From contig NC_049981.1 in assembly GCF_000003815.2 (NCBI RefSeq), forward strand, positions 20,950,505 to 21,014,504: a DNA stretch of 64,000 nucleotides. The letters run 5' to 3'. The DNA comes from Branchiostoma floridae. Its lineage: Eukaryota > Chordata > Leptocardii > Amphioxiformes > Branchiostomatidae. Shown here in pieces: positions 1 through 64,000 of this stretch. Position 1 is the stretch's first letter; every line of letters begins with the position of its first letter. A program made the translations under genes and the position numbers. The notes beneath the pieces are model-generated. The model searched no databases. It was not told where the DNA came from and saw nothing but the letters and a program-made list of their open reading frames with translations.

Positions 1-800
1 CGGATTCAAAGATTAAAAATGTCGTATGTTCACCAGAAATACCCAACATTTCATATACGTCTTGACAACATATAAGTTAAATGGGGGAGGTCTCCCCTAG
101 TTCGTTTAAACTGCGCGGATTCAAAGATTAAACATGTCGTATGTTCAACAGAAATACGCAACATTTCATGTACGTTTTGGCAACATATAAGCTAAACGGG
201 GGAGGTCTCCCCTAGTTCGCTTAAACTGCGCGGATTCAAAGATTAAACATGTCGTATGTTCAACAGAAATACGCAACATTTCATATACGTTTTGGCAACA
301 TATAAGCTAAACGGGGGAGGTCTCCCCTAGTTCGCTTAAACTGCGCGGATTCAAAGATTAAACATGTCGTATGTTTAACAGAAATACGCAAAATTTTGTA
401 TACGTTTTGGCAACATATAAGCTAAACGGGGGAGGTCTCCCCTTGTTTGCTTAAACTGAGCGGATTCAAAGATTAAACAGGTCGTGTGTTTTGCAGTAAT
501 ACGCAACATTTTAATATACGTTTTGGCAACATCAGCTAAACGGAGGAGGTCTCCCCATGTTCGCTTAAACTGCCTTGATTTAAAGATTAAACATAGCGTA
601 TGTTTAACAGAAATACGCAACATTTCATATACCTCTTGGCAACATATAAGCTAAACGGGGGAAGCCCCCCTTCTTTGCGTAAACGGCGGTTTGAAATAGA
701 TTACAGATGCCGTATATTCGACAGAAAAACGCAGCATTTCATGTAACGTAAGGGCGCGCATATAAGCTAAACGTAAGAGATATTCCCTGTTCGAATCAAG
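1..800. repeat. 115-bp tandem repeat (minisatellite), about 7 units
   Basis: Units starting with the motif CGGATTCAAAGATTAAAC begin near 1, 116, 231, 346, 461, 575 and 687, giving a period of 115 bp (114 once). The first four units are nearly identical. The last two or three diverge and then fade out by about 800-840. There are no unique spacers between units, so this is a satellite-like array and not a CRISPR. The array probably extends beyond the left edge. Open frames inside it are by-products of the repeat. Confidence 0.93.
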
Positions 801-3579
801 AATTGCGCACAGAAAGATCGAATACGTCATATGCTTTTGGAACAAACAACATAGAAGAATATTGTATTTGACTTTTCTGAGGTATTAACATAACATTTTG
901 TCCCGGAAAACGCAATTGTCAGTTTTGACAGTAAATCTTGCCACTGTTTTAAAACAGATGACGCAATGCTTTATCAAACGCCAGACAAAGGCTTATTATA
1001 TTTGACATAGCCGAGGTAAGTTTGGTAAACAGATCTAGAGAAACGGTATTTGTCAGTTTTATATTTAAAAACTTGAAATATTACCACAGTGGTAAAACAG
1101 TAAAACGGATTATATTTTATAAATTTTTGAGACATTTAAGTTGTCTTTTCGGCATACTAAAATGCATGTAAAATTCACGTAAAGAAACACGACAGATTAA
1201 GTTACATTTACAAACGCTGAAATCTTACGTAAAGGCCAGATGTATGTTTCCGATGCCTTTAATAGATCTTAAAATCTTCTGAAATATTTCTCGGCCTTTA
1301 AGGTTTTTATACGTATTTCTGAAACTTTGCTTAAATAATTGTTTTCGTGCTGTGATGGCTAGATACGTTTCTACACAGACGTGGACGAAATAACTCTTTT
1401 ATTACAGGTAAGGTTCCATCTACTCGATAGTAGGGACATGTTCCTACTTTGGAATGGACTGACTCTTAGGGTTGATCGAAACTAGGTGCTTATGCTATTC
1501 TCTAAACCTTTTCTTATGCATCAAAATGCAGTTATCAGTATACAAGCAGAAAATCATTTGTAGAATTGATTTGTATTCCTAAACCATCGTGGTTCAACTA
1601 GACGTCCCCATATGTCATTCCTATTGTGCAACTTGTGTTGATGGGATTTGTTCTATTTCGGGAAGTTCCCATGAAAAGCTTCTGTGTTTTCATTACGGCA
1701 CACCTATAACTCAAAGACATAACTGTGCAAGCACAAATATGAAAGCAAATATTCTCGGCGTTTTATGGATGATGACGTTTTACTAGAAAATAAGAGTATC
1801 ATTGTAGTAAATATACGTTAGGTGCTCGTTAAGTACGTAAAATGTTCTGAATCAAAGTTGAACTGTAACTTCCAGCTCAAAATGGACTTGCCCAAATTTT
1901 CGGCTATACAACTCCAGTCTTTGTCAAGAAATGAGCAATCCATTCTTTTGTGACCTCACGTCATGCAGATATAACACGTGACTTGATCAGTGGATCATAA
2001 GTTGAATAGAGTCTATGGCGCGCCCCGTCTCTGTTAAGGGGTGGTTGTAAAGCCGAGATGTAGATGATTTTCTTTATTCCTCTTGCAAAAAATCTGTATG
2101 TTGAGATGTTTCCTGTAACTTTGGTATGAACAGACTTTCCCATTGCCCAGCGCTGGACAGACAGGTGTATACAGCCCTTACACTATCATAATGATCCTTA
2201 TGCTGAAAGATTCGTATACTTAGACTGTAGATCATTAGAAACTATAGCGCTGTTCAAAAGTGCAAGTTTCACTTCAACTAAATGGTGCACAGCGTGTTAC
2301 ATATCCGGATGAACCGTACTAGTGAATAATGTCCCTTTTTCCTCCCGGCAAGAAAATTGCCTGCACGGGAGCTGATAAGATTATTTGCCTCAGCCGCAAT
2401 GCTTGTATGGATGTTACATCTAGATAGTTCCTCTTGGCACACATAGGTTATGAAATATTACATATATTGCATTGTTTCGTTGGAGAATTTTACTTCTGAT
2501 ACCACGTTAGATACTTACTGTGCAGATTCGTGCCATCGCATATTAAATAAAAGCGTTGTCTACTCTATTTAATAATTTGTACACGAACGTTTCCTCGTCA
2601 ATCAAGTAGACTATTATGATCTGATAAGCACTGTAAATTGTTCTATTCCTTTTCATAATGTACTATTGGATAACCATTGTCCAACTGGTTATTTGAAAGG
2701 CACCATGCTTCAGTTTACCTAACGGTAGATCCAAAATGCTGAAAATCGAACATTCGGTTCGCACAGGCAAAGGAAGAAGAAAAAGAAAACAAACCTTCGC
2801 TTAAGTATATCAGCCTTCATGATATTGCCCCAAAGTACATCCAGTTAAGAACCAAAACAGCCCGAATGGTAGATTACCGTTCTCTCAGCACAGTTCTGGT
2901 CGTCCCGCTATTGTGCCGATGAATACATGTAAAACTGTGAGTCTTCCGTACAGGTGCAGGAATCTGACCCAGGGCGTTAATTGGCAGAATGACGCCTTAT
3001 CTTAGAACGTTAACAGACACATTACAGCTGTGGCAGGTGCAAGGATCTGACCACAGAGGTTGATTGCAATTTTCTCATGTTAGTTATACATTGATAGAAT
3101 CATTTGTGAAAAATGTGTACAAAGGGCGATTTTATATTGATGGCCTATGGAACAGTGCAGGTTGAAGACTTTCAGACTATAACAAGATTCTGGTAAATTT
3201 TTCGGGCTAGCGCAAGCCCCTAACTTGAAGTAACTAGTCCCTAATTTGACATCATCAAAAAACTGAATGCCGAGGAGTTTCTGTGCCCTGGACAGATTTG
3301 ATTTAATGCCCTGTTAATTCAGTTACACGGATGACATTCTATGGGGCCTCCAAAAACTGATACGTGCTTGCGAATGGAAATTTGACCAAAAGATATTTGC
3401 CTTCATTGTGAAATCTACGTGGTCAGAAATATTTAGAGTATAATATACTAAACAGTAAAGTCATCATCTGTATTCTTTATTCTGCATTTTCTTTTCTTCT
3501 TTGATGACTTGAGAATCGATGTTGGCATTCTACGACAACAATATCCGTTTTTGGTTTCATGGCATATATTTTCTCATTT

Positions 3580-4530
3580 TGCAGTAGCTTTGCACGACTT
3601 GCAGTATGGTCAAAAACCGTTTTGGAAACGGACGAAAATTAACGTGAGCGCGGATGTCATCCATATGATAATCTCTGAAACTTAACAGCGTATTTCTCCC
3701 AAGAAAGATCATCATCATCCAAACATCAGAAGCAGTGACACAAAGTGGTCCGCCTTTGGTACTTTGCAGGGATTTTATTTATTTATTTATTTATTGGTTT
3801 GGCTGCAACGAACACACAGCCAGGGCTGCCCAACTAGCCTATGGCTATTACAAAGGGCTAGCCCTGATTTTCTTCATGTTCTAATAAAACAAAGATGGTT
3901 GACGGTTTACGTATTACACCCAGCATTGCTTACGCCCAGCGCAATGCTCTAATTCTCATCAAGTAGACTCTGCAGAAAGAGCACCTACAGTTCTGTTTGG
4001 ACCAATTGACTGACATCCTCGTCAGCTTGATGTTACAGGAAATATAAGCGGGACCTAATCATATAAAACAGAGCAGCTGTTATTGCAGGCGATGTCACAT
4101 GTACTACAAGCACCGTTATTTTTCAATACAAGACCATGGTAAAATAATTACTGTAACCCTGTAGCCTGCATACTTATGTTATCCATATACATTTCATGAG
4201 GATAAGACAGAAAGCATAATGCTTATGTGACCCTTCTTCTCAAAATATAAATACATATTTACATGATTATATACTTGATTAACAGAGATACCATTGAAGA
4301 AATGATATGAAACAAAGCATCAACTAGGATGAAGCTATAGGTGGTACTACTTGTATCCCTTACACTCATTATTGTACCGCTTCTTTAAATCATGTGGATT
4401 CATCAATATATTTAAATGATCACTCGTTCTGCAGCAGCTTTGTACGATTTACAGTATGGTCGAAAACTTCTGGAAACAGACGAAAGTTTATGCGGGCGCC
4501 GAAATGTCATCCATATAATCGAATCAACAT
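3580..4530 (+). repeat. Diverged direct repeat pair, about 100 bp each
   Basis: The segments at about 3580-3680 and 4425-4530 share the order TGCAG.AGCTTTG.ACGA.TT.CAGTATGGTC, then GGAAAC.GACGAAA, then ATGTCATCCATAT. They lie about 850 bp apart in the same orientation. They could be two copies of a dispersed repeat or a small local duplication. No coding role is evident. Confidence 0.5.
3776..3905 (-). mobile_element. 3' tail of a LINE-type retrotransposon
   Basis: Read on the minus strand, a stretch ending in repeated AATAAATAAATA follows a short GC-richer segment. This is the usual 3' end of a truncated non-LTR element. A similar T-rich start appears at about 5735. No coding part is left. 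Confidence 0.4.
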
Positions 4531-4596
4531 GACCTCACGGAGAATACTTCTAAATTTCAGATTCTAGTGACTCATGTTTCTTTGTGAATCTTCCAG

Positions 4597-7500
4597 GCAT
4601 CTGTACTGAAGAGGGTTTTGGTGACTCTGGCTGCAACAGTTTTCGGAACTTACTGTCCAACTGTGGCCACGTCCAAACAGCCGGGTTCCCCCATACTCCG
4701 TACAGGAACGACATCGTGTGTGAGTGGCACCTACATGTTCAGCCCAGACATCACATCGTGCTGATGTTCGAACACTTCGAGTTGGAGGAATCGGGTAAAT
4801 TTTAATTTACTCAATGTTGCACTAAGTGTGAGGTATCACTTGTTATATCTCTGCTGGCGTATTACTATTCATCGTCTTCTTCTATTCTTTGTTCTTGAAG
4901 CTACCCAATTCTTCTTGCTGCAGATTCTGTAGTCTATACACAAAAGCTCCTACTCTTTCCGATAGGTGTGATGGGCCCTTTAACGTGCTTGAGGCGTGGC
5001 TCTCCCCAACAAGATTTCTCCATTTAAAGTCCTCTCCGAGAAACGTCCCTAGCCTAAGCATGCTTCTCATTTGCAACTCAATGAAGTGAGTCATGCGTTT
5101 TTTGTAAGGGCGCAAAAGATCGATACCATGACAGAATTTTAACCCAGGACCTCTGTAACTCCGCCAGGCCGTGGCAGATAGAGGAATTGTCGGCATCTGG
5201 CTGTTTGAGCCTCCAGGACTAAAGGGGGGGGGGGGGGGGGGGTACAGACTAGCTGTAGGTTAGCATGTGAGGGGACGTTTATATGGTAATAGATTCTTTA
5301 GATAGTGACACCCTCTCTTTCCAGCACTTTCCCACGCACTACTGTTACATACTGGAACGCTGTACCCTTAAGCATAGTTCAAACTATGATTCGAAAGTAG
5401 TTTTATCTCTGCTTCCTGGAAATGGCCCAGGATCGGATAGACCAACGTGAATATTGGCCTGTGCCCAAAGCTGAGTAATGAGCCGAACTCTTCTTGTTCC
5501 GCATTGTCGCTCGTAAATCCTCACACACTTATTGAAAATCACTTTGTCGTCCAAATATGCAGCAAGCAAGGGAAATTGAGTTTTGTAACAACCACCCATC
5601 ATATTCCTGTGGTGTAATCGCACAACACGCACGTACATAACTAACAGGAGACACGCCCTTTTCTTCTTTATTGCACATACTTTTAGCCAGAGAGGAAGCC
5701 AATTTTGCCTTCGGCCACAGAAAGTTAAATTTTTTATCTATTTATTTGGACGAATCCATTACACAGACTCACGGGCAGCGTTGCTGAATGTAGTTTACCA
5801 ACAGGGCGAATACACAAGAATAGTAAATCCTAACGCCAGCCAGCCAGCCATAAAAGTTAATTTTATAGATTACTTCCGCGCAGTCATTTATATTCCCTGA
5901 TTTCAGATAAAAAAATTTAATTTACCCAATCTAATTTTTCGCCCTATCTCATTATTTTTGTTGTCTGCAGATGATGTCATCCACAAAATTTGCTTGCTGT
6001 GGTCGTATGTAATGTAAAGGATGTATAGCCCACGGGACGAATGAATGATCTGCCTGTGCTAATCTGTAACTCATCCAAGTCTATAATTACCTCATAGTGT
6101 TGCCATTAGCAGTAATTGGACGTCATGGCGTACCTGTGGCAATAGATCGTAGCGTGTGACTAGAACCGTCCCAGCTACGTGCTCGGGATTTCAATAGTTG
6201 ATTTATTACTATAAACATACATTGTTAATAGAAAATAATTCTACTGTACACATCCAGAAACCCACATATTACAGAATAAGTGGGTTGATATGTCTTTCGC
6301 TGCCTCAAAAGAAGAAGTCAATCCCAACCAAGCTAGCTCGATGTATATTTTAGAATGTAGCATGGTGTATTACATGTAAGTACTTCCTAATATCACTGAA
6401 TCTATCTTTGTTGCATTCATGTTATATCTAATTGTCCATGGACATGTATCCGCGACAAACTTATTCCATATTATTATCATTTCAATATTCCATTATTCTT
6501 GGCAGTCTAATTTCTTCACCAGATACAGACGACTCTTGTAAGTCCACAGTAACTGTCATTCTTCATTCCAGAAGTCTTTGTAGTTTGTACACAACCAGGT
6601 GTTTTATTCAACAACAGTGTAAACACCGCAGTAACTATCTATGTAACGTTATGTTATGTTACATTGCAAATATTTTACATCTGGGGCCCTATCTATGTAA
6701 GCAATTACACCTATAGCTCCAGTACAATGTGAAGCAGTCAGAATGAATTGTCCTGATGAATGTGACAGACCGTGTTGGCTCAATAGAACACTTGGCTGTA
6801 TATCAAGAAGTCTGCCATGCTCCTCCATTCTCCTTATTCCACAGGTATAAGTTGCGAGTATGACAAGCTGGTCGTCTATGATGGCGTAAATGAAAAGGCC
6901 GAGATGCTTGGAACCTTCTGCGGTACACATGCGTTCTTGAGGATCGTTTCGAGCCGCAATCATCTCTTCATGAGGTTCACATCAGACACGTCTTTAACAA
7001 TGGCAGGCTTCTACGCGTCATACACTTCAGAAGGTATTCGTACATGATGCATATATATCCCCAAATAGACTTAATAATAGGCCAGAGGAGTCAGGCGGGC
7101 GGTCACAGGATTACAGTTTACAGCAAGGCCCTTACGATCAAATAGAATAAATGCCTTCAATGCTTCGTAGACCATTGGCAGTTTTTTTTACAGAAAATGT
7201 TGGTGTCTATAGTTGGTCTGTATTTTTCCTTGATTTGCACTCCCCCAAACTGTCTGATTATAAATCTACATGATATCTTCTGCTGACAAATTTTGCTATC
7301 ATGTTTAGTGATAAGATATGCCGACCGTCAGACGTTTGGAGCCGTTGTTGACCGGGGTCCGGGGACATTCCCCTGCCCGGGCTCCACTAACATCACCGGG
7401 GAGGAGCTGTCAGCTGCTGCCTACACTGTTGGGTGTGAGCTGAGGGAGCGGATCGTGCTGGTGTGGGAGCCGTGGGGCAACATCAGTCAGAGCCTGATGC

Positions 7501-10500
7501 AGGTCAATATTTTAGAAAGAAAGTTAGTACCGCCATCTGAAAGATGAGGCTGTTGTAACGTATAACGTGCTCGGGGCATTTCATCGAACACGAACCCCAT
7601 TTTACGTCCTTTCCAAAAGACGAATGCAGCTCCAACCAGCCAGACCTTCCTCTGATTCTAACCGGGGTCTCCAAGTTACTAACTAATTGGAATCAGGAGC
7701 TCAAGAGTGAAATTGCTACGGATTGAGCTACAGAGACACCCGTATTAACGTTAGACCAGATGCTGTGACGAACATGTTTGCTGTTGACGTACACATTGCT
7801 GTTGATCTTCAATGTACAGCTAATGATTAAAGTTCTAGTGAGCATGCCCACCCTTATTACCACAAGTGAGGCATTCTAATGCACCATTTCAGTTGGATAT
7901 TGAATAAAAGCACAGTATCAAAAAACCCTTACCAATGATATCAAATACAAAAATTTAGTACAAAATCTTGCAGTTCATCACAGTATGAATGTGTTTTAAT
8001 TTTCAGATATACGAAAGTGACTTCGACACCTCAAATCCAGTTGTGATGGAAGACTTCAGCCGAGACATCAATCGAAAGTTCGTTTCCAAAGGCCATCGAC
8101 TACTTCTGTCACTCCATCTTAGGCAGAAACATGCTGGTTTGTTTATCCATTGCCGTATAGAAGGTATGGAAACGTTTCAATTGACATTCATAATAAGCTT
8201 TAGGCCTAATTATAAGAAGACGATGTTTTGTTTCCGAAAAACCTGCCAAACCTAGCCTTTTTAGTCGACCGCTGACACTGGCATGGGACATAAAATTTTG
8301 ATATGACATCTGAGTGATGAAAATGTGATTAGAATATGATGTTCAAAATACCAATGTCCTGGTGCATCTCAGTTTTAAACTGTTAAACCGTATTTGTTGG
8401 ATAATTTCGGCCTAAATCTAGACAAAAGAGAATCTCTTCTTATTGATCCTAATATTTTTCAGAGCCGTAATCGGATACACAACATCTATCTTAAGCCATA
8501 TAATTTGTCTTGTTATAGTAGTAAAATTTCTTACATAATAACGTTGTTTCGGGGCAATTGCCGGTCATGATATACTTTATAGTTGTTTTTTTTAACTGGC
8601 ATAACTGTTATAAAGCTTTCTACTATAATTATGATTATAATTTTGTTTCCAGACATTGCAGACAAAATTTCGACTTGTCCAACAGCCGTAAGGCAAACTC
8701 CTGACATCGGTATAATAGCGATGGACAATCAAATATCAGGTATGTGGATGGGGGTACACTTGGTATGAATAAGTGTTGCACTCAGACTTACCTTAATATG
8801 ATTTTAGTTTACAAGTGAATAAGTGAGTCTGCTCTTATATATAGTTATCAACTATGTAGATACAAAATGCAAATTTAGTCAATTGTCACATTGGGTTATG
8901 GTATGTTCAACTACCTCTCGTTTCTATGCAGTGACCGCATTTTGTGCCATAATATCCAACATTCCCACAGATACGGACCTGCATTGCAAAGTTGTTGTAA
9001 AGACATCGACCAGCCTGAGGCTTTTGACCAGTTTGGACCTCGTCAGCAATCCGAGTGCCTCAGCCCAGAGGGAGCCGCACGGCAGTCGCACCCGAGTGGA
9101 CCTCTACAACCCGGAAACAAGACTGTTGTCTTTAAGTTCACACATGACGTCACTTCCGTTCCCGACAGTCACCTCGCAAGATGAACTGTTGATTGTATTT
9201 TGGTCCAATGTTGTGAACAGTCAGTGGATACCTGAAGTGCAGTACAGTCCAACAGGTAGGGCCTCATTACTCAGATATGAGCTTCATTACTCAGATGAAG
9301 TGAATTGAATTCGACCGAGGTGTTTTTTTTTTCTAAATATGTTGTTACCATCATGGTGATGAAGAGCGGCCCATAGCGATAACTGTAGCAGCATCTCTTC
9401 TCCCTAAGTCAGAAACATCAAGCTTAAGCAAGCTTGACTTCACTGACTCAATAGGCGAAGCAGGGGTTACGAGGCAGCTCGGGAAATTCCCTACCCCATT
9501 TTGGCCGTGTGACAACCAATCTTCGCCCCTGTGTTGCNNNNNNNNNNNNNNNNNNNNNNNNNNNNNNNNNNNNNNNNNNNNNNNNNNNNNNNNNNNNNNN
9601 NNNNNNNNNNNNNNNNNNNNNNNNNNNNNNNNNNNNNNNNNNNNNNNNNNNNNNNNNNNNNNNNNNNNNNNNNNNNNNNNNNNNNNNNNNNNNNNNNNNN
9701 NNNNNNNNNNNNNNNNNNNNNNNNNNNNNNNNNNNNNNNNNNNNNNNNNNNNNNNNNNNNNNNNNNNNNNNNNNNNNNNNNNNNNNNNNNNNNNNNNNNN
9801 NNNNNNNNNNNNNNNNNNNNNNNNNNNNNNNNNNNNNNNNNNNNNNNNNNNNNNNNNNNNNNNNNNNNNNNNNNNNNNNNNNNNNNNNNNNNNNNNNNNN
9901 NNNNNNNNNNNNNNNNNNNNNNNNNNNNNNNNNNNNNNNNNNNNNNNNNNNNNNNNNNNNNNNNNNNNNNNNNNNNNNNNNNNNNNNNNNNNNNNNNNNN
10001 NNNNNNNNNNNNNNNNNNNNNNNNNNNNNNNNNNNNNNNNNNNNNNNNNNNNNNNNNNNNNNNNNNNNNNNNNNNNNNNNCCAATACAACGATGCATGGA
10101 GTACGGTTTGGTCTTCCAGCAGTACAGTAGAGATCGTATACAGCACCTTCTGCACATGGTCCAGAAGCGGATTTGTCCTGTTCTTTGAAACGTCAGGTAA
10201 TAAGAATTCTGCATCAGATCTCTGACTGCAAAAACATGAACTTGCCAAATTATTATCTTTTTTTACTGATCAACTCTAATCTGTGTTATGGTGTCAAGAA
10301 ATTAGCTATCCACCTCTTCTGTGTTGTGCAAATAGAACGCATGACTCCGTTTCTGTTAAGGGATGGTTGTAGATCTGATGTAGATGACTCCCGTCTCATC
10401 TTCGTACAAAAACTCTGGTTACTTTGTACAGATTAGCCGAGGAATTCAGACGACTCCATATGTATCCGTTGTGAAGATGCTAATTCTTCAGTAACCAACC

Positions 10501-13500
10501 ACTTATCGCTATGCTATCATCGGTTGAACTGCTAATTCTGGTTGATAGTCGGGGTCTTTTTACGGACTTTACATTATTTCTATCTTGATCTTTCAGAATG
10601 CCCCGGAATGACAGCTGACAGGTGTGAGAAACGGATTGATCTCCCTGCACCGTGTGGCTCATTTCTACCACCATCACATGGGCAGACATTGGCGTGCGAA
10701 TGGCAGATACCAGTGCTGCCAGGAAAGGAAACCGTTCTGTCTTTTCAAAACCTGAAAACAAATAAGAAAAGTGATGGTAGGGTTTACATAAAAGAGCTTC
10801 GAGGTGATGGGTCTTTCCAAACAGATAGTGAACTGCCAGACCGTTATTCCTTGTATTCGGTAAGATCAGCAAGCCCCAGAGTATTGGTGAAGTTCGTGAA
10901 ATACAGTGATGACAGAGACGATACGGCATCATTTACTGCGTTCTATTCGTTGAGGGAAAGTCTTCTTCCAGAAGAACACAGAACCTCTGAATCTGGTCAG
11001 TACATGCACTTTCTAATCCAATTTCAAGTTTCACCGGCGTTAATAACATGCCCACAGTCTTCATCTGTCACCCATTACATATTTTTTCGACCTTTATTTA
11101 TCCTTCATACATCTTCGGCCTAAGTCGTTTTTCAAGATTTCAATGGTATATCAGCAGTGGAGTGTATCATTCGCCAAGACGGTTATGTTTTCGGTAGCGT
11201 TTGTATGTGTCCATGTGAATGAAGAGAAGTTCAGTTATGCAAATGACAACTTAGTTTGTATAAAATGTCAGGAAAATATGGCTTTTGGTGCTGTGATGAG
11301 ACTGTCATATTTTAAACAGCTGTTATTTGGACGGAGAAAATAATCAACCATTTATACACATTAGGACGTAATTTACATAATCAAAGACAAGCGTGTAATA
11401 CATCAGTCATTTAGGTTAGAATCGTTTGGCAAAGGCTTGGAGTCGTGGAAATCTAGTTCATACATCAGAGTTATAGCACTTGTAGCCAAGCGATGGCACA
11501 TTTAAAACCAGCTAATATTTCATTCCGCACATAGGCAACTAATATCGCATATCTTTTGTTGCACATTCTGTAACATCTGTCATGCACACGTTTTATTGAG
11601 CTAGGACCCTAGCTTCTTACTTCTTGACATGCTGACGACAGTTTCATGATTTTAAATTCACCCAGAGGAGCTGTGTGAGAAAGGCTTTCGATACTGCCGG
11701 AGTAACTGCTTTCGCGTGATAACGGACAATGAGACGGTGGCCTGGGAAACAGCCCAACACAGGTATTATTTCATCCCGTGGTCTAATACCCAGCTGTCGG
11801 CTAACGACGTCGTTTGTGGGCTTTAATAGCTTTGTAGTATTCTCCTAGCTGTCACTCTGTCTGTAACTTCAGTCCGAAAAATTGCACANNNNNNNNNNNN
11901 NNNNNNNNNNNNNNNNNNNNNNNNNNNNNNNNNNNNNNNNNNNNNNNNNNNNNNNNNNNNNNNNNNNNNNNNNNNNNNNNNNNNNNNNNNNNNNNNNNNN
12001 NNNNNNNNNNNNNNNNNGTGGAACAGTTACTCAAGGAGGTGAAGGACGTTAAGTCTGATGGCACTATCACGCGCTTTTATCGGTCTCATGACTACAGGCC
12101 AAGATGCACGATATGCATGGGTGGACGGCAGTGAAGTACTGTAAGTGCCATTAACCATCAGGAAAATGTTACAGTCAGGCATCACAGGTCATTCCACGCT
12201 ATAATGGTTGTGACATGCACATGTGGTGACACTACCGAAGTAAACATTAGCAAGACTCCATGTCCTTTTCTACAAACCTATTATTATTGCACTATATTAT
12301 TAAGTATAATCCGTAACTTTAAACGGTCCCAAAACTATTGGAAAGAGTATCGTATTCAGTTACATGCAGCGACCGAAATAAGTGACCATACCATATGCCT
12401 ACTGCGTATTAGATACATTTCCTTTCTTTCTTATGATTGCTGGTAACATTTGATTATTTCTGATTATTGTTATTAGTTTCACATATTGGAGAGGGCGAGC
12501 TCCTCTGCCCGCGGGACAGAACATAGAGAGCTGTGCTCTGATGCTGACTGGAACATCAGAAGCTTCACCCGAGACGAGATGGTTCACCGTGCCCTGTGAC
12601 GATGCTGAGGCTACCCGGACCTACGTCTGCAAGGCCAAGGCCAGAGGTAGCTTGTCAGTATATCCTTAGTAGGTGATGAAAAGGCGTGCACGCGTGGTAA
12701 AAGTACCACATAGACATGGTCGTTGGTAAAATAGCCCATCCAGGTACACTAGCCTATTGGACTGTGAACTACAATAGGGATCTATTCCGAATATCATGAG
12801 AATCCGTCGTTTCTTTAATATCCTCTTTGAAAGGTTTTGACAAACACTTGTTGCGGCGTGTATGTCCGTTGACTACTGGACATACTATGAAATTCATAGT
12901 TTGCGTTGAAGCATATATTCATCGTGGGACGTTTCTAAAATGATTTCTTTCTATACCAAGGCTGCAACAGGGGTTGGAGCATGGCTGGGAAGTCTTGTCT
13001 ACGTGCCTTTACTCTTCCTGTCAGAAGTACAAACCCACCCCGGGACAGCTTCCGTCTGTGCCAGAGACAGGACTCAACTGTTGCAACTGTCAACTCGTCT
13101 GTTGAGGTTCTACGTGTACAAGATTATCTGGAACACATGTGGCCATTGTATCCGCGACCGCGTGTCTACATTAATATCAAACACCTGCGTGACACAAACA
13201 CCTGCGGTGTACTAGAGCGGAGGTATGACATAGATGGTGACAGGTGGATCGTTCCGAAAACTGAATGCCAGTTTAGAAGACCCAACATGGTGCTCTGTTC
13301 TATGGATGTAGATGGTGGGTATTTCATGTAATGTACTTTAAGCGTCTAGGAAAGCTAGCTTGCCATAGTGAAATTGACAGATTCTGCAACTTAACTTGAA
13401 GTATCATTCCTTGCGAAGTCAGATTATTGATACCTTTTTTTTAGATTGTATTTTGCGTCTTTAGAAGAATGCATAAAGACTTACATTAAGACACTCTTCC

Positions 13501-16500
13501 ACAGGGATAGGGCTGGGTATCGGTACAGCGTACCGGTACAAAACCGATTTTTCTTATTGGACCGGTCCAGAAAAACCGGACCTGAAAAAATTAGGTGGAC
13601 CGGATGTTGGACCGATTAGAAAATTAACATATTATTTTATCAGGCATTCATACGTTTTGGCGCTTGCAGTTGGAAGAAAATGACAAGAGTGAAGTAGAGT
13701 TTATAGTAATTTCTACCAATGTTTACAGTCAATCGTACAGGTGCAGTTAGCGTTGTAGTATTTTAAACGCCAGTGTTATGTCTAATACTCCACCAAACAG
13801 ATTTCTTTGTAATGAAATGGACCATTGGTATAAGTCATACTGAATCAGGTCCAGGTTCAGGTCCGGACCTGGACCTGATCCTCTGGACCTGAACCGGACC
13901 TGGACCTGAATTTTCTGTACCGGTACCCAGCCCTACACAGGGATATAGACATTGATATTTCAATGTACAAGATTCTATTACAAATGTAGCATACTGTATG
14001 TATTTCCAGCATCGACGTGCCCATCCTCATGTAAGTGCCTGGACGGAGTCGTCTACTGTCAGAGCAAAGGTCTGACCAGCATTCCACCAAAGATACCAAG
14101 AACAAGTCGCGAACTGTAAGTAGTAGAACAAGGAAATTATGGGTAATAGTGCCATGTTTTATATAGAATGTCTTTTATTTTCATAAATTCATCTATGAGT
14201 ACTGGTCTAATGGAAAAACAGATGAATTACTATGATCAATAATTAAGAAATCAATCTTGCTAGCACGAATTGTCGGGAGGAAAAATGAAGACTTTATCTA
14301 ACATGTATCAACAGAGGGTATTTATTGCCAAACGTAAGAGACAAAATATAGCTGCGATTACAAACTCGGGCTATAACAATATAACATGTACTTTCAGATA
14401 TTTTGCAGGCAACAGACTCAACTTGACGAAGACTTCCCTGAGAACATGGGGTCTGCTCACGACACTGTAAGTATTTAGTGTTGCCTAAGATCAATAAAGT
14501 TCAGCCGACGGAATATCTCCTATTTCACCAGCCATCTGCTAACCAAAAACCGGATCATTGCCTTCCGGCAATAGATTCCAATGTAGTCCTTCTTAATCGA
14601 TGCTTGTCGTAGTTGTTACATGTGGCCTAGCATATTTTGACAATGCAGCTTTGGCTGTGATACGACGGCACCCCACTATGTACTGTCCCCATCCATGCCT
14701 ATAGTGTCATTATCTCTCTTGACTGCTTTTACGGTCATACATTACCATGAACACAACAAGGATGCACAATCGAGACCTGGTCTCTCTACCTGTTTAATGC
14801 AATCATGAGCATGTACTCATAGCGAGGTTTATGAATCTTATGTGGAAGATCGGTACTAAGATCTTCTTCTACTTCCAGTGTTGTACTGCGCTGTTAAATA
14901 ATGAAAAGAAATTACACGTTGAACCTGTAATTGTGAGTGACTTACTTACAATGTATTTTTCAGGGACATCAGTAATAATTCCCTCACAGACATACCGACT
15001 GGTGCCTTCTCTAGCCTCTTTAGGTTAAGAAATCTGTGAGTACGTTCAAAGTGCACATCAATATATATATTTTGTGTGCCTATGTAGATGATAATGTTTC
15101 AACTTACCCGACTTATATACGTAACACTATGATTGATGCTGCTGCTTGCAACTTGCTTTGAAAAAGTTCAAAGTATAAAAGTGCTGTTGTTGTTATCTCC
15201 TACAGAAACCTCAGTTTAAACCTAATTACGAACCTGAGGGCTGGCACCTTTGATGGGCTGGAGAACCTGGAAGTGCTGTAAGTGTGCGGGTACCTATTAT
15301 TTTTGGCAAGAAGGTTATGTATTCGTCAACGTTTGTGAGTGTTTGTATCTCGCCTGGTGACTTTGAAAAAGGAAAAGTCAATGAATGATTGCTGCATTTA
15401 ACGACTTTTGACCTGCAGGTAATTTAAGTTATTCCCAGTATTTTGTACCTGCTGTGGAATAGCAATCTTCACGCTGTGTAAGGTAGTAGGCGAGAAGTAT
15501 ATTTACAATCTTCTACTGATTATTGAAAGGATATCAAACACTGACAGGCTGCTCTTTCTTTCCCTAGTGACTTGACAGGCAACAACGTGCATGACGTAGA
15601 CGTAGATATTTTCGTGAGTCTACTCAACCTCCGAGATCTGTAAGTATTTGAAAGAACTGACATCTATTTACACGGGGCTAACGTGTAACGTTACGCAGCT
15701 TTCGGGTGTTGAATGAACACTTAAGATAAGCGTGATGAATGTGTACAGAGTGAGAGATTGGAATAGCAGTAATCTGTAGTCAGGCGTTTACAAAAATCGA
15801 TACCATTGCGGCAGATGTGCACGAGAGGCGGGCACGTCTCGTTAACGGGTCCGATTACAGTAATTTTGTGGTTGGCGTAGTTTCACGGCCTTCTCCGTAA
15901 TTAGAGCCTGCCAAAGCGCCAGGGAAAGTCACCTGGACGGCGCGCGCATGACTGTCTCTTCTCTCTCTTTGCAGGAAAACTAATCAGTACAAATTGTGCT
16001 GTTTGTCGCCCCACACGAACGCGTGCTTTGCCGGGCACGACCATATATCCTCATGTGAGCACCTCATCAGGAGCAGGGGCCTAGAAGTTACTGCTTGGGT
16101 CTTGGTTGTAGTGTCAATTGTGGGAAACGCGCTCACCTTGATTCACTATGTTACACAAAAACCAACTGAGTCATCGGCGTTTTTCTGCTGCAACCTCGCA
16201 ATAGCCGACAATCTTTCAGGGATATACTTGATTATCATTTCATCAGCGAATTCCTATTTCAAGGATAGGTATTACCTTGAAGATGAAAGATGGCGAACTC
16301 ATATAGCATGTAGCATAGCCGGAGGACTGATTGTGTTTAGCAAGATGGCTTCCCTTACGATTGTAGTAGCTATCGTTTCCCACATGTACGTGGTATCTCG
16401 TCTGGTGACGACACGGTGGAAATGCACATGTAATGTACTCATGATGGCTTTGTGTTGGCTATTCGCACTCCTCTGTACCGTTCTGCCCATGCGATTTCAA

Positions 16501-19500
16501 CTTGATCAGATAAAAGACAAGGAAACTTCGGCTGCCTGTTCGCCATTTGTTGACATCATCAGAAAACATGGACGGTGGAGACACTGGTTTGTGCTTCTAG
16601 TTGCTATACCAACCATAATGGTAGTAGCTTCAATTGCCTTATTGGGATTATGCTGCTTTGTCGAGGCATTTTATAGAACTAATAAAACAAAGAATAACAT
16701 AAAGCGTCCGCCAGAGGAACAACGAACAATGAAGTTGATAATTGCTACAAATTCCATAAGCTGGCTGTCCGTTGCTTTCGTTGGGATATTCTGTACAGCA
16801 CAGGATGAACTCGTTGTCGCGTTACTGCCATGGGTGGTGCTTCTTGTTGTGCCTCTCTCGTCGGGACTAAATCCATTGATTCAACTGGTGGCGATCGCTG
16901 CAAGTTGGTTCACGAGGAGGAGAGGGGTGTCTGGCAGGAAAGATGAGGAAGGGAACTCGCACACGTCAGCGGACCAGGTCAGATGGAGTCTCCGTGGAAC
17001 TTCTGGTCCAGCTGGCGATGAGCTGGGTGGTACGTACTAGTATGAAACTACAAACCGATGGCTCTTAAGCTTGATGGATGAATGAATATTTTTTTATCGA
17101 CAACTGAACATTAATTAATATTGTACAATGTATAGTTGCAGTAGTATACAACGACGCAACCAGTCTATTGCTACGTATCCGACTACAAAGTACTATAGAT
17201 AATAAATAGTACATGTGTTAGGTTATCGCCACGTGTTGATTTGTTTGGAATGAAGTATACTAATAAAGAAATTTACCTATGTAGGTACAAATGGCCATAG
17301 GTCTCGGGCATGATAACAGTATACGGAAATATCAGTCTGTGTACCAGGGTGAAGTGTTCGCATCAGCGTTTCTCTATCTTTGTTGCAAGCCATCGCAAAG
17401 TGTAATTCATCTTGGATTGCAAATATATGAGAAATGGTTGTACTTTCGTTTATAACCTATAAATCTCAAAACATCGACATATGTATGTTTTATCCTCTTG
17501 TCTCATTCAGCCATCGCAAAGACAGAAAACACCGAGCAGATGCAGCTGTATTTGCAGTGCATTGAGAAAGATGTTGAGCCAATTCACGTAACAAAAGTAT
17601 TGCTGCATTTCAATAAAGAGGTGAGATGTTTTTAAATCAATGCAGCCCTTTGGGCAGCACTCTGCTTAAATGAACTACAACGATTATAACTAGATCAGCT
17701 ATATATTATTATATGCAACGTCGTAAGCATCAAGAATGTAAAAACTTATAACACATCAACATATTGTATATTTCTATATACTCAACTATTTGGGATAACT
17801 CTGTGATTGTTTACACGAGTTGATTATTTGATGTATCGGCTTTGCAAACGGATCACCTTTCCGCCACACCTTCCGATGTGTTGAAGAATTTTGATAGATA
17901 AGAAGACGAATCTATCCACTTTCTCAAAGACACGTGGGTGCCTTGACCTTAAAAGTAGAATTGTCATGTTGTTGTCGGTAATGGTGGGGAAGAACGCATA
18001 AGCTCGAATGCGAGTTAATAAAAGCGTGGAAATTTATGTGTACTAAGTAACTTCATGTCGTGCTAATCCTTGTTTCAGGTACCGCAAATATTGCTCTTGT
18101 TTTTCTCTATTTCTCTAGGGTAACCCTGTGGATGAGGCAACAGTTACAGCTGAGATGATGGTACTTAGGAAAATTGGTCTCGCCGGGAGTCTCCAGAATG
18201 TAATTAACCAATGTGCGATTGCAGACAAAGATGTATACAAGTGGTAAACATGTTAATCTTTATTATCTATCAATTTGATACATACGATAACACCTGTTGC
18301 GAAGGAATTCAGAATGATACATACATTACCTTTGCAACCACATTTGAAAGCTTACACTTAGTGTCATTGATAAGTCAACATGATTACCAATAGGAATGTC
18401 TAACTAAACTAACGTTTGAGACCGCATCTGGAAGCATCGACATCTAGCTGCGGTGTGTAATCGAGCCAGTAAGAATTACCCTGTGGAAGGTGACTGATGG
18501 TCAACGAAACGTCGGTCTTGATGGCACTTGGTGTAGAAGGAACTTTTGTTATCCACTGAATGGAGTGAAGTCTTTAAGCCTGCTCAACATAACATTGATT
18601 GAGACCTGAACAGCAGGTTTGTAATAGGGAATCTGTATTGAACCCGAACTCACTTTACTTACCCAGGGTTCTACACACTACTCGTCATCACTACACTTTG
18701 AGGGAGGTGCTGACCGAATTGACATCTGAAGATATTCTAACCATCAACCTGGATGTAATAAAGGCCTTGAACTTCCTGCACCGAAACGACATCATCCTCG
18801 GCAGAATGTCACTGGATAGTCTCTTAGTCGTAAAGGTGAGTTACAAACCTTTTAAAAAGCCGTTCAGGTGACACTGCATTCATGTGATATTCAAGAGGTT
18901 CTTTGTTTGTCCGTATTACACCCGGTAAATCACATAATGGAGAAACATGTACACCAGGTTTTACCAAATAGCATATCTGGGCAGATTTATTTATCGACTC
19001 ACACCGGGATATACTCTTTTTCGATAAATGCGGTGGGTTCTTAAACGTGCTTGAGGTGTGGGTCTCCATAAATACGGGACTACTATTTAACGTGCTATCC
19101 AAGGGATGTCCCTTGACGAAAGTAGACCTACCCGTTTTCATTTAAACCGAGCGAGGAAATGGATGTAAAATCAAGACTTGTCAGGGATTCGAACTCAGTT
19201 CCTCCAGGTTCAAGAACCCTACCCACAAGGCTCCCGTGCTGCCCACCCAGCTTAAGCGGATTTTGGATTGTACCGCGTTGTCCAGAAATGTGCGTAATAT
19301 GCCAAGCAAATAATACGCTTTATCCAAATGCATTTCCAACTGTTCCAGGAGCCGCAATTGACACTCATCATTGCTGACTTCTCCCATGCCAGGATCGTCG
19401 TTAAAGAAAGGAACCGAAGAAAAGACTTTGACGCCGACTTTAGGGAATGGAAGAAACTAAAAGGTGTTATCGAACTTTACTCAACCAGTCTAGCTCTCCC

Positions 19501-19528
19501 ATTCAAGATCACTTTCAAGAAAATTTAA
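4597..19528 (+). CDS. CUB / C-type lectin / LRR / 7TM receptor with C-terminal pseudokinase (5' partial)
   Basis: Large multi-exon receptor gene. Exons read directly: 4597-4794, 6845-7033, 7309-7502, 8007-8163, 8653-8739, 8971-9255, (gap) 10081-10196, 10597-10995, 11666-11762, (gap) about 12018-12140, 12477-12646, 12961-13314, 14010-14115, 14398-14466, 14964-15035, 15206-15277, 15568-15639, 15975-17029, 17511-17620, 18119-18243, 18667-18835, 19349-19528. All have AG/GT borders and every visible junction is in matching phase. The domain order is at least five CUB modules, two C-type lectin-like domains, an LRR N-cap, four LRRs, an LGR/relaxin-receptor hinge, seven helices and a kinase-like domain without catalytic residues. 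The predicted role is a plasma-membrane sensor for glycans or proteins, which is inference. The signal peptide exon is missing and two N gaps interrupt the ectodomain. The last exon may instead end at 19463 and splice further on. Alternatively the kinase-like exons could be a separate gene. Confidence 0.8.
4930..5200 (-). repeat. Dispersed repeat copy, related to 19015-19260
   Basis: The core TTTAACGTGCTTGAGGCGTGG recurs with few changes near 19040 in another intron of the same gene. Minus-strand open frames over both copies show similar short peptides (HASSTLKGPSHLS and HTSSTFKNPPHLS), which come from the repeat and not from a gene. The copy near 19,180-19,260 ends in a reverse-oriented tRNA B-box-like stretch. 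Confidence 0.55.
5225..5242. repeat. Poly-G run
   Basis: An uninterrupted run of G follows AAA within the first large intron of the receptor gene. It is low complexity and its length is unreliable in a draft assembly. Confidence 0.9.
9538..10080. other. Assembly gap (N) inside the CUB region
   Basis: 543 N. At least one exon, the N-terminal half of the fourth CUB domain, must lie here because the exon after the gap encodes only a CUB C-terminal half. Confidence 0.99.
11666..13314 (+). other. Receptor ectodomain part 2: two C-type lectin-like domains
   Basis: The first CTLD begins in exon 11666-11762 (ELCEKGFRYCRSNCFRV). It continues after the N gap in an exon ending at 12140 (IGLMTTGQDARYAWVDGSEV) and finishes in exon 12477-12646 (YWRGRAP, then WFTVPCDD and YVCKAKA). 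The second CTLD is one exon, 12961-13314, starting GCNRGWSMAGKSC and containing STVATVNS. No EPN/QPD-WND carbohydrate-binding set is obvious, so sugar binding cannot be assumed. The middle exon of CTLD1 reads through only if one T of the run 12075-12078 is ignored. Confidence 0.82.
11889..12017. other. Assembly gap (N) inside C-type lectin domain 1
   Basis: 129 N. The start of the middle CTLD1 exon and its acceptor probably lie here, since the sequence right after the gap already reads as CTLD (EQLLKEVKDV). Confidence 0.99.
13508..13935. mobile_element. hAT-like MITE with 8-bp target duplication
   Basis: A 428-bp element lies in the intron between CTLD2 and the LRR N-cap. Its ends are inverted copies of TAGGGCTGGGTA followed by CGGTAC-rich sequence. 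It is flanked on both sides by the direct repeat CACAGGGA (13500-13507 and 13936-13943). The 8-bp duplication and the CAGGGCTGGG-type terminus fit non-autonomous hAT elements. The interior holds many GGTCC/GGACC palindromes and no coding sequence. Confidence 0.88.
14010..17029 (+). other. LRR block and seven-transmembrane domain (LGR/RXFP-like)
   Basis: Exon 14010-14115 encodes a Cys-rich LRR N-cap (CPSSCKCLDG, then LTSIPPKIP). Exons 14398-14466, 14964-15035, 15206-15277 and 15568-15639 are 69 or 72 bp, all phase 2, and each encodes one LRR (for example LDISNNSLTDIPTGAFSSL). This one-exon-per-repeat layout is typical of LGR receptors. The large exon from 15975 starts with the LGR hinge (CC, then SSCEHL) and continues into helix 1 (SIVGNALTL) and helix 2 (NLAIADNLSGIYL). 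The DRY position at the end of helix 3 reads SHM, and the helix 7 NPxxY reads NPLIQ, so G-protein coupling may be altered. With the downstream donor unused, the frame ends at TAG 17038-17040. Confidence 0.88.
17201..17206 (+). promoter_or_regulatory. Possible poly(A) signal for a 7TM-only isoform
   Basis: AATAAA lies 161 bases after the TAG that closes the 7TM exon when the donor at 17030 is not used. It could end a short transcript lacking the kinase-like tail. No transcript evidence is available. Confidence 0.35.
18420..18600 (+). repeat. Dispersed repeat with CAACGAAACGTCGG motif
   Basis: An intron segment contains GTGACTGATGGTCAACGAAA followed by CGTCGG. A related stretch (GCATCGAAACGTAAGCAGG) occurs near 24,100 and, shortened, near 31,867. 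It looks like a widespread transposon-derived repeat. The family is not certain. Confidence 0.4.
19015..19260 (-). repeat. Dispersed repeat with tRNA-like B-box (SINE-like)
   Basis: Shares its core with 4930-5200. Near 19188, GGGATTCGAACTC is the reverse complement of a pol III B-box-like GAGTTCGAATCCC, suggesting a tRNA-derived SINE on the minus strand inside the last large intron of the receptor gene. Confidence 0.45.
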
Positions 19529-20280
19529 GATCTTCTAGTATTCAATGATGAGGCGTTTAACTTGCTGCCTTCATGCCGTCTTATACCCCCCCCCCCCAAA
19601 AAAACCCAAATCTTTGTTTATTTCATGAAAGTAATCAATTTTTTTAGAAACCAATGGTATCATAGTGTTTTAGCAACCTCGGAATATCAAGCCGTAAAAT
19701 TACACTCGTTTAATGATCATTTAGCCTTGTCATTCACGTAGCCTTGCTTCGTGTGTCATGATTGTCAGGTGTACGTATGGTAAATCAATGACAGATCACT
19801 GCACTGAGACAATATAAAGCCACCATTACATATTGAATGTGTAAGGACACCATATACCTCTGTTCAGTTCGCCAAAGAATGTAATTTATGTGTGGCTTCA
19901 GGACAAAACTGTACTACTAAATTAAGAAATCAATAAACGTAAGAGTAATGAATATGATGGATATCCACAATGTTAGCCTGCAGGGCTCACTCCAATAAAA
20001 GTACATATCATCTTGACAGCATCGACGGTACAGTTATCGACAATGTACTTCTCCTGAAGCCTGCAGTTAACCGAAATGTCGCAAGATGTCAGGCTTTACC
20101 AATTCGTTATTTCTGCCATAGAACTTAGCAGCATGGCTGGCCAGTGCGCTGCTTGTATCTAACACCCCCATTCCTCTCAGGCGGTGATTGAGATTTCACA
20201 CTGACCGAGCGATTGGAGTGCTAAACGAATTTCATGATGAAAACTAGAGTTCGACGAACACATCCCTTCGCCAAATAATC

Positions 20281-20511
20281 ATGCCTTTGTATTACTATAT
20301 AGTACCTACCCCAACAATAAATGACTGCTTGAACTGTGTTCCTTACAAACCCACAAATGCTATCAAAAACAAGACTGTGACCACAGATGACCTGGTAGCA
20401 TCCCTGGTCAATCAGAATCTCGTGCTTGTCAGAGGATTTTCTCCCGAGTTTAAGAGCGTCCAGCTCACAGGCTCCTTGAGCAAAACATCTGAGAAAAAGC
20501 TGTGTCCATAG
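20281..20511 (+). CDS. Open frame of unknown nature, possible extra 3' exon of the receptor gene
   Basis: A 76-codon open frame lies 750 bp after the last firm receptor exon. If the exon at 19349 ended at 19463 (AAAAG, then GTGTTA) and the acceptor before 20303 were used, the phases would match and the receptor would gain about 70 residues ending at TAG 20509-20511. A one-in-three phase match is weak support. No domain is recognised, so it may be noise. Confidence 0.2.
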   Translation: MPLYYYIVPTPTINDCLNCVPYKPTNAIKNKTVTTDDLVASLVNQNLVLVRGFSPEFKSVQLTGSLSKTSEKKLCP

Positions 20512-20649
20512 GTCAAAATGAGATAATATAGAAAACAGTTTATTTCTGTTTATTGGCCACTGATCACAATTAAATGCATCTTTCCATGTAGATTATTATC
20601 TAAAGTACTTTTCAGCCAAAAACAATGCAAACAAGTTTGAAAGTACTAT

Positions 20650-21530
20650 CATGGAATTCAGTGGATTTATGAACTTTTAATTATGCAAATTAGCTGTTGA
20701 TTTGCATAATTAATATTACATTATGTAAGTCATCACTTAGGCTATCTACCACTGAAAAATCACAACCACAGCATGTTCAGAACATGAGATGTCAAAAATT
20801 GAAATTTTGCTGCAGTACCTTAGGAAACCGCTAGGGAGCCCACTATCATACTCGACCTTTGTTTTCCTGACCCCTACCCACCTACGAAATATCATCAGGA
20901 TCCTTTCAAGGCTTTTCGGGTTATGCATTCCACAAACAAACGGACGCGCACACTCCAACAAACACAACCCAAAAATCCTGATGATCCGTCAACACGTTCT
21001 CGAGTTATTCTCGTCCAAAGTTTGGAAGGAAATTGGTGCCTGCAGTTCCCAAAAAGCCACTAGGGGGTCCAAACTCACAGCACTTACTCTCTGCCCCAAG
21101 GGTTATCTACCAATCAAAAATCATGACCACAGCATGTCCAGAACGCGCAGTGTCAAAATTAAAAGTTTTGCTGCTGTACCTTAAGCAGCCACTAGGGGGC
21201 CCATTATCGAACTTGACCTTTGTTATCCTGACCCCCAACCACCTACCAAACATCATCAGGATCCATTCAAGGGTTCTCGAGTTATGCTATTTACAAGAAA
21301 GCGGACGCACACGTTTGGCCCGCTACCGTCCTGACGGAAAAAGGCTACGCCAACCATTTTCGAACATGACCTTCCTGTTCGCAACCGCTACTCAAATACC
21401 AAATATCATTACAATCCATACACAGCCTCTCAAGTTATATGCTGTTGACCTACATGTAGGGACACAACATGAGGCCTTAACCCAAAATATAACCTTCTCG
21501 GCGAAGGTAAAGATAAAATATGTTTAGGCC
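20650..21530. repeat. Dispersed repeat block with internal tandem copies
   Basis: Two related units about 360 bp apart (about 20787 and 21147) share TTTTGCTGC.GTACCTTA, CCACTAGGG, GACCTTTGTT.TCCTGACCCC and ATCATCAGGATCC. Shorter matches occur near 29,940-30,100, 41,160, 43,090 and 63,480. Open frames across it are repeat-derived. The left end carries a perfect 14-bp hairpin (20677-20713). Confidence 0.8.
20677..20713. repeat. Perfect 14-bp inverted repeat with ATGCAAAT in both arms
   Basis: The arms TTAATTATGCAAAT (20677-20690) and ATTTGCATAATTAA (20700-20713) are exact reverse complements around a 9-base loop. Each arm contains the POU octamer ATGCAAAT. A single related arm (TTAATTATGCAAAT) occurs near 29952, so this is part of a dispersed repeat. 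Confidence 0.85.
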
Positions 21531-22240
21531 TCGTGTGTTTGTTGTCAGTAATGATTTTACATCTTGCATGCTATCCCAATATATCATGAAGGCAAAGGTT
21601 ACGCGCGATCGCCGACTACAAAAAGAATGCGGGCTCAGCACGGTGCCAATTACGACACTACTGTTATACTGTTACATGCTGTTTACCTCTTTTCTGCTGA
21701 CCGACAGTCATTCATGGCATACAGTGTTTTTTCAACACTGTGTCGACACAGCTGGGGTTTTCCCAGGCCTCATCAGACATACATGAATTCCTAAATAATT
21801 CCAACAATTTGAAAAATCACTTTAGATAAATATGAAGGCAACATCCCCGTAATCTCTTATCAAGGGGAATACTATACCATTAGGCTCGCCCTATGTTATT
21901 GTGTGAGCTTAAAAAAGTACCCTAAATCTGCTTCTTTTTACCAGCCCGTTGGTCATTAACACAATTATACAATACCATTCGGCTGAGCCTTAAGTACTGA
22001 GTGCGAGTTTTTTTATGTTCATATTTGCAACAACAGCTATTATCTAACCTAAATTCTGATTGGCTTCTGACAGAAAAGGCAAGAAAAAGAAAAGAACACA
22101 CCAGCAAAAACAGTTTTATTACCCTACCGGGCAAAACATAAGTTTTTTAGTCACAGCCAAGACATGTACAACAGCCGACGTCTCGGTGACCGTCTTCCAT
22201 CTTTCTCATCAGGTTAATTCTGCTGGTTTTATTCCACATG

Positions 22241-22320
22241 TAGCTACGAGCGGAGTGGGATACTCTGAGTAGGGGGATAGTAGCTAGGAGCGGAGTGGGA
22301 TGCTCCGAGTAGGGGGATAG
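22241..22320. repeat. Two tandem 40-bp units downstream of protease copy A
   Basis: Units at 22241-22280 and 22281-22320 share CGGAGTGGGAT.CTC.GAGT and then AGGGGGATAG. Copy B has a single unit near 30,585-30,625, so the number changed after the segmental duplication. Confidence 0.85.
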
Positions 22321-22516
22321 TAGCTAGGTGCCGCTGCTGATCCTGCGGTCCACACGTAAATCATTGCCCTGGGGGAGGTGACAGACAGCCACTAAAATGT
22401 CCGCTGTTGTTTTGTACATACATGTACTTTTCTTGCGAACCTCGTTAAACAAACCTATATTATCATTCGGGAGATCTATTGCTTAGAAAGAAAAAGAGCA
22501 GTGATATTGTGTAATA

Positions 22517-22522
22517 TTTATT
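22517..22522 (-). terminator. Poly(A) signal of protease copy A
   Basis: AATAAA on the minus strand, 43 bases past the stop codon. It is conserved at 30797-30802 in copy B. Confidence 0.65.
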
Positions 22523-22564
22523 CACACCTTCGTAACACGTACAGAAGGCTATAAACAAACGAAA

Positions 22565-25500
22565 TTAGTTAGTGGCCATTTTGTTGCTGATCCAGCCGAG
22601 GAAGTTGTAGACCCTGGTGTAGAGGGTAGGGGTGTAGTTGGCGCCACACGGGTTCTCCCCCCAACTGACCACACCGGTCACTTCCCAACCGGACCGGTCA
22701 GCGGACGGACAAGCCAGAGGACCACCAGAATCTCCCTGTAAAACAGAATTGCATCTGTCTTAAGCGTGTGATTTGACAAAATAGATCAATAAAGGCAGAG
22801 AAGGTAATGTTACAACGTTTCTTTTGTTACCTCCATGAAAATGGAGGTGCTGTTCTCGGTGTGTCTGTGTCATTTTCATAAATTTGTTTTAAGCCTTGTA
22901 GCTATTACCAAAGCATCGTGCGATACCTCATTTCAGACATGTTTTTTCTACCAGATGATAAACTATATCCTAAATTGACGAATGGTTTATAACAAAACAA
23001 TAATATGAAATACTTCCAATAGCACGACGAACTAGAAAAGTCTACACAGTGGTCGAGCAAAGTTTCTTTGGGTGGCACTCTGTTTTAGCAATGACATGTG
23101 TAATAGATAGTGTGAATCACAGGTGTTCCTTTCTATGGCCCTTACTTATACATGATAAAATGTACTTAAGCAACGACTTACGACGCACGAGTCTCCCCCC
23201 TGAGACAGAGAGTCGTAGCCGGCACAGACCATGTTATACGAGTTGTAGCTGCTCTGCCACGCAGCGCTACAGTAACTGTCGGGCTTGATGGGTACTCGGG
23301 CTTGCTTCAGGGCTGTCGCCATTACCTCAGTACCTGTTTGAATATTGAATCTTTATGTAGGGAAGTATTTCTATTCATTTTTTTTCTATACCTTATCAAT
23401 GCTTATCTTTCAGGGATGAGAATAACATATAGACATACAGACATAGAGAACACAAGGTTGAAAGAAACATACATAATCATTACATAAGGTATACTTATTA
23501 ACCAACTTCAACGGCTAGAACTTTGGAATCAGAATCAGTAGGTCCTGAGTTCGATGCTCGCAATGCCCCTGCCCCCACCCCCATGACGGTGGAGTGACGC
23601 CCACCGAGCCTCACGGCTAATCTGTCTAAAGGTGCCAAAGAGACCTACGGGTTTGGTGCTGCCAGCGTGTCAACATCTGCACACTTGCCACTAAGACCCG
23701 TGAATATTTTATCAACCAACTATTAGCTTACTTGTAAAAACATGTTGCATTGTCTTTTTGAAATTAGAAGGACCCAGCGAAGAGATTAGATGTTTGGTTG
23801 CAGGGTGCCCAATAGATTGATGACACGATAGATAATTTGTGTTTTGGCTTTGTTAGTTTGAAAATGTTGGAATTTGGATTCTCAGATAGTTGAAGATGTA
23901 GAAATGGACAGGAACAATGATAATGGAGTTTTCTTTTACACAACCATTTAAGTCTCACTGCCTTCGTTTCGACACCTGTCGGACATTTCCCTCAGAGGTA
24001 ATAACCGAGGCGAGGATACAAACTTAGCTACGCTTGGGATTGTGTTCTTGCCGCAAAAGTGCCACCTAAACAGAAGCTCTGAGGAAGTTGTCTAATAGGC
24101 ATCGAAACGTAAGCAGGCGAGACTTGAGGCTTGTATGTGAAAGAAAACACCATTATATTATGATTCGAAGTCTACAAATATCAAAACAAATGACCTTGAG
24201 AATTGTATCCAATAGCGCCCCAGCCCGTCACGTAACAGTCGGTGTTGTCTGGCGTCATGCTGGTTGGCAGGCAGATGGAGCTGACCTTCTGGGACATGGT
24301 GACGGGACGGTCTAGCTTCAGCAGGGCGATGTCGTTATAAGGATGGGGTGTGTGGCGGTACTGCTCGTGCTTGATAACCCTGATGACGCTCCTCTCCTGT
24401 TCGGCACTACCGTCCACCTGGTGTAGGCCTAGCTTGATTTTCCAGTAGGAGGGATAGCCGTACCTAGATGGAAAGATAGGGTTAGGGCCTGTGCCCGCTA
24501 GGAGTGTATCCCCGACTGGACTTGGAAGCCACATATTTGTCCAGGTGAATTGCCGGACACGGGGGGTACCTCTCACTGTTTTCATGGGTAGCTCACGGCG
24601 CGGTGTCTATTTGTCGCTGGGTCCCGGGTTGATCTTAATTGCGTGTTAAAATAATCCAGGGGCCCGGTCGTGCTCCAAAATAGCCCGGTATTCGCAGGGT
24701 GTCCCACGGGTCCACGTAGCAGCCATGCCCCAAAACAGCCCGTATAACCTCACGAAAAAATCATTTGACTAATACACCCGCGCCTTTATGTTACATTAGC
24801 CTTGAAGCAGACACAGTAAAAGAGGTTAACACATTTGTTATGAGTACATCTAACCCAGGTCACACTTACTCGTGTATACAATGTGCCGCTGTGAGAACCC
24901 ACTGGTCAGAGATGAGTGACCCGCCGCAGAAGTGGATCCCGTTGGCCAGGCTGAGCCGCAGACTGACCTGCCACGGCCAGGAGTTGGCAGTAGCCTGGGC
25001 ACCTCCCAGGATCTTACCACTGGTGGAGGGACTGATGGCCTGCCGTCCGCACTCGCCCGAGGAGCCTGTTGTACCAGTACCAGTACCGGTACCTGTGCCT
25101 GTTCCGGTTCCTGTGTTACCTTATGGGCAATATAACATGCCTGATTTTACATACATATGCATACCTACCTTGTCCCTACAAGGTAGTCAAGAGGGTAATG
25201 TAGTCGTTTTTGACCACATGACATCCACACTCGTATAGACACACCATCACAAAGTTGTTGCTTGTTTTAAAATAAGGCATTTTGTTTTGCGCACGCTTGG
25301 ATCATTAAGTTCACGGTTCCGAGTACGCATGTGCAGTTACAGAAACCGAGGGTGATATCATGTCAGAATTATATAGCATTAGTATCAGGTGGTACTTCAT
25401 TTATTACGTAATAATTGTGAATATTAAGGGTGAATATAAATACTACCTATGTGATTTATATTTGTTGTTAAATATTTAGTTTATTCAAGACGTGATCATC

Positions 25501-28163
25501 ATTTTGTTTGCAAGTGAATAACTGATATCGTATTGTTTTAAGTGACATTTCTAAACTTACTACAACTCAGTTCGTCAGCAAAGTTTGGGCAGTGATAGTA
25601 CTGCCCGTCACACCACTGGCTCTCAGGCACATAGTTCCCATCTCCACACGCTACCATCTGACCTGGACTGGCTGACATCAGGAACAAATGTTAGCTTTGT
25701 CAGCTTTGGTAAACAGAACAACTGGCTACTATCCGGTATCACACAGACACGTGTGACACTCTGAGCTTTGTAACAGCTGGTAAATGGCATTTCTTAAAAC
25801 GTAGAATATATGACTCTTGACTTCAGTCAAACATTAATCAACAGTCATACGTTATTCTTTTCATTGACCTGTGCGTGCCTGTCTCACCGAATTCGAAAAG
25901 TGACAGGGAAAGAAATACTAGTAGATATGACGGTCTTATAATGATGGATCGACACTCGTTGTCTGCTGAATTTATAATGACACTCAACGAAAAATGTTCG
26001 CTTGGATGTTGAATTTATACCATGTTTCTGAGCTCAAAATATAAGATAAGCAACAGAAAATCATATGTGAGTTATATCCTGAATAACTAAGGTAGACTTA
26101 CTACAGCTGAGTTCATCGGCCATGTTGGCACAGTGATAGTACTGTCCGTCACACCAGTAGTCAGAATGGATGTAGGTACCGTCTCCACAGGGCACAAAGC
26201 TACCTGGGAGACATAATTACATAAACCGTAAATATGCACGATTAAAGGAGGACGGAATGTTCACGTGTATCATGCCATCTGACCTTTATCATGTAATGCG
26301 AAAACTCTGCGAATTTGTCTACATATACTTAAAGGATAAGGAAAAGGCTTTGTAGATTCAGTTTCAATATAACGTAGACTATCTACACTCTCACTTACGT
26401 TACCTAACGTAAAGCATTTAGCCCATAGATCATTGTCATGATTGTAATTGCCATAGACCAACTCAGCCAACGAAACCCCAACATTCAGGAAGGAAAACTT
26501 TCTGATATCTTTACATTATTTTCGACGCAAACTTACATCACATGCAAGACTGTAGTAATAAGACATGCTTGACTGTCAATATTTGCCCTTTCTGTAATAT
26601 ATTAATTACATAGGATAGACATTTCATAGCGAATGATACATTATCGGCACGCCATGTTAAGCTAGTCTATAGGTATGTTTTGACAAGGTGATAGAGAAAA
26701 ATGGCCTACTCACCCCACTGCCTCTTCTCAACCTTCTGCAGAGGTGTCTCTTCTGTCAGATGCACAAACCGGATATTACCGGTACAGTATATCATTCATT
26801 AGAATTGCCAGTTGGCCATTTCTCCTTTTCCTTTTGCGTTACGTTGGTTATCTGGTAATCTCAAATGAACCTTGTACACAAGTTGGCTCAAACCTCCACG
26901 TAATATTTATATAGAATGAAAATGTCATATCACTTAGGAAATGCGCAAGGTAACCTTTACTTAAGCAACTTGGAAACGTCCGGCCGTTTCAGGTAGATCT
27001 TTCGTCAGTGACTGCACAAGATCAATGATAGTTCAACAGGTATTTAACCATAAGTTATTGATGAACATACCTTTAGGTTCGTTGTGAAAGACCTCCCCAT
27101 AATGCACCATACCATATCTCGGTGGTTCACGGTACGACTCGGCACCAGCTGTTACACAGTGAGTGAAGGTCAGATATGTGAAAAACGACAAATGTGCCCG
27201 AACTTTGTCATACTTAACATTGGGGAATTTTCCGGTGACGTAATGGTACGTTACATTTCCATTCAACCAGATGCTGTGACCTCAATCTCATCTCAATTTG
27301 ATACTGAGAAAAACCCTCTACGAGGGCATCTCATTCAGGGGAGGTGCAGGTCCGTGCGGCCGGTGGCGTGATAACGAAACTTGCGGACACTTGAATATTA
27401 TTAGACAGACTGCTCAGACTGCTCAACGGATTTCAAAGATAAAGATTATAAGAATTATGTTACGTTTTGTGTATATAGTTGTATTTGTAATCATACTTTT
27501 ACATCTTACATTATAATCTAATCATCAAATCTCATTTTGGTCGCTGTAAGGTCGTTCAGTCGTTCGGCGGAGAGGGAGCCTTAAGAACGTTTGGCCCCCA
27601 TGGAATACCTGCATACCTGTAAAGAGTTCATTATCCCAGTTCAACAATCACCACCCCTGTTCCTTGCCGTACAAGAAGAGCGGAGTCAACCATATGCTTC
27701 ATACCAATTAATGATAGCTATAGAAACAACGATACTTGTAACACCCAGGAACCAAAAAAAAGAACTAAAAAAAAAAGAATGTAACCGTCCTTGAGGAGGG
27801 GGTCATACTGCGAACATGTATATCAATTCCTTATGAGTTTCATATTTACATTTCTGGGCTTAGATAAAGTTTGCGACGAGGATTTTGTTTTAATTTTACC
27901 CACCGTTATGCAGTCCGGTGATCGACCCGAAAAAGGACTTCTTCGTCCGCAAACTTTACTAAGGCCCACAAGACGTCAATACGGAACTGATACGGGCTTG
28001 ATATACGCGCAAGTGTGACCCCCTTACCCCACCTTCAAGTTGAAATATGTACTACGTTAATATGCAGTGGAAAAGAAGCAAGGGTGCATGGTACCTTAAG
28101 TTAAACAAACATCATACCTTTGAGTGACAGGACAGACACCACGGACACAACCAGCCACAACAT
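22565..28163 (-). CDS. Secreted trypsin-like serine protease with two LDLa-like modules (copy A, active site intact)
   Basis: Nine exons on the minus strand, in order: 28118-28163, 27071-27148, 26714-26752, 26102-26203, 25561-25662, 24870-25119, 24195-24463, 23182-23333, 22565-22735. They total 1,209 nt (402 residues), with all phases matching. The start gives a signal peptide ([14 protein letters not shown]). After a short pro-region come two 4-Cys LDLa-like modules (CGDG, WCDG and ADELSC in each), one per 102-bp exon. Next come a Gly-Thr repeat linker, a conserved Cys, the activation site (K before ILGG) and an S1 chymotrypsin-fold domain. The triad is His in TAAHC, Asp in NDIALL and Ser in GDSGGPL. 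The residue six before Ser is Asp (GGDSCV), which predicts cleavage after Arg/Lys. Substrate unknown; secreted digestive or immune roles are both possible. Confidence 0.92.
25075..25117 (-). repeat. Coding GT-rich minisatellite (Gly-Thr linker)
   Basis: Short GGTACC/GGTACT/GGAACC-type repeats encode alternating Gly and Thr between the LDLa modules and the protease domain. Copy B is one codon shorter (247-bp exon instead of 250), as expected of a slipping repeat. Confidence 0.8.
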
Positions 28164-29246
28164 CCTGCTTGTGTTACCGGACAGCTCGCGAGGAAGAATC
28201 TTTTAGAGCTGGTTTTCTGGTATCCTTATATGCAATTACTTCTTATCCCACCCAGCCAACCACAACTGTTCTTTTGCCTACGTCATCTCACCTCTAATCA
28301 TAATCTGGTCAAATATGTGTTCTGCATTAAGCAGATAGTCGAATGAGTTATCGCCTTGTGCAAGCATTATGGTAGCATTTCAACCGGAAAGGTCGTAACC
28401 TATTAAATCATACAGGTAAACGCATACTTGTTCTTTCATGTTTTTGACAAACCTCTCAATCACACATAACTGGGGCATATATCAAGGGCTAACAACTGCG
28501 AAAAATTAGGATATACAAATACTGGTGAAATCATCATCTAATTTCCAAGTGAATTCTGTGTACCTTTATATGGTTAGAATCATAGCTGAATGAGTGAATG
28601 TACTTAGAACTGTACTTAGTCTAGTGGCTTTAAAATCATCGTAAATCGTGTACCCAATACGTTTAGTGTCACATTTTACACAAGCCAATTTCATCTACCC
28701 ATAATCTTACCTGGCCTGGAGATAAAGGCATTGTGACTATACATACATGTATCCAGTCTAAAGCTCAAACGTAAAAGTATTACTAGTACTTCAAGAAGGG
28801 CGTTATAGTGTAGACTACTTCATCATACTTGCTCTATACAGCCTGCAAGCTGTTTTTAAGGTATGCAAATGTTCAAAAGAGAAATCTGAAGTCAACATTT
28901 TCCCTGGCCATAAATTTGACGCGTATACGTTTGGTCATAATCGTCGTAGGTAGTCGAATTCTCAAGGAGGCTGTAGCAAAAACAACTAACGACAAGACTT
29001 AAAGCCAGGGTGTCCCTTGACAAGCTTAGAACTTTATACGATACATTGACGACTATCCCAAGAATACCATTCCTTTCTCATCGTATGACTGTAGCACGAC
29101 GAGTGAGACCTGACCAGTACCTTAAGCATGTATAACGTTGAAAAGCTACATTGGTTGCATGTAGAACACATAAAGGGAGACAACACACAACACGGACAGA
29201 TATTAATGGTGAGGCAATCTGGAGAAGCAAGCAGTCCTGCAGTAAC

Positions 29247-29630
29247 CTACACAGACGACTCCGACATTATGATAGGGTCGTCTACTTCGTCTATTCTAGC
29301 AAATATGCTGGAGTCGGGTCGCTGGTCCACGAAGCCCCGTCTGTTTCTCCGGAATGACCTCGTTCGCGAGATGGACTGGCTTTTCTTCCTCGCGTCTAGA
29401 TCGTCGAAGCCACACCTCTCGGTGAAGGTGTTCCCAAACGTACCGTTCTTGTTGAAGAGGCGGTAGACTTGAAGCCACTTGTCCAGCTCTGGGTAGCTCT
29501 TACGCACCCGCGGCTGGGTGAGGAGGTGAGAAGCGCCACAGTGCGGTCGTGCTTGGTACTTCTCGTAGAGGAGCTCGTCGATGACCTTGTGAAATTGTGC
29601 AGCTCCGTACTCGCCAGGAAGAAATGGTAA
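29247..29630 (-). pseudogene. Orphan last exon of FAD-linked aldonolactone-oxidase-like gene (copy A)
   Basis: This 384-bp open segment is nearly identical to the final exon of the complete gene (37348-37731) and keeps the acceptor AG and the stop codon. None of the six upstream exons is present to its left (29,640-30,430), because the duplication broke inside the preceding intron. The conserved ARPHWGAS motif reads ARPHCGAS here (Trp to Cys). It is probably a dead fragment. It could only be expressed by splicing from some other promoter. Confidence 0.85.
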
Positions 29631-29704
29631 CTGGAATTGACATGCAATCTTAGAGGACACACAATATCTCAGTATCAAAACCAAACAGAGTATGAAGTTA
29701 CTTC

Positions 29705-30430
29705 TTGAAAACACACCTTTCACCTGGCTGTATGTATGAAAATTTTTTTACGCGATGGATGTTTGTAGGGCATTGCTGTTAAGAAGAAAGGAGACCATAA
29801 ATGTTTCTCATTGATTATACAAATGTGGTCCTCATTTACCAATCAGATATATCCTTAACAGTAAGCTTAATATTTCTCTCTTTTTGAGTTACATATGGCA
29901 TATTTTTGAGCATTCTAACATAAAATGCAGGGTATTTATGAACTGTCCTCATTAATTATGCAAATAAGACACGATTAGCATTTAATTATGTAAGGCATCT
30001 CTGAAGCTATCTACATTCCAAATATCATGAAGATTCGTCAACCCATTCCCGAGTTATTCACCTCAAAAGGGATAATGCAACTACACATGCCTGTAGAATA
30101 TGTATTAAATTGTACATTTGCTGTTGTTGGTGTGTTTTAGTATTTGCCTTTTATCCTATGGCCTGGCTGTATTTATAAAGGATGCGTGTGCGCTAGTGGT
30201 ACAAGCTGCCAAGGTCGGTTGATGGATTCCAGATGTAATCTTTGCCCTGGCAGGAGTATCAGCTACACTCGGCTACTTGGGAATTCCCTTCGGGGAACGG
30301 AAGAATGCAGATTGCAGACAAGCATGATGCAACTACGCATGCGGGGAAAAATTCCACAGATGCCTACGACATTTTGGGAATTCCTGTCAAACGGACGCAC
30401 ACTATACTGTTAGGCTCACCCATGAGGCGT
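29705..30430. other. Junction between the two duplication copies
   Basis: No gene is seen. The region carries a dispersed repeat related to 20,650-21,530 (AATTATGCAAAT and ATATCATGAAGATTCGTCAA). Confidence 0.6.
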
Positions 30431-30796
30431 CGCCAAAAAGAAAAGGACACACCAGGGCAAAACATAACAAGATTCTTTATTCACAACTAATACATGTACA
30501 ATACAACAGCCGACGTCTCGGTGACCATCTGTCATCTTTCTCATCAGGGTAATTCTGATTGGTTTTATTCCACATTATAGCTAGGTGCGGAGTGGGATGC
30601 TCTGAGTAGGGGGATAGTCGCTCGTTAAAGCTGCTGATCCTGCGGTCCAAGCGTAAAGCATTGCCCAGAGGGAGGTGACAGACAGCCACTAAAATGCCGG
30701 TTGTTGTTTTGTACATACCTTGGTTGCGAACAAAGAACGTTATGGATTTGGAGATCTATTGCTTAGAAAGAAAAAGAGCAGTAACATTATGTAACG

Positions 30797-30802
30797 TTTA
30801 TT
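30797..30802 (-). terminator. Poly(A) signal of protease copy B
   Basis: AATAAA on the minus strand, 43 bases past the stop codon, at the same position as in copy A. Confidence 0.6.
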
Positions 30803-30844
30803 CAGACCTTCGTAACATGTACAGAAGGCTATTAACAAAAGAAA

Positions 30845-33800
30845 TTAGTTAGTGGCCATTTTGTTGGTGATCCAGCCGAGGAAGTTGTAGACCCTGGTAT
30901 AGAGGGTCGGGGTGTCGTTGGCGCCACACGGGTTATCTCCCCAACTGACCACACCGGTCACTTCCCAACTGGACCGGTCAGCGGACGGACAAGCCAGAGG
31001 ACCACCATAATCTCCCTGTAAACCAGAATTGTACCATTCTTAAACACGGGATTTGACAGAATAGAGCAATCCATGCATCGAGGGTAATGTTACAACGTTT
31101 TTATTGTTTGTTTCCTCCATGACAATGGAAATTTGTGTCATTTGCAAAAATTTGTATTTAACCTTGTAGTTATTGCCCAAGCTTTAGGCGATACCTCACA
31201 AGGCGTTGTCATTTCGAAGATCTTGATCTACCAGATGATATACCGTAGCTATGTCCTAGATTGACGACTGAGTTGCTACAACAAAACAATGATATAAAAT
31301 CATTCTGGTAGCACGACGAACTAGTAAAATCTACACAATGATCGAGCAAAGCATTTTTCGGTGGCGCTCTGTTTCAGCAGCGACCTGTGTTATAGTTAGT
31401 GTGTATCACAGGTGTTCCTTTCTATGATGGAATGTACATGAACAACAACTTACGACGCATGAGTCTCCCCCCTGAGACAGAGAGTCATAGCCGGCACAGA
31501 CCATGTTATACGAGTCGTAGCTGCTCTGCCAGGCAGCGCTGCAGTAGCTGTTGGGCTTGATGAGTACTCGGGCTTGCTTTAGCGCCGTCGCCATTACCTC
31601 AGTACCTGTTTGAATATTGAATCTTGGTGTATAGGGTCGCATTTTATTTCGTTTATTTCGATATCTTTTATAGACTTACAGACATTGAGAACATAAGATT
31701 AAAAGAAACATATATGATAGAAATATACATACATACTAGAAACATCATAACATAAAATATGCTTATCAACTAGCTATTAACTAGCTTGTGAAAAAAAATG
31801 TTCCATTGTCTTTTTAAATTAGAAGAACCTGAAAGAGATTTGATGTTTGGTTGCAGCGTTGCAGGTATCGGAACGTAAGCAGGTGAGACTTTGCTTGTAT
31901 GTGAAGGAAAACTCCAATATCCTATGATTCAAAGTCTACGAGTATCAAAACAAATGACCTTGAGAGTTGTACCCAATAGCGCCCCAGCCCGTCACGTAAC
32001 AGTCGGTGTTGTCTGGCGTCATGCTGGTTGGCAGGCAGATGGAGTTGACCTTCTGGGACATGGTGACGGGACGGTCGAGCTTCAGCAGGGCGATGTCGTT
32101 ATAAGGATGAGGTGTGTGGCGGTACTGCTCGTGTTTGATAACCCTGATGACGTTCCTCTCCTGTTCGGCACTACCGTCCACCTGGTGTAGGCCGAGCTTG
32201 ATTTTCCAGTAGGAGGGAGCGCCGTACCTAGATGGAAAGATAGGGTTAGGGCCTACAGGTGCCCGCTAGGAGTATAGCCCTGACTGGGCTAGGAAGCCAC
32301 AAATTTGTCCAGGTCAATTGTCGGACACAGGGGGTACCTCTAATTTTTTTGATGGGTAGTCCGCGGTGGATATTTGTCGCCGGGTCCGGTGTTTATTTCA
32401 ATTGCGTATCTAAAACAAATTCAGGCCCAGTCGTGACCCAAAATAGCCCGGTAGCCGCAGGATGTCCCACGGGGTTAAGTAACTGTCACACTGTCACAGT
32501 AAGTAAAATGCAAAAATAGCCATTAAACTACCCCAGATCATACAAAGAAAATCACATGACTTATACAATCGCGCCTTTATAGTACATTAGCCTTGAAGCA
32601 GACACAGTAAAAGAGGTTAACACATTTGTTATGAGTACATCTAACCCAGGTCACACTTACTCGTGTATACAATGTGCCGCTGTGAGAACCCACTGATCAG
32701 AGATGAGTGACCCGCCGCAGAAGTGGATCCCGTTGGCCAGGATGAGCCGCAGACTAACCTGCCACGGCCAGGAGTTGGCAGTAGCCTGGGCACCTCCCAG
32801 GATCTTACCACTAGTGGAGGGACTGATGGCCTGCCGTCCGCACTCGCCCGAGGAGCCTGTTGTACCACCAGTGCCGGTACCGGTACCTGTTCCGGTTCCT
32901 GTGTTACCTTATGGGCAATATAACATGCCTGTTTTTTTTACAAACATATACCTACCTACCCTGTCCCTGGACCTTCAGGTCGTTGGGGACAAGGTAGTCA
33001 AGAGGGTAATGTGGTTGCTTTCGACCACATGACATCCACACTCGTATAGACACGCCATCACAAAGTTGTTGCTTTTTTTTAAAATAAGATATTTTGTTTT
33101 GCGCACGCTTGGGTCATTAAGCACGTTCATGGTTCGAGTACGCATGTGCAGTAACAGAAATCGAATTAGTATCAGGTGAAATTGTATTTCATTTATTACG
33201 TAAAAATTGTATCAAAGGGTGAATAAAATACTACCTATGTGATTTATATTGGTTGTTAAATGTTAAGTTTATTCAAGACATGATCATCATTTTGTGTGCG
33301 AGTGAATAGCTGATTTCGTATTGGTTTAAATGGCATTACTAAACTTACTGCAGCTCAGTTCGTCAGCAAAGTTTGGGCAGTGATAGTACTGCCCGTCACA
33401 CCACTGGCTCTCAGGCACATAGTTCCCATCTCCACATGCTACCATCTGACCTGTACTGGCTGACATCAGGAACAAATGTTAGCTTTGTCAGCTCTTGTAA
33501 ACAGAACAACTGGCTACTATCCGGTATCAAGCAGACACGTGTGACACTCTGCGCTTTGTAACAGCTGGTGAATGGGCTTCCTCAAAACGTAGAATGTATC
33601 CCTGAACTTCAGTCAAACATTAATCAACAATCATATGTCATTCTTTACATTGACCAATGCGTGCATGTTTAACCGAATTCAAAAAGTGTCAGAAAAGAAA
33701 TAGATATGACGGCCTTATGATAATAAATCGACAATTTGTATATTTTTTTTCAATTTAGAATGACACTCGACGAAAAATGTTCGCTTGGATGTTGAATTTA

Positions 33801-35747
33801 TGCAATGTTTCTGAACTGAAAATATAAGATATGCAACAGAAAATCACATGTGAGTTATATCCTGAATTAAGGTAGACTTACTACAGCTGAGTTCATCGGC
33901 AAAGTTTTCACAGTGATAGTACTGTCCGTCACACCAGAAGTCAGAATGGATGTAGGTACCGTCACCACAGGGCACAGAACTACCTAGGAGAAATACTTAT
34001 AATTACATAAACCGCAAATATGCACGATTAAAGAAGAACAAAATGTTCACGTGTATCATGCCATTAAATTATCATGTAATGCGAAAACTCTGTGAATTTG
34101 TCTACTCAACTCAAACAACTGAACCCCTATATTCAAGAAGGAAAACTTACATAATCATTACCATTACATTAATTCCGACGTAATATCAATAGAAGGAAAT
34201 GATGCTCAAAATCAACAGTAAAGCTACTCTAGATCTTACGATATAAGACATCACTGTTACATCACATGCAAGACTGTAGTAATAAGAAATGCTCGACTTT
34301 CAATATTTGCTCTTACTACATTTACATAGGATAGACATTTCATAACGAATGATGCATTATCTGCACGCAATGTTAAACTAGTCAATAGTCATGTTTTGAC
34401 AAGGTGATTGTGAAAAAAATGACCTACTCACCCCACTGCCTCTTCTGAACCTTCTGCAGAAGTGTGTCTGTCAGATGGACAAGTCGGGATATTATTACTC
34501 ATTTATTGTCAGTTCGCCATTTCTCCTATTCTTTTGTGTGTTATTTTGATTTTCTGGTAATCTCAAATAAAGCTTGTACGCAATTTGACTCAAACCTCCA
34601 CGTAATATTTCTATAAAATGCAACTGTCATATCACTTAGGAAATGTGAATGATAACAGTTACTCAAGCAATTTGGAAACGNNNNNNNNNNNNNNNNNNNN
34701 NNNNNNNNNNNNNNNNNNNNNNNNNNNNNNNNNNNNNNNNNNNNNNNNNNNNNNNNNNNNNNNNNNNNNNNNNNNNNNNNNNNNNNNNNNNNNNNNNNNN
34801 NNNNNNNNNNNNNNNNNNNNNNNNNNNNNNNNNNNNNNNNNNNNNNNNNNNNNNNNNNNNNNNNNNNNNNNNNNNNNNNNNNNNNNNNNNNNNNNNNNNN
34901 NNNNNNNNNNNNNNNNNNNNNNNNNNNNNNNNNNNNNNNNNNNNNNNNNNNNNNNNNNNNNNNNNNNNNNNNNNNNNNNNNNNNNNNNNNNNNNNNNNNN
35001 NNNNNNNNNNNNNNNNNNNNNNNNNNNNNNNNNNNNNNNNNNNNNNNNNNNNNNNNNNNNNNNNNNNNNNNNNNNNNNNNNNNNNNNNNATTCTAATTAT
35101 CAAATCTCATTATGGTCGCTGTAAGGTCGTTCAGCCGTCTGGTGGAGAGAGGGCCTTTTAACGCTTTAGCTTCCATGCAATACCTGCATATTATACCCTG
35201 TAAAGAGTTCGTTATCCCAGTTCACCCCACACAACCCCTGTTCATTTCCGTATGCTTCATACCAACCATATGCTTCATACCAACTAATGATAGCGATAGA
35301 AAAAACGATACTCGTAACACCCAGGGACAAAAAAAACTTTTAAAAATGTAACCGTCCTTGAGGAGGGGGCCATACTGCGTAAACATGTATATCAATTCTA
35401 ATCTCCAAGCAGATGGCATAAGATAGTATCATAAGCTGGGGAAGGAGTTTAGGCAATTAACTCCTCTGCCGGCTAAACTCCTTCCCCAGCTTATGATATT
35501 ATCTTATGCCACGCTTGGAGATTATATCAATTCCTTGTGAGTTTCATATTTACATTTTTGGGCTTAGTTAAAGTTTGCGAGGGGGCTTGATATACCGTAT
35601 ACGTGCAAGTGTGACCCCCTCCCCCCACCTTCAAGTTGAAATATGTACTGCGTTAATATGCAGTGGAAAAGAAGCAGGTGTGCCTTAGACGAACATCATA
35701 CCTTTGAGTGACAGGACAGACACCACGGACACGACGAGCCACAACAT
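30845..35747 (-). CDS. LDLa/serine protease paralog with Ser-to-Tyr active site (copy B, predicted inactive)
   Basis: Exons on the minus strand: 35702-35747, (exon 2 in the N gap), 34432-34467, 33882-33983, 33349-33450, 32661-32907, 31959-32227, 31454-31605, 30845-31015. They have the same sizes and phases as copy A, giving about 400 residues if the hidden exon is 78 bp. The signal peptide, both LDLa-like modules, the Gly-Thr linker, ILGG activation site, TAAHC and NDIALL are all kept, and no stop or frameshift is seen. The catalytic motif GDSGGPL reads GDYGGPL: the codon is TAT where copy A has TCT. The frame is otherwise clean, which fits a secreted serine protease homologue rather than a decayed pseudogene. 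A sequencing error at that base must be excluded. Confidence 0.88.
34681..35089. other. Assembly gap (N) in protease copy B
   Basis: 409 N. By comparison with copy A, exon 2 (78 bp) and about 450 bp of flanking intron belong here. Confidence 0.99.
35399..35524. mobile_element. 126-bp foldback MITE, Mutator-like, with 9-bp target duplication
   Basis: The ends are inverted repeats of about 52 bp starting TAATCTCCAAGC, so nearly the whole element is a hairpin. It is flanked by direct repeats TATCAATTC at 35390-35398 and 35525-35533. Copy A holds the uninterrupted single target at 27821-27829, giving an empty site. The 9-bp duplication suggests the Mutator superfamily. It lies in intron 1 of protease copy B. 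Confidence 0.93.
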
Positions 35748-35814
35748 CCTGCTTGTGTTGCCGGACAGCTCGCGAGGAAGAATATTTTAGAGTTTGTTTT
35801 CTGGTATCCTTATA

Positions 35815-36355
35815 TATCCTTGTCGTACTCTGATGCCCTTGTCACACTTGGCCTTCAACGCCTGTCGGAACGCAGACTGACTCTGTGCCAGGACTTTGCC
35901 CTTGCAGTATCCAAATCTGCAAGATATGCCCCTTGACTGCCCCCAGCCCGTAAACAGCCATGCAGTATGCAGCTCAGGCGCACTCGGCCATACAAACTGC
36001 CAGCTGGTACTAAGCGGTACCTAGATGTTTGAAAATTGTTCTAAATAAAGAGATATTCGTATTGTTACTTTCCCAATGTTTCCAACAAATATGAATAGGT
36101 TCAAACATGTTCAAACTTTCATTTTTAATTGTTTGAACAAGTTAGAACTAGATGTGACTGAAAAACTCTTTTACTTTAAATAGTTCAAACTTATTACAAA
36201 TATTATTTTAAAACCCTCTCGGTGACTCGGAATTGACTCTAATGTACAAAAAGACTGTCAAGCAGTGCAATTCAGCCCCTCGGGCTACAAGGCTGCTTTT
36301 AATTTGTAATACTTGTTTTGAACAATAAAACAGTCTACTACTACTAACTACCACA
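35815..36355 (+). mobile_element. 5'-truncated LINE fragment (CR1/Jockey-like 3' end)
   Basis: An insertion of about 540 bp relative to copy A, upstream of the protease start. It encodes the last residues of a reverse-transcriptase ORF (YSDALVTLGLQRLSERR, then LCQDFA) ending at TGA 35934-35936. A 3' UTR follows, ending AACAATAAAACAG and then CTACTACTA. The pattern L.RRL.LC..FA is typical of non-LTR element C-termini. The empty site in copy A is at about 28232. Confidence 0.82.
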
Positions 36356-37347
36356 TATGCAATTATTTCTTATCCCACCCAGCCAACCACTTTTCCCTAA
36401 GTCATCTCATCTCTATTTATAATCTGGTCAAATATGTGTTCTGCATTAAGCAGATAGTCGAATGAATTATCGCCTTTTTCAAGCATTATGGTAGCATTTC
36501 AACCGGAAAGGTCGTAACCTATTAAACCATACAGATGAATGCATATTTGTTTCTTCTTGTTTTTGACAAACCTCTCAATCGCATATTACTGGGGAATGTA
36601 TCAGAGGTTATTAACTGCGAAAAAGTAGAATATGCAAATACAGGTGAAATCATCATTTAATTTCCAAGTGAATTCTGTGTATCTTTATATGGTTAGAATC
36701 ATAGCTGAATGAATAAATGTATTTAGAACTGTACTCAGTTTAGTGGCTTCAAAATCATCGTAAGTCGTGTACCCAATAAGTTTAGTGTCACATTTTACAC
36801 GAGCCAATTTCATCTATCCATAATCTTAGCTGTACATGTATCCAGTCTTAAGCTCAAACGTAAAAGTATTACTAGTACTTCAAGAAGGGCGTTATAGTGT
36901 AGAAGACTTCGTCATGCTCTACACACCCTGCAAGCTGTTCTAAGGCATTCAAATGTTCATAAGAGAAATCTGACTTCAACATTTTCCCTGGCCATTGTTT
37001 TAATGTTTAGCGCGTATACGTTTGGTCACAATCGTCGTAGGTAGTCAAACGAATTTGATGGGTTGAACATTCAAGCAGGCTGTGGCAGAAGCAACCACCA
37101 CCAAGAATCTAAGCCAGCCTGTCCCGTAACAAGCTTACAATTCTATACGATATATGCACGACTTTCCCAAGAATGTCATTGGTTTGCGGTCGTACGACCG
37201 TCGTACGGCGAGTGTGACCAGGGCAATACCTTCCGTATATGAAAGGCTACATTGGTTGCATGTAGAACAAATAAACGCAGACAACACACAACATGGACAG
37301 ATATTAATGGAGAGGCAATCTGGAGAAGCAAGCAGTCCTGCAGTAAC

Positions 37348-40300
37348 CTACACAGACGACTCCGACATTATGATAGGGTCGTCTACTTCGTCTATTGTAG
37401 CAAATATGCTGGAGTCGGGTCGCTGGTCCACGAAGCCCCGTCTGTTTCTCCGGAATGACCTCGTTCGCGAGATGGACTGGCTTTTCTTCCTCGCGTCTAG
37501 ATCGTCAAACCCACACCTCTCGGTGAAGGTGTTCCCAAACGTACCGTTCTTGTTGAAGAGGCGGTAGACTTGAAGCCACTTGTCCAGCTCGGGGTAGCTC
37601 TTCCGCACCCGCGGTTGGGTGAGGAGGTGAGAAGCGCCCCAGTGCGGTCGTGCTTGGTACTTCTCGTAGAGGAGCTCGTCGATGACCTTGTGAAATTGTG
37701 CAGCTCCGTACTCGCCAGGAAGAAATGGTACCTGGAATTGACATGCAATCTTAGGGTACACATAATATTTCAGTATCAAAACCGAACCGAGTCTTTTCTA
37801 GAATAGAATCAAGAAGTCAAATATCTCATACTTCAAAGAACAAACATTTTTAGAGTTTTTGAGAATATCTTCTAGTTATTCATTAAAGCAATGAGCTTTT
37901 ATATCAGATACAAAAGCTCCTTGATTATAGTGAATTTCTCGCTATTCTGTCTATACATTTTCTTGCATATGTAATTCTACCCAGGCACACTTGCCATCCT
38001 TGTGAATTTATTCCCCCGGCTAACTCACCTCCTGTAGCCCTAACTGAAACGACGTTCAAGCCGGGTTAACATTGGACCTCAGTCCAGGAAAAAAACAGAA
38101 CACCCACAATGAAAAACAAACAAACCGACAGCTATACTTAACAGAGGTTAAAAGAACGCCTTTCTGTACCTCAATGCAGCCGTAGTGGGTGATGGATTCC
38201 TCTGCCACACGGCTCTGACAGGTCGGGCTGAGGTAAAAGTCGTCTGCTTCCAGGACCCGGCATGCAATGGGCAGCAGAGAGAAGTGCTGACACTTCGTTC
38301 CGTACGTCACCGCCATGCTGATGACGTCAGCCACCGCTGCTTCAAGTTCGTCCAGAGCCACAAACCATTCCATACTGACAACACTAGAAAGAAACACATC
38401 ATAACATAACAATAAAAGATACGATAATGATATAAAGCTTGAACTATGAACAACAAAGTTCTTTATTCATAACCAGGGAGTTAACATAACTGCCTCAAGG
38501 TACGGCAGCAAGGGACGCTTTTAACAAATGTGGTCCCGAACGCAAATGACCGCATTTATTTGTGAATCGGTTGAGAATAGAGCTTTATTATTCAGCTAAC
38601 CTGATGAAACTATTCAGGCATGATATGGAGGTATCTGTAGTACATCTATATGAAAGCTTTCTGTTATCAATTTCTTAATTCAAAAACATATAAATATACC
38701 TCACAAATGACATTCAAAACAAGGCATAGCTTTGGGTATGGGCAATTGCTAATAACAGCTGGGGATACTTTTGAAATTTATTGCATTACTGTAATCTGAC
38801 GTTTCATTGACAAGTTTCAATAAACCTTACTTGACATCAGGAGTGAGCTGCAGGACTTTGTGCCACTGATGAACGTAGCTGCTACGGTGTGACAGCATCC
38901 GGATGGTATTTTTGGTTACCATGGGGACCTGACGCGCACAACAGGACGTACCGCACAGCAAGGTGGTGGCCATGCAGTCATTCTGTGAAGAAACACGGTG
39001 TTAGACACTCGTAGTGCCTATTGGCACATAGGCCAGCAAGTTTCCTTGCTTTTGTAGCATGGTATATTTGTACGGGGAAGATTGATATACATGCCTTTAC
39101 GTCTTAGAATTTATGAAACTACATGTTACGTACTAATATTTATGCGACGAACTGACCTGTAAGATACGGCATCCAAGCAATCCCCTGCTCCCGGGGCAGC
39201 AGGGGCAGCAGTTGTGGCTAGCCGGCGGGTCTCCTGTCCTCTTTCCGCCGAAATAGATCCCGTGGATGACCGCGTACCCAGGCTCGACCTGGCCCCGTGT
39301 TGGGTCGGGAATAGGGTGCAACACGAACGTGCTGAACTCGTGATCGACAGTGTACATGTCGACGAACCCCGAGGGGAAGGCGAAGCAGCCCGACAGCCGC
39401 TCGCCGGGCCACGAGATCTCGATCGGGGTTCGGAACTCCTCGATGTTGAACGAAGGCTCGCAGCGGATGGTGATGGAATAGATGACCCCCAGTGACCCGA
39501 GCCCCACGGCCACAGCTCGGAACACTTCGGTACTGAGGATGACGATCGGCTCGCTTCGCACGTTCGCGTTTCGGACTCTGTCGCGGATGTCGTCGAATGG
39601 AACGTCGATCTCCTGATTGGAAACGTTGCACCGGCGAATCTTCACTTGGATTCCTCCTTCGATTATCATGTGCAATTCCACCACCGAGTCCGCCTGGGGA
39701 TACAGCAGCATGTTAATAACTTGGAAAAGGCTTAGGCTTTCGCAGACCTAAAAGAAGAAAAAAGTGACGTCGAAGAATAACTCCGTCAAATATGTAATGT
39801 AGAGTTTCTTCACTTTTTGTGTGTGAATTTCTTGCTAATTTCTGCCCTTCATAAAAGACATCTGATGTATGCTCTCCCTTACCAGGATCTTTTTGGCATA
39901 CCCGGACCCGTGCCCGCCGGTGCTGATGAGCCCGCCCAGGGTGTGCCCGGAGAAGTTGCCGTACGCAGGCACGGCCAGGCCGTAGACGTGCTGGAGTTCA
40001 CGGGCGAAGTCGTCCGCCAACATCCCCGCCTCCACCACCACGTGATGCACGTCTGTCTCTGGACTGTGGCGCACCAGGACCCGGTCTAGGGTCGTCATGT
40101 CTGGGTGGGATGAGATAACTTAAATCCCATTTTCACTGGACGGCAATCGCTGAGCGATCGTTAAACGACCAAATTTGGATTTGTATGACCCTTAATTTTA
40201 TCATTGGAATATGACGCACGAAGTAAAAGTATGACAGAAAACATGGTTATGGAAAAATATTCATTCTCTATGTATTAACGTGTTGAGCGACGTGTCTAAT

Positions 40301-41477
40301 CTTTGGTCGCTCGGCGTTCGCCCCGCGGTCGCAGACTCTACTTGAAAGGGGGCGTTAGTTTTATGACGCCAGCTTTGAGTATTGTTCTCCAAATCTGTAA
40401 CATTTGAGTGGATTACTCTATTTAAATAGGCAGTATACGTATATTTATGCTTGCTTGGGAAAATTACTCCGTTCGTAGTTTAAAGTAGTAATTTTTGGTA
40501 ACAATGGGGCTGAGTTCCTTATTGACAATTATTGGACTTAGATAAGGTTTGAGGCCGAAGAAGTCATTTTTTGTGTGAGATAAACAGGCTTCACATCGGT
40601 GGGTCAAAATCTTTAAAAACATTCTTCCGGAAATTTTTACCAAAGTCAAAAATGTCAATACGAACAGATAGACGTGATCGCCGTCTAAGAATTCATTACC
40701 CACCAATCAGGATGTCCTCCACGCTGGTGAGTGTGACCCTGGCGTGACCTCGGCCCACCGCGCGAACCCGCAAGTCGTTGTCCTGCGCATGCTTGCAAAC
40801 GGCCGCGATCTGCTCCACCGGTCCAAGGCCAAGGTTAAGGTCGTCTGGGTCCAAGGTCAGACCTGAGAATAAAAATGCAAAATAAACCCTGTGTCTGGTG
40901 CCATGACACGATTGATCCGCTATCTTTACTTATCATCCTCAACAACATAACCGAGTAAATTCGATGTTGCATCGGTTCAAGGTAGACCAAACAGGCTTGA
41001 TTTTTCTGTTGAGCTTTTCAGGCATGTATCGAAAATTCTGACCCTAGCTTATTGCATATAGAGCACGAGATATCAAAACCGGAAGTTCTAATGCTATACC
41101 AAGGATAGCCGCTATCGAGCTTAAAATCTGATCATTTATTCGACTGGACATGACCTGACCACATGCCAAGTTTCATGACAATCCACCTGCTGCTTCTAGG
41201 ATCAAGGAACTATGCTGCTAAACCATATATACATACACTACCCAAAACATATATACAGACATTACCCAAAACATAACCTACCTGGCACCGGTAGTTTGCG
41301 GACTCTCTGCTGATTTGGTCGGAAGAAGGCGACCAGGGGCTGCACCACCTCCTTGCCGTCCTGGCTGTAGAACACCGGCCTGTGATCGTAGGAGCAGAGG
41401 CGCAGGCAGGGGAAGCAGCACTGTTGGCGCTGGCGCAGCCCGAAACAGCAGTCTACCACTGTGCAGGTGTTCCCCAT
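37348..41477 (-). CDS. FAD-linked aldonolactone-oxidase-like oxidoreductase (L-gulonolactone / arabinono-lactone oxidase family)
   Basis: Seven exons on the minus strand: 41282-41477, 40704-40862, 39883-40100, 39157-39747, 38831-38982, 38170-38374, 37348-37731. They total 1,905 nt (634 residues) with consistent phases. The N-terminus is Cys-rich and starts MGNTCT, a myristoylation/palmitoylation-type start. An FAD-binding PCMH-type domain follows, with VRAVGRGHARVTL (possible FAD-linked His), VVVEAGM, GHTLGGLISTGGHGSG and GLGSLGVIYSITI. The C-terminal ALO domain ends with VNMEWFVALDELEAA, ARPHWGAS and FNKNGTFGN. Family members oxidise sugar lactones, as in ascorbate synthesis. The HWxK motif here has Ala for Lys, and the protein is about 200 residues longer than vertebrate GULO, so the substrate is uncertain and it is not called GULO. 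Confidence 0.87.
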
Positions 41478-41664
41478 CCTCCTGGAACCCCAACAACAAT
41501 AGCGTTACAGCAGTTAGAAATCTGCTAACAACAGTGAGACATCTGCTGAAATATAAGCTCATAGTCATTATATTAGTTGGTAGTACAAACAGTATACTGA
41601 GAAGAGAGAGTACGCTCGTAAAGACAATGAAATAGTCGTATGTCTTCTTCGGTATGACGTCATT

Positions 41665-41950
41665 TGGCCCAGTGGTTTTGCTGGCGGACACGAGATCGTC
41701 ACGTCAAGGGTTCGATCCCTGTCATTCCTGACTAGACATTGTATCTTTGGGAGAGAAACTTTAAACGACTTTCCACACACCACTCAGATGTGAAGACGGG
41801 TGCCTGACTTCTGTCGGGGAGGCAATAGGAGGTGAAAGAAAAGGGTTGAGCTCCGCCTCCAATACCGTGCCCTAGACACAATGGATAACAACTCACTGTC
41901 CCTACTCTATTGCCCCAACGTTAAGGTGCTACCTTAATTACTTATCTTTT
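41665..41950 (+). mobile_element. tRNA-derived SINE
   Basis: It carries a pol III A-box (TGGCCCAGTGG, 41665-41675) and B-box (GGTTCGATCCC, 41709-41719) at tRNA-like spacing. A non-tRNA body and an AT-rich end follow. It lies just upstream of the oxidase start codon. The end is approximate. Confidence 0.75.
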
Positions 41951-41999
41951 ACCTTTTTAATGTACACTAAAGAGGAATGTAACTACTAACCTACCAAAG

Positions 42000-42330
42000 G
42001 CGTGTCACCGCGAGTTGAAGTGTATGAAAGCAACACACTACACGTGTACAGGCAGCAACGGTGTTTAACTACAGCTGGTACTATAGTGTGATAGCCTCAG
42101 GCCATGCCAGACGACCACTTGTGTTACGGACCAATGAACGTTGAACGTTACGGTCACAGATGGCGTCTTTTTATGACTCTGGTATCACAGTTAGCGATAT
42201 GCAATGCATATGTGCATTCTTTTGTTTAAGCTGAATAAGAGCAAGAGCAGTTTTGTTTAGGTTTCGTTAATTTTATCGCATTGTCATCGATGACATTTTG
42301 CGTAATCTCCATACAAAGGTATCTCCCCCT

Positions 42331-42362
<32 letters not shown>

Positions 42363-45300
42363 TCTCCTTCATCCACTCTCCCCTTCCCCCATTAGTCTAA
42401 CTATTTGGCCGTTGGGGCACCACTGAGCCCCCCCCCCCCCCCAACACACACACACACAAAGTACTACTGTTGCTCATTGATGCAAGCAGACCGCTACTCC
42501 GTAAAAGTATCAAGTGTAACAACCAACTTCATATACGTTTTTCCAGCCTACATTTTCTGAGTGTACAATACAATAAATGGTATCTGGTGACTACTGTTCG
42601 TCGCACGTCCCCTGTGGTTGTTTAAAAGTCTGTTTGAAGCATATGTCAGACAGTGGCAGCAGATGGTCCCTATCGTCAGCACCTTTGTTACATCATTCCC
42701 CAAGGATATCATGATCGGCATATGGATGTCCAGGGACCGCCATTTCGGTGGAAATGGGAGATTTGGGGTTCCAGTTGCCAATTGCTTAATAAGGCCACGG
42801 AAGGTAGATTTTATGAATGACATCCTCCGCATACTCCAAATTCAATTAGAGACGGCGAAAGAACAAAATGGGTAAAAAAAGTTGTGCGGTAGACTGGTAT
42901 CATTCATAAAGTTAGCAATTACAGTCATGGCTATGGCGCAATTACATTTTACTTCTACGGTCATTGCTACAAGTTTCTCTCTAGTGTCACTTGTACAAGC
43001 ATTCTATGCAATACAGGATACCATTGCATAGAAGCCACTAGGGGCCAAAACCTATTCACTTTAAGCCTCCTCAAGAACTACCCGCATACCAAAAATGAAG
43101 ACATTCTGTCTACGCTGTCTCGAGTTATAATGTTCACACAATACCACACACAGACAGACACACACACACATTTATGAATTTTTTTGCACTTTTTGAAGAA
43201 AACAATTCTGTATAGTTTGATAGGTTTTAGCTTCGTTTCAAATTCAAGTGCTTTCTTACTGCCTTTGCCCATATACAATACATATATGAAATACTTTGAA
43301 AGTTGTTGCACATGTTTTGAAGAACACAATTCTGTATACGTTCATACATGTGTCAATTGATTTAGATTTTATCCAAATATGATGAACAATTCTATACAGT
43401 TTTATGGAATTCTTTGGGCCCCATTTCCGCTTCATGTTGCAAAAAATACAACTCTATTTCCATATCAAACCTCACCCGTCTGACCTATGCTGAAGTACTT
43501 TATGATGATGTGGCGTAATTGGCACAATTCGCGAATCTGTCTCATCAAACCTTATGAATAATTCATGAATTTCTTGAGATCTGCGTTCAATTTACCCTCC
43601 CTGCGTATCTGATAGATCAAATTACAAGACGTTAACGAAATTAGCAAAGATTTTCCATTGAGTGTGAGTTTTGGATGATATGAAAAGAAAACAGCCTGCA
43701 AAATTTAACGGACACCAGAAATACTACCCTTACAATTCCAAGTATCCCGTAACGCTCATTTCATGAAAAAATCAAATATAATGAAAAGCGATACATGAAA
43801 CAAAGTCACTTTCAAGAAACACCTACATTTTCATGTTCTGTGTTTCATGTCCAGGTTTGGGTCTAGTTTTCCGTCATATTCCGTCATACTTTACTTTCTG
43901 TGCAATTGTTGGGTCATGCATACAATAACTACAAACTATAACGTTATAGCACTAAAACTTAGGTCATTATCCATGCAGTTGGGCATTCTCAAATTCAAAT
44001 AATGGCATCAAATACTTATAACGTAGCACCATAATCGGAGTGACGAACATGATAAAGAAACCTGTACCTTCTGTGAACGCTGTGCACCTTGCTGTGACGA
44101 GCAGTCAGAACTAGAAGTCAGACTGCTACGGTAATACACCAGGTGGACTCAGTCAGGCGGGGATAGAACAGCGCCGATGAACACCCAGCCTACCGAGACT
44201 GTGGCGTGCGTGCCTGTGGGTGAGACACAGTGGAACGGCAGATGGTCCACCGTCAACTGAGTGACGCTGCGGGAAGAGTTGATCAGATTACCGTGTGGGA
44301 GACGTTATCAGCGCTAACACACCACTTTCCCATGTCTGTCAAACATGGCTTCATCATTCCCAACGGGAAGGGATAGCCTACAAAACGGTCAAAGTGCGCT
44401 TTTATGATGGATTCAATACATAGATTTATCAATTTTATCTATATTCTTCAACGAATGAATGGATCTTTAAGTACTGGATGAGGCCACGGCAAGTACGTTT
44501 TACGGATGACATACTCTACATGCACACTCCATATCTAATGCACATTTCCGCAATTAGCATTTGAATGTATGTAAGACACTAAGGAGAAGTTCGAGTGCAA
44601 AGGTACAAGAAAGGTCCCAGAAACGTGGTAAGAAATAGAATTGTCCCAATTTTTCCTATGCACCTCATGCATGTTTTAACATAGTGCGCTTAGGACAGCT
44701 CATGGATAACTGAAGATGAAACAGAGCAAGACAAAACTTCAGATGTAAAATAAGAATTTTTCATTAAGACTACGAAAGTGACCTGGTTCGTACATGTTAA
44801 CTTCACTTCACTAGTACTATTCAGGGACTGTACAGTATCAACATTTGGAGAGAAAGAAAGAAACGAAATGTATGGTTTGTACAGTTTATTTACAAAAATA
44901 TGAAAACAATAAACGGGCCTAAGTGAAGTTCGGATAAATCGTTAAAACAGTTTAATACAATTATTCAATCAATCCACAAATCGCCAATAGTATAAAAGTG
45001 CTGTATCAAAATCGATCTGTAGCTACATAGAAATTTAAGGCACATTTTCGTTCCCTATCTAGCGAGGGATGTGTATTACATGGTATTTACACAATAAGCA
45101 CAACATACATAAAGTCCAAAAGTCACTGTACCATAGCCCTAGTTATATAGTATTCCATAGCACTGTGTTTGTGCCGAATTCATAATACTAAACTTTGTGA
45201 GATCGCTTTTTTCTCCAGTAAATCTGATGAGTAACACCACCATTCGACTGGGAGTAGGATGGCGACCTCGCTGCGAACAAGCTCCTTGAAAGAGCGCTCA

Positions 45301-45429
45301 ACGAATTTCATAGATAAAAACTTTTTTACTGTTTTCTGCCGTGATTCTACGTTTTGTATGATATTCCATGGACTGCACAAATCCAATTTCGGTTGTAGTG
45401 AGATCCCCATCTAGCTAACTAATGATTAA
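42000..45429. other. Intergenic region between the oxidase and nodal genes
   Basis: No convincing exon is seen. An open frame at 42618-42875 looks attractive, but part of it (GCCACGG.AAG followed by TTTTA.G.ATGACAT) recurs near 44485, so it is probably repeat-derived. Microsatellites (42330-42460, 43140-43170) and dispersed repeat fragments fill the rest. Confidence 0.55.
42328..42365. repeat. CT-rich microsatellite
   Basis: Repeated CTCTCT with TTTCT interruptions, followed further on by a poly-C run (about 42429-42442) and a short CA run. Confidence 0.9.
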
Positions 45430-48400
45430 CTACTGACAGCCGCATTCATCCACGATCATATCTTCGTGATGTCTAAGGACTACCTCCCCGTGTTCCAGGT
45501 ACAACATGCTTAAAGCTTTTAACTTAGTGGGGATGCAGCAGGGCATGGGCGCCTTTCCCGGCTTGTGTAAGTTCAAAATGCTGGTCATGACGGCGTGGTT
45601 AGTGGGGTGGTAGAGCTGGTCTACCGGAGTCGGACACACGCCTTCACAACGAAACGCGTTGAACCTCTTCGGATAAATGATCCACGTGCCCCAGCCGATG
45701 TGGTCGAAATCCACCCAGAACTCTACTTTCTTGCAAGGAGTGTCTTCTTTCTTAGAACTGTCCGTCTTTCCCTTTTTAGACTTCTTCTGGCGTCTCCTAT
45801 TGGAGCGCGCGACTCGCGTTTCCGCTTGGTGGTCGTGTCTCACGGGGTGTTGTGCGCGCTTAGCCTTCTGGGAGTCTCGGAGTAAGTCGGCCTTTTGGTC
45901 CTGGGAGAACACTACCAGACTCACATCTTCGGACAGTTTGATTTCCACCCTTCGTTTCTGTCTAGATTCTGCATCAGGTTCGTCCGTGCCATAGAAATCA
46001 CTTTCCTCGTCTTCCGAATGACTCTCGTCAAACGACGTGTCCCTTTCCTCACGAACCGGGGACATGTTCTTCATCAGCATCAGCCAATCAGAGGCGTCGG
46101 TGCTCAGGTCCCGGGGACGTCGCCTCTCCGGTTTTGACGTGATCTGGATCTCAATGGTGTCCGCGGAGACATTCTGTCGCACCCATCTGTGAGGATTGAG
46201 AGAGAAAAACATGTTATCAAAACGAAGAAAAAATTCCTTAGCATGAAATATATCTTGAATTGCCAGCTGACTTTTTTTTAATGTTGATGATATCACATGT
46301 GCTCTCATATCGGAACAGGCTGTTCCTGGACCTTTCTTTATACAACATGCAACAGATATTATTACCATTTTCGATTTTGACTAGAAAATAAAACTACCAA
46401 ATATTACATACCTTGAGAGTTTCTTCGTCAAGTCCACCACTCTCCAGCCGTCCGCGGTCAGGTCTTCTTGGATGTGTTTAAAGCTGGCGATTCGGTGTTT
46501 AACCGTGCACGTGGCGCCTTCTTTCTTCTTCTAAAACGGCACATATAAAATACAGAGGTGCTATCAGTGATGTGGAAAAATACATCGTGTCTGATGACGT
46601 GTTTATTCGTTCAGATCTAGCAAGAGGCTGGTTCTGACTCCATCGGTGAAACTGTTGATTTATAATATAGCTTCTTAACATGCTCATGTGATAACATTCA
46701 GCAATGCGCAAACATGTGCAAAATTCTAGGTAATATGTTGAAGGTGGAGGCCCCTGAGACATAAAAAAACACGTCTAATTTTTTTTTAAATGCAAATCGA
46801 GACAATGGTCGAGACGAGAGTACTGTTCAGACATGGGCCTGCACCTTTGACATATTACCCACAATCCTGTCGCTACGAATGCGTACTAGAGACCGTGAAT
46901 GTCCTTATTAAGTTACTAGTATCTCATCGCTGTAAGATGAACACCCGACACACCTTGCACTTCTTCTCCTCGTGGCTGAAGACACGCACGGAAAGTCTGC
47001 GGGGAGGCGAGAAGTGCGGACCGCGCATGCGCAGCTCAGCGAGCCGGATGTCCGTGTCTGGAGAAATGTTGGAGGTGTCGAACACGTAGCTGAATTTTTT
47101 GCTACCTTTCTGCTTGGCATCTAGATGGAGAATAAGATAATATTGATACTTAGCGAAACCATTGAACACTACTAGTATATCATAAATATAAATATGGCAA
47201 GAACACACGCGAGCTGCTTTCCTGTAGATAAAAAAAGTTAAAGACTATACAAACTAATGAAACTAATGAAAGATTATAGAAGATTTTGACTTTACATCGC
47301 CAATCAACGAAATTTTCAGTTTAGTTAGGCAAAAGTAATGAAAGAAAGACTACATGTAAAAATTCTGAAAATTCTTGCATGGAATCTTTTACCGACATAA
47401 GTACCAGAGAAATATACTTCCGCTGATAGGAGTATTGTTACACACAACATACACACCCAATACACACACACAAAGCATTGACGGAAGGGCAGAAACGTGG
47501 TTATTGCCTTGAAAAGCCTTGGTTAAGCTACATCAAGATTCATATCAGACAGTCTCTTGGTTGATCTGCCTTGCACAAAAATATGAGCCATCATACTGGG
47601 TGGGAACGGATGTGACGTTCACTTCCGGATTAGAGCTTACGCTGGATCATGGAGAGGATGGAATTCCGATAGAGGATCTAGAAGTGACCAGGTGAAACGT
47701 GATGCTTAGCCGGCTTAGATAATAGAAGAACTTTATTGCACGACATTTGTACATGGTACAATGTATGGCAACAACTATTACACAAAGTACAAAATAGGTG
47801 TATAGAATAAGACTTAACATCCTTATTAACATAGCAAAAAGGGCTAAAACAAGATATAATGTTACAATCGAGTTGGGCTAAACATGGCTTTCATTATTCT
47901 TTCTAATAACAAAGCAGTCTTTGATATATTTGCCTAACTTTGCAGTATGGGAGTTGTGGCATCTAAAGATATATACAAATCTGTTTTTAGCATCGAGGTT
48001 CTTGAAATCTGCTGTAATAGATTCTAGAAATGTGAATAGCTCATTACGTAAAATAGTGTATTTAGAACATTCCATTAAAAAGTGAAATTCATCTTCAATA
48101 TGCTTTGGACAGAAAGGGCAGAACCTTTGGTCAGGGGCTACATTGTAATATCTGCCTGTTTCAATATTCAATTTATGGCTACTGATTCTTAACTGAGTTA
48201 TCGCTTTTCGAATTTCAAAATTATCTATATCATAAAGGTATCTTTCTTGTTCATAACATTCTTTTGACTTGCTCAGAAAAGACAGTTTTGAATTGTTTTC
48301 AATAGAATTAACCGGGACCAGATCGGGTAGCTTCCGAGATCGAAAACAAAACACAAACAACGTAATAAAATTAGTCATGACCATAACCTGTGTATATTCT

Positions 48401-50161
48401 ATGATCTACACTTACATTTTCGTTTCCACGACCATTTCGGTCGACCGGTCCGGGTTTGGAAATGTGACCTTTATATAGCACAAGAGACTCACAAGAGGGG
48501 TAATTAAGTCGTAGTAGCCTGACTGAAATCCCTCTCTCTGACAAGTCTAACATAGGACACATCGGCTCCGCAAACGTGCTGCAGTCCAGTGAGACGTTTT
48601 ACATGACTGTAGAGAGTCTTGTCTCATTGTGTATCGAGGAGGATAAAATAACCTCCTTGTTGTGTATCAACCAGCATGCATGAGTGGCTATTTGCGAATG
48701 CATGGTGTGAATGAGTCATTATGGGGCGGATACCTCGGATTAGAAACGCCCCCAGTGGAGAGATGGAGATTACGATCAGTAATTATCACTGTTTTGCTAA
48801 TTAATCCTTTACACCTATTCAGAAACTCCGTACTTGTTTCGTCAAATGTTGTCCAATATGATGATAACTCTGGAATGCTTTGCGCGTGTTCTACACCTCT
48901 CCAAGCCTTGTAAAACAACTTGAAACTGCTTTGGGGAGTTTTGTGTTTGAAAATTGATTCCGTCGGACAAAGGGAGGTTCTTGTGCATATTTATCATCTG
49001 ATCATTCCTGTTGATAACGGATCGGCCTTTCAAATCTTGCAGAATCTACCCAGGAATTTTTTTTCCAGTATTTTCTGGACAAAGAAAATGGCACCCTTGA
49101 TGAACTATCCGGGCACAGTTTTAAACGTGTACTACGTGAACTGAAAGAAATACGAGAAAAATATCGCAAGTCGGATGAAGGAGTCGCATGATCAACATGC
49201 ATAATGAAAACATTGCCGAGTTTTTACAAACAGTGTGAACGGTCGTTTGTTCCTCGCTGTAACAGAGTAGAATCGGTGTGAAGAAAAGAGTCTTATCTGA
49301 TCCGTAGACCGATACGCTTGATGTGGGACCCGATGTGTATTACCGTCTCGGACCCAATACACATTTTTGCTGTAAAAGGAAAAACAACACTCTTGTATGG
49401 TACCGCTTGTATCGATACCGATTTTTGTTTCACCTTTTCCCTCCTTTTTTTCAGCTGTGGTCTTATCTTATTCCACACAACAGACGAAATTAGGTAATGA
49501 AATTGGATTTGGCAATCAAATGATAATTTGTACCATTGCACAGCAGAAAGTATCCACAGGCCACATACAGACTAGTTGATGAACAACATCTGTGGCACTG
49601 GTAGAAACGTCGTCCAAATATCTACTTTTAATTCTGAGTACCATTTCGACCTCTCAATGGATCTACTTGGGATGCAATTTCTAAAACACTTGGATGTTTC
49701 TTACAACAAGAGTCTGCCCCTTTCTCTTCTTGTCGATACAAAGGTAATCGAAAAAAAAATCATTTGCCTCATCTCAATTGCAAAGCTCCAGATAATTCCG
49801 TTAAAACTGACTGACCTTTTAGTGCGAAACTCCTGACGGTGTCGGACGGCAGCGGCAGCGCCTGGTTTTCCTCCCGGGTGACGTTGAGGTCTGTCCCCGA
49901 GCTCAGACTCTGGTAGAAGTCGAGCATGAACTCTGGAGTCATCCTCCCCGCCACGGCCATGCCCCGCATGGTCACGTTAACCACGCCGTCGCCATGCTCG
50001 TATCTTCCCAGCGTCAGACCCTCTCCGCCACTCGCTCGAAGTAGGCCCGACGCCGCTAGTGTATGCTCGTTCGACAAGCATTCACACTGCAGGAGTTGAA
50101 CGGCGAAGAACGCGACCGAAGCCGTCAGAAATGTCCCCATGGCTGGGCGCGGAGCTGGCAT
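45430..50161 (-). CDS. nodal: Nodal (TGF-beta superfamily ligand)
   Basis: Four exons on the minus strand: 49816-50161, 46954-47120, 46412-46530, 45430-46186. They total 1,389 nt (462 residues) with phases 1, 0 and 2. The start at 50161 adds seven residues before a second Met (50140) that begins a clear signal peptide ([17 protein letters not shown]); either may be used. A prodomain with basic processing sites ([12 protein letters not shown] region) precedes the mature cystine-knot domain. The mature domain begins [10 protein letters not shown] and contains the Nodal signatures [33 protein letters not shown] and [12 protein letters not shown]. Nodal acts through activin-type receptors with EGF-CFC co-receptors to set mesendoderm and left-right or dorsal fates. 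Intron 1 holds a FoxH1 site pair and a LINE fragment. The minus-strand TTATAAGG (50214-50221) may be the TATA box. Confidence 0.93.
47459..47466 (+). promoter_or_regulatory. Single FoxH1-type match in nodal intron 1
   Basis: AATACACA occurs inside a CA-rich stretch, so it may be a chance match. It is listed because it lies in the same intron as the stronger pair at 49334-49363. Confidence 0.25.
47715..48400 (-). mobile_element. 5'-truncated LINE fragment in nodal intron 1
   Basis: A minus-strand open segment (47878-48384) encodes the C-terminal part of a non-LTR ORF2 with the motif [16 protein letters not shown] and a zinc-finger-like C.FC, EDEFHF, C arrangement. It is homologous to the end of the element at 55,480-58,785. 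The 3' end near 47,730 reads CAATAAAGTTCTTC on the minus strand. Confidence 0.82.
49334..49363. promoter_or_regulatory. Inverted pair of FoxH1-type sites in nodal intron 1
   Basis: TGTGTATT (49334-49341) and AATACACA (49356-49363) are two exact matches to the AAT(A/C)CACA FoxH1 consensus in opposite orientation, 14 bases apart. A GTCT Smad half-site lies between them. They sit about 450 bp into intron 1. In several chordates an intronic FoxH1 pair makes up the autoregulatory Nodal enhancer. Function here is inferred. Confidence 0.55.
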
Positions 50162-50213
50162 GTCCGACGCGGTGTTGGTCTCGGCCTGCCTGCTGCATTA
50201 ACTGATTACCACT

Positions 50214-50221
50214 CCTTATAA
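50214..50221 (-). promoter_or_regulatory. Possible TATA box of nodal
   Basis: TTATAAGG on the minus strand, about 55 bases before the upstream start codon. The spacing is reasonable for a short 5' UTR. No transcript start is known. Confidence 0.4.
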
Positions 50222-52980
50222 GTAATATAACCCAGATTCCACCTCTTTAATATTCATGACGCGAGGCGAAAGACAAAGGCAAGGCGGGAGGTGATAGGGG
50301 ACAATGAAGTGTCAGACATTCAGCGGTCTTCATTTTGGTCTTTTGATGGTATGGAAAGCAAACCGTGTCTTTGACGGGAAAATGACACACGATTTCAAAG
50401 TTCAAAATGATTTTTTGCTCCTCCAGAAACCTCATCACGTTGTAATTATCATCTTATCTTAATTACCCCATGACTGGTAATTAGCTCACCGTCCGGTTTT
50501 TAGACAAGCTAAGTGACTTGTCGATCGACCATTGACGGCCTATAAAAGAGCAATCAACAAACGCCATACAAACACGGTGAGTACACAGACAACACGGCCA
50601 GGCTTTAGTTACGGCTCTTCACAGGCACCTTATCACTCCGATAATCCGCCATCTTATACGCCTTTTGTTCACGGCGATCTCCCAACACCGTTAAGTACTT
50701 ACTTTAACACCATTAAATATCCGGGCAAAAAGTCACTTCGAAAAAAAAAAAGAATCGAAAATAACATCACAGGCTTTCTGTGTCGTGTTAATTGTCCACG
50801 TTCCCCTTCTCCCTTACCTAACATTATTACCTGGTGTCGCCTGCGAAGCAATGATAATAATGGTTTCAATTTTGGTAGACATTCCTGAAATGCCTTATTT
50901 ATACTTGACATAGTTGTGTCCCAAAATTTGAGTTGTACACCTATTTCTTGGTGAAGCTAAGTACTCACTGATGCCGACAATGGTTAGTATGATCAAGGAC
51001 AGGAAGGAGGGTGTATGATGGGAAGATATCGATCAGGGGATTAGGACTTCCATAAATGCCCTAAAATACCCTGCTTCCGCCACGATAAACTTATCATAAA
51101 GAGCCCACCACACTTGCAACACAAAGAAACTTCATGACACACAAGTATAGTATGCGAATTGCAAAATAACGCGTACTTGCGCTTAGTGTCCATTTTGAAG
51201 TTAAGAGTTAGGAATAAGACCCTTCTCTGAAACAAAAAATTAAGAAGTAACAGTGATAGAAGTTAAGTATTTTGGTCCCATGAGGGTTGGATTTCTCATT
51301 GATTGGTAAGATCTCCTTGGGAGGTACACAGCTTAGTGGTGTTTTCACACCTAGGTTTATGTATCGTCAGTGGATCAACAAGATTAACTCGGTATCACCT
51401 GGTCTCACAGTGGAGTGACAGTCAACAACACTGTACTATGTATTGGCAATCTACAAGTTGATTTTACGGACGGCAAAGCGTTAGCTGATGGTCAAGAGCA
51501 AGGAGCTTTCATCGACAGGTGATGAAAGCTTCTTGGCAGACTTCTTGGAGCGCTGACGTTTATTTTGGGGTTGGAGGCGCTGATTTGCAACATGAGTTAA
51601 CGCCCGTAGTTTCCGTGCTGGCATTAGAGATCATTAAATTTTGAGACCATTAGCCCATGTTGAAAATTGCGCATCATCGCTCCCCACCAAACCAAACGCC
51701 AGTGTTTCAAGTCTGCGAAGGAGGCTTTATCTTTCACACAGCCCCGCTTAACGCTACCTCTACGGTGCTAGGAGTGTATCCGCCCACCCAGTTCATTGGC
51801 GCAAGCCGGGGAAAATTTTACAGGGTTGCCTTTACCCGGAGGGCCAGTTAAACAATATCCTGCCACTGCAGACTTATGTTTAGTAGGTTGGGCCCGGTAA
51901 AACACCAATAAGCCATCCAGTAGAGAGTGGTGACCAGGCTATTTAAAGGTTGCGACTGTTGGTCAGTAATTACGACTTTGCCCCCCCCCCCCCCCTCGAC
52001 ATCTGCTTGGAGATTATGTATTGATTGGTGGCTCTTTCAAACATTCTGTGCAGAAACCAACATAATCTCCAAGCAGATGTTGGGGCGGGATATTGTCCGG
52101 TTTTCTGCTGCCGAGCTCCGGCGTTTGGGGCGGGTGCTTATAAAGATCTGCAACTTCTTGTAGATCATCATCAAATAACAACATGTCAATAGTATTGGGA
52201 CCTTTTTTGGGGGTATAAAAATTCAAACTATTTTAGACAAGCAACTTTGATCAAAATCACAATTTATTGAAAACAATAAAGAATGATGATCCAACCTACC
52301 TATAGATTCATGGTATCAAATTTGTCAAGACAGCTCACAAAGTTTCAAGAAAGGAATAATTCTCTCCTGAATCATATTATCGATCTATAGAGAACATGCA
52401 TCTTTCTAGGGATGAAATTTCCTAAGTGCATTTATCATTGAGAGGTTTTAAGATGATAAGTACTGAAGTATGAAAAATGCATTCAACAGATGCAATGTAC
52501 TTACTACAGTTTACATGAACCACATTTAGTAAAGCAGGGTAATCAATTACATTCATCACATTTTATAAACTACAGCTTCTTTCAAGTGGGTAGGATTTTG
52601 AAAAAGATACTTTTTTTTTACATATTTTGTACATTCTCATCACAGTGACATACAATTCTGAACATCTGTACATCTATATCCTGCAACCACTGGAGCCAAA
52701 AGTACACTATGTAGCTTTTATCCTAGAGTGATGATAATCAAATCACTGTTAGGTAGTATGTAAGACTTGTCTACACTGTACTATGTCCCCGCATATATTC
52801 AAGTCCGTATCAGTTATGTATTGACCTTTTTTGGCCTAGATAAAATTTTGGGGAAAGCAGTTGTTTTCTACTTTGACGCATCGCTATCACTGTATGTGCA
52901 GCCTGGTTATCGAACAGAAAATAATTCTTCTGCCGCAAACTTTACCTAAGACAATAAATGCCAATACACAACTCATACCG
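50222..52980. other. Intergenic region upstream of nodal
   Basis: No gene is recognised. It contains a poly-C run (about 51980-51995), an inverted pair of MITE-like termini (about 52000-52079) and AT-rich unique sequence. Confidence 0.55.
52000..52079. repeat. Inverted 19-bp arms matching the MITE terminus of 35399-35524
   Basis: ACATCTGCTTGGAGATTAT (about 52000-52017) and its reverse complement ATAATCTCCAAGCAGATGT (about 52062-52079) surround about 44 bp. The arms contain the same TAATCTCCAAGCAGATG terminus as the Mutator-like MITE, but point outward, as if two element ends abut. Confidence 0.75.
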
Positions 52981-52983
52981 ACT

Positions 52984-53242
52984 NNNNNNNNNNNNNNNNN
53001 NNNNNNNNNNNNNNNNNNNNNNNNNNNNNNNNNNNNNNNNNNNNNNNNNNNNNNNNNNNNNNNNNNNNNNNNNNNNNNNNNNNNNNNNNNNNNNNNNNNN
53101 NNNNNNNNNNNNNNNNNNNNNNNNNNNNNNNNNNNNNNNNNNNNNNNNNNNNNNNNNNNNNNNNNNNNNNNNNNNNNNNNNNNNNNNNNNNNNNNNNNNN
53201 NNNNNNNNNNNNNNNNNNNNNNNNNNNNNNNNNNNNNNNNNN
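52984..53242. other. Assembly gap (N)
   Basis: 259 N in the intergenic region between nodal and the TMEM243-like genes. Confidence 0.99.
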
Positions 53243-53599
53243 GAAGTACTACCCGGTATATATACTTTGATATAGTAAATATATCATATATTTTTGGGGT
53301 AACATTTTTTTTCAACAATACGTGTATGTAAGTCATTACAATGCTATAAACCATCCCACTACCAAGAAATGGGCTGATACCCACTAACAGGCACATAAGA
53401 CCAACTGCTGATGTCAGACTTCTGTTCAGGTCATGAAACATAAGCTCTGGATCATGTACACTTGAGACTGGGAACAGAGGACTGATCAATGGAATCAGTG
53501 GAATTACCTTCCAGTGACTTTAAAAACGGCTCCCAACATTGCAACAATCAAGCATATGATGAAACTGAGAGCTGACCTCTGACCTCACGACCGGACTGA

Positions 53600-53765
53600 A
53601 GTATGATTATGGAAAACGGTCATTGTATATATTATTTGTATGTTATGTATTGTGTTGATGTGTCATGTACTATGTGTTATCCAGGGCCCCACTGTAAAGC
53701 AGGGTGATACACTGAGTTGGGCTACCCTGGCTAAAGAAAACAGAATAAAAATCAAAATCAAAAGC
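53600..53765 (+). mobile_element. 3' end of a CR1-like LINE
   Basis: The sequence GGGCCCCACTGTAAAGCAGG followed by GGGCTACCCTGGCTAAAG and then repeated AAAATCAAAATC looks like the 3' UTR and tail of a non-LTR element. No coding part remains. Confidence 0.55.
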
Positions 53766-53943
53766 TTGTTGACAAGGACTTAACTTACAGTATGAAAATT
53801 GCATATAAAACCTTAATGTCATTTGCCATCACATATGAACATTTCATTCAAAATTTATACTTTCTGCAATTTCAACATTTTGCAGGTTACAGGCAGGTAT
53901 TTTCAGCCCTGCCCATGGCACAGTGAATGGATCAGAACCTTGC

Positions 53944-56900
53944 CTAGTAAAACACAAGAATGTCGGTGAAAACCCCCTGCAGCATGATGCAGAACCCCAT
54001 GAAGAACAGGAACCACGTCTTCTCTTTGGGAAAGTCTCCCTTTCTGATGATGTAGATCTACAATGAGAACAACAGACACATGCATTGCAAAAACAAATAT
54101 AAACAATCAGGTGTTTGCTCTTTGGTGACTATGTCCTAAATGTCAGACATTGGTCTTTGGTCATGCTTTTTAGGTGGAATATACTACTATCTTTTGTGCA
54201 TTTGCAGAGGAAGTGACGTAGGTTTGAGGCCCTTTACCTGCTTGTTATGGAACTGCAGGGATACTTTTCCAAAAGAAGAAAACTTAAGAAGAGGTTAACA
54301 GATGTCATCATTTTATGTATCTTTCAAAATACAACACTGTAACATTCGTATTTGGTGGACTGCATCTCTCAGTAGATTTATCACAGTAATGCTATCATTT
54401 TTGTTGGTGTAAAATGAACTTAACAGTACTTACCAGCAACACTTCCAAACCTGCTAGTCCTAATAAAGAGACAGAGGTTTGTAAACATCATTGACAACAA
54501 ACAGGCATCATGGGAAATATATACATAGCGCTTTCAAATGAATTCAGTATTCAGAATGCATGCCCTTTACCACAATGCATTCAAAAAGTCTTAAACATTT
54601 CCAAGCATTCCCTAAACCTACTGTTTGATTTTGTGAAGACTGCAATACACACCTCTTTTTCAAACAGTTTGGGTTTGTATGAGTGTATGATACTTACCAA
54701 GCATGCAGATGCCAAGCATGAGGTACAAGGCGCCATTGTAATGGTAGGAGATTCCTCTGTACAAACTCAACACAAGGGACACCTGGAATAAAATTAGCAG
54801 GGTTCAAGCTAGTACTTTTTTAGCATATATAGCCATAAAGCTATAATTTTCTGCCACCACAATGAATTGATGATCCTTACTATTACGCTTATTTTAGACT
54901 TCACTTGTCAGATTAGCTGCTGATAAAAATCAATTTCATTGAAATACACGCTACAAATAGATATACCATATCTGTTACAACAGACGTTTAGGCTAGACAT
55001 TTAGAAAATGATGGTTGTCTTACCAAAACCATGATCACTACTGTTGCAACAAAGGAAATCTGTAGATATCTCTGTAAGAAAAAAAGTTATTTATATGGTT
55101 ACATTTCAATTGAAAATACAAACTATTGCAAAGTACTAGTGGTATACTAATAACTCATATAACGTTACACTTTAAACGTACGTCTTTGTTTGTTTGTTTG
55201 TTTGAACCATTCTTAAATAACTGATATTGGCCTGCTGGATTTTAATTGCAGTCATGAGGGAAAATATGAAGTAATAATTATAGCAGAGTGGGTTTTCATT
55301 CAACAATTGCTATCCATTCTCTTAACATGTTTTAAGTTGATACACATAACAATCCGATATTGGATCAATGCAGTCACATGAAGGTGTGTAATCATTAAAT
55401 CATCTACCAGATGACATAATGACGGCATTGGTAACTTGGGGCAGTGGGAGGGGGTCGGTCTGTTTTTTATAATGAATGAAGACCTTTATTGTACATTCAT
55501 ACCCACTGGGTTTAGTACAGGTCACAACAAATGATACAACATGATATAATGATACAATGAATCTACACTACTCAAGGATCGTATTCTACTGCGTACATTC
55601 GGCTTCTTCTCGTTTCTTTGTGATATTGAAAATGTAAGAACAGATATGCTTTATAAGTAAAGGCTTGTCTAGATTCATAAGGAATATAAATTTGTCTATA
55701 TTACTTAGTTGTATGAAGTGGGGGAACATGGATTCTATTAGTCTGTAGAGTTCAGCTCTCTCTTTCTTGTACAAACTACATTCTACTACAAAATGATGTT
55801 CGTCTTCTAACTTATCTAGATTGCAGTATCTACATATTCGTTGTTCTAGAGGAGTGCGGTTATGTCTTCCGGTTTCGATGTGTAATTTGTGGCAACTGAC
55901 TCGTAGTTTTGTGACGGCCGTCCTGTGCCGAATATTGTCAATATCCAGGTATTGTTCCACATTATAAGTGGACTTGAACAGTCTGTAAGACCTCAATTTG
56001 TTTTTAGCGGATCCACCTTTGTTGTCATTGTGTATCTCTCTTAAAAAAGTTTGAAAATAAATGTCTTTCAGACGCTGATTGATAGAATTGATAATTTGAG
56101 ACGAATTTGTATTGTGCTGTAGAGGACAATGCCATACATAACCATAGCCGCATTCCTCCAGTGACTGGCGAACTCCTGACGCCCAACACTTGGCTCCAGC
56201 CTTGTCTAAATCTATCTGGCAAGAAAGAGCGTCTGACTGGAAACTGTCTGCTGGTACTTTCTGGCGAAGTCTAATTAAGTGTTTAATAGCATTTAGGGAG
56301 GCTTCCAAATGAATGGGGAACCTCCCTAACTCGGCTCTAGCGGCGAGGCCACTTGTGGATCTTGGCACGTGTAGGGTTTGCTTACAGAATTTTAGATGTA
56401 TTGTTTCAATAGGACAGGATTTGGGGCTTTTAACAGAACCCCAGATTTCCGATCCATAGAGAATTATGGGCTTAACACATGTATCAAAAAGTTTGTTTCT
56501 GACAGACAAAGGAGCATCGGCTTTGTCTAGGGATTGATTTATCCCGAATAAAGCTTTCAGACCCTTACTGTACAAGTGTTTGTTGTTCGCCTTGAAAGTA
56601 CCCGCAGAATTGACAACAATACCTAAATAACAATAGTTTGTCACTATTTCAACAGGATTGTTCTTATACATGAAATACACATCTTTTGGTATACGACCAC
56701 CCTTAGTGAAAACAATTATTTTTGTTTTCCTAAGGTTCACATTTAGGTGCCATGTTTGACAGTATTCTTCTAGTCTATTCAAAGAACATTGTAGACCTTG
56801 TTTGGATTCAGAGAAAAGAACTAAATCATCTGCATACAATAGACAAGAGACACGCTTACTGTACATAGTTGGGGGGTTACACATATCATTATCAAAGATA

Positions 56901-59080
56901 GATGTAATATCACTTAAAAATAAATTGAATAAAGTTGGGCTTAAATTACAACCCTGTCTGACACCACAGTTTGTGACAAAAGGTTCAGTCAGACCTTGAC
57001 TGTATTTCACACGATTTGTAGTTTTTGAATACATGTCTTTGATAGTTCGAAGAAAGTTGCCCTGTATACCTAACTTGTTTAATTTGTAAAGGAGGCCATT
57101 TCTCCAGACGGAGTCGAACGCTTTACTAAAATCTACGAAACATGCAAAGAGACGGGAATTTTTACTTAGATACTTGCTAACTAATGTACTTAACACGAAA
57201 AGATTATCTGTAGTTCTAAAGTTCTTCCTAAACCCTGCCTGATGGGGTTTGAAAAGACTATTGTTTTCGGCATAACTAACTAAGCGATTGTTTGATATAG
57301 AGGAGAATAGTTTACCTAAGCAGCTAATTATGGAAATTCCGCGGTAGTTGTCTGGGAGAGATGGGTCGCCGGATTTGTGAATTGGAACAATGTGGCTAAG
57401 GGACCACTCCTGTGGGTAATACCCGTTTTGCAGACAATTGTTAAAAAAGTTGCAGGAGTGGCGTTTGAAGTACCGATTTACCAAATTTCAACATTTCATT
57501 TAAGATCAAATCATTTCCACTCGATTTATTGTTCTTGAGGTTTGAAATGGCATTATATAATTCTTCTGAAGTTATAGGGGAATCTAGAACAGATGGATTA
57601 GTAGCGGAGGACGACGGATTTAGTTGATCGTTTTCAGGAATTGGAGAGTCGTTTGTACCATTATTAGGGAGTTTGTCTAAATTGCTAAAATGTTCAAACC
57701 ACTCTTCTTCTGAGATTTGATTATTTTCTTGCGTTTTCGTCGGTTTTAGCTTATTAACTAAGTTCCAAAAGGCGCCTGGATTTTTGTCTTTGAGGGAAGA
57801 CAATTGGGTCATGATTTGTTTGTGAAAGTCTGTTTTCTTCTTTTTTATCAGTTTTTTAAATTCTTTCTTTCTTTTGAAATATCTTCCCCTTATGTCGGAG
57901 TTAAATGGTTGTTTGGATAGTAAATATGCTAGGTTCTTTATTTCACGTTTTAGTTCGTTACAACTCTTGTCAAACCATTGTTTATTTTGTCGTAGCTGCG
58001 GGTGTTTCTTATGTTTAGTTATCTGTACTGATAGGGATTTGAAACCAACGTCTCTCAGGATTGAACTAAATTCTGAGACAAAGGCTTCTATTTCTCCATT
58101 AGATTTTGTGTCCTTCGTATTTTGTGATGAGAGTGAATTCAGTCTATCGATAAAATGAGATTGAGAAAGGATGTGGTTGAATTTCTGTGCAGATTTATCA
58201 TCCCAATGAAATCGTTTTGGAGCGGGATTTCTTTTACGCTTTTGTTGTTTTTCATGCTGGTTTTGATGGTCTGTGTTTGATTTAATGAAGACTGATATCA
58301 GGCAGTGATCTGAAAAGACAGTTAGCGGATGAATTTGAAATAATAAAATGTTTTGCAGAAACGATTGGCTGGAAATTATGTAGTCGACCGTGCTACTACC
58401 GTTTGGTTGGTGACAGGTATAGTTACCTTGCAGGTCCCCAGCCACCCTGCCATTTAATATTCTGAGGTCTGCTTGTATGCAAAGCTCACTCAAAAGCCGG
58501 CCAAACTTGTTTGGAGGTGACTTATCCATATATTGCCTATCACTAACTTGGTTCGAGGAGCTGGCGGGAAAACCGTCGATGTTAATTTCCCTATCCACGT
58601 AATCACGTAGGTTACCAATACGCGCATTTAGATCTCCCCCTAATAAGACGAACCCCTCTGAACTATATCTACTTATTTCCTCTTCTAGTATGTCTAATAT
58701 ATGGTTATCGGCATTTATAATAAACCTCAGTGCGTGTGCGGTAATAAGATAATAAACTGAAGAAAAATGTGTGTTGTCTTGGTCTGCACAGATATGGTTG
58801 GTTTTAAACGTTTATGTGAAGATCAGTAATTGTGGGGCTGGTAAAATCTACACCTGCACCAACCTGTGAAGTTACTTCCGGGTTACAGCGACCGAAAAGA
58901 TCAACTGCATTTCCAAGACTATTCGCCAAAAAATGACACCTGAAACTCGCCCAATGTGGTCCTTACCTGAACAGGAGTCTGTGTGGAGTCGTAATATAGA
59001 GCTGCATTCTGCTTAGCCGGAGGTTCGGGCGCGCTTCCAGCCTGGCCAGAACCCAACAACGGAGTCTTAGAGTCCGCCAT
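53944..59080 (-). CDS. TMEM243-like multi-pass membrane protein (minus-strand paralog)
   Basis: Five exons on the minus strand: 58967-59080, 55024-55071, 54698-54782, 54434-54459, 53944-54057. They total 387 nt (128 residues) with matching phases. The start MADSKTPLLGSG gives a short cytosolic N-terminus ending ALYYDSTQTPVQ, followed by about four hydrophobic helices. Between helices 3 and 4 lies IYIIRKGDF, comparable to the IYWYRQGDL region of vertebrate TMEM243 as I remember it. Molecular function is unknown. The gene is head to head with a paralog starting at 59376. The 3.9-kb intron 1 contains a LINE. The assignment rests on helix layout and short motifs. Confidence 0.75.
55182..55203. 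repeat. (GTTT)n microsatellite
   Basis: Short run of GTTT units within intron 1 of the minus-strand TMEM243-like gene. Confidence 0.85.
55586..57484 (-). CDS. LINE reverse transcriptase segment
   Basis: 632-codon frame holding the whole RT domain, with the YADD active site and the C-terminal Cys/His motif. It has no genuine start: the first codons overlap the end of the upstream endonuclease frame. This is a fragment of one ORF2 split by a frameshift, so the copy is probably not autonomous. Confidence 0.9.
   Translation of the reverse strand: MVNRYFKRHSCNFFNNCLQNGYYPQEWSLSHIVPIHKSGDPSLPDNYRGISIISCLGKLFSSISNNRLVSYAENNSLFKPHQAGFRKNFRTTDNLFVLSTLVSKYLSKNSRLFACFVDFSKAFDSVWRNGLLYKLNKLGIQGNFLRTIKDMYSKTTNRVKYSQGLTEPFVTNCGVRQGCNLSPTLFNLFLSDITSIFDNDMCNPPTMYSKRVSCLLYADDLVLFSESKQGLQCSLNRLEEYCQTWHLNVNLRKTKIIVFTKGGRIPKDVYFMYKNNPVEIVTNYCYLGIVVNSAGTFKANNKHLYSKGLKALFGINQSLDKADAPLSVRNKLFDTCVKPIILYGSEIWGSVKSPKSCPIETIHLKFCKQTLHVPRSTSGLAARAELGRFPIHLEASLNAIKHLIRLRQKVPADSFQSDALSCQIDLDKAGAKCWASGVRQSLEECGYGYVWHCPLQHNTNSSQIINSINQRLKDIYFQTFLREIHNDNKGGSAKNKLRSYRLFKSTYNVEQYLDIDNIRHRTAVTKLRVSCHKLHIETGRHNRTPLEQRICRYCNLDKLEDEHHFVVECSLYKKERAELYRLIESMFPHFIQLSNIDKFIFLMNLDKPLLIKHICSYIFNITKKREEAECTQ
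57441..58598 (-). CDS. LINE endonuclease C-terminal part and linker
   Basis: The frame continues upstream beyond 58598 to about 58,780 (ILDILEEEISRYSSEGF, then VLLGGDLNARIG), so the true ORF is longer. It holds the GDLN and SDH motifs of AP-type endonucleases. The 5' truncation removes the N-terminal catalytic part. It ends at a stop shortly after passing the point where the RT frame takes over. Confidence 0.85.
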   Translation of the reverse strand: MDREINIDGFPASSSNQVSDRQYMDKSPPNKFGRLLSELCIQADLRILNGRVAGDLQGNYTCHQPNGSSTVDYIISSQSFLQNILLFQIHPLTVFSDHCLISVFIKSNTDHQNQHEKQQKRKRNPAPKRFHWDDKSAQKFNHILSQSHFIDRLNSLSSQNTKDTKSNGEIEAFVSEFSSILRDVGFKSLSVQITKHKKHPQLRQNKQWFDKSCNELKREIKNLAYLLSKQPFNSDIRGRYFKRKKEFKKLIKKKKTDFHKQIMTQLSSLKDKNPGAFWNLVNKLKPTKTQENNQISEEEWFEHFSNLDKLPNNGTNDSPIPENDQLNPSSSATNPSVLDSPITSEELYNAISNLKNNKSSGNDLILNEMLKFGKSVLQTPLLQLF

Positions 59081-59375
59081 TTTGGAACTTTTCCTGTCGA
59101 CCTGATTTTGTATAGCTGTCCGTTGTTGTGCCTGTATTTTATAACTTTCACTTCTGACATATTAAATACTTAAAAGCAATACAATGTAGCTTTTGACAAG
59201 ATAAAGATACATTGTATATATTGATCAAATTTAGCTATACCAAGAGGATTCAAAGTTTAGATTTCCATGTGGATTTAATATTTTGTAAGGCACTTTTCTC
59301 CCACGAACAATGCCAGGTCAGGTCAGGTTACTCGTGGTCATCACATGACACCAGGTGTTTACCTAAGACGGGAAG
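59081..59375. promoter_or_regulatory. Shared 5' region of two divergent TMEM243-like genes
   Basis: Only 295 bp separate the two start codons, so both 5' UTRs and core promoters must fit here. Minus-strand transcription would start near 59,100-59,160 and plus-strand near 59,300-59,370. No clear TATA box is seen on the plus-strand side. GTCAGGTCAGG and CATCACATGAC motifs lie at 59,313-59,350. Confidence 0.6.
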
Positions 59376-61983
59376 ATGGCGGCAGCACCTAGTGAGGGGC
59401 TCACCAATCCTGAAGCCATTTACTACGATGTGGATCCAAAACAGGTATGACATTTATCAATGATACTATTGATAGCGTGAACCGCTTGTAATGTGTGTTG
59501 TATACAATGTTTGGATAATGGTTCAAGCACACTAAAATGAGTAGCAGAGGGTATTTATCCACGTAAGGTTTCTCTAATAGTTTGTTGATTCACCATAAAA
59601 GTTACATTTTATTGCATGGCTTTATTGTTCCTGTCAATAAAACTTTATACCTTTTGGTAGGTTATTGCTTTGATCTCATATTTCCCAATCCCCAACCGTT
59701 TACCGTAAATGTGATCCTGTGAAACGGTGCAAAATTTACATTCCTGAGCAAGAATGATTAATTAGCATTTAGTAACATTAAATTGTTATAATAATAGATG
59801 TTTTACAATAAAAAGACTGATATGGCCGGTTCTGCTCTACCCCCTGGCTTGCCAGGCACTATTACTCACGTCTGTGCCTTGGCACAAATTCTTTAACCAA
59901 ATGATCATTGATTCAATTCTAATTAAAACACTTTCTGTCATTGATACTTTTTTTTCACTGACAAGATGTTCCTGCCAATCATCATCATCAACTGTCAATA
60001 GCCACACCATTATAATTGTCTATCATTATAACGGTTTAACCATTATATACATTTTATTTTGATAATAATTAATATGTATACACGCTATATCCATTGGGGT
60101 AAACTATATTTGTTCATTATAGAAACGGTATTTGGCAATATCAGGTCGACGGATGGTGGTTTTATACTGCATTATTGTGAAACCACTGACGGTCGACTTG
60201 ATATCTGGATTTTAAAACTAATGGTTACCCCATGGATAAAGCACAGTAAGATTTTTCGACATAACAGTTCTGCTTGAAGTTCATCAGATCGATAGTTTAA
60301 TTTCAATTCAAGAGGATCCATGCTGAGATGAGATTGATGGCACATGATTGGACATCAGTATTCTCAACTGCCCCTGGTGTTGCACTTTCAGGTTTTTGCT
60401 GTCCGACTGTTTGGAGCTGTTACAGGAGTGAATGTTCTGGTAAGTGTCTGTAACAGATAGTAACTGCTAAGTTTCCCTCCTAAGGCCACAGCTTGTAAAT
60501 TGTATGGATGACATCATGTGTGCTTGTAAATTTTTGCCAGATTAAGAAAGAGACAATAATTTTTTTCCCTTCCAAAGATAAGCATGATGAGAATATAACC
60601 AAAATAGGAAAATATGTCTTGTGTAGCAGCCTTGACTGTACCTGTAGAAGATAACTTTGTGATTTGATATTATTCTCAGAATAGACTAAGCTATGAATCA
60701 TCCATAGCTTAGTCTATTCATTCATTCAGCAGCCTTTCAATCACAACATTTTGAAAATTTATTTTTATGTTGCATACATCTTCAATCAACTTGTTATCAC
60801 TTTGCAATTTCTCAAGTCAGCATAAATATGTCTGTATGAAGAGACTAGTAGATAACCTCTGTTTATGAAGGAGCTGTTTTTTTATCAATACTTACTTCGA
60901 TTTTTTGCTACCCTTAAGTTGGGAATCATCTTCGTCTTGGTGAAAGCACATGACAACCCTCACTTCTATCTCCTGGTTGTCAACTTGGCATGTAAGTGTC
61001 TGTCATATCAACTTTCTGCAATGTTGTTTGCCAAATGGCCATGTTGTTTTGACATGAAATGTCCCTTGAGTTTAAGAATGTATGCTATTTCTATAAATGT
61101 ACATTAATGATATTTATCTTTAACTTTTGCAGTGAGTTCCTTGATTGCGATAATGTTGGTGAGTAGTTCCTAGAGTATGACACAGTGTGATGTTTTGTGC
61201 AGAACATTTCTTTCATTTCTTTTTGTACATATCAGTAAATGCAGTCTAGACTTATGATCTGCAAGGAGTTGAGAATAAGAAGTTTTTTTACTGTAATTTA
61301 AAAGCCAATTAGGTACCCAAGATGTGAACATTATTGGTGCCTGCAACAGTTTGTCAATAAAGGTGAAAGTAGTATTCATATACATGATGTTTCTCATCTC
61401 TCCACCAGGCATGGTGGTATCGCAGAGGGCAGTTGGTAAGTTTTCAGCACTGCTTTTGAGTGACAAATAGTCTGAGTTGCATTGCAGTTTTTGCATTTTA
61501 GCACTACCTGTTTGTGTATGATACATTTATAGTGCAACATGTATGGATAACAAAGTTCTTTGTACCCAATTTTTTTATTTCAAAACTGTCATTTCATTGA
61601 CTGTCTGTCATCTTCTTCAGGACAATTTTGACTGGTTCTGTCATGCACTATGTATAGGTAGTCACTGAAACTTGGATCTTGAATAAAACACTTGTTTGTG
61701 TACAAGTAACTAGTTTAACATGTATCAACGTGTGTGTGATATTTTGTACATGTTGCGTCTAGCTTAGATTTATTTGAGCATTGCATTGCTAACTGTGATG
61801 TTTCCTGTCCAGAGTGCAGACAAACACTGGTACATGGCGCTGGTGTGTGCAGTTATCCTCCTACAGGCCATCACGGCTGACTTGTACGTTTTTAACCACG
61901 TAGTCGTGGCCAGCAAGCACAACGTATTTCCTGCTTCCAACGTCAGCACAAGTACAGCTCCTACAATAAAGCCACCAGGGTAG
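59376..61983 (+). CDS. TMEM243-like multi-pass membrane protein (plus-strand paralog)
   Basis: Six exons: 59376-59444, 60392-60439, 60919-60991, 61133-61158, 61409-61435, 61813-61983. They total 414 nt (137 residues) with matching phases. The start MAAAPSEGL follows AAG in a good context. The N-terminus ends EAIYYDVDPKQ, like the minus-strand neighbour (ALYYDSTQ). About four hydrophobic helices follow, with WWYRRGQL between helices 3 and 4, comparable to WYRQGDL of TMEM243. The C-terminal tail is Ser/Thr/Pro-rich and longer than in the neighbour. Exons 2 and 4 have the same lengths (48 and 26 bp) as in the paralog, but an extra intron (61436-61812) splits the segment that is one exon there. 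ATTAAA at 62001-62006 is a possible poly(A) signal. Confidence 0.78.
60679..60719. repeat. Perfect 17-bp hairpin
   Basis: GAATAGACTAAGCTATG (60679-60695) and its exact reverse complement (60703-60719) enclose a 7-base loop in intron 2 of the plus-strand TMEM243-like gene. No repeat ends or target duplication are apparent. Confidence 0.88.
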
Positions 61984-64000
61984 ATTGGCCAAAACAACAC
62001 ATTAAAGAAGTATGCAGGACTGTCTCAAGGACCTGTCCTTCCATCCTAGGACAAAAATTTGCTTGTTGTGATGATCAAATTTAAAATGACACTTGTCTGC
62101 CAAAAATGACATGAAATTGATGAAGATGTATTTTTGACAGCTTGAAATGATCATGACAGAAATTTGGCAACATAGAAGTACTTGCAAACAATGAGTGGGA
62201 CAGAATTTGTGGGGAGAAAAAATTTGTGTGTGATTTTCTCCCCACAGAACCAAATTTTACAAAAACTACTACATTTTTGTATAAACAGTTTGATGTCACA
62301 AATGCTGCTGCTACTGGTGTTAAATGAGTGACCAGTTTATTTTCGTTGGCTGAAAGTTTGAAATGTAATCTATGCAATGGTTTAGCTGATATTATTTCTT
62401 CTATTGACAACAATGATGAGAGAACTGATGAGGTTGATGTAGTATTTGTCCATTCATATATAGTTTCATAGAAGTATTCCAGCATCAGATTGTACCTGGG
62501 CAGTACAGTATGTTATTTAAAGACAATGATTTAATTTTGGGTATTTTTGTTAAAATCTTTGGCCTCATCAGCAAGATAAAGTTTGGTCAGCAGAAAAAAA
62601 GAAAACAAGGTTCAACATACAAAATGTATATGAAAATTTACATGTAATATTGAAGCTTGCACCATCCTATATATAGATTGATTAATATATGAAACCATGA
62701 TATTAGGTAATGTGTACAATTGTACTATTTTTTCCAACAAGACAGAATGTAGTAAAAGAATATTTAAAAAGTAGTGCCTTACTTCCGGTTATTGTAAATG
62801 AAGTTGATACACGTATCTATTCCATTCCACGTAGATTACATATTCCACCACCTAAGAAGACTTTCAGTTCTAATGCAAGAACTTTACTTTTACTTTCCAC
62901 TGATACTTATGCCTAGATTGGCATTGTAGGGCCAATACAATAGTAATACTGAAGTGCAGTCTTCAAACTTTCCTAGGCATGACTGACTCTGCATTACAAA
63001 GTATAATGCATGTATATAAACATGTCAAGTATGTAACATTACATTGTATACAAAATCGTTTCTATTTTGCTAGTCTTTATCATATACATGTTTTGAATTA
63101 AATTGCATTTCTGTTCACACATGAGCTTAGATTGTCATTTTTTGAATTTTAAAGTTGGTTAGTCTTAACCATTTTTATCATATAAATGTATACCATTTTC
63201 TTGGATTAGGGATGTTGATCAAAAGAATGTAGAAATGTTATTTGCATTACATGAGCAGCACTTGCTATATAGAGAGAGAGAGGAGAGAGAGAGAGAGAAA
63301 TTTATAGTGGTAATTGTTATGTACATGTAGGCCTTTTGTACCCTAACCTTATTAGAGGTTATATAGCCTGATATGTTAGTAATAGACACAAGATATCAAA
63401 ACTGGAAGTTCTGTTGCAGTACCATAAAAAACCCTTTGTTAGCCCCAAAACCTAATTATTTTGTAACCTACCAAATATCAAGACAATCCATCCATGCCTT
63501 AGAGTTTTACTATTCTTCTACATACATACAAATGCTACCAAAAACGTAACCTACTTGGCAAAGGTAATTGTTGTTTCCATCATAACCTCTGAGTTAAACC
63601 TAACACTCGCTTTTCTCATCTCAAACGGAACATGTTGTCTCATAGATGATCTCAAGCTGACTTTGCCGTGAGCTTGTTGTTTGCAATGTACGTCCGTAAG
63701 AAGGCTCGAACACCAGCCGCTCCTTGCTATTGAAAAAAAAACCAAGATAATAACCGATTATTGTGATGCAAGTACATGTATACAGTCATACATATGATGA
63801 TTTGATGAATAGAAAGATGCGTGCTGCCATACATTCTATGTAGAAGTTGCACATACCCACGGCCTGTGCCCCTACCAATGGACTGCACCTACCAATGGAA
63901 TGTGCACCTACCAATGGATGTGCATCTATCAATTGATGTGCACCTGTCAATGCAATGCTTATGAAGTTGTCAGAACCCACCTTATAGAGGTAGAGCTTGT
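61984..64000. other. 3' flank of the TMEM243-like gene, no further gene seen
   Basis: AT-rich sequence with a GA microsatellite (about 63271-63298), a dispersed repeat related to 20,650-21,530 (about 63,390-63,570) and a degenerate short tandem repeat (63,873-63,955). The plus-strand open frame at 62710-62916 is not recognised. Confidence 0.55.
63873..63955. repeat. Degenerate 19-21-bp tandem repeat
   Basis: About four units of the form TGCACCTACCAATGGA(A)TG, drifting to TGCATCTATCAATTGATG and TGCACCTGTCAATGCAATG. Confidence 0.75.

Follow-up and report, generated by a model that had tools for sequence, protein, structure and literature searches.

Does the window, the whole 64,000-nucleotide stretch of the Branchiostoma floridae genome analysed here, carry one gene that joins CUB, C-type lectin, LRR, 7TM and kinase-like modules, as the original prediction held, or do unrelated exons lie side by side on one strand? 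By sequence inspection, the chain is made of 22 exon segments between positions 4597 and 19528, all on the + strand and with phase-compatible splice sites. An AG acceptor is found at every segment except two whose start falls in an assembly gap, and a GT donor at all but the final segment, which closes with TAA. The frame is open in 21 of the 22 segments, the exception being 12018-12140 (exon b of the first C-type lectin-like domain, CTLD1), so that the predicted order and phases stand for the chain as a whole, while the frame breaks in this one exon as assembled. Two assembly gaps (ca. 9538-10080 and 11889-12017) interrupt the chain and the frame across them is not readable in the window. No first exon or signal peptide could be located. 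When the regions upstream of the window gene and of a paralogue (P2, below) were compared, by open frames and as DNA, nothing convincing turned up beyond the first CUB exon.

The same gene order at other loci of the genome

A search of the whole genome with the 7TM gave 10 matches, and tail searches placed a kinase-like tail after the 7TM, in the same order and strand, at three loci besides the window (P2, P3, and P4). These are three of the six non-window loci examined, the others being P5 (C4), P6 (C1), and P7 (C18), without tail matches. Two genome-wide tail searches also gave nothing at the remaining 7TM matches (five on C7, C3:17721339, and C1:14895426). Elsewhere they returned two marginal matches, at C1:15643000 (E 0.525) and C1:9843496 (E 0.041).

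The paralogue P2 lies about 100 kb away (C3:20835001-20865000) in 30,000 nucleotides with 0 N. It gave tblastn matches to 21 of the 22 window exons with the order kept, and the remaining one, exon a of module 3, was located by eye (region position 14373-14468). Candidate splice sites at its exon borders have the phase that the window predicts, except for an ambiguous junction inside module 4. Since this gap-free locus repeats the whole order, a faulty assembly join at the gaps is ruled out as the source of the module order. P3 is collinear with the window from the CUB module called CUB5 to the last tail exon (K4), but its CTLD1 lacks the intron that separates exons a and b in the window. P4 is collinear from the CTLD pieces via LRR and 7TM to tail exons K2-K4; K1 was not found there, nor were CUBs in the P4 region, which stops short of the farther upstream DNA. 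The four copies represent three lineages (the window copy together with P2; P3; and P4), with only 23–36% of 7TM residues common between lineages.

Collinearity at three other loci rules out a chance line-up of exons and, because these loci repeat the core of the layout, this looks like a real receptor family. It is likewise unlikely that the 7TM and the other modules are separate genes, since P2 repeats the whole order and P3 and P4 repeat the series CTLD-LRR-7TM-kinase. The predicted fusion of an LGR/RXFP core with a kinase fold behind it as one gene type is therefore supported, being kept at four loci of the genome. Between the window and P2, over 18 of the 22 segments, dN/dS was 0.14 for the CUB-type part, 0.18 for the CTLDs, 0.11 for the LRRs, 0.15 for the 7TM, and 0.14 for the tail, figures that are rough because dS is near saturation.

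Modules from the CUB head to the kinase-like tail

At least five CUBs had been predicted, of which two are recognized by Pfam (cut-off 21.4 bits). CUB1 is encoded by exons a (4597-4794, phase 1 in and phase 1 out, 75% identity in P2) and b (6845-7033, matched in P2), both with splice sites and jointly scoring 87.8 bits. CUB5 is a single exon (10597-10995) with 22.7 bits, and a CUB lies at the matching place in P2 and P3. Between them, module 2 (exon a, 7309-7502, 44% identity in P2; exon b, 8007-8163, matched in P2), module 3 (exon a, 8653-8739; exon b, 8971-9255, matched in P2), both with splice sites throughout, and the end of module 4 (10081-10196, its start in the first gap; 58% identity in P2 over 33 residues) had no Pfam match, though they are conserved. 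By hhalign, modules 2 and 3 are not related to CUB1 or CUB5, and a module 2 profile found only four weak matches in PDB (best E 0.62). The CUB assignment was rejected for these three modules, module 4 being CUB-like by eye.

Two CTLDs had also been predicted. CTLD1 is spread over exons a (11666-11762), b (12018-12140, its 5' part in the second gap, with a WVDGS motif and 86% identity in P2 over 22 residues), and c (12477-12646), a and c having splice sites and P2 matches. Its Lectin_C score in the window, over exons b-c and with part of the domain in the gap, is 22.5 bits (cut-off 22.6), compared to 58.1 for the whole domain in P2 and 49.3 in P3. CTLD2, a single exon with splice sites and a P2 match (12961-13314), had no Pfam Lectin_C match in the window or P2. 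Its profile listed C-type lectins first in PDB, weakly (best E 0.011), and aligned to CTLD1 at 78%; it is probably a divergent C-type lectin-like domain.

Next in the chain are an LRR N-terminal cap (14010-14115; Pfam LRRNT, 34.5 bits) and four LRRs, each a phase-2 exon with splice sites and a P2 match (14398-14466, 14964-15035, 15206-15277, and 15568-15639; LRR_8, 59 bits over the array), as had been proposed. They are joined to the 7TM via a cysteine hinge, in which C8, C9, C17, and C27 are invariant in the four copies, hinge and 7TM being encoded by one exon (15975-17029). Pfam 7tm_1 gave no match to the window's own 7TM. Searched alone against PDB, however, this 7TM matched 19 sequences at E <= 0.01, with RXFP1 first (2.3e-18); apart from a urotensin-2 receptor and an unnamed family-1 GPCR, the remaining 17 are all LGR-type receptors by name. 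A profile of the four loci also had RXFP1 as best PDB sequence (E 3.2e-47), and its best 18 comprised 17 named LGR-type receptors and one unnamed family-1 GPCR. Judged by these comparisons the 7TM is clearly LGR/RXFP-type (rhodopsin delta group), in agreement with the prediction; the only tree built covers seven loci of this genome. An AlphaFold model of the window 7TM exon alone (mean pLDDT 47, pTM 0.30) was set aside.

The canonical class A motifs D/ERY (TM3) and NPxxY (TM7) are absent in the window, P2, and P3 copies and kept in P4. With the register set by alignment and eye, the four copies read SHM, VQI, ENH, and DRV at the D/ERY place and NPLIQ, NPMIQ, DPFIH, and NPFLY at the NPxxY place, in the order window, P2, P3, P4. 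A strict LDLa pattern found nothing in the open frames of the window, P2, or P3 and four frames in P4, three of which pass in Pfam at 39.8–46.9 bits, the fourth (16.7) staying below the cut-off. With the first exon of the window gene missing, an LDLa could lie farther upstream.

The tail is encoded by exons K1 (17511-17620, matched in P2), K2 (18119-18243, alphaC and beta4), K3 (18667-18835, alphaE and a degenerate catalytic loop), and K4 (19349-19528, with DFG changed to DFS, an alphaF-like end, and the stop TAA at 19526-19528). All four have splice sites and were placed by the tail search and alignment, K3 also by the PDB profile. The best 60 of the 659 sequences matched by the tail profile in PDB are all protein kinases (best E 3.9e-5). 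In Pfam, P4 reaches 45.2 bits against the Pkinase cut-off of 31.7, while P2 (27.5) and P3 (25.5) pass that of PK_Tyr_Ser-Thr (23.1) and remain below that of Pkinase; the window tail (19.7 and 17.1 bits) is below both, P2, P3, and P4 each passing at least one. With the register taken from the printed alignment of the PDB search, the HRD Asp is lost in all four copies (R, K, K, and G in the window, P2, P3, and P4), and the DFG Asp is kept in all four, as DFS or DFT. The Pfam matches stop at profile positions 150–161 of 258–263. The assignment of the beta3 Lys is uncertain in the printed alignment. The predicted kinase fold is therefore there, with the catalytic Asp gone and the C-lobe short, and for these two reasons the tail is, as far as sequence can tell, probably a truncated pseudokinase and not a working kinase.

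Proposed working of the receptor and the alternatives to it

We lean towards the window carrying one gene for a type-C LGR-like receptor with a pseudokinase tail. Outside the cell it would expose CUB1, modules 2-4, CUB5, two C-type lectin-like domains, and a short LRR stack on the cysteine hinge; the RXFP/LGR-type 7TM would span the membrane, and a truncated pseudokinase starting just past the 7TM exon and ending near alphaF would lie inside. The CUB/CTLD part may gather a protein or glycan ligand and present it to the LRR-hinge-7TM core, like in relaxin receptors, and movement of the 7TM could then reach the pseudokinase, acting as a docking or allosteric scaffold and not as an enzyme. Since D/ERY and NPxxY are missing in the window, P2, and P3 copies, these three have probably lost some or all of their ordinary G-protein coupling, and their output may run mainly through the tail, while P4, with both motifs, may still couple to G proteins. 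More tentatively, we suggest a chordate LGR family in which the 7TM has turned from G-protein activator into a conformational coupler for the attached pseudokinase, independent of G proteins and with a lectin/CUB sensing head. A fused receptor signalling mainly via G proteins like RXFP1/2, with the tail serving only desensitization or trafficking, seems improbable to us. In its favour, the 7TM is clearly LGR-type, P4 keeps DRV and NPFLY, and RXFP1 itself shows EKY where the printed alignment would place D/ERY; however, neither a D/ERY nor the Tyr of NPxxY is recognizable in the other three copies, and constraint on the tail matches that on the other modules.

We infer a single transcript from an intact window copy, in which the CTLD1 difference would be an assembly error. 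Both points have to be weighed against other readings of the same data. The 7TM exon has a phase-1 donor (GTACGT) and, if left unspliced, runs into an in-frame TAG three codons (9 nt) past it, at 17038-17040; two AATAAA motifs lie in the following intron (17201-17267, at 17201 and 17262), so that a tail-less transcript is possible, as judged by the motifs only. Another two AATAAA motifs 3' of the stop codon (19932-19999) could, also by motif only, serve as poly(A) signal when the whole gene is transcribed. The early stop and intronic motifs, together with an in-frame ATG 46 bp before the K1 acceptor in P2, would also fit a pair of neighbouring genes, duplicated together at four loci, in which the TAG ends an LRR-7TM receptor and a small separate kinase-like gene starts at or near K1. 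We regard this as very unlikely: the same order on the same strand recurs at all four loci, which represent three lineages with widely differing 7TMs, K1 opens with a partial codon fitting the phase-1 donor in the window, P2, and P3, and the sequence past the donor looks unlike among the four copies by eye. In P2, moreover, the distance from donor to acceptor is 240 bp (234 if the other candidate donor is used), into which the promoter and start exon of a second gene would hardly fit. As to the state of the window copy, a possible break in its CTLD1 had been missed in the original prediction. Exon b has one extra base compared to P2, and its homology to P2 passes from one reading frame to a different one partway along; the frame of the second part contains a stop at 12040. 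The extra base is only ~55 bases from the gap edge and, because of this closeness, may be either an assembly error or a true frameshift in a broken copy. The family could thus be real and the window copy a pseudogene or on its way to become one, a fast-evolving relative of a working P2. In line with that, Pfam misses its 7TM, and when P3 serves as outgroup the unique changes of the window copy outnumber those of P2, at 46 against 15 for the 7TM (chi2 15.75) and 26 against 8 for the tail (chi2 9.53). Nevertheless, the rate difference is not clear with P4 as outgroup (chi2 2.81 and 0.25), all remaining 21 segments have an open frame and intact splice sites, and dN/dS is ~0.15 over the window/P2 pair, though both copies are mixed in this value. 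We consider decay of the window copy rather unlikely.

Relation to known receptors

The closest known counterparts are LGRs of type C (RXFP1/2, GRL101), which have in common with the window gene the LRR N-cap, 69–72 nt phase-2 LRR exons, the cysteine hinge, and the 7TM. Their LDLa modules recur in P4, the pattern not being found in the window gene. The latter adds CUBs, modules 2-4, and CTLDs, has only four LRRs, and lacks D/ERY and NPxxY; its kinase-fold tail was not found described for any LGR. The literature covered consisted of titles, abstract openings, and selected passages, with few subscription papers, and within it neither a kinase nor a pseudokinase tail was encountered on any LGR.

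Parts of the extracellular head have precedents in these sources. GRL101-like receptors of SudRes2, a schistosome-resistance locus of the snail Biomphalaria sudanica, are described as having, N-terminal to an LGR-type 7TM, both LRRs and a C-type lectin-like domain (PMC12297450), as in the window gene, and the LDLa of the snail genes is matched by P4; a difference is that the words "kinase" and "CUB" are absent from the main text of this paper (0 times each). CUBs N-terminal to LRR-7TM are reported for type-C-like LGRs of the cnidarian Nematostella (Nvec-LGR4) and the placozoan Trichoplax (Tadh-LGR-5), which differ by also having LDL and fibronectin type II domains (PMC9545775, with "kinase" and "C-type lectin" 0 times in the main text). 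Amphioxus Adhesion GPCRs are described as carrying CUB or C-type lectin modules (PMC2246102, main text without "kinase"), but they belong to the Adhesion family and not to LRR/LGR receptors. The original view that no LGR/RXFP receptor has CUB plus lectin modules or a kinase fold has to be narrowed. CUBs and lectins on LGRs have each been published separately, so that only their combination on an LGR and the kinase-fold tail look new in the sources covered.

Fusions of a 7TM with a C-terminal kinase fold, as in the window gene, are described as GPCR-TKL/K and GPCR-TK in oomycetes, amoebozoans, choanoflagellates, and sponges (PMC12716839). Going by their descriptions, these kinases sit on other 7TM families, which sets them apart from an LGR-type 7TM with a truncated kinase lacking the HRD Asp. 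This 2025 survey, with B. floridae in its proteome list, reports GPCR-TKs among metazoans only in sponges, yet a diverged pseudokinase could have been missed because the queries, as described there, were choanoflagellate 7TMs and tyrosine kinase domains. To the knowledge of its authors, no 7TM-kinase fusion has been functionally characterized (PMC12716839).

The fusion may have arisen in the chordate lineage, as originally proposed, the genome searches having covered B. floridae. An immune or gamete role for the amphioxus receptors would be conceivable, its nearest support being the snail resistance locus. If the 7TM does act as a coupler for the pseudokinase, bilaterians would thereby gain their first known fusion of a GPCR with a kinase fold, and LGRs theirs, within the literature covered. 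A chordate family at four loci, with a hormone-receptor core and a catalytically dead kinase fold, would widen the sponge-only picture of animal 7TM-kinase fusions and raise the question of whether a pseudokinase scaffold can read out GPCR movement. The lectin-LRR-7TM resemblance to the SudRes2 receptors as described in snails (PMC12297450) also makes an old recognition role of GRL101-like receptors testable.

Exon chain and ectodomain of the window gene

Sequence reading delimited 22 exon segments on the plus strand, from 4597 to 19528, in the order CUB1, modules 2–4 (segments first read as CUBs), CUB5, CTLD1, CTLD2, LRR cap and LRRs, 7TM, and the kinase-like tail exons K1–K4, the chain being closed by a TAA stop at 19526–19528. 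In a script check, AG acceptors and GT donors were found on the segments, save for two cut by gaps and the last one, and the phases are compatible along this stretch, which bears out the one-strand module chain of the original prediction. Most of the CUB-type modules and CTLDs have phase 1 borders, the LRR–LRR exon borders and the 7TM acceptor are in phase 2, the 7TM/K1 border is in phase 1, and those inside the tail are in phases 0, 2, and 0. The frame used is open in 21 of the 22 segments, the exception being CTLD1 exon b (12018–12140), whose start abuts an assembly gap (11889–12017). This exon is one base longer than its counterpart in P2, a paralogous locus about 100 kb away, so homology to P2 runs in one reading frame at its start and switches to a different one further on, due to either an assembly error or a true frameshift. 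We consider it probable that the window copy is intact.

Among the modules originally counted as at least five CUBs, Pfam recognizes CUB1 and CUB5, which hhalign relates to each other (85.8%), but modules 2, 3, and 4 have no Pfam match in the window gene or P2, and hhalign related modules 2 and 3 to neither CUB1 nor CUB5. Of the two lectin domains expected, CTLD1 is clear in P2 (58.1 bits) and in a further paralogue, P3 (49.3 bits). CTLD2 is divergent; the leading matches of its profile are C-type lectins (CD69, CLEC5A, CD93), the strongest with an E of 0.011, and the profile aligns to CTLD1 across 50 columns (78% probability). At 13508–13935, in the interval from CTLD2 to the LRR cap, the two arms of a 21-nt inverted repeat (95% complementary) enclose a GGACCTG-rich stretch, with 386 nt between them; this looks like a small inverted-repeat element.

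Upstream of the gene, at positions 1–788, a unit of 115 bp is present in about seven tandem copies. Several open frames, assigned by eye, lie on the minus strand: trypsin-type serine protease-like pieces (22565–24606), two closely similar frames about 8 kb apart resembling an aldonolactone (gulonolactone) oxidase in its C-terminal part (29250–29747 and 37351–37797), possibly a tandem duplication, a frame resembling Nodal that ends in a TGF-beta-type cysteine knot (45433–46380), and two long frames, one endonuclease-like and one reverse-transcriptase-like, that suggest a non-LTR retrotransposon (55589–58811).

Recurrence in the genome and constraint

The window spans C3:20950505–21014504 on the plus strand. 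Searches of the whole assembly (513,431,437 bases) gave 10 matches to the 7TM of the window gene and 13 matching pieces for its tail. At three non-window loci a 7TM match is followed, on its own strand, by tail pieces: P2 (C3:20.838–20.841 Mb, minus), P3 (C14:11.270–11.275 Mb, minus), and P4 (C3:26.543–26.546 Mb, plus). Searching again, with the P4 tail, recovered the window locus and these three, plus a single marginal match. We compared 20–30 kb around each of six non-window 7TM loci. By exon-wise tblastn, P2 is collinear with 21 of the 22 exons at 38–86% identity, the counterpart of CUB3a being located by eye, and P3 is collinear from CTLD1 through K4, with a CUB upstream at the expected place (E 5e-17). 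No kinase-like tail was found in the regions around the 7TM of P5, P6, and P7 (on C4, C1, and C18). The LGR-like loci without kinase tail at C4:28028121–28029116 and C18:2060470–2061366 have long, low-complexity C-terminal tails, rich in GGKK or AKPG.

The paralogue borders open to comparison carry candidate splice sites in the expected phase, with two exceptions: an ambiguous junction within P2 module 4, and CTLD1 exons a and b of P3, which have no intron between them. The 7TM donor and K1 acceptor of P2 are about 240 bp apart, and the sequence after the donor is, by eye, unlike among all four copies. The third codon position takes most of the differences between the window gene and P2 (over 1291 codons, 426, 286, and 715 differences at positions 1, 2, and 3). 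Over 18 of the 22 segments (CUB3a, CUB4b, CTLD1a, and CTLD1b left out), dN/dS is 0.11–0.18 by module, tail included, values that are rough since dS is 1.3–2.7. A single transcript is by far the likeliest arrangement for this family. The window gene may also give rise to a tail-less isoform, because the unspliced 7TM frame stops at 17040 and is followed by AATAAA at 17201 and 17262. The window gene evolved faster than P2 when P3 serves as outgroup; using P4 instead, no clear rate difference is seen. The faster change, together with the CTLD1 frame difference, fits a relaxing duplicate.

The 7TM core and its kinase-like tail

Among the best 60 of 213 matches of the four-copy 7TM profile, RXFP1 comes first (3.2e-47), followed by TSHR, LHCGR, FSHR, an unnamed family-1 GPCR, and LGR4, with other class A receptors ranking below. 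The window 7TM alone finds RXFP1 at 2.3e-18, in agreement with the LGR/RXFP-like assignment made initially. Pfam 7tm_1 misses the window 7TM and scores 49.4, 48.3, and 67.4 bits in P2, P3, and P4, respectively. A midpoint-rooted tree of seven loci, all from this one genome, separates the window gene, P2, and P3 from P4–P7 with 100/100 support. P4 retains the D/ERY motif and the NPxxY Tyr, which the window gene, P2, and P3 have lost. RXFP1 itself reads EKY at the D/ERY place in the printed alignment, so a changed Arg is by itself no proof of lost coupling.

The tail profile matched 659 PDB sequences at E ≤ 1, the best 60 of which are all protein kinases, so the kinase-like fold foreseen behind the 7TM stands, but the HRD Asp is lost in all four tails and the C-lobe is shortened. 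In the four-tail alignment, with the usual kinase motif names, the Glu of the alphaC-like helix, alphaE, and the DFG Asp (as DFS or DFT) are kept throughout, and the beta4 GH.N.V motif is kept in P2, P3, and P4 and absent from the window gene. In the register of the printed PDB profile alignment, the window gene, P2, P3, and P4 have R, K, K, and G, respectively, in place of the HRD Asp and S, S, T, and S in place of the catalytic-loop Lys; the catalytic-loop Asn is kept in P4 only. No glycine loop was seen on reading K1, and all four tails stop shortly after the alphaF-like D..W, which cuts the C-lobe short. As judged from these residues, the tail is a truncated pseudokinase, very probably devoid of catalytic activity. 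It might act as a scaffold output, in place of or alongside G proteins, a reading we hold to be evenly balanced. The ligand could be of immune type or a peptide.

Relatives and origin of the probable fusion

LGRs have been divided into types A, B, C1, and C2 (PMC11863921), and GRL101, a type C2 LGR, has been proposed as an IGF receptor (PMC8286064). In snails, GRL101-like receptors from a schistosome-resistance locus combine C-type lectin, LDLa, LRR, and 7TM parts (PMC12297450), and cnidarian and placozoan LGRs bear CUB domains (PMC9545775), so both the lectin and the CUB part have separate precedents among LGRs. Branchiostoma floridae is in the proteome list of a survey of GPCR-kinase fusions (PMC12716839). 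In the literature covered, no precedent was found for a pseudokinase tail on an LGR.

The P4 receptor locus (C3:26525001–26555000, plus strand) combines LDLa modules with an SRCR piece (56.5 bits), CTLD pieces, LRR cap, LRRs, a 7TM with DRV and NPFLY kept, and K2, K3, and K4, a predicted layout that is GRL101-like with a kinase tail added. Its tail is the most kinase-like of the four, and P4 is probably the most informative member of the family on the origin of the fusion.
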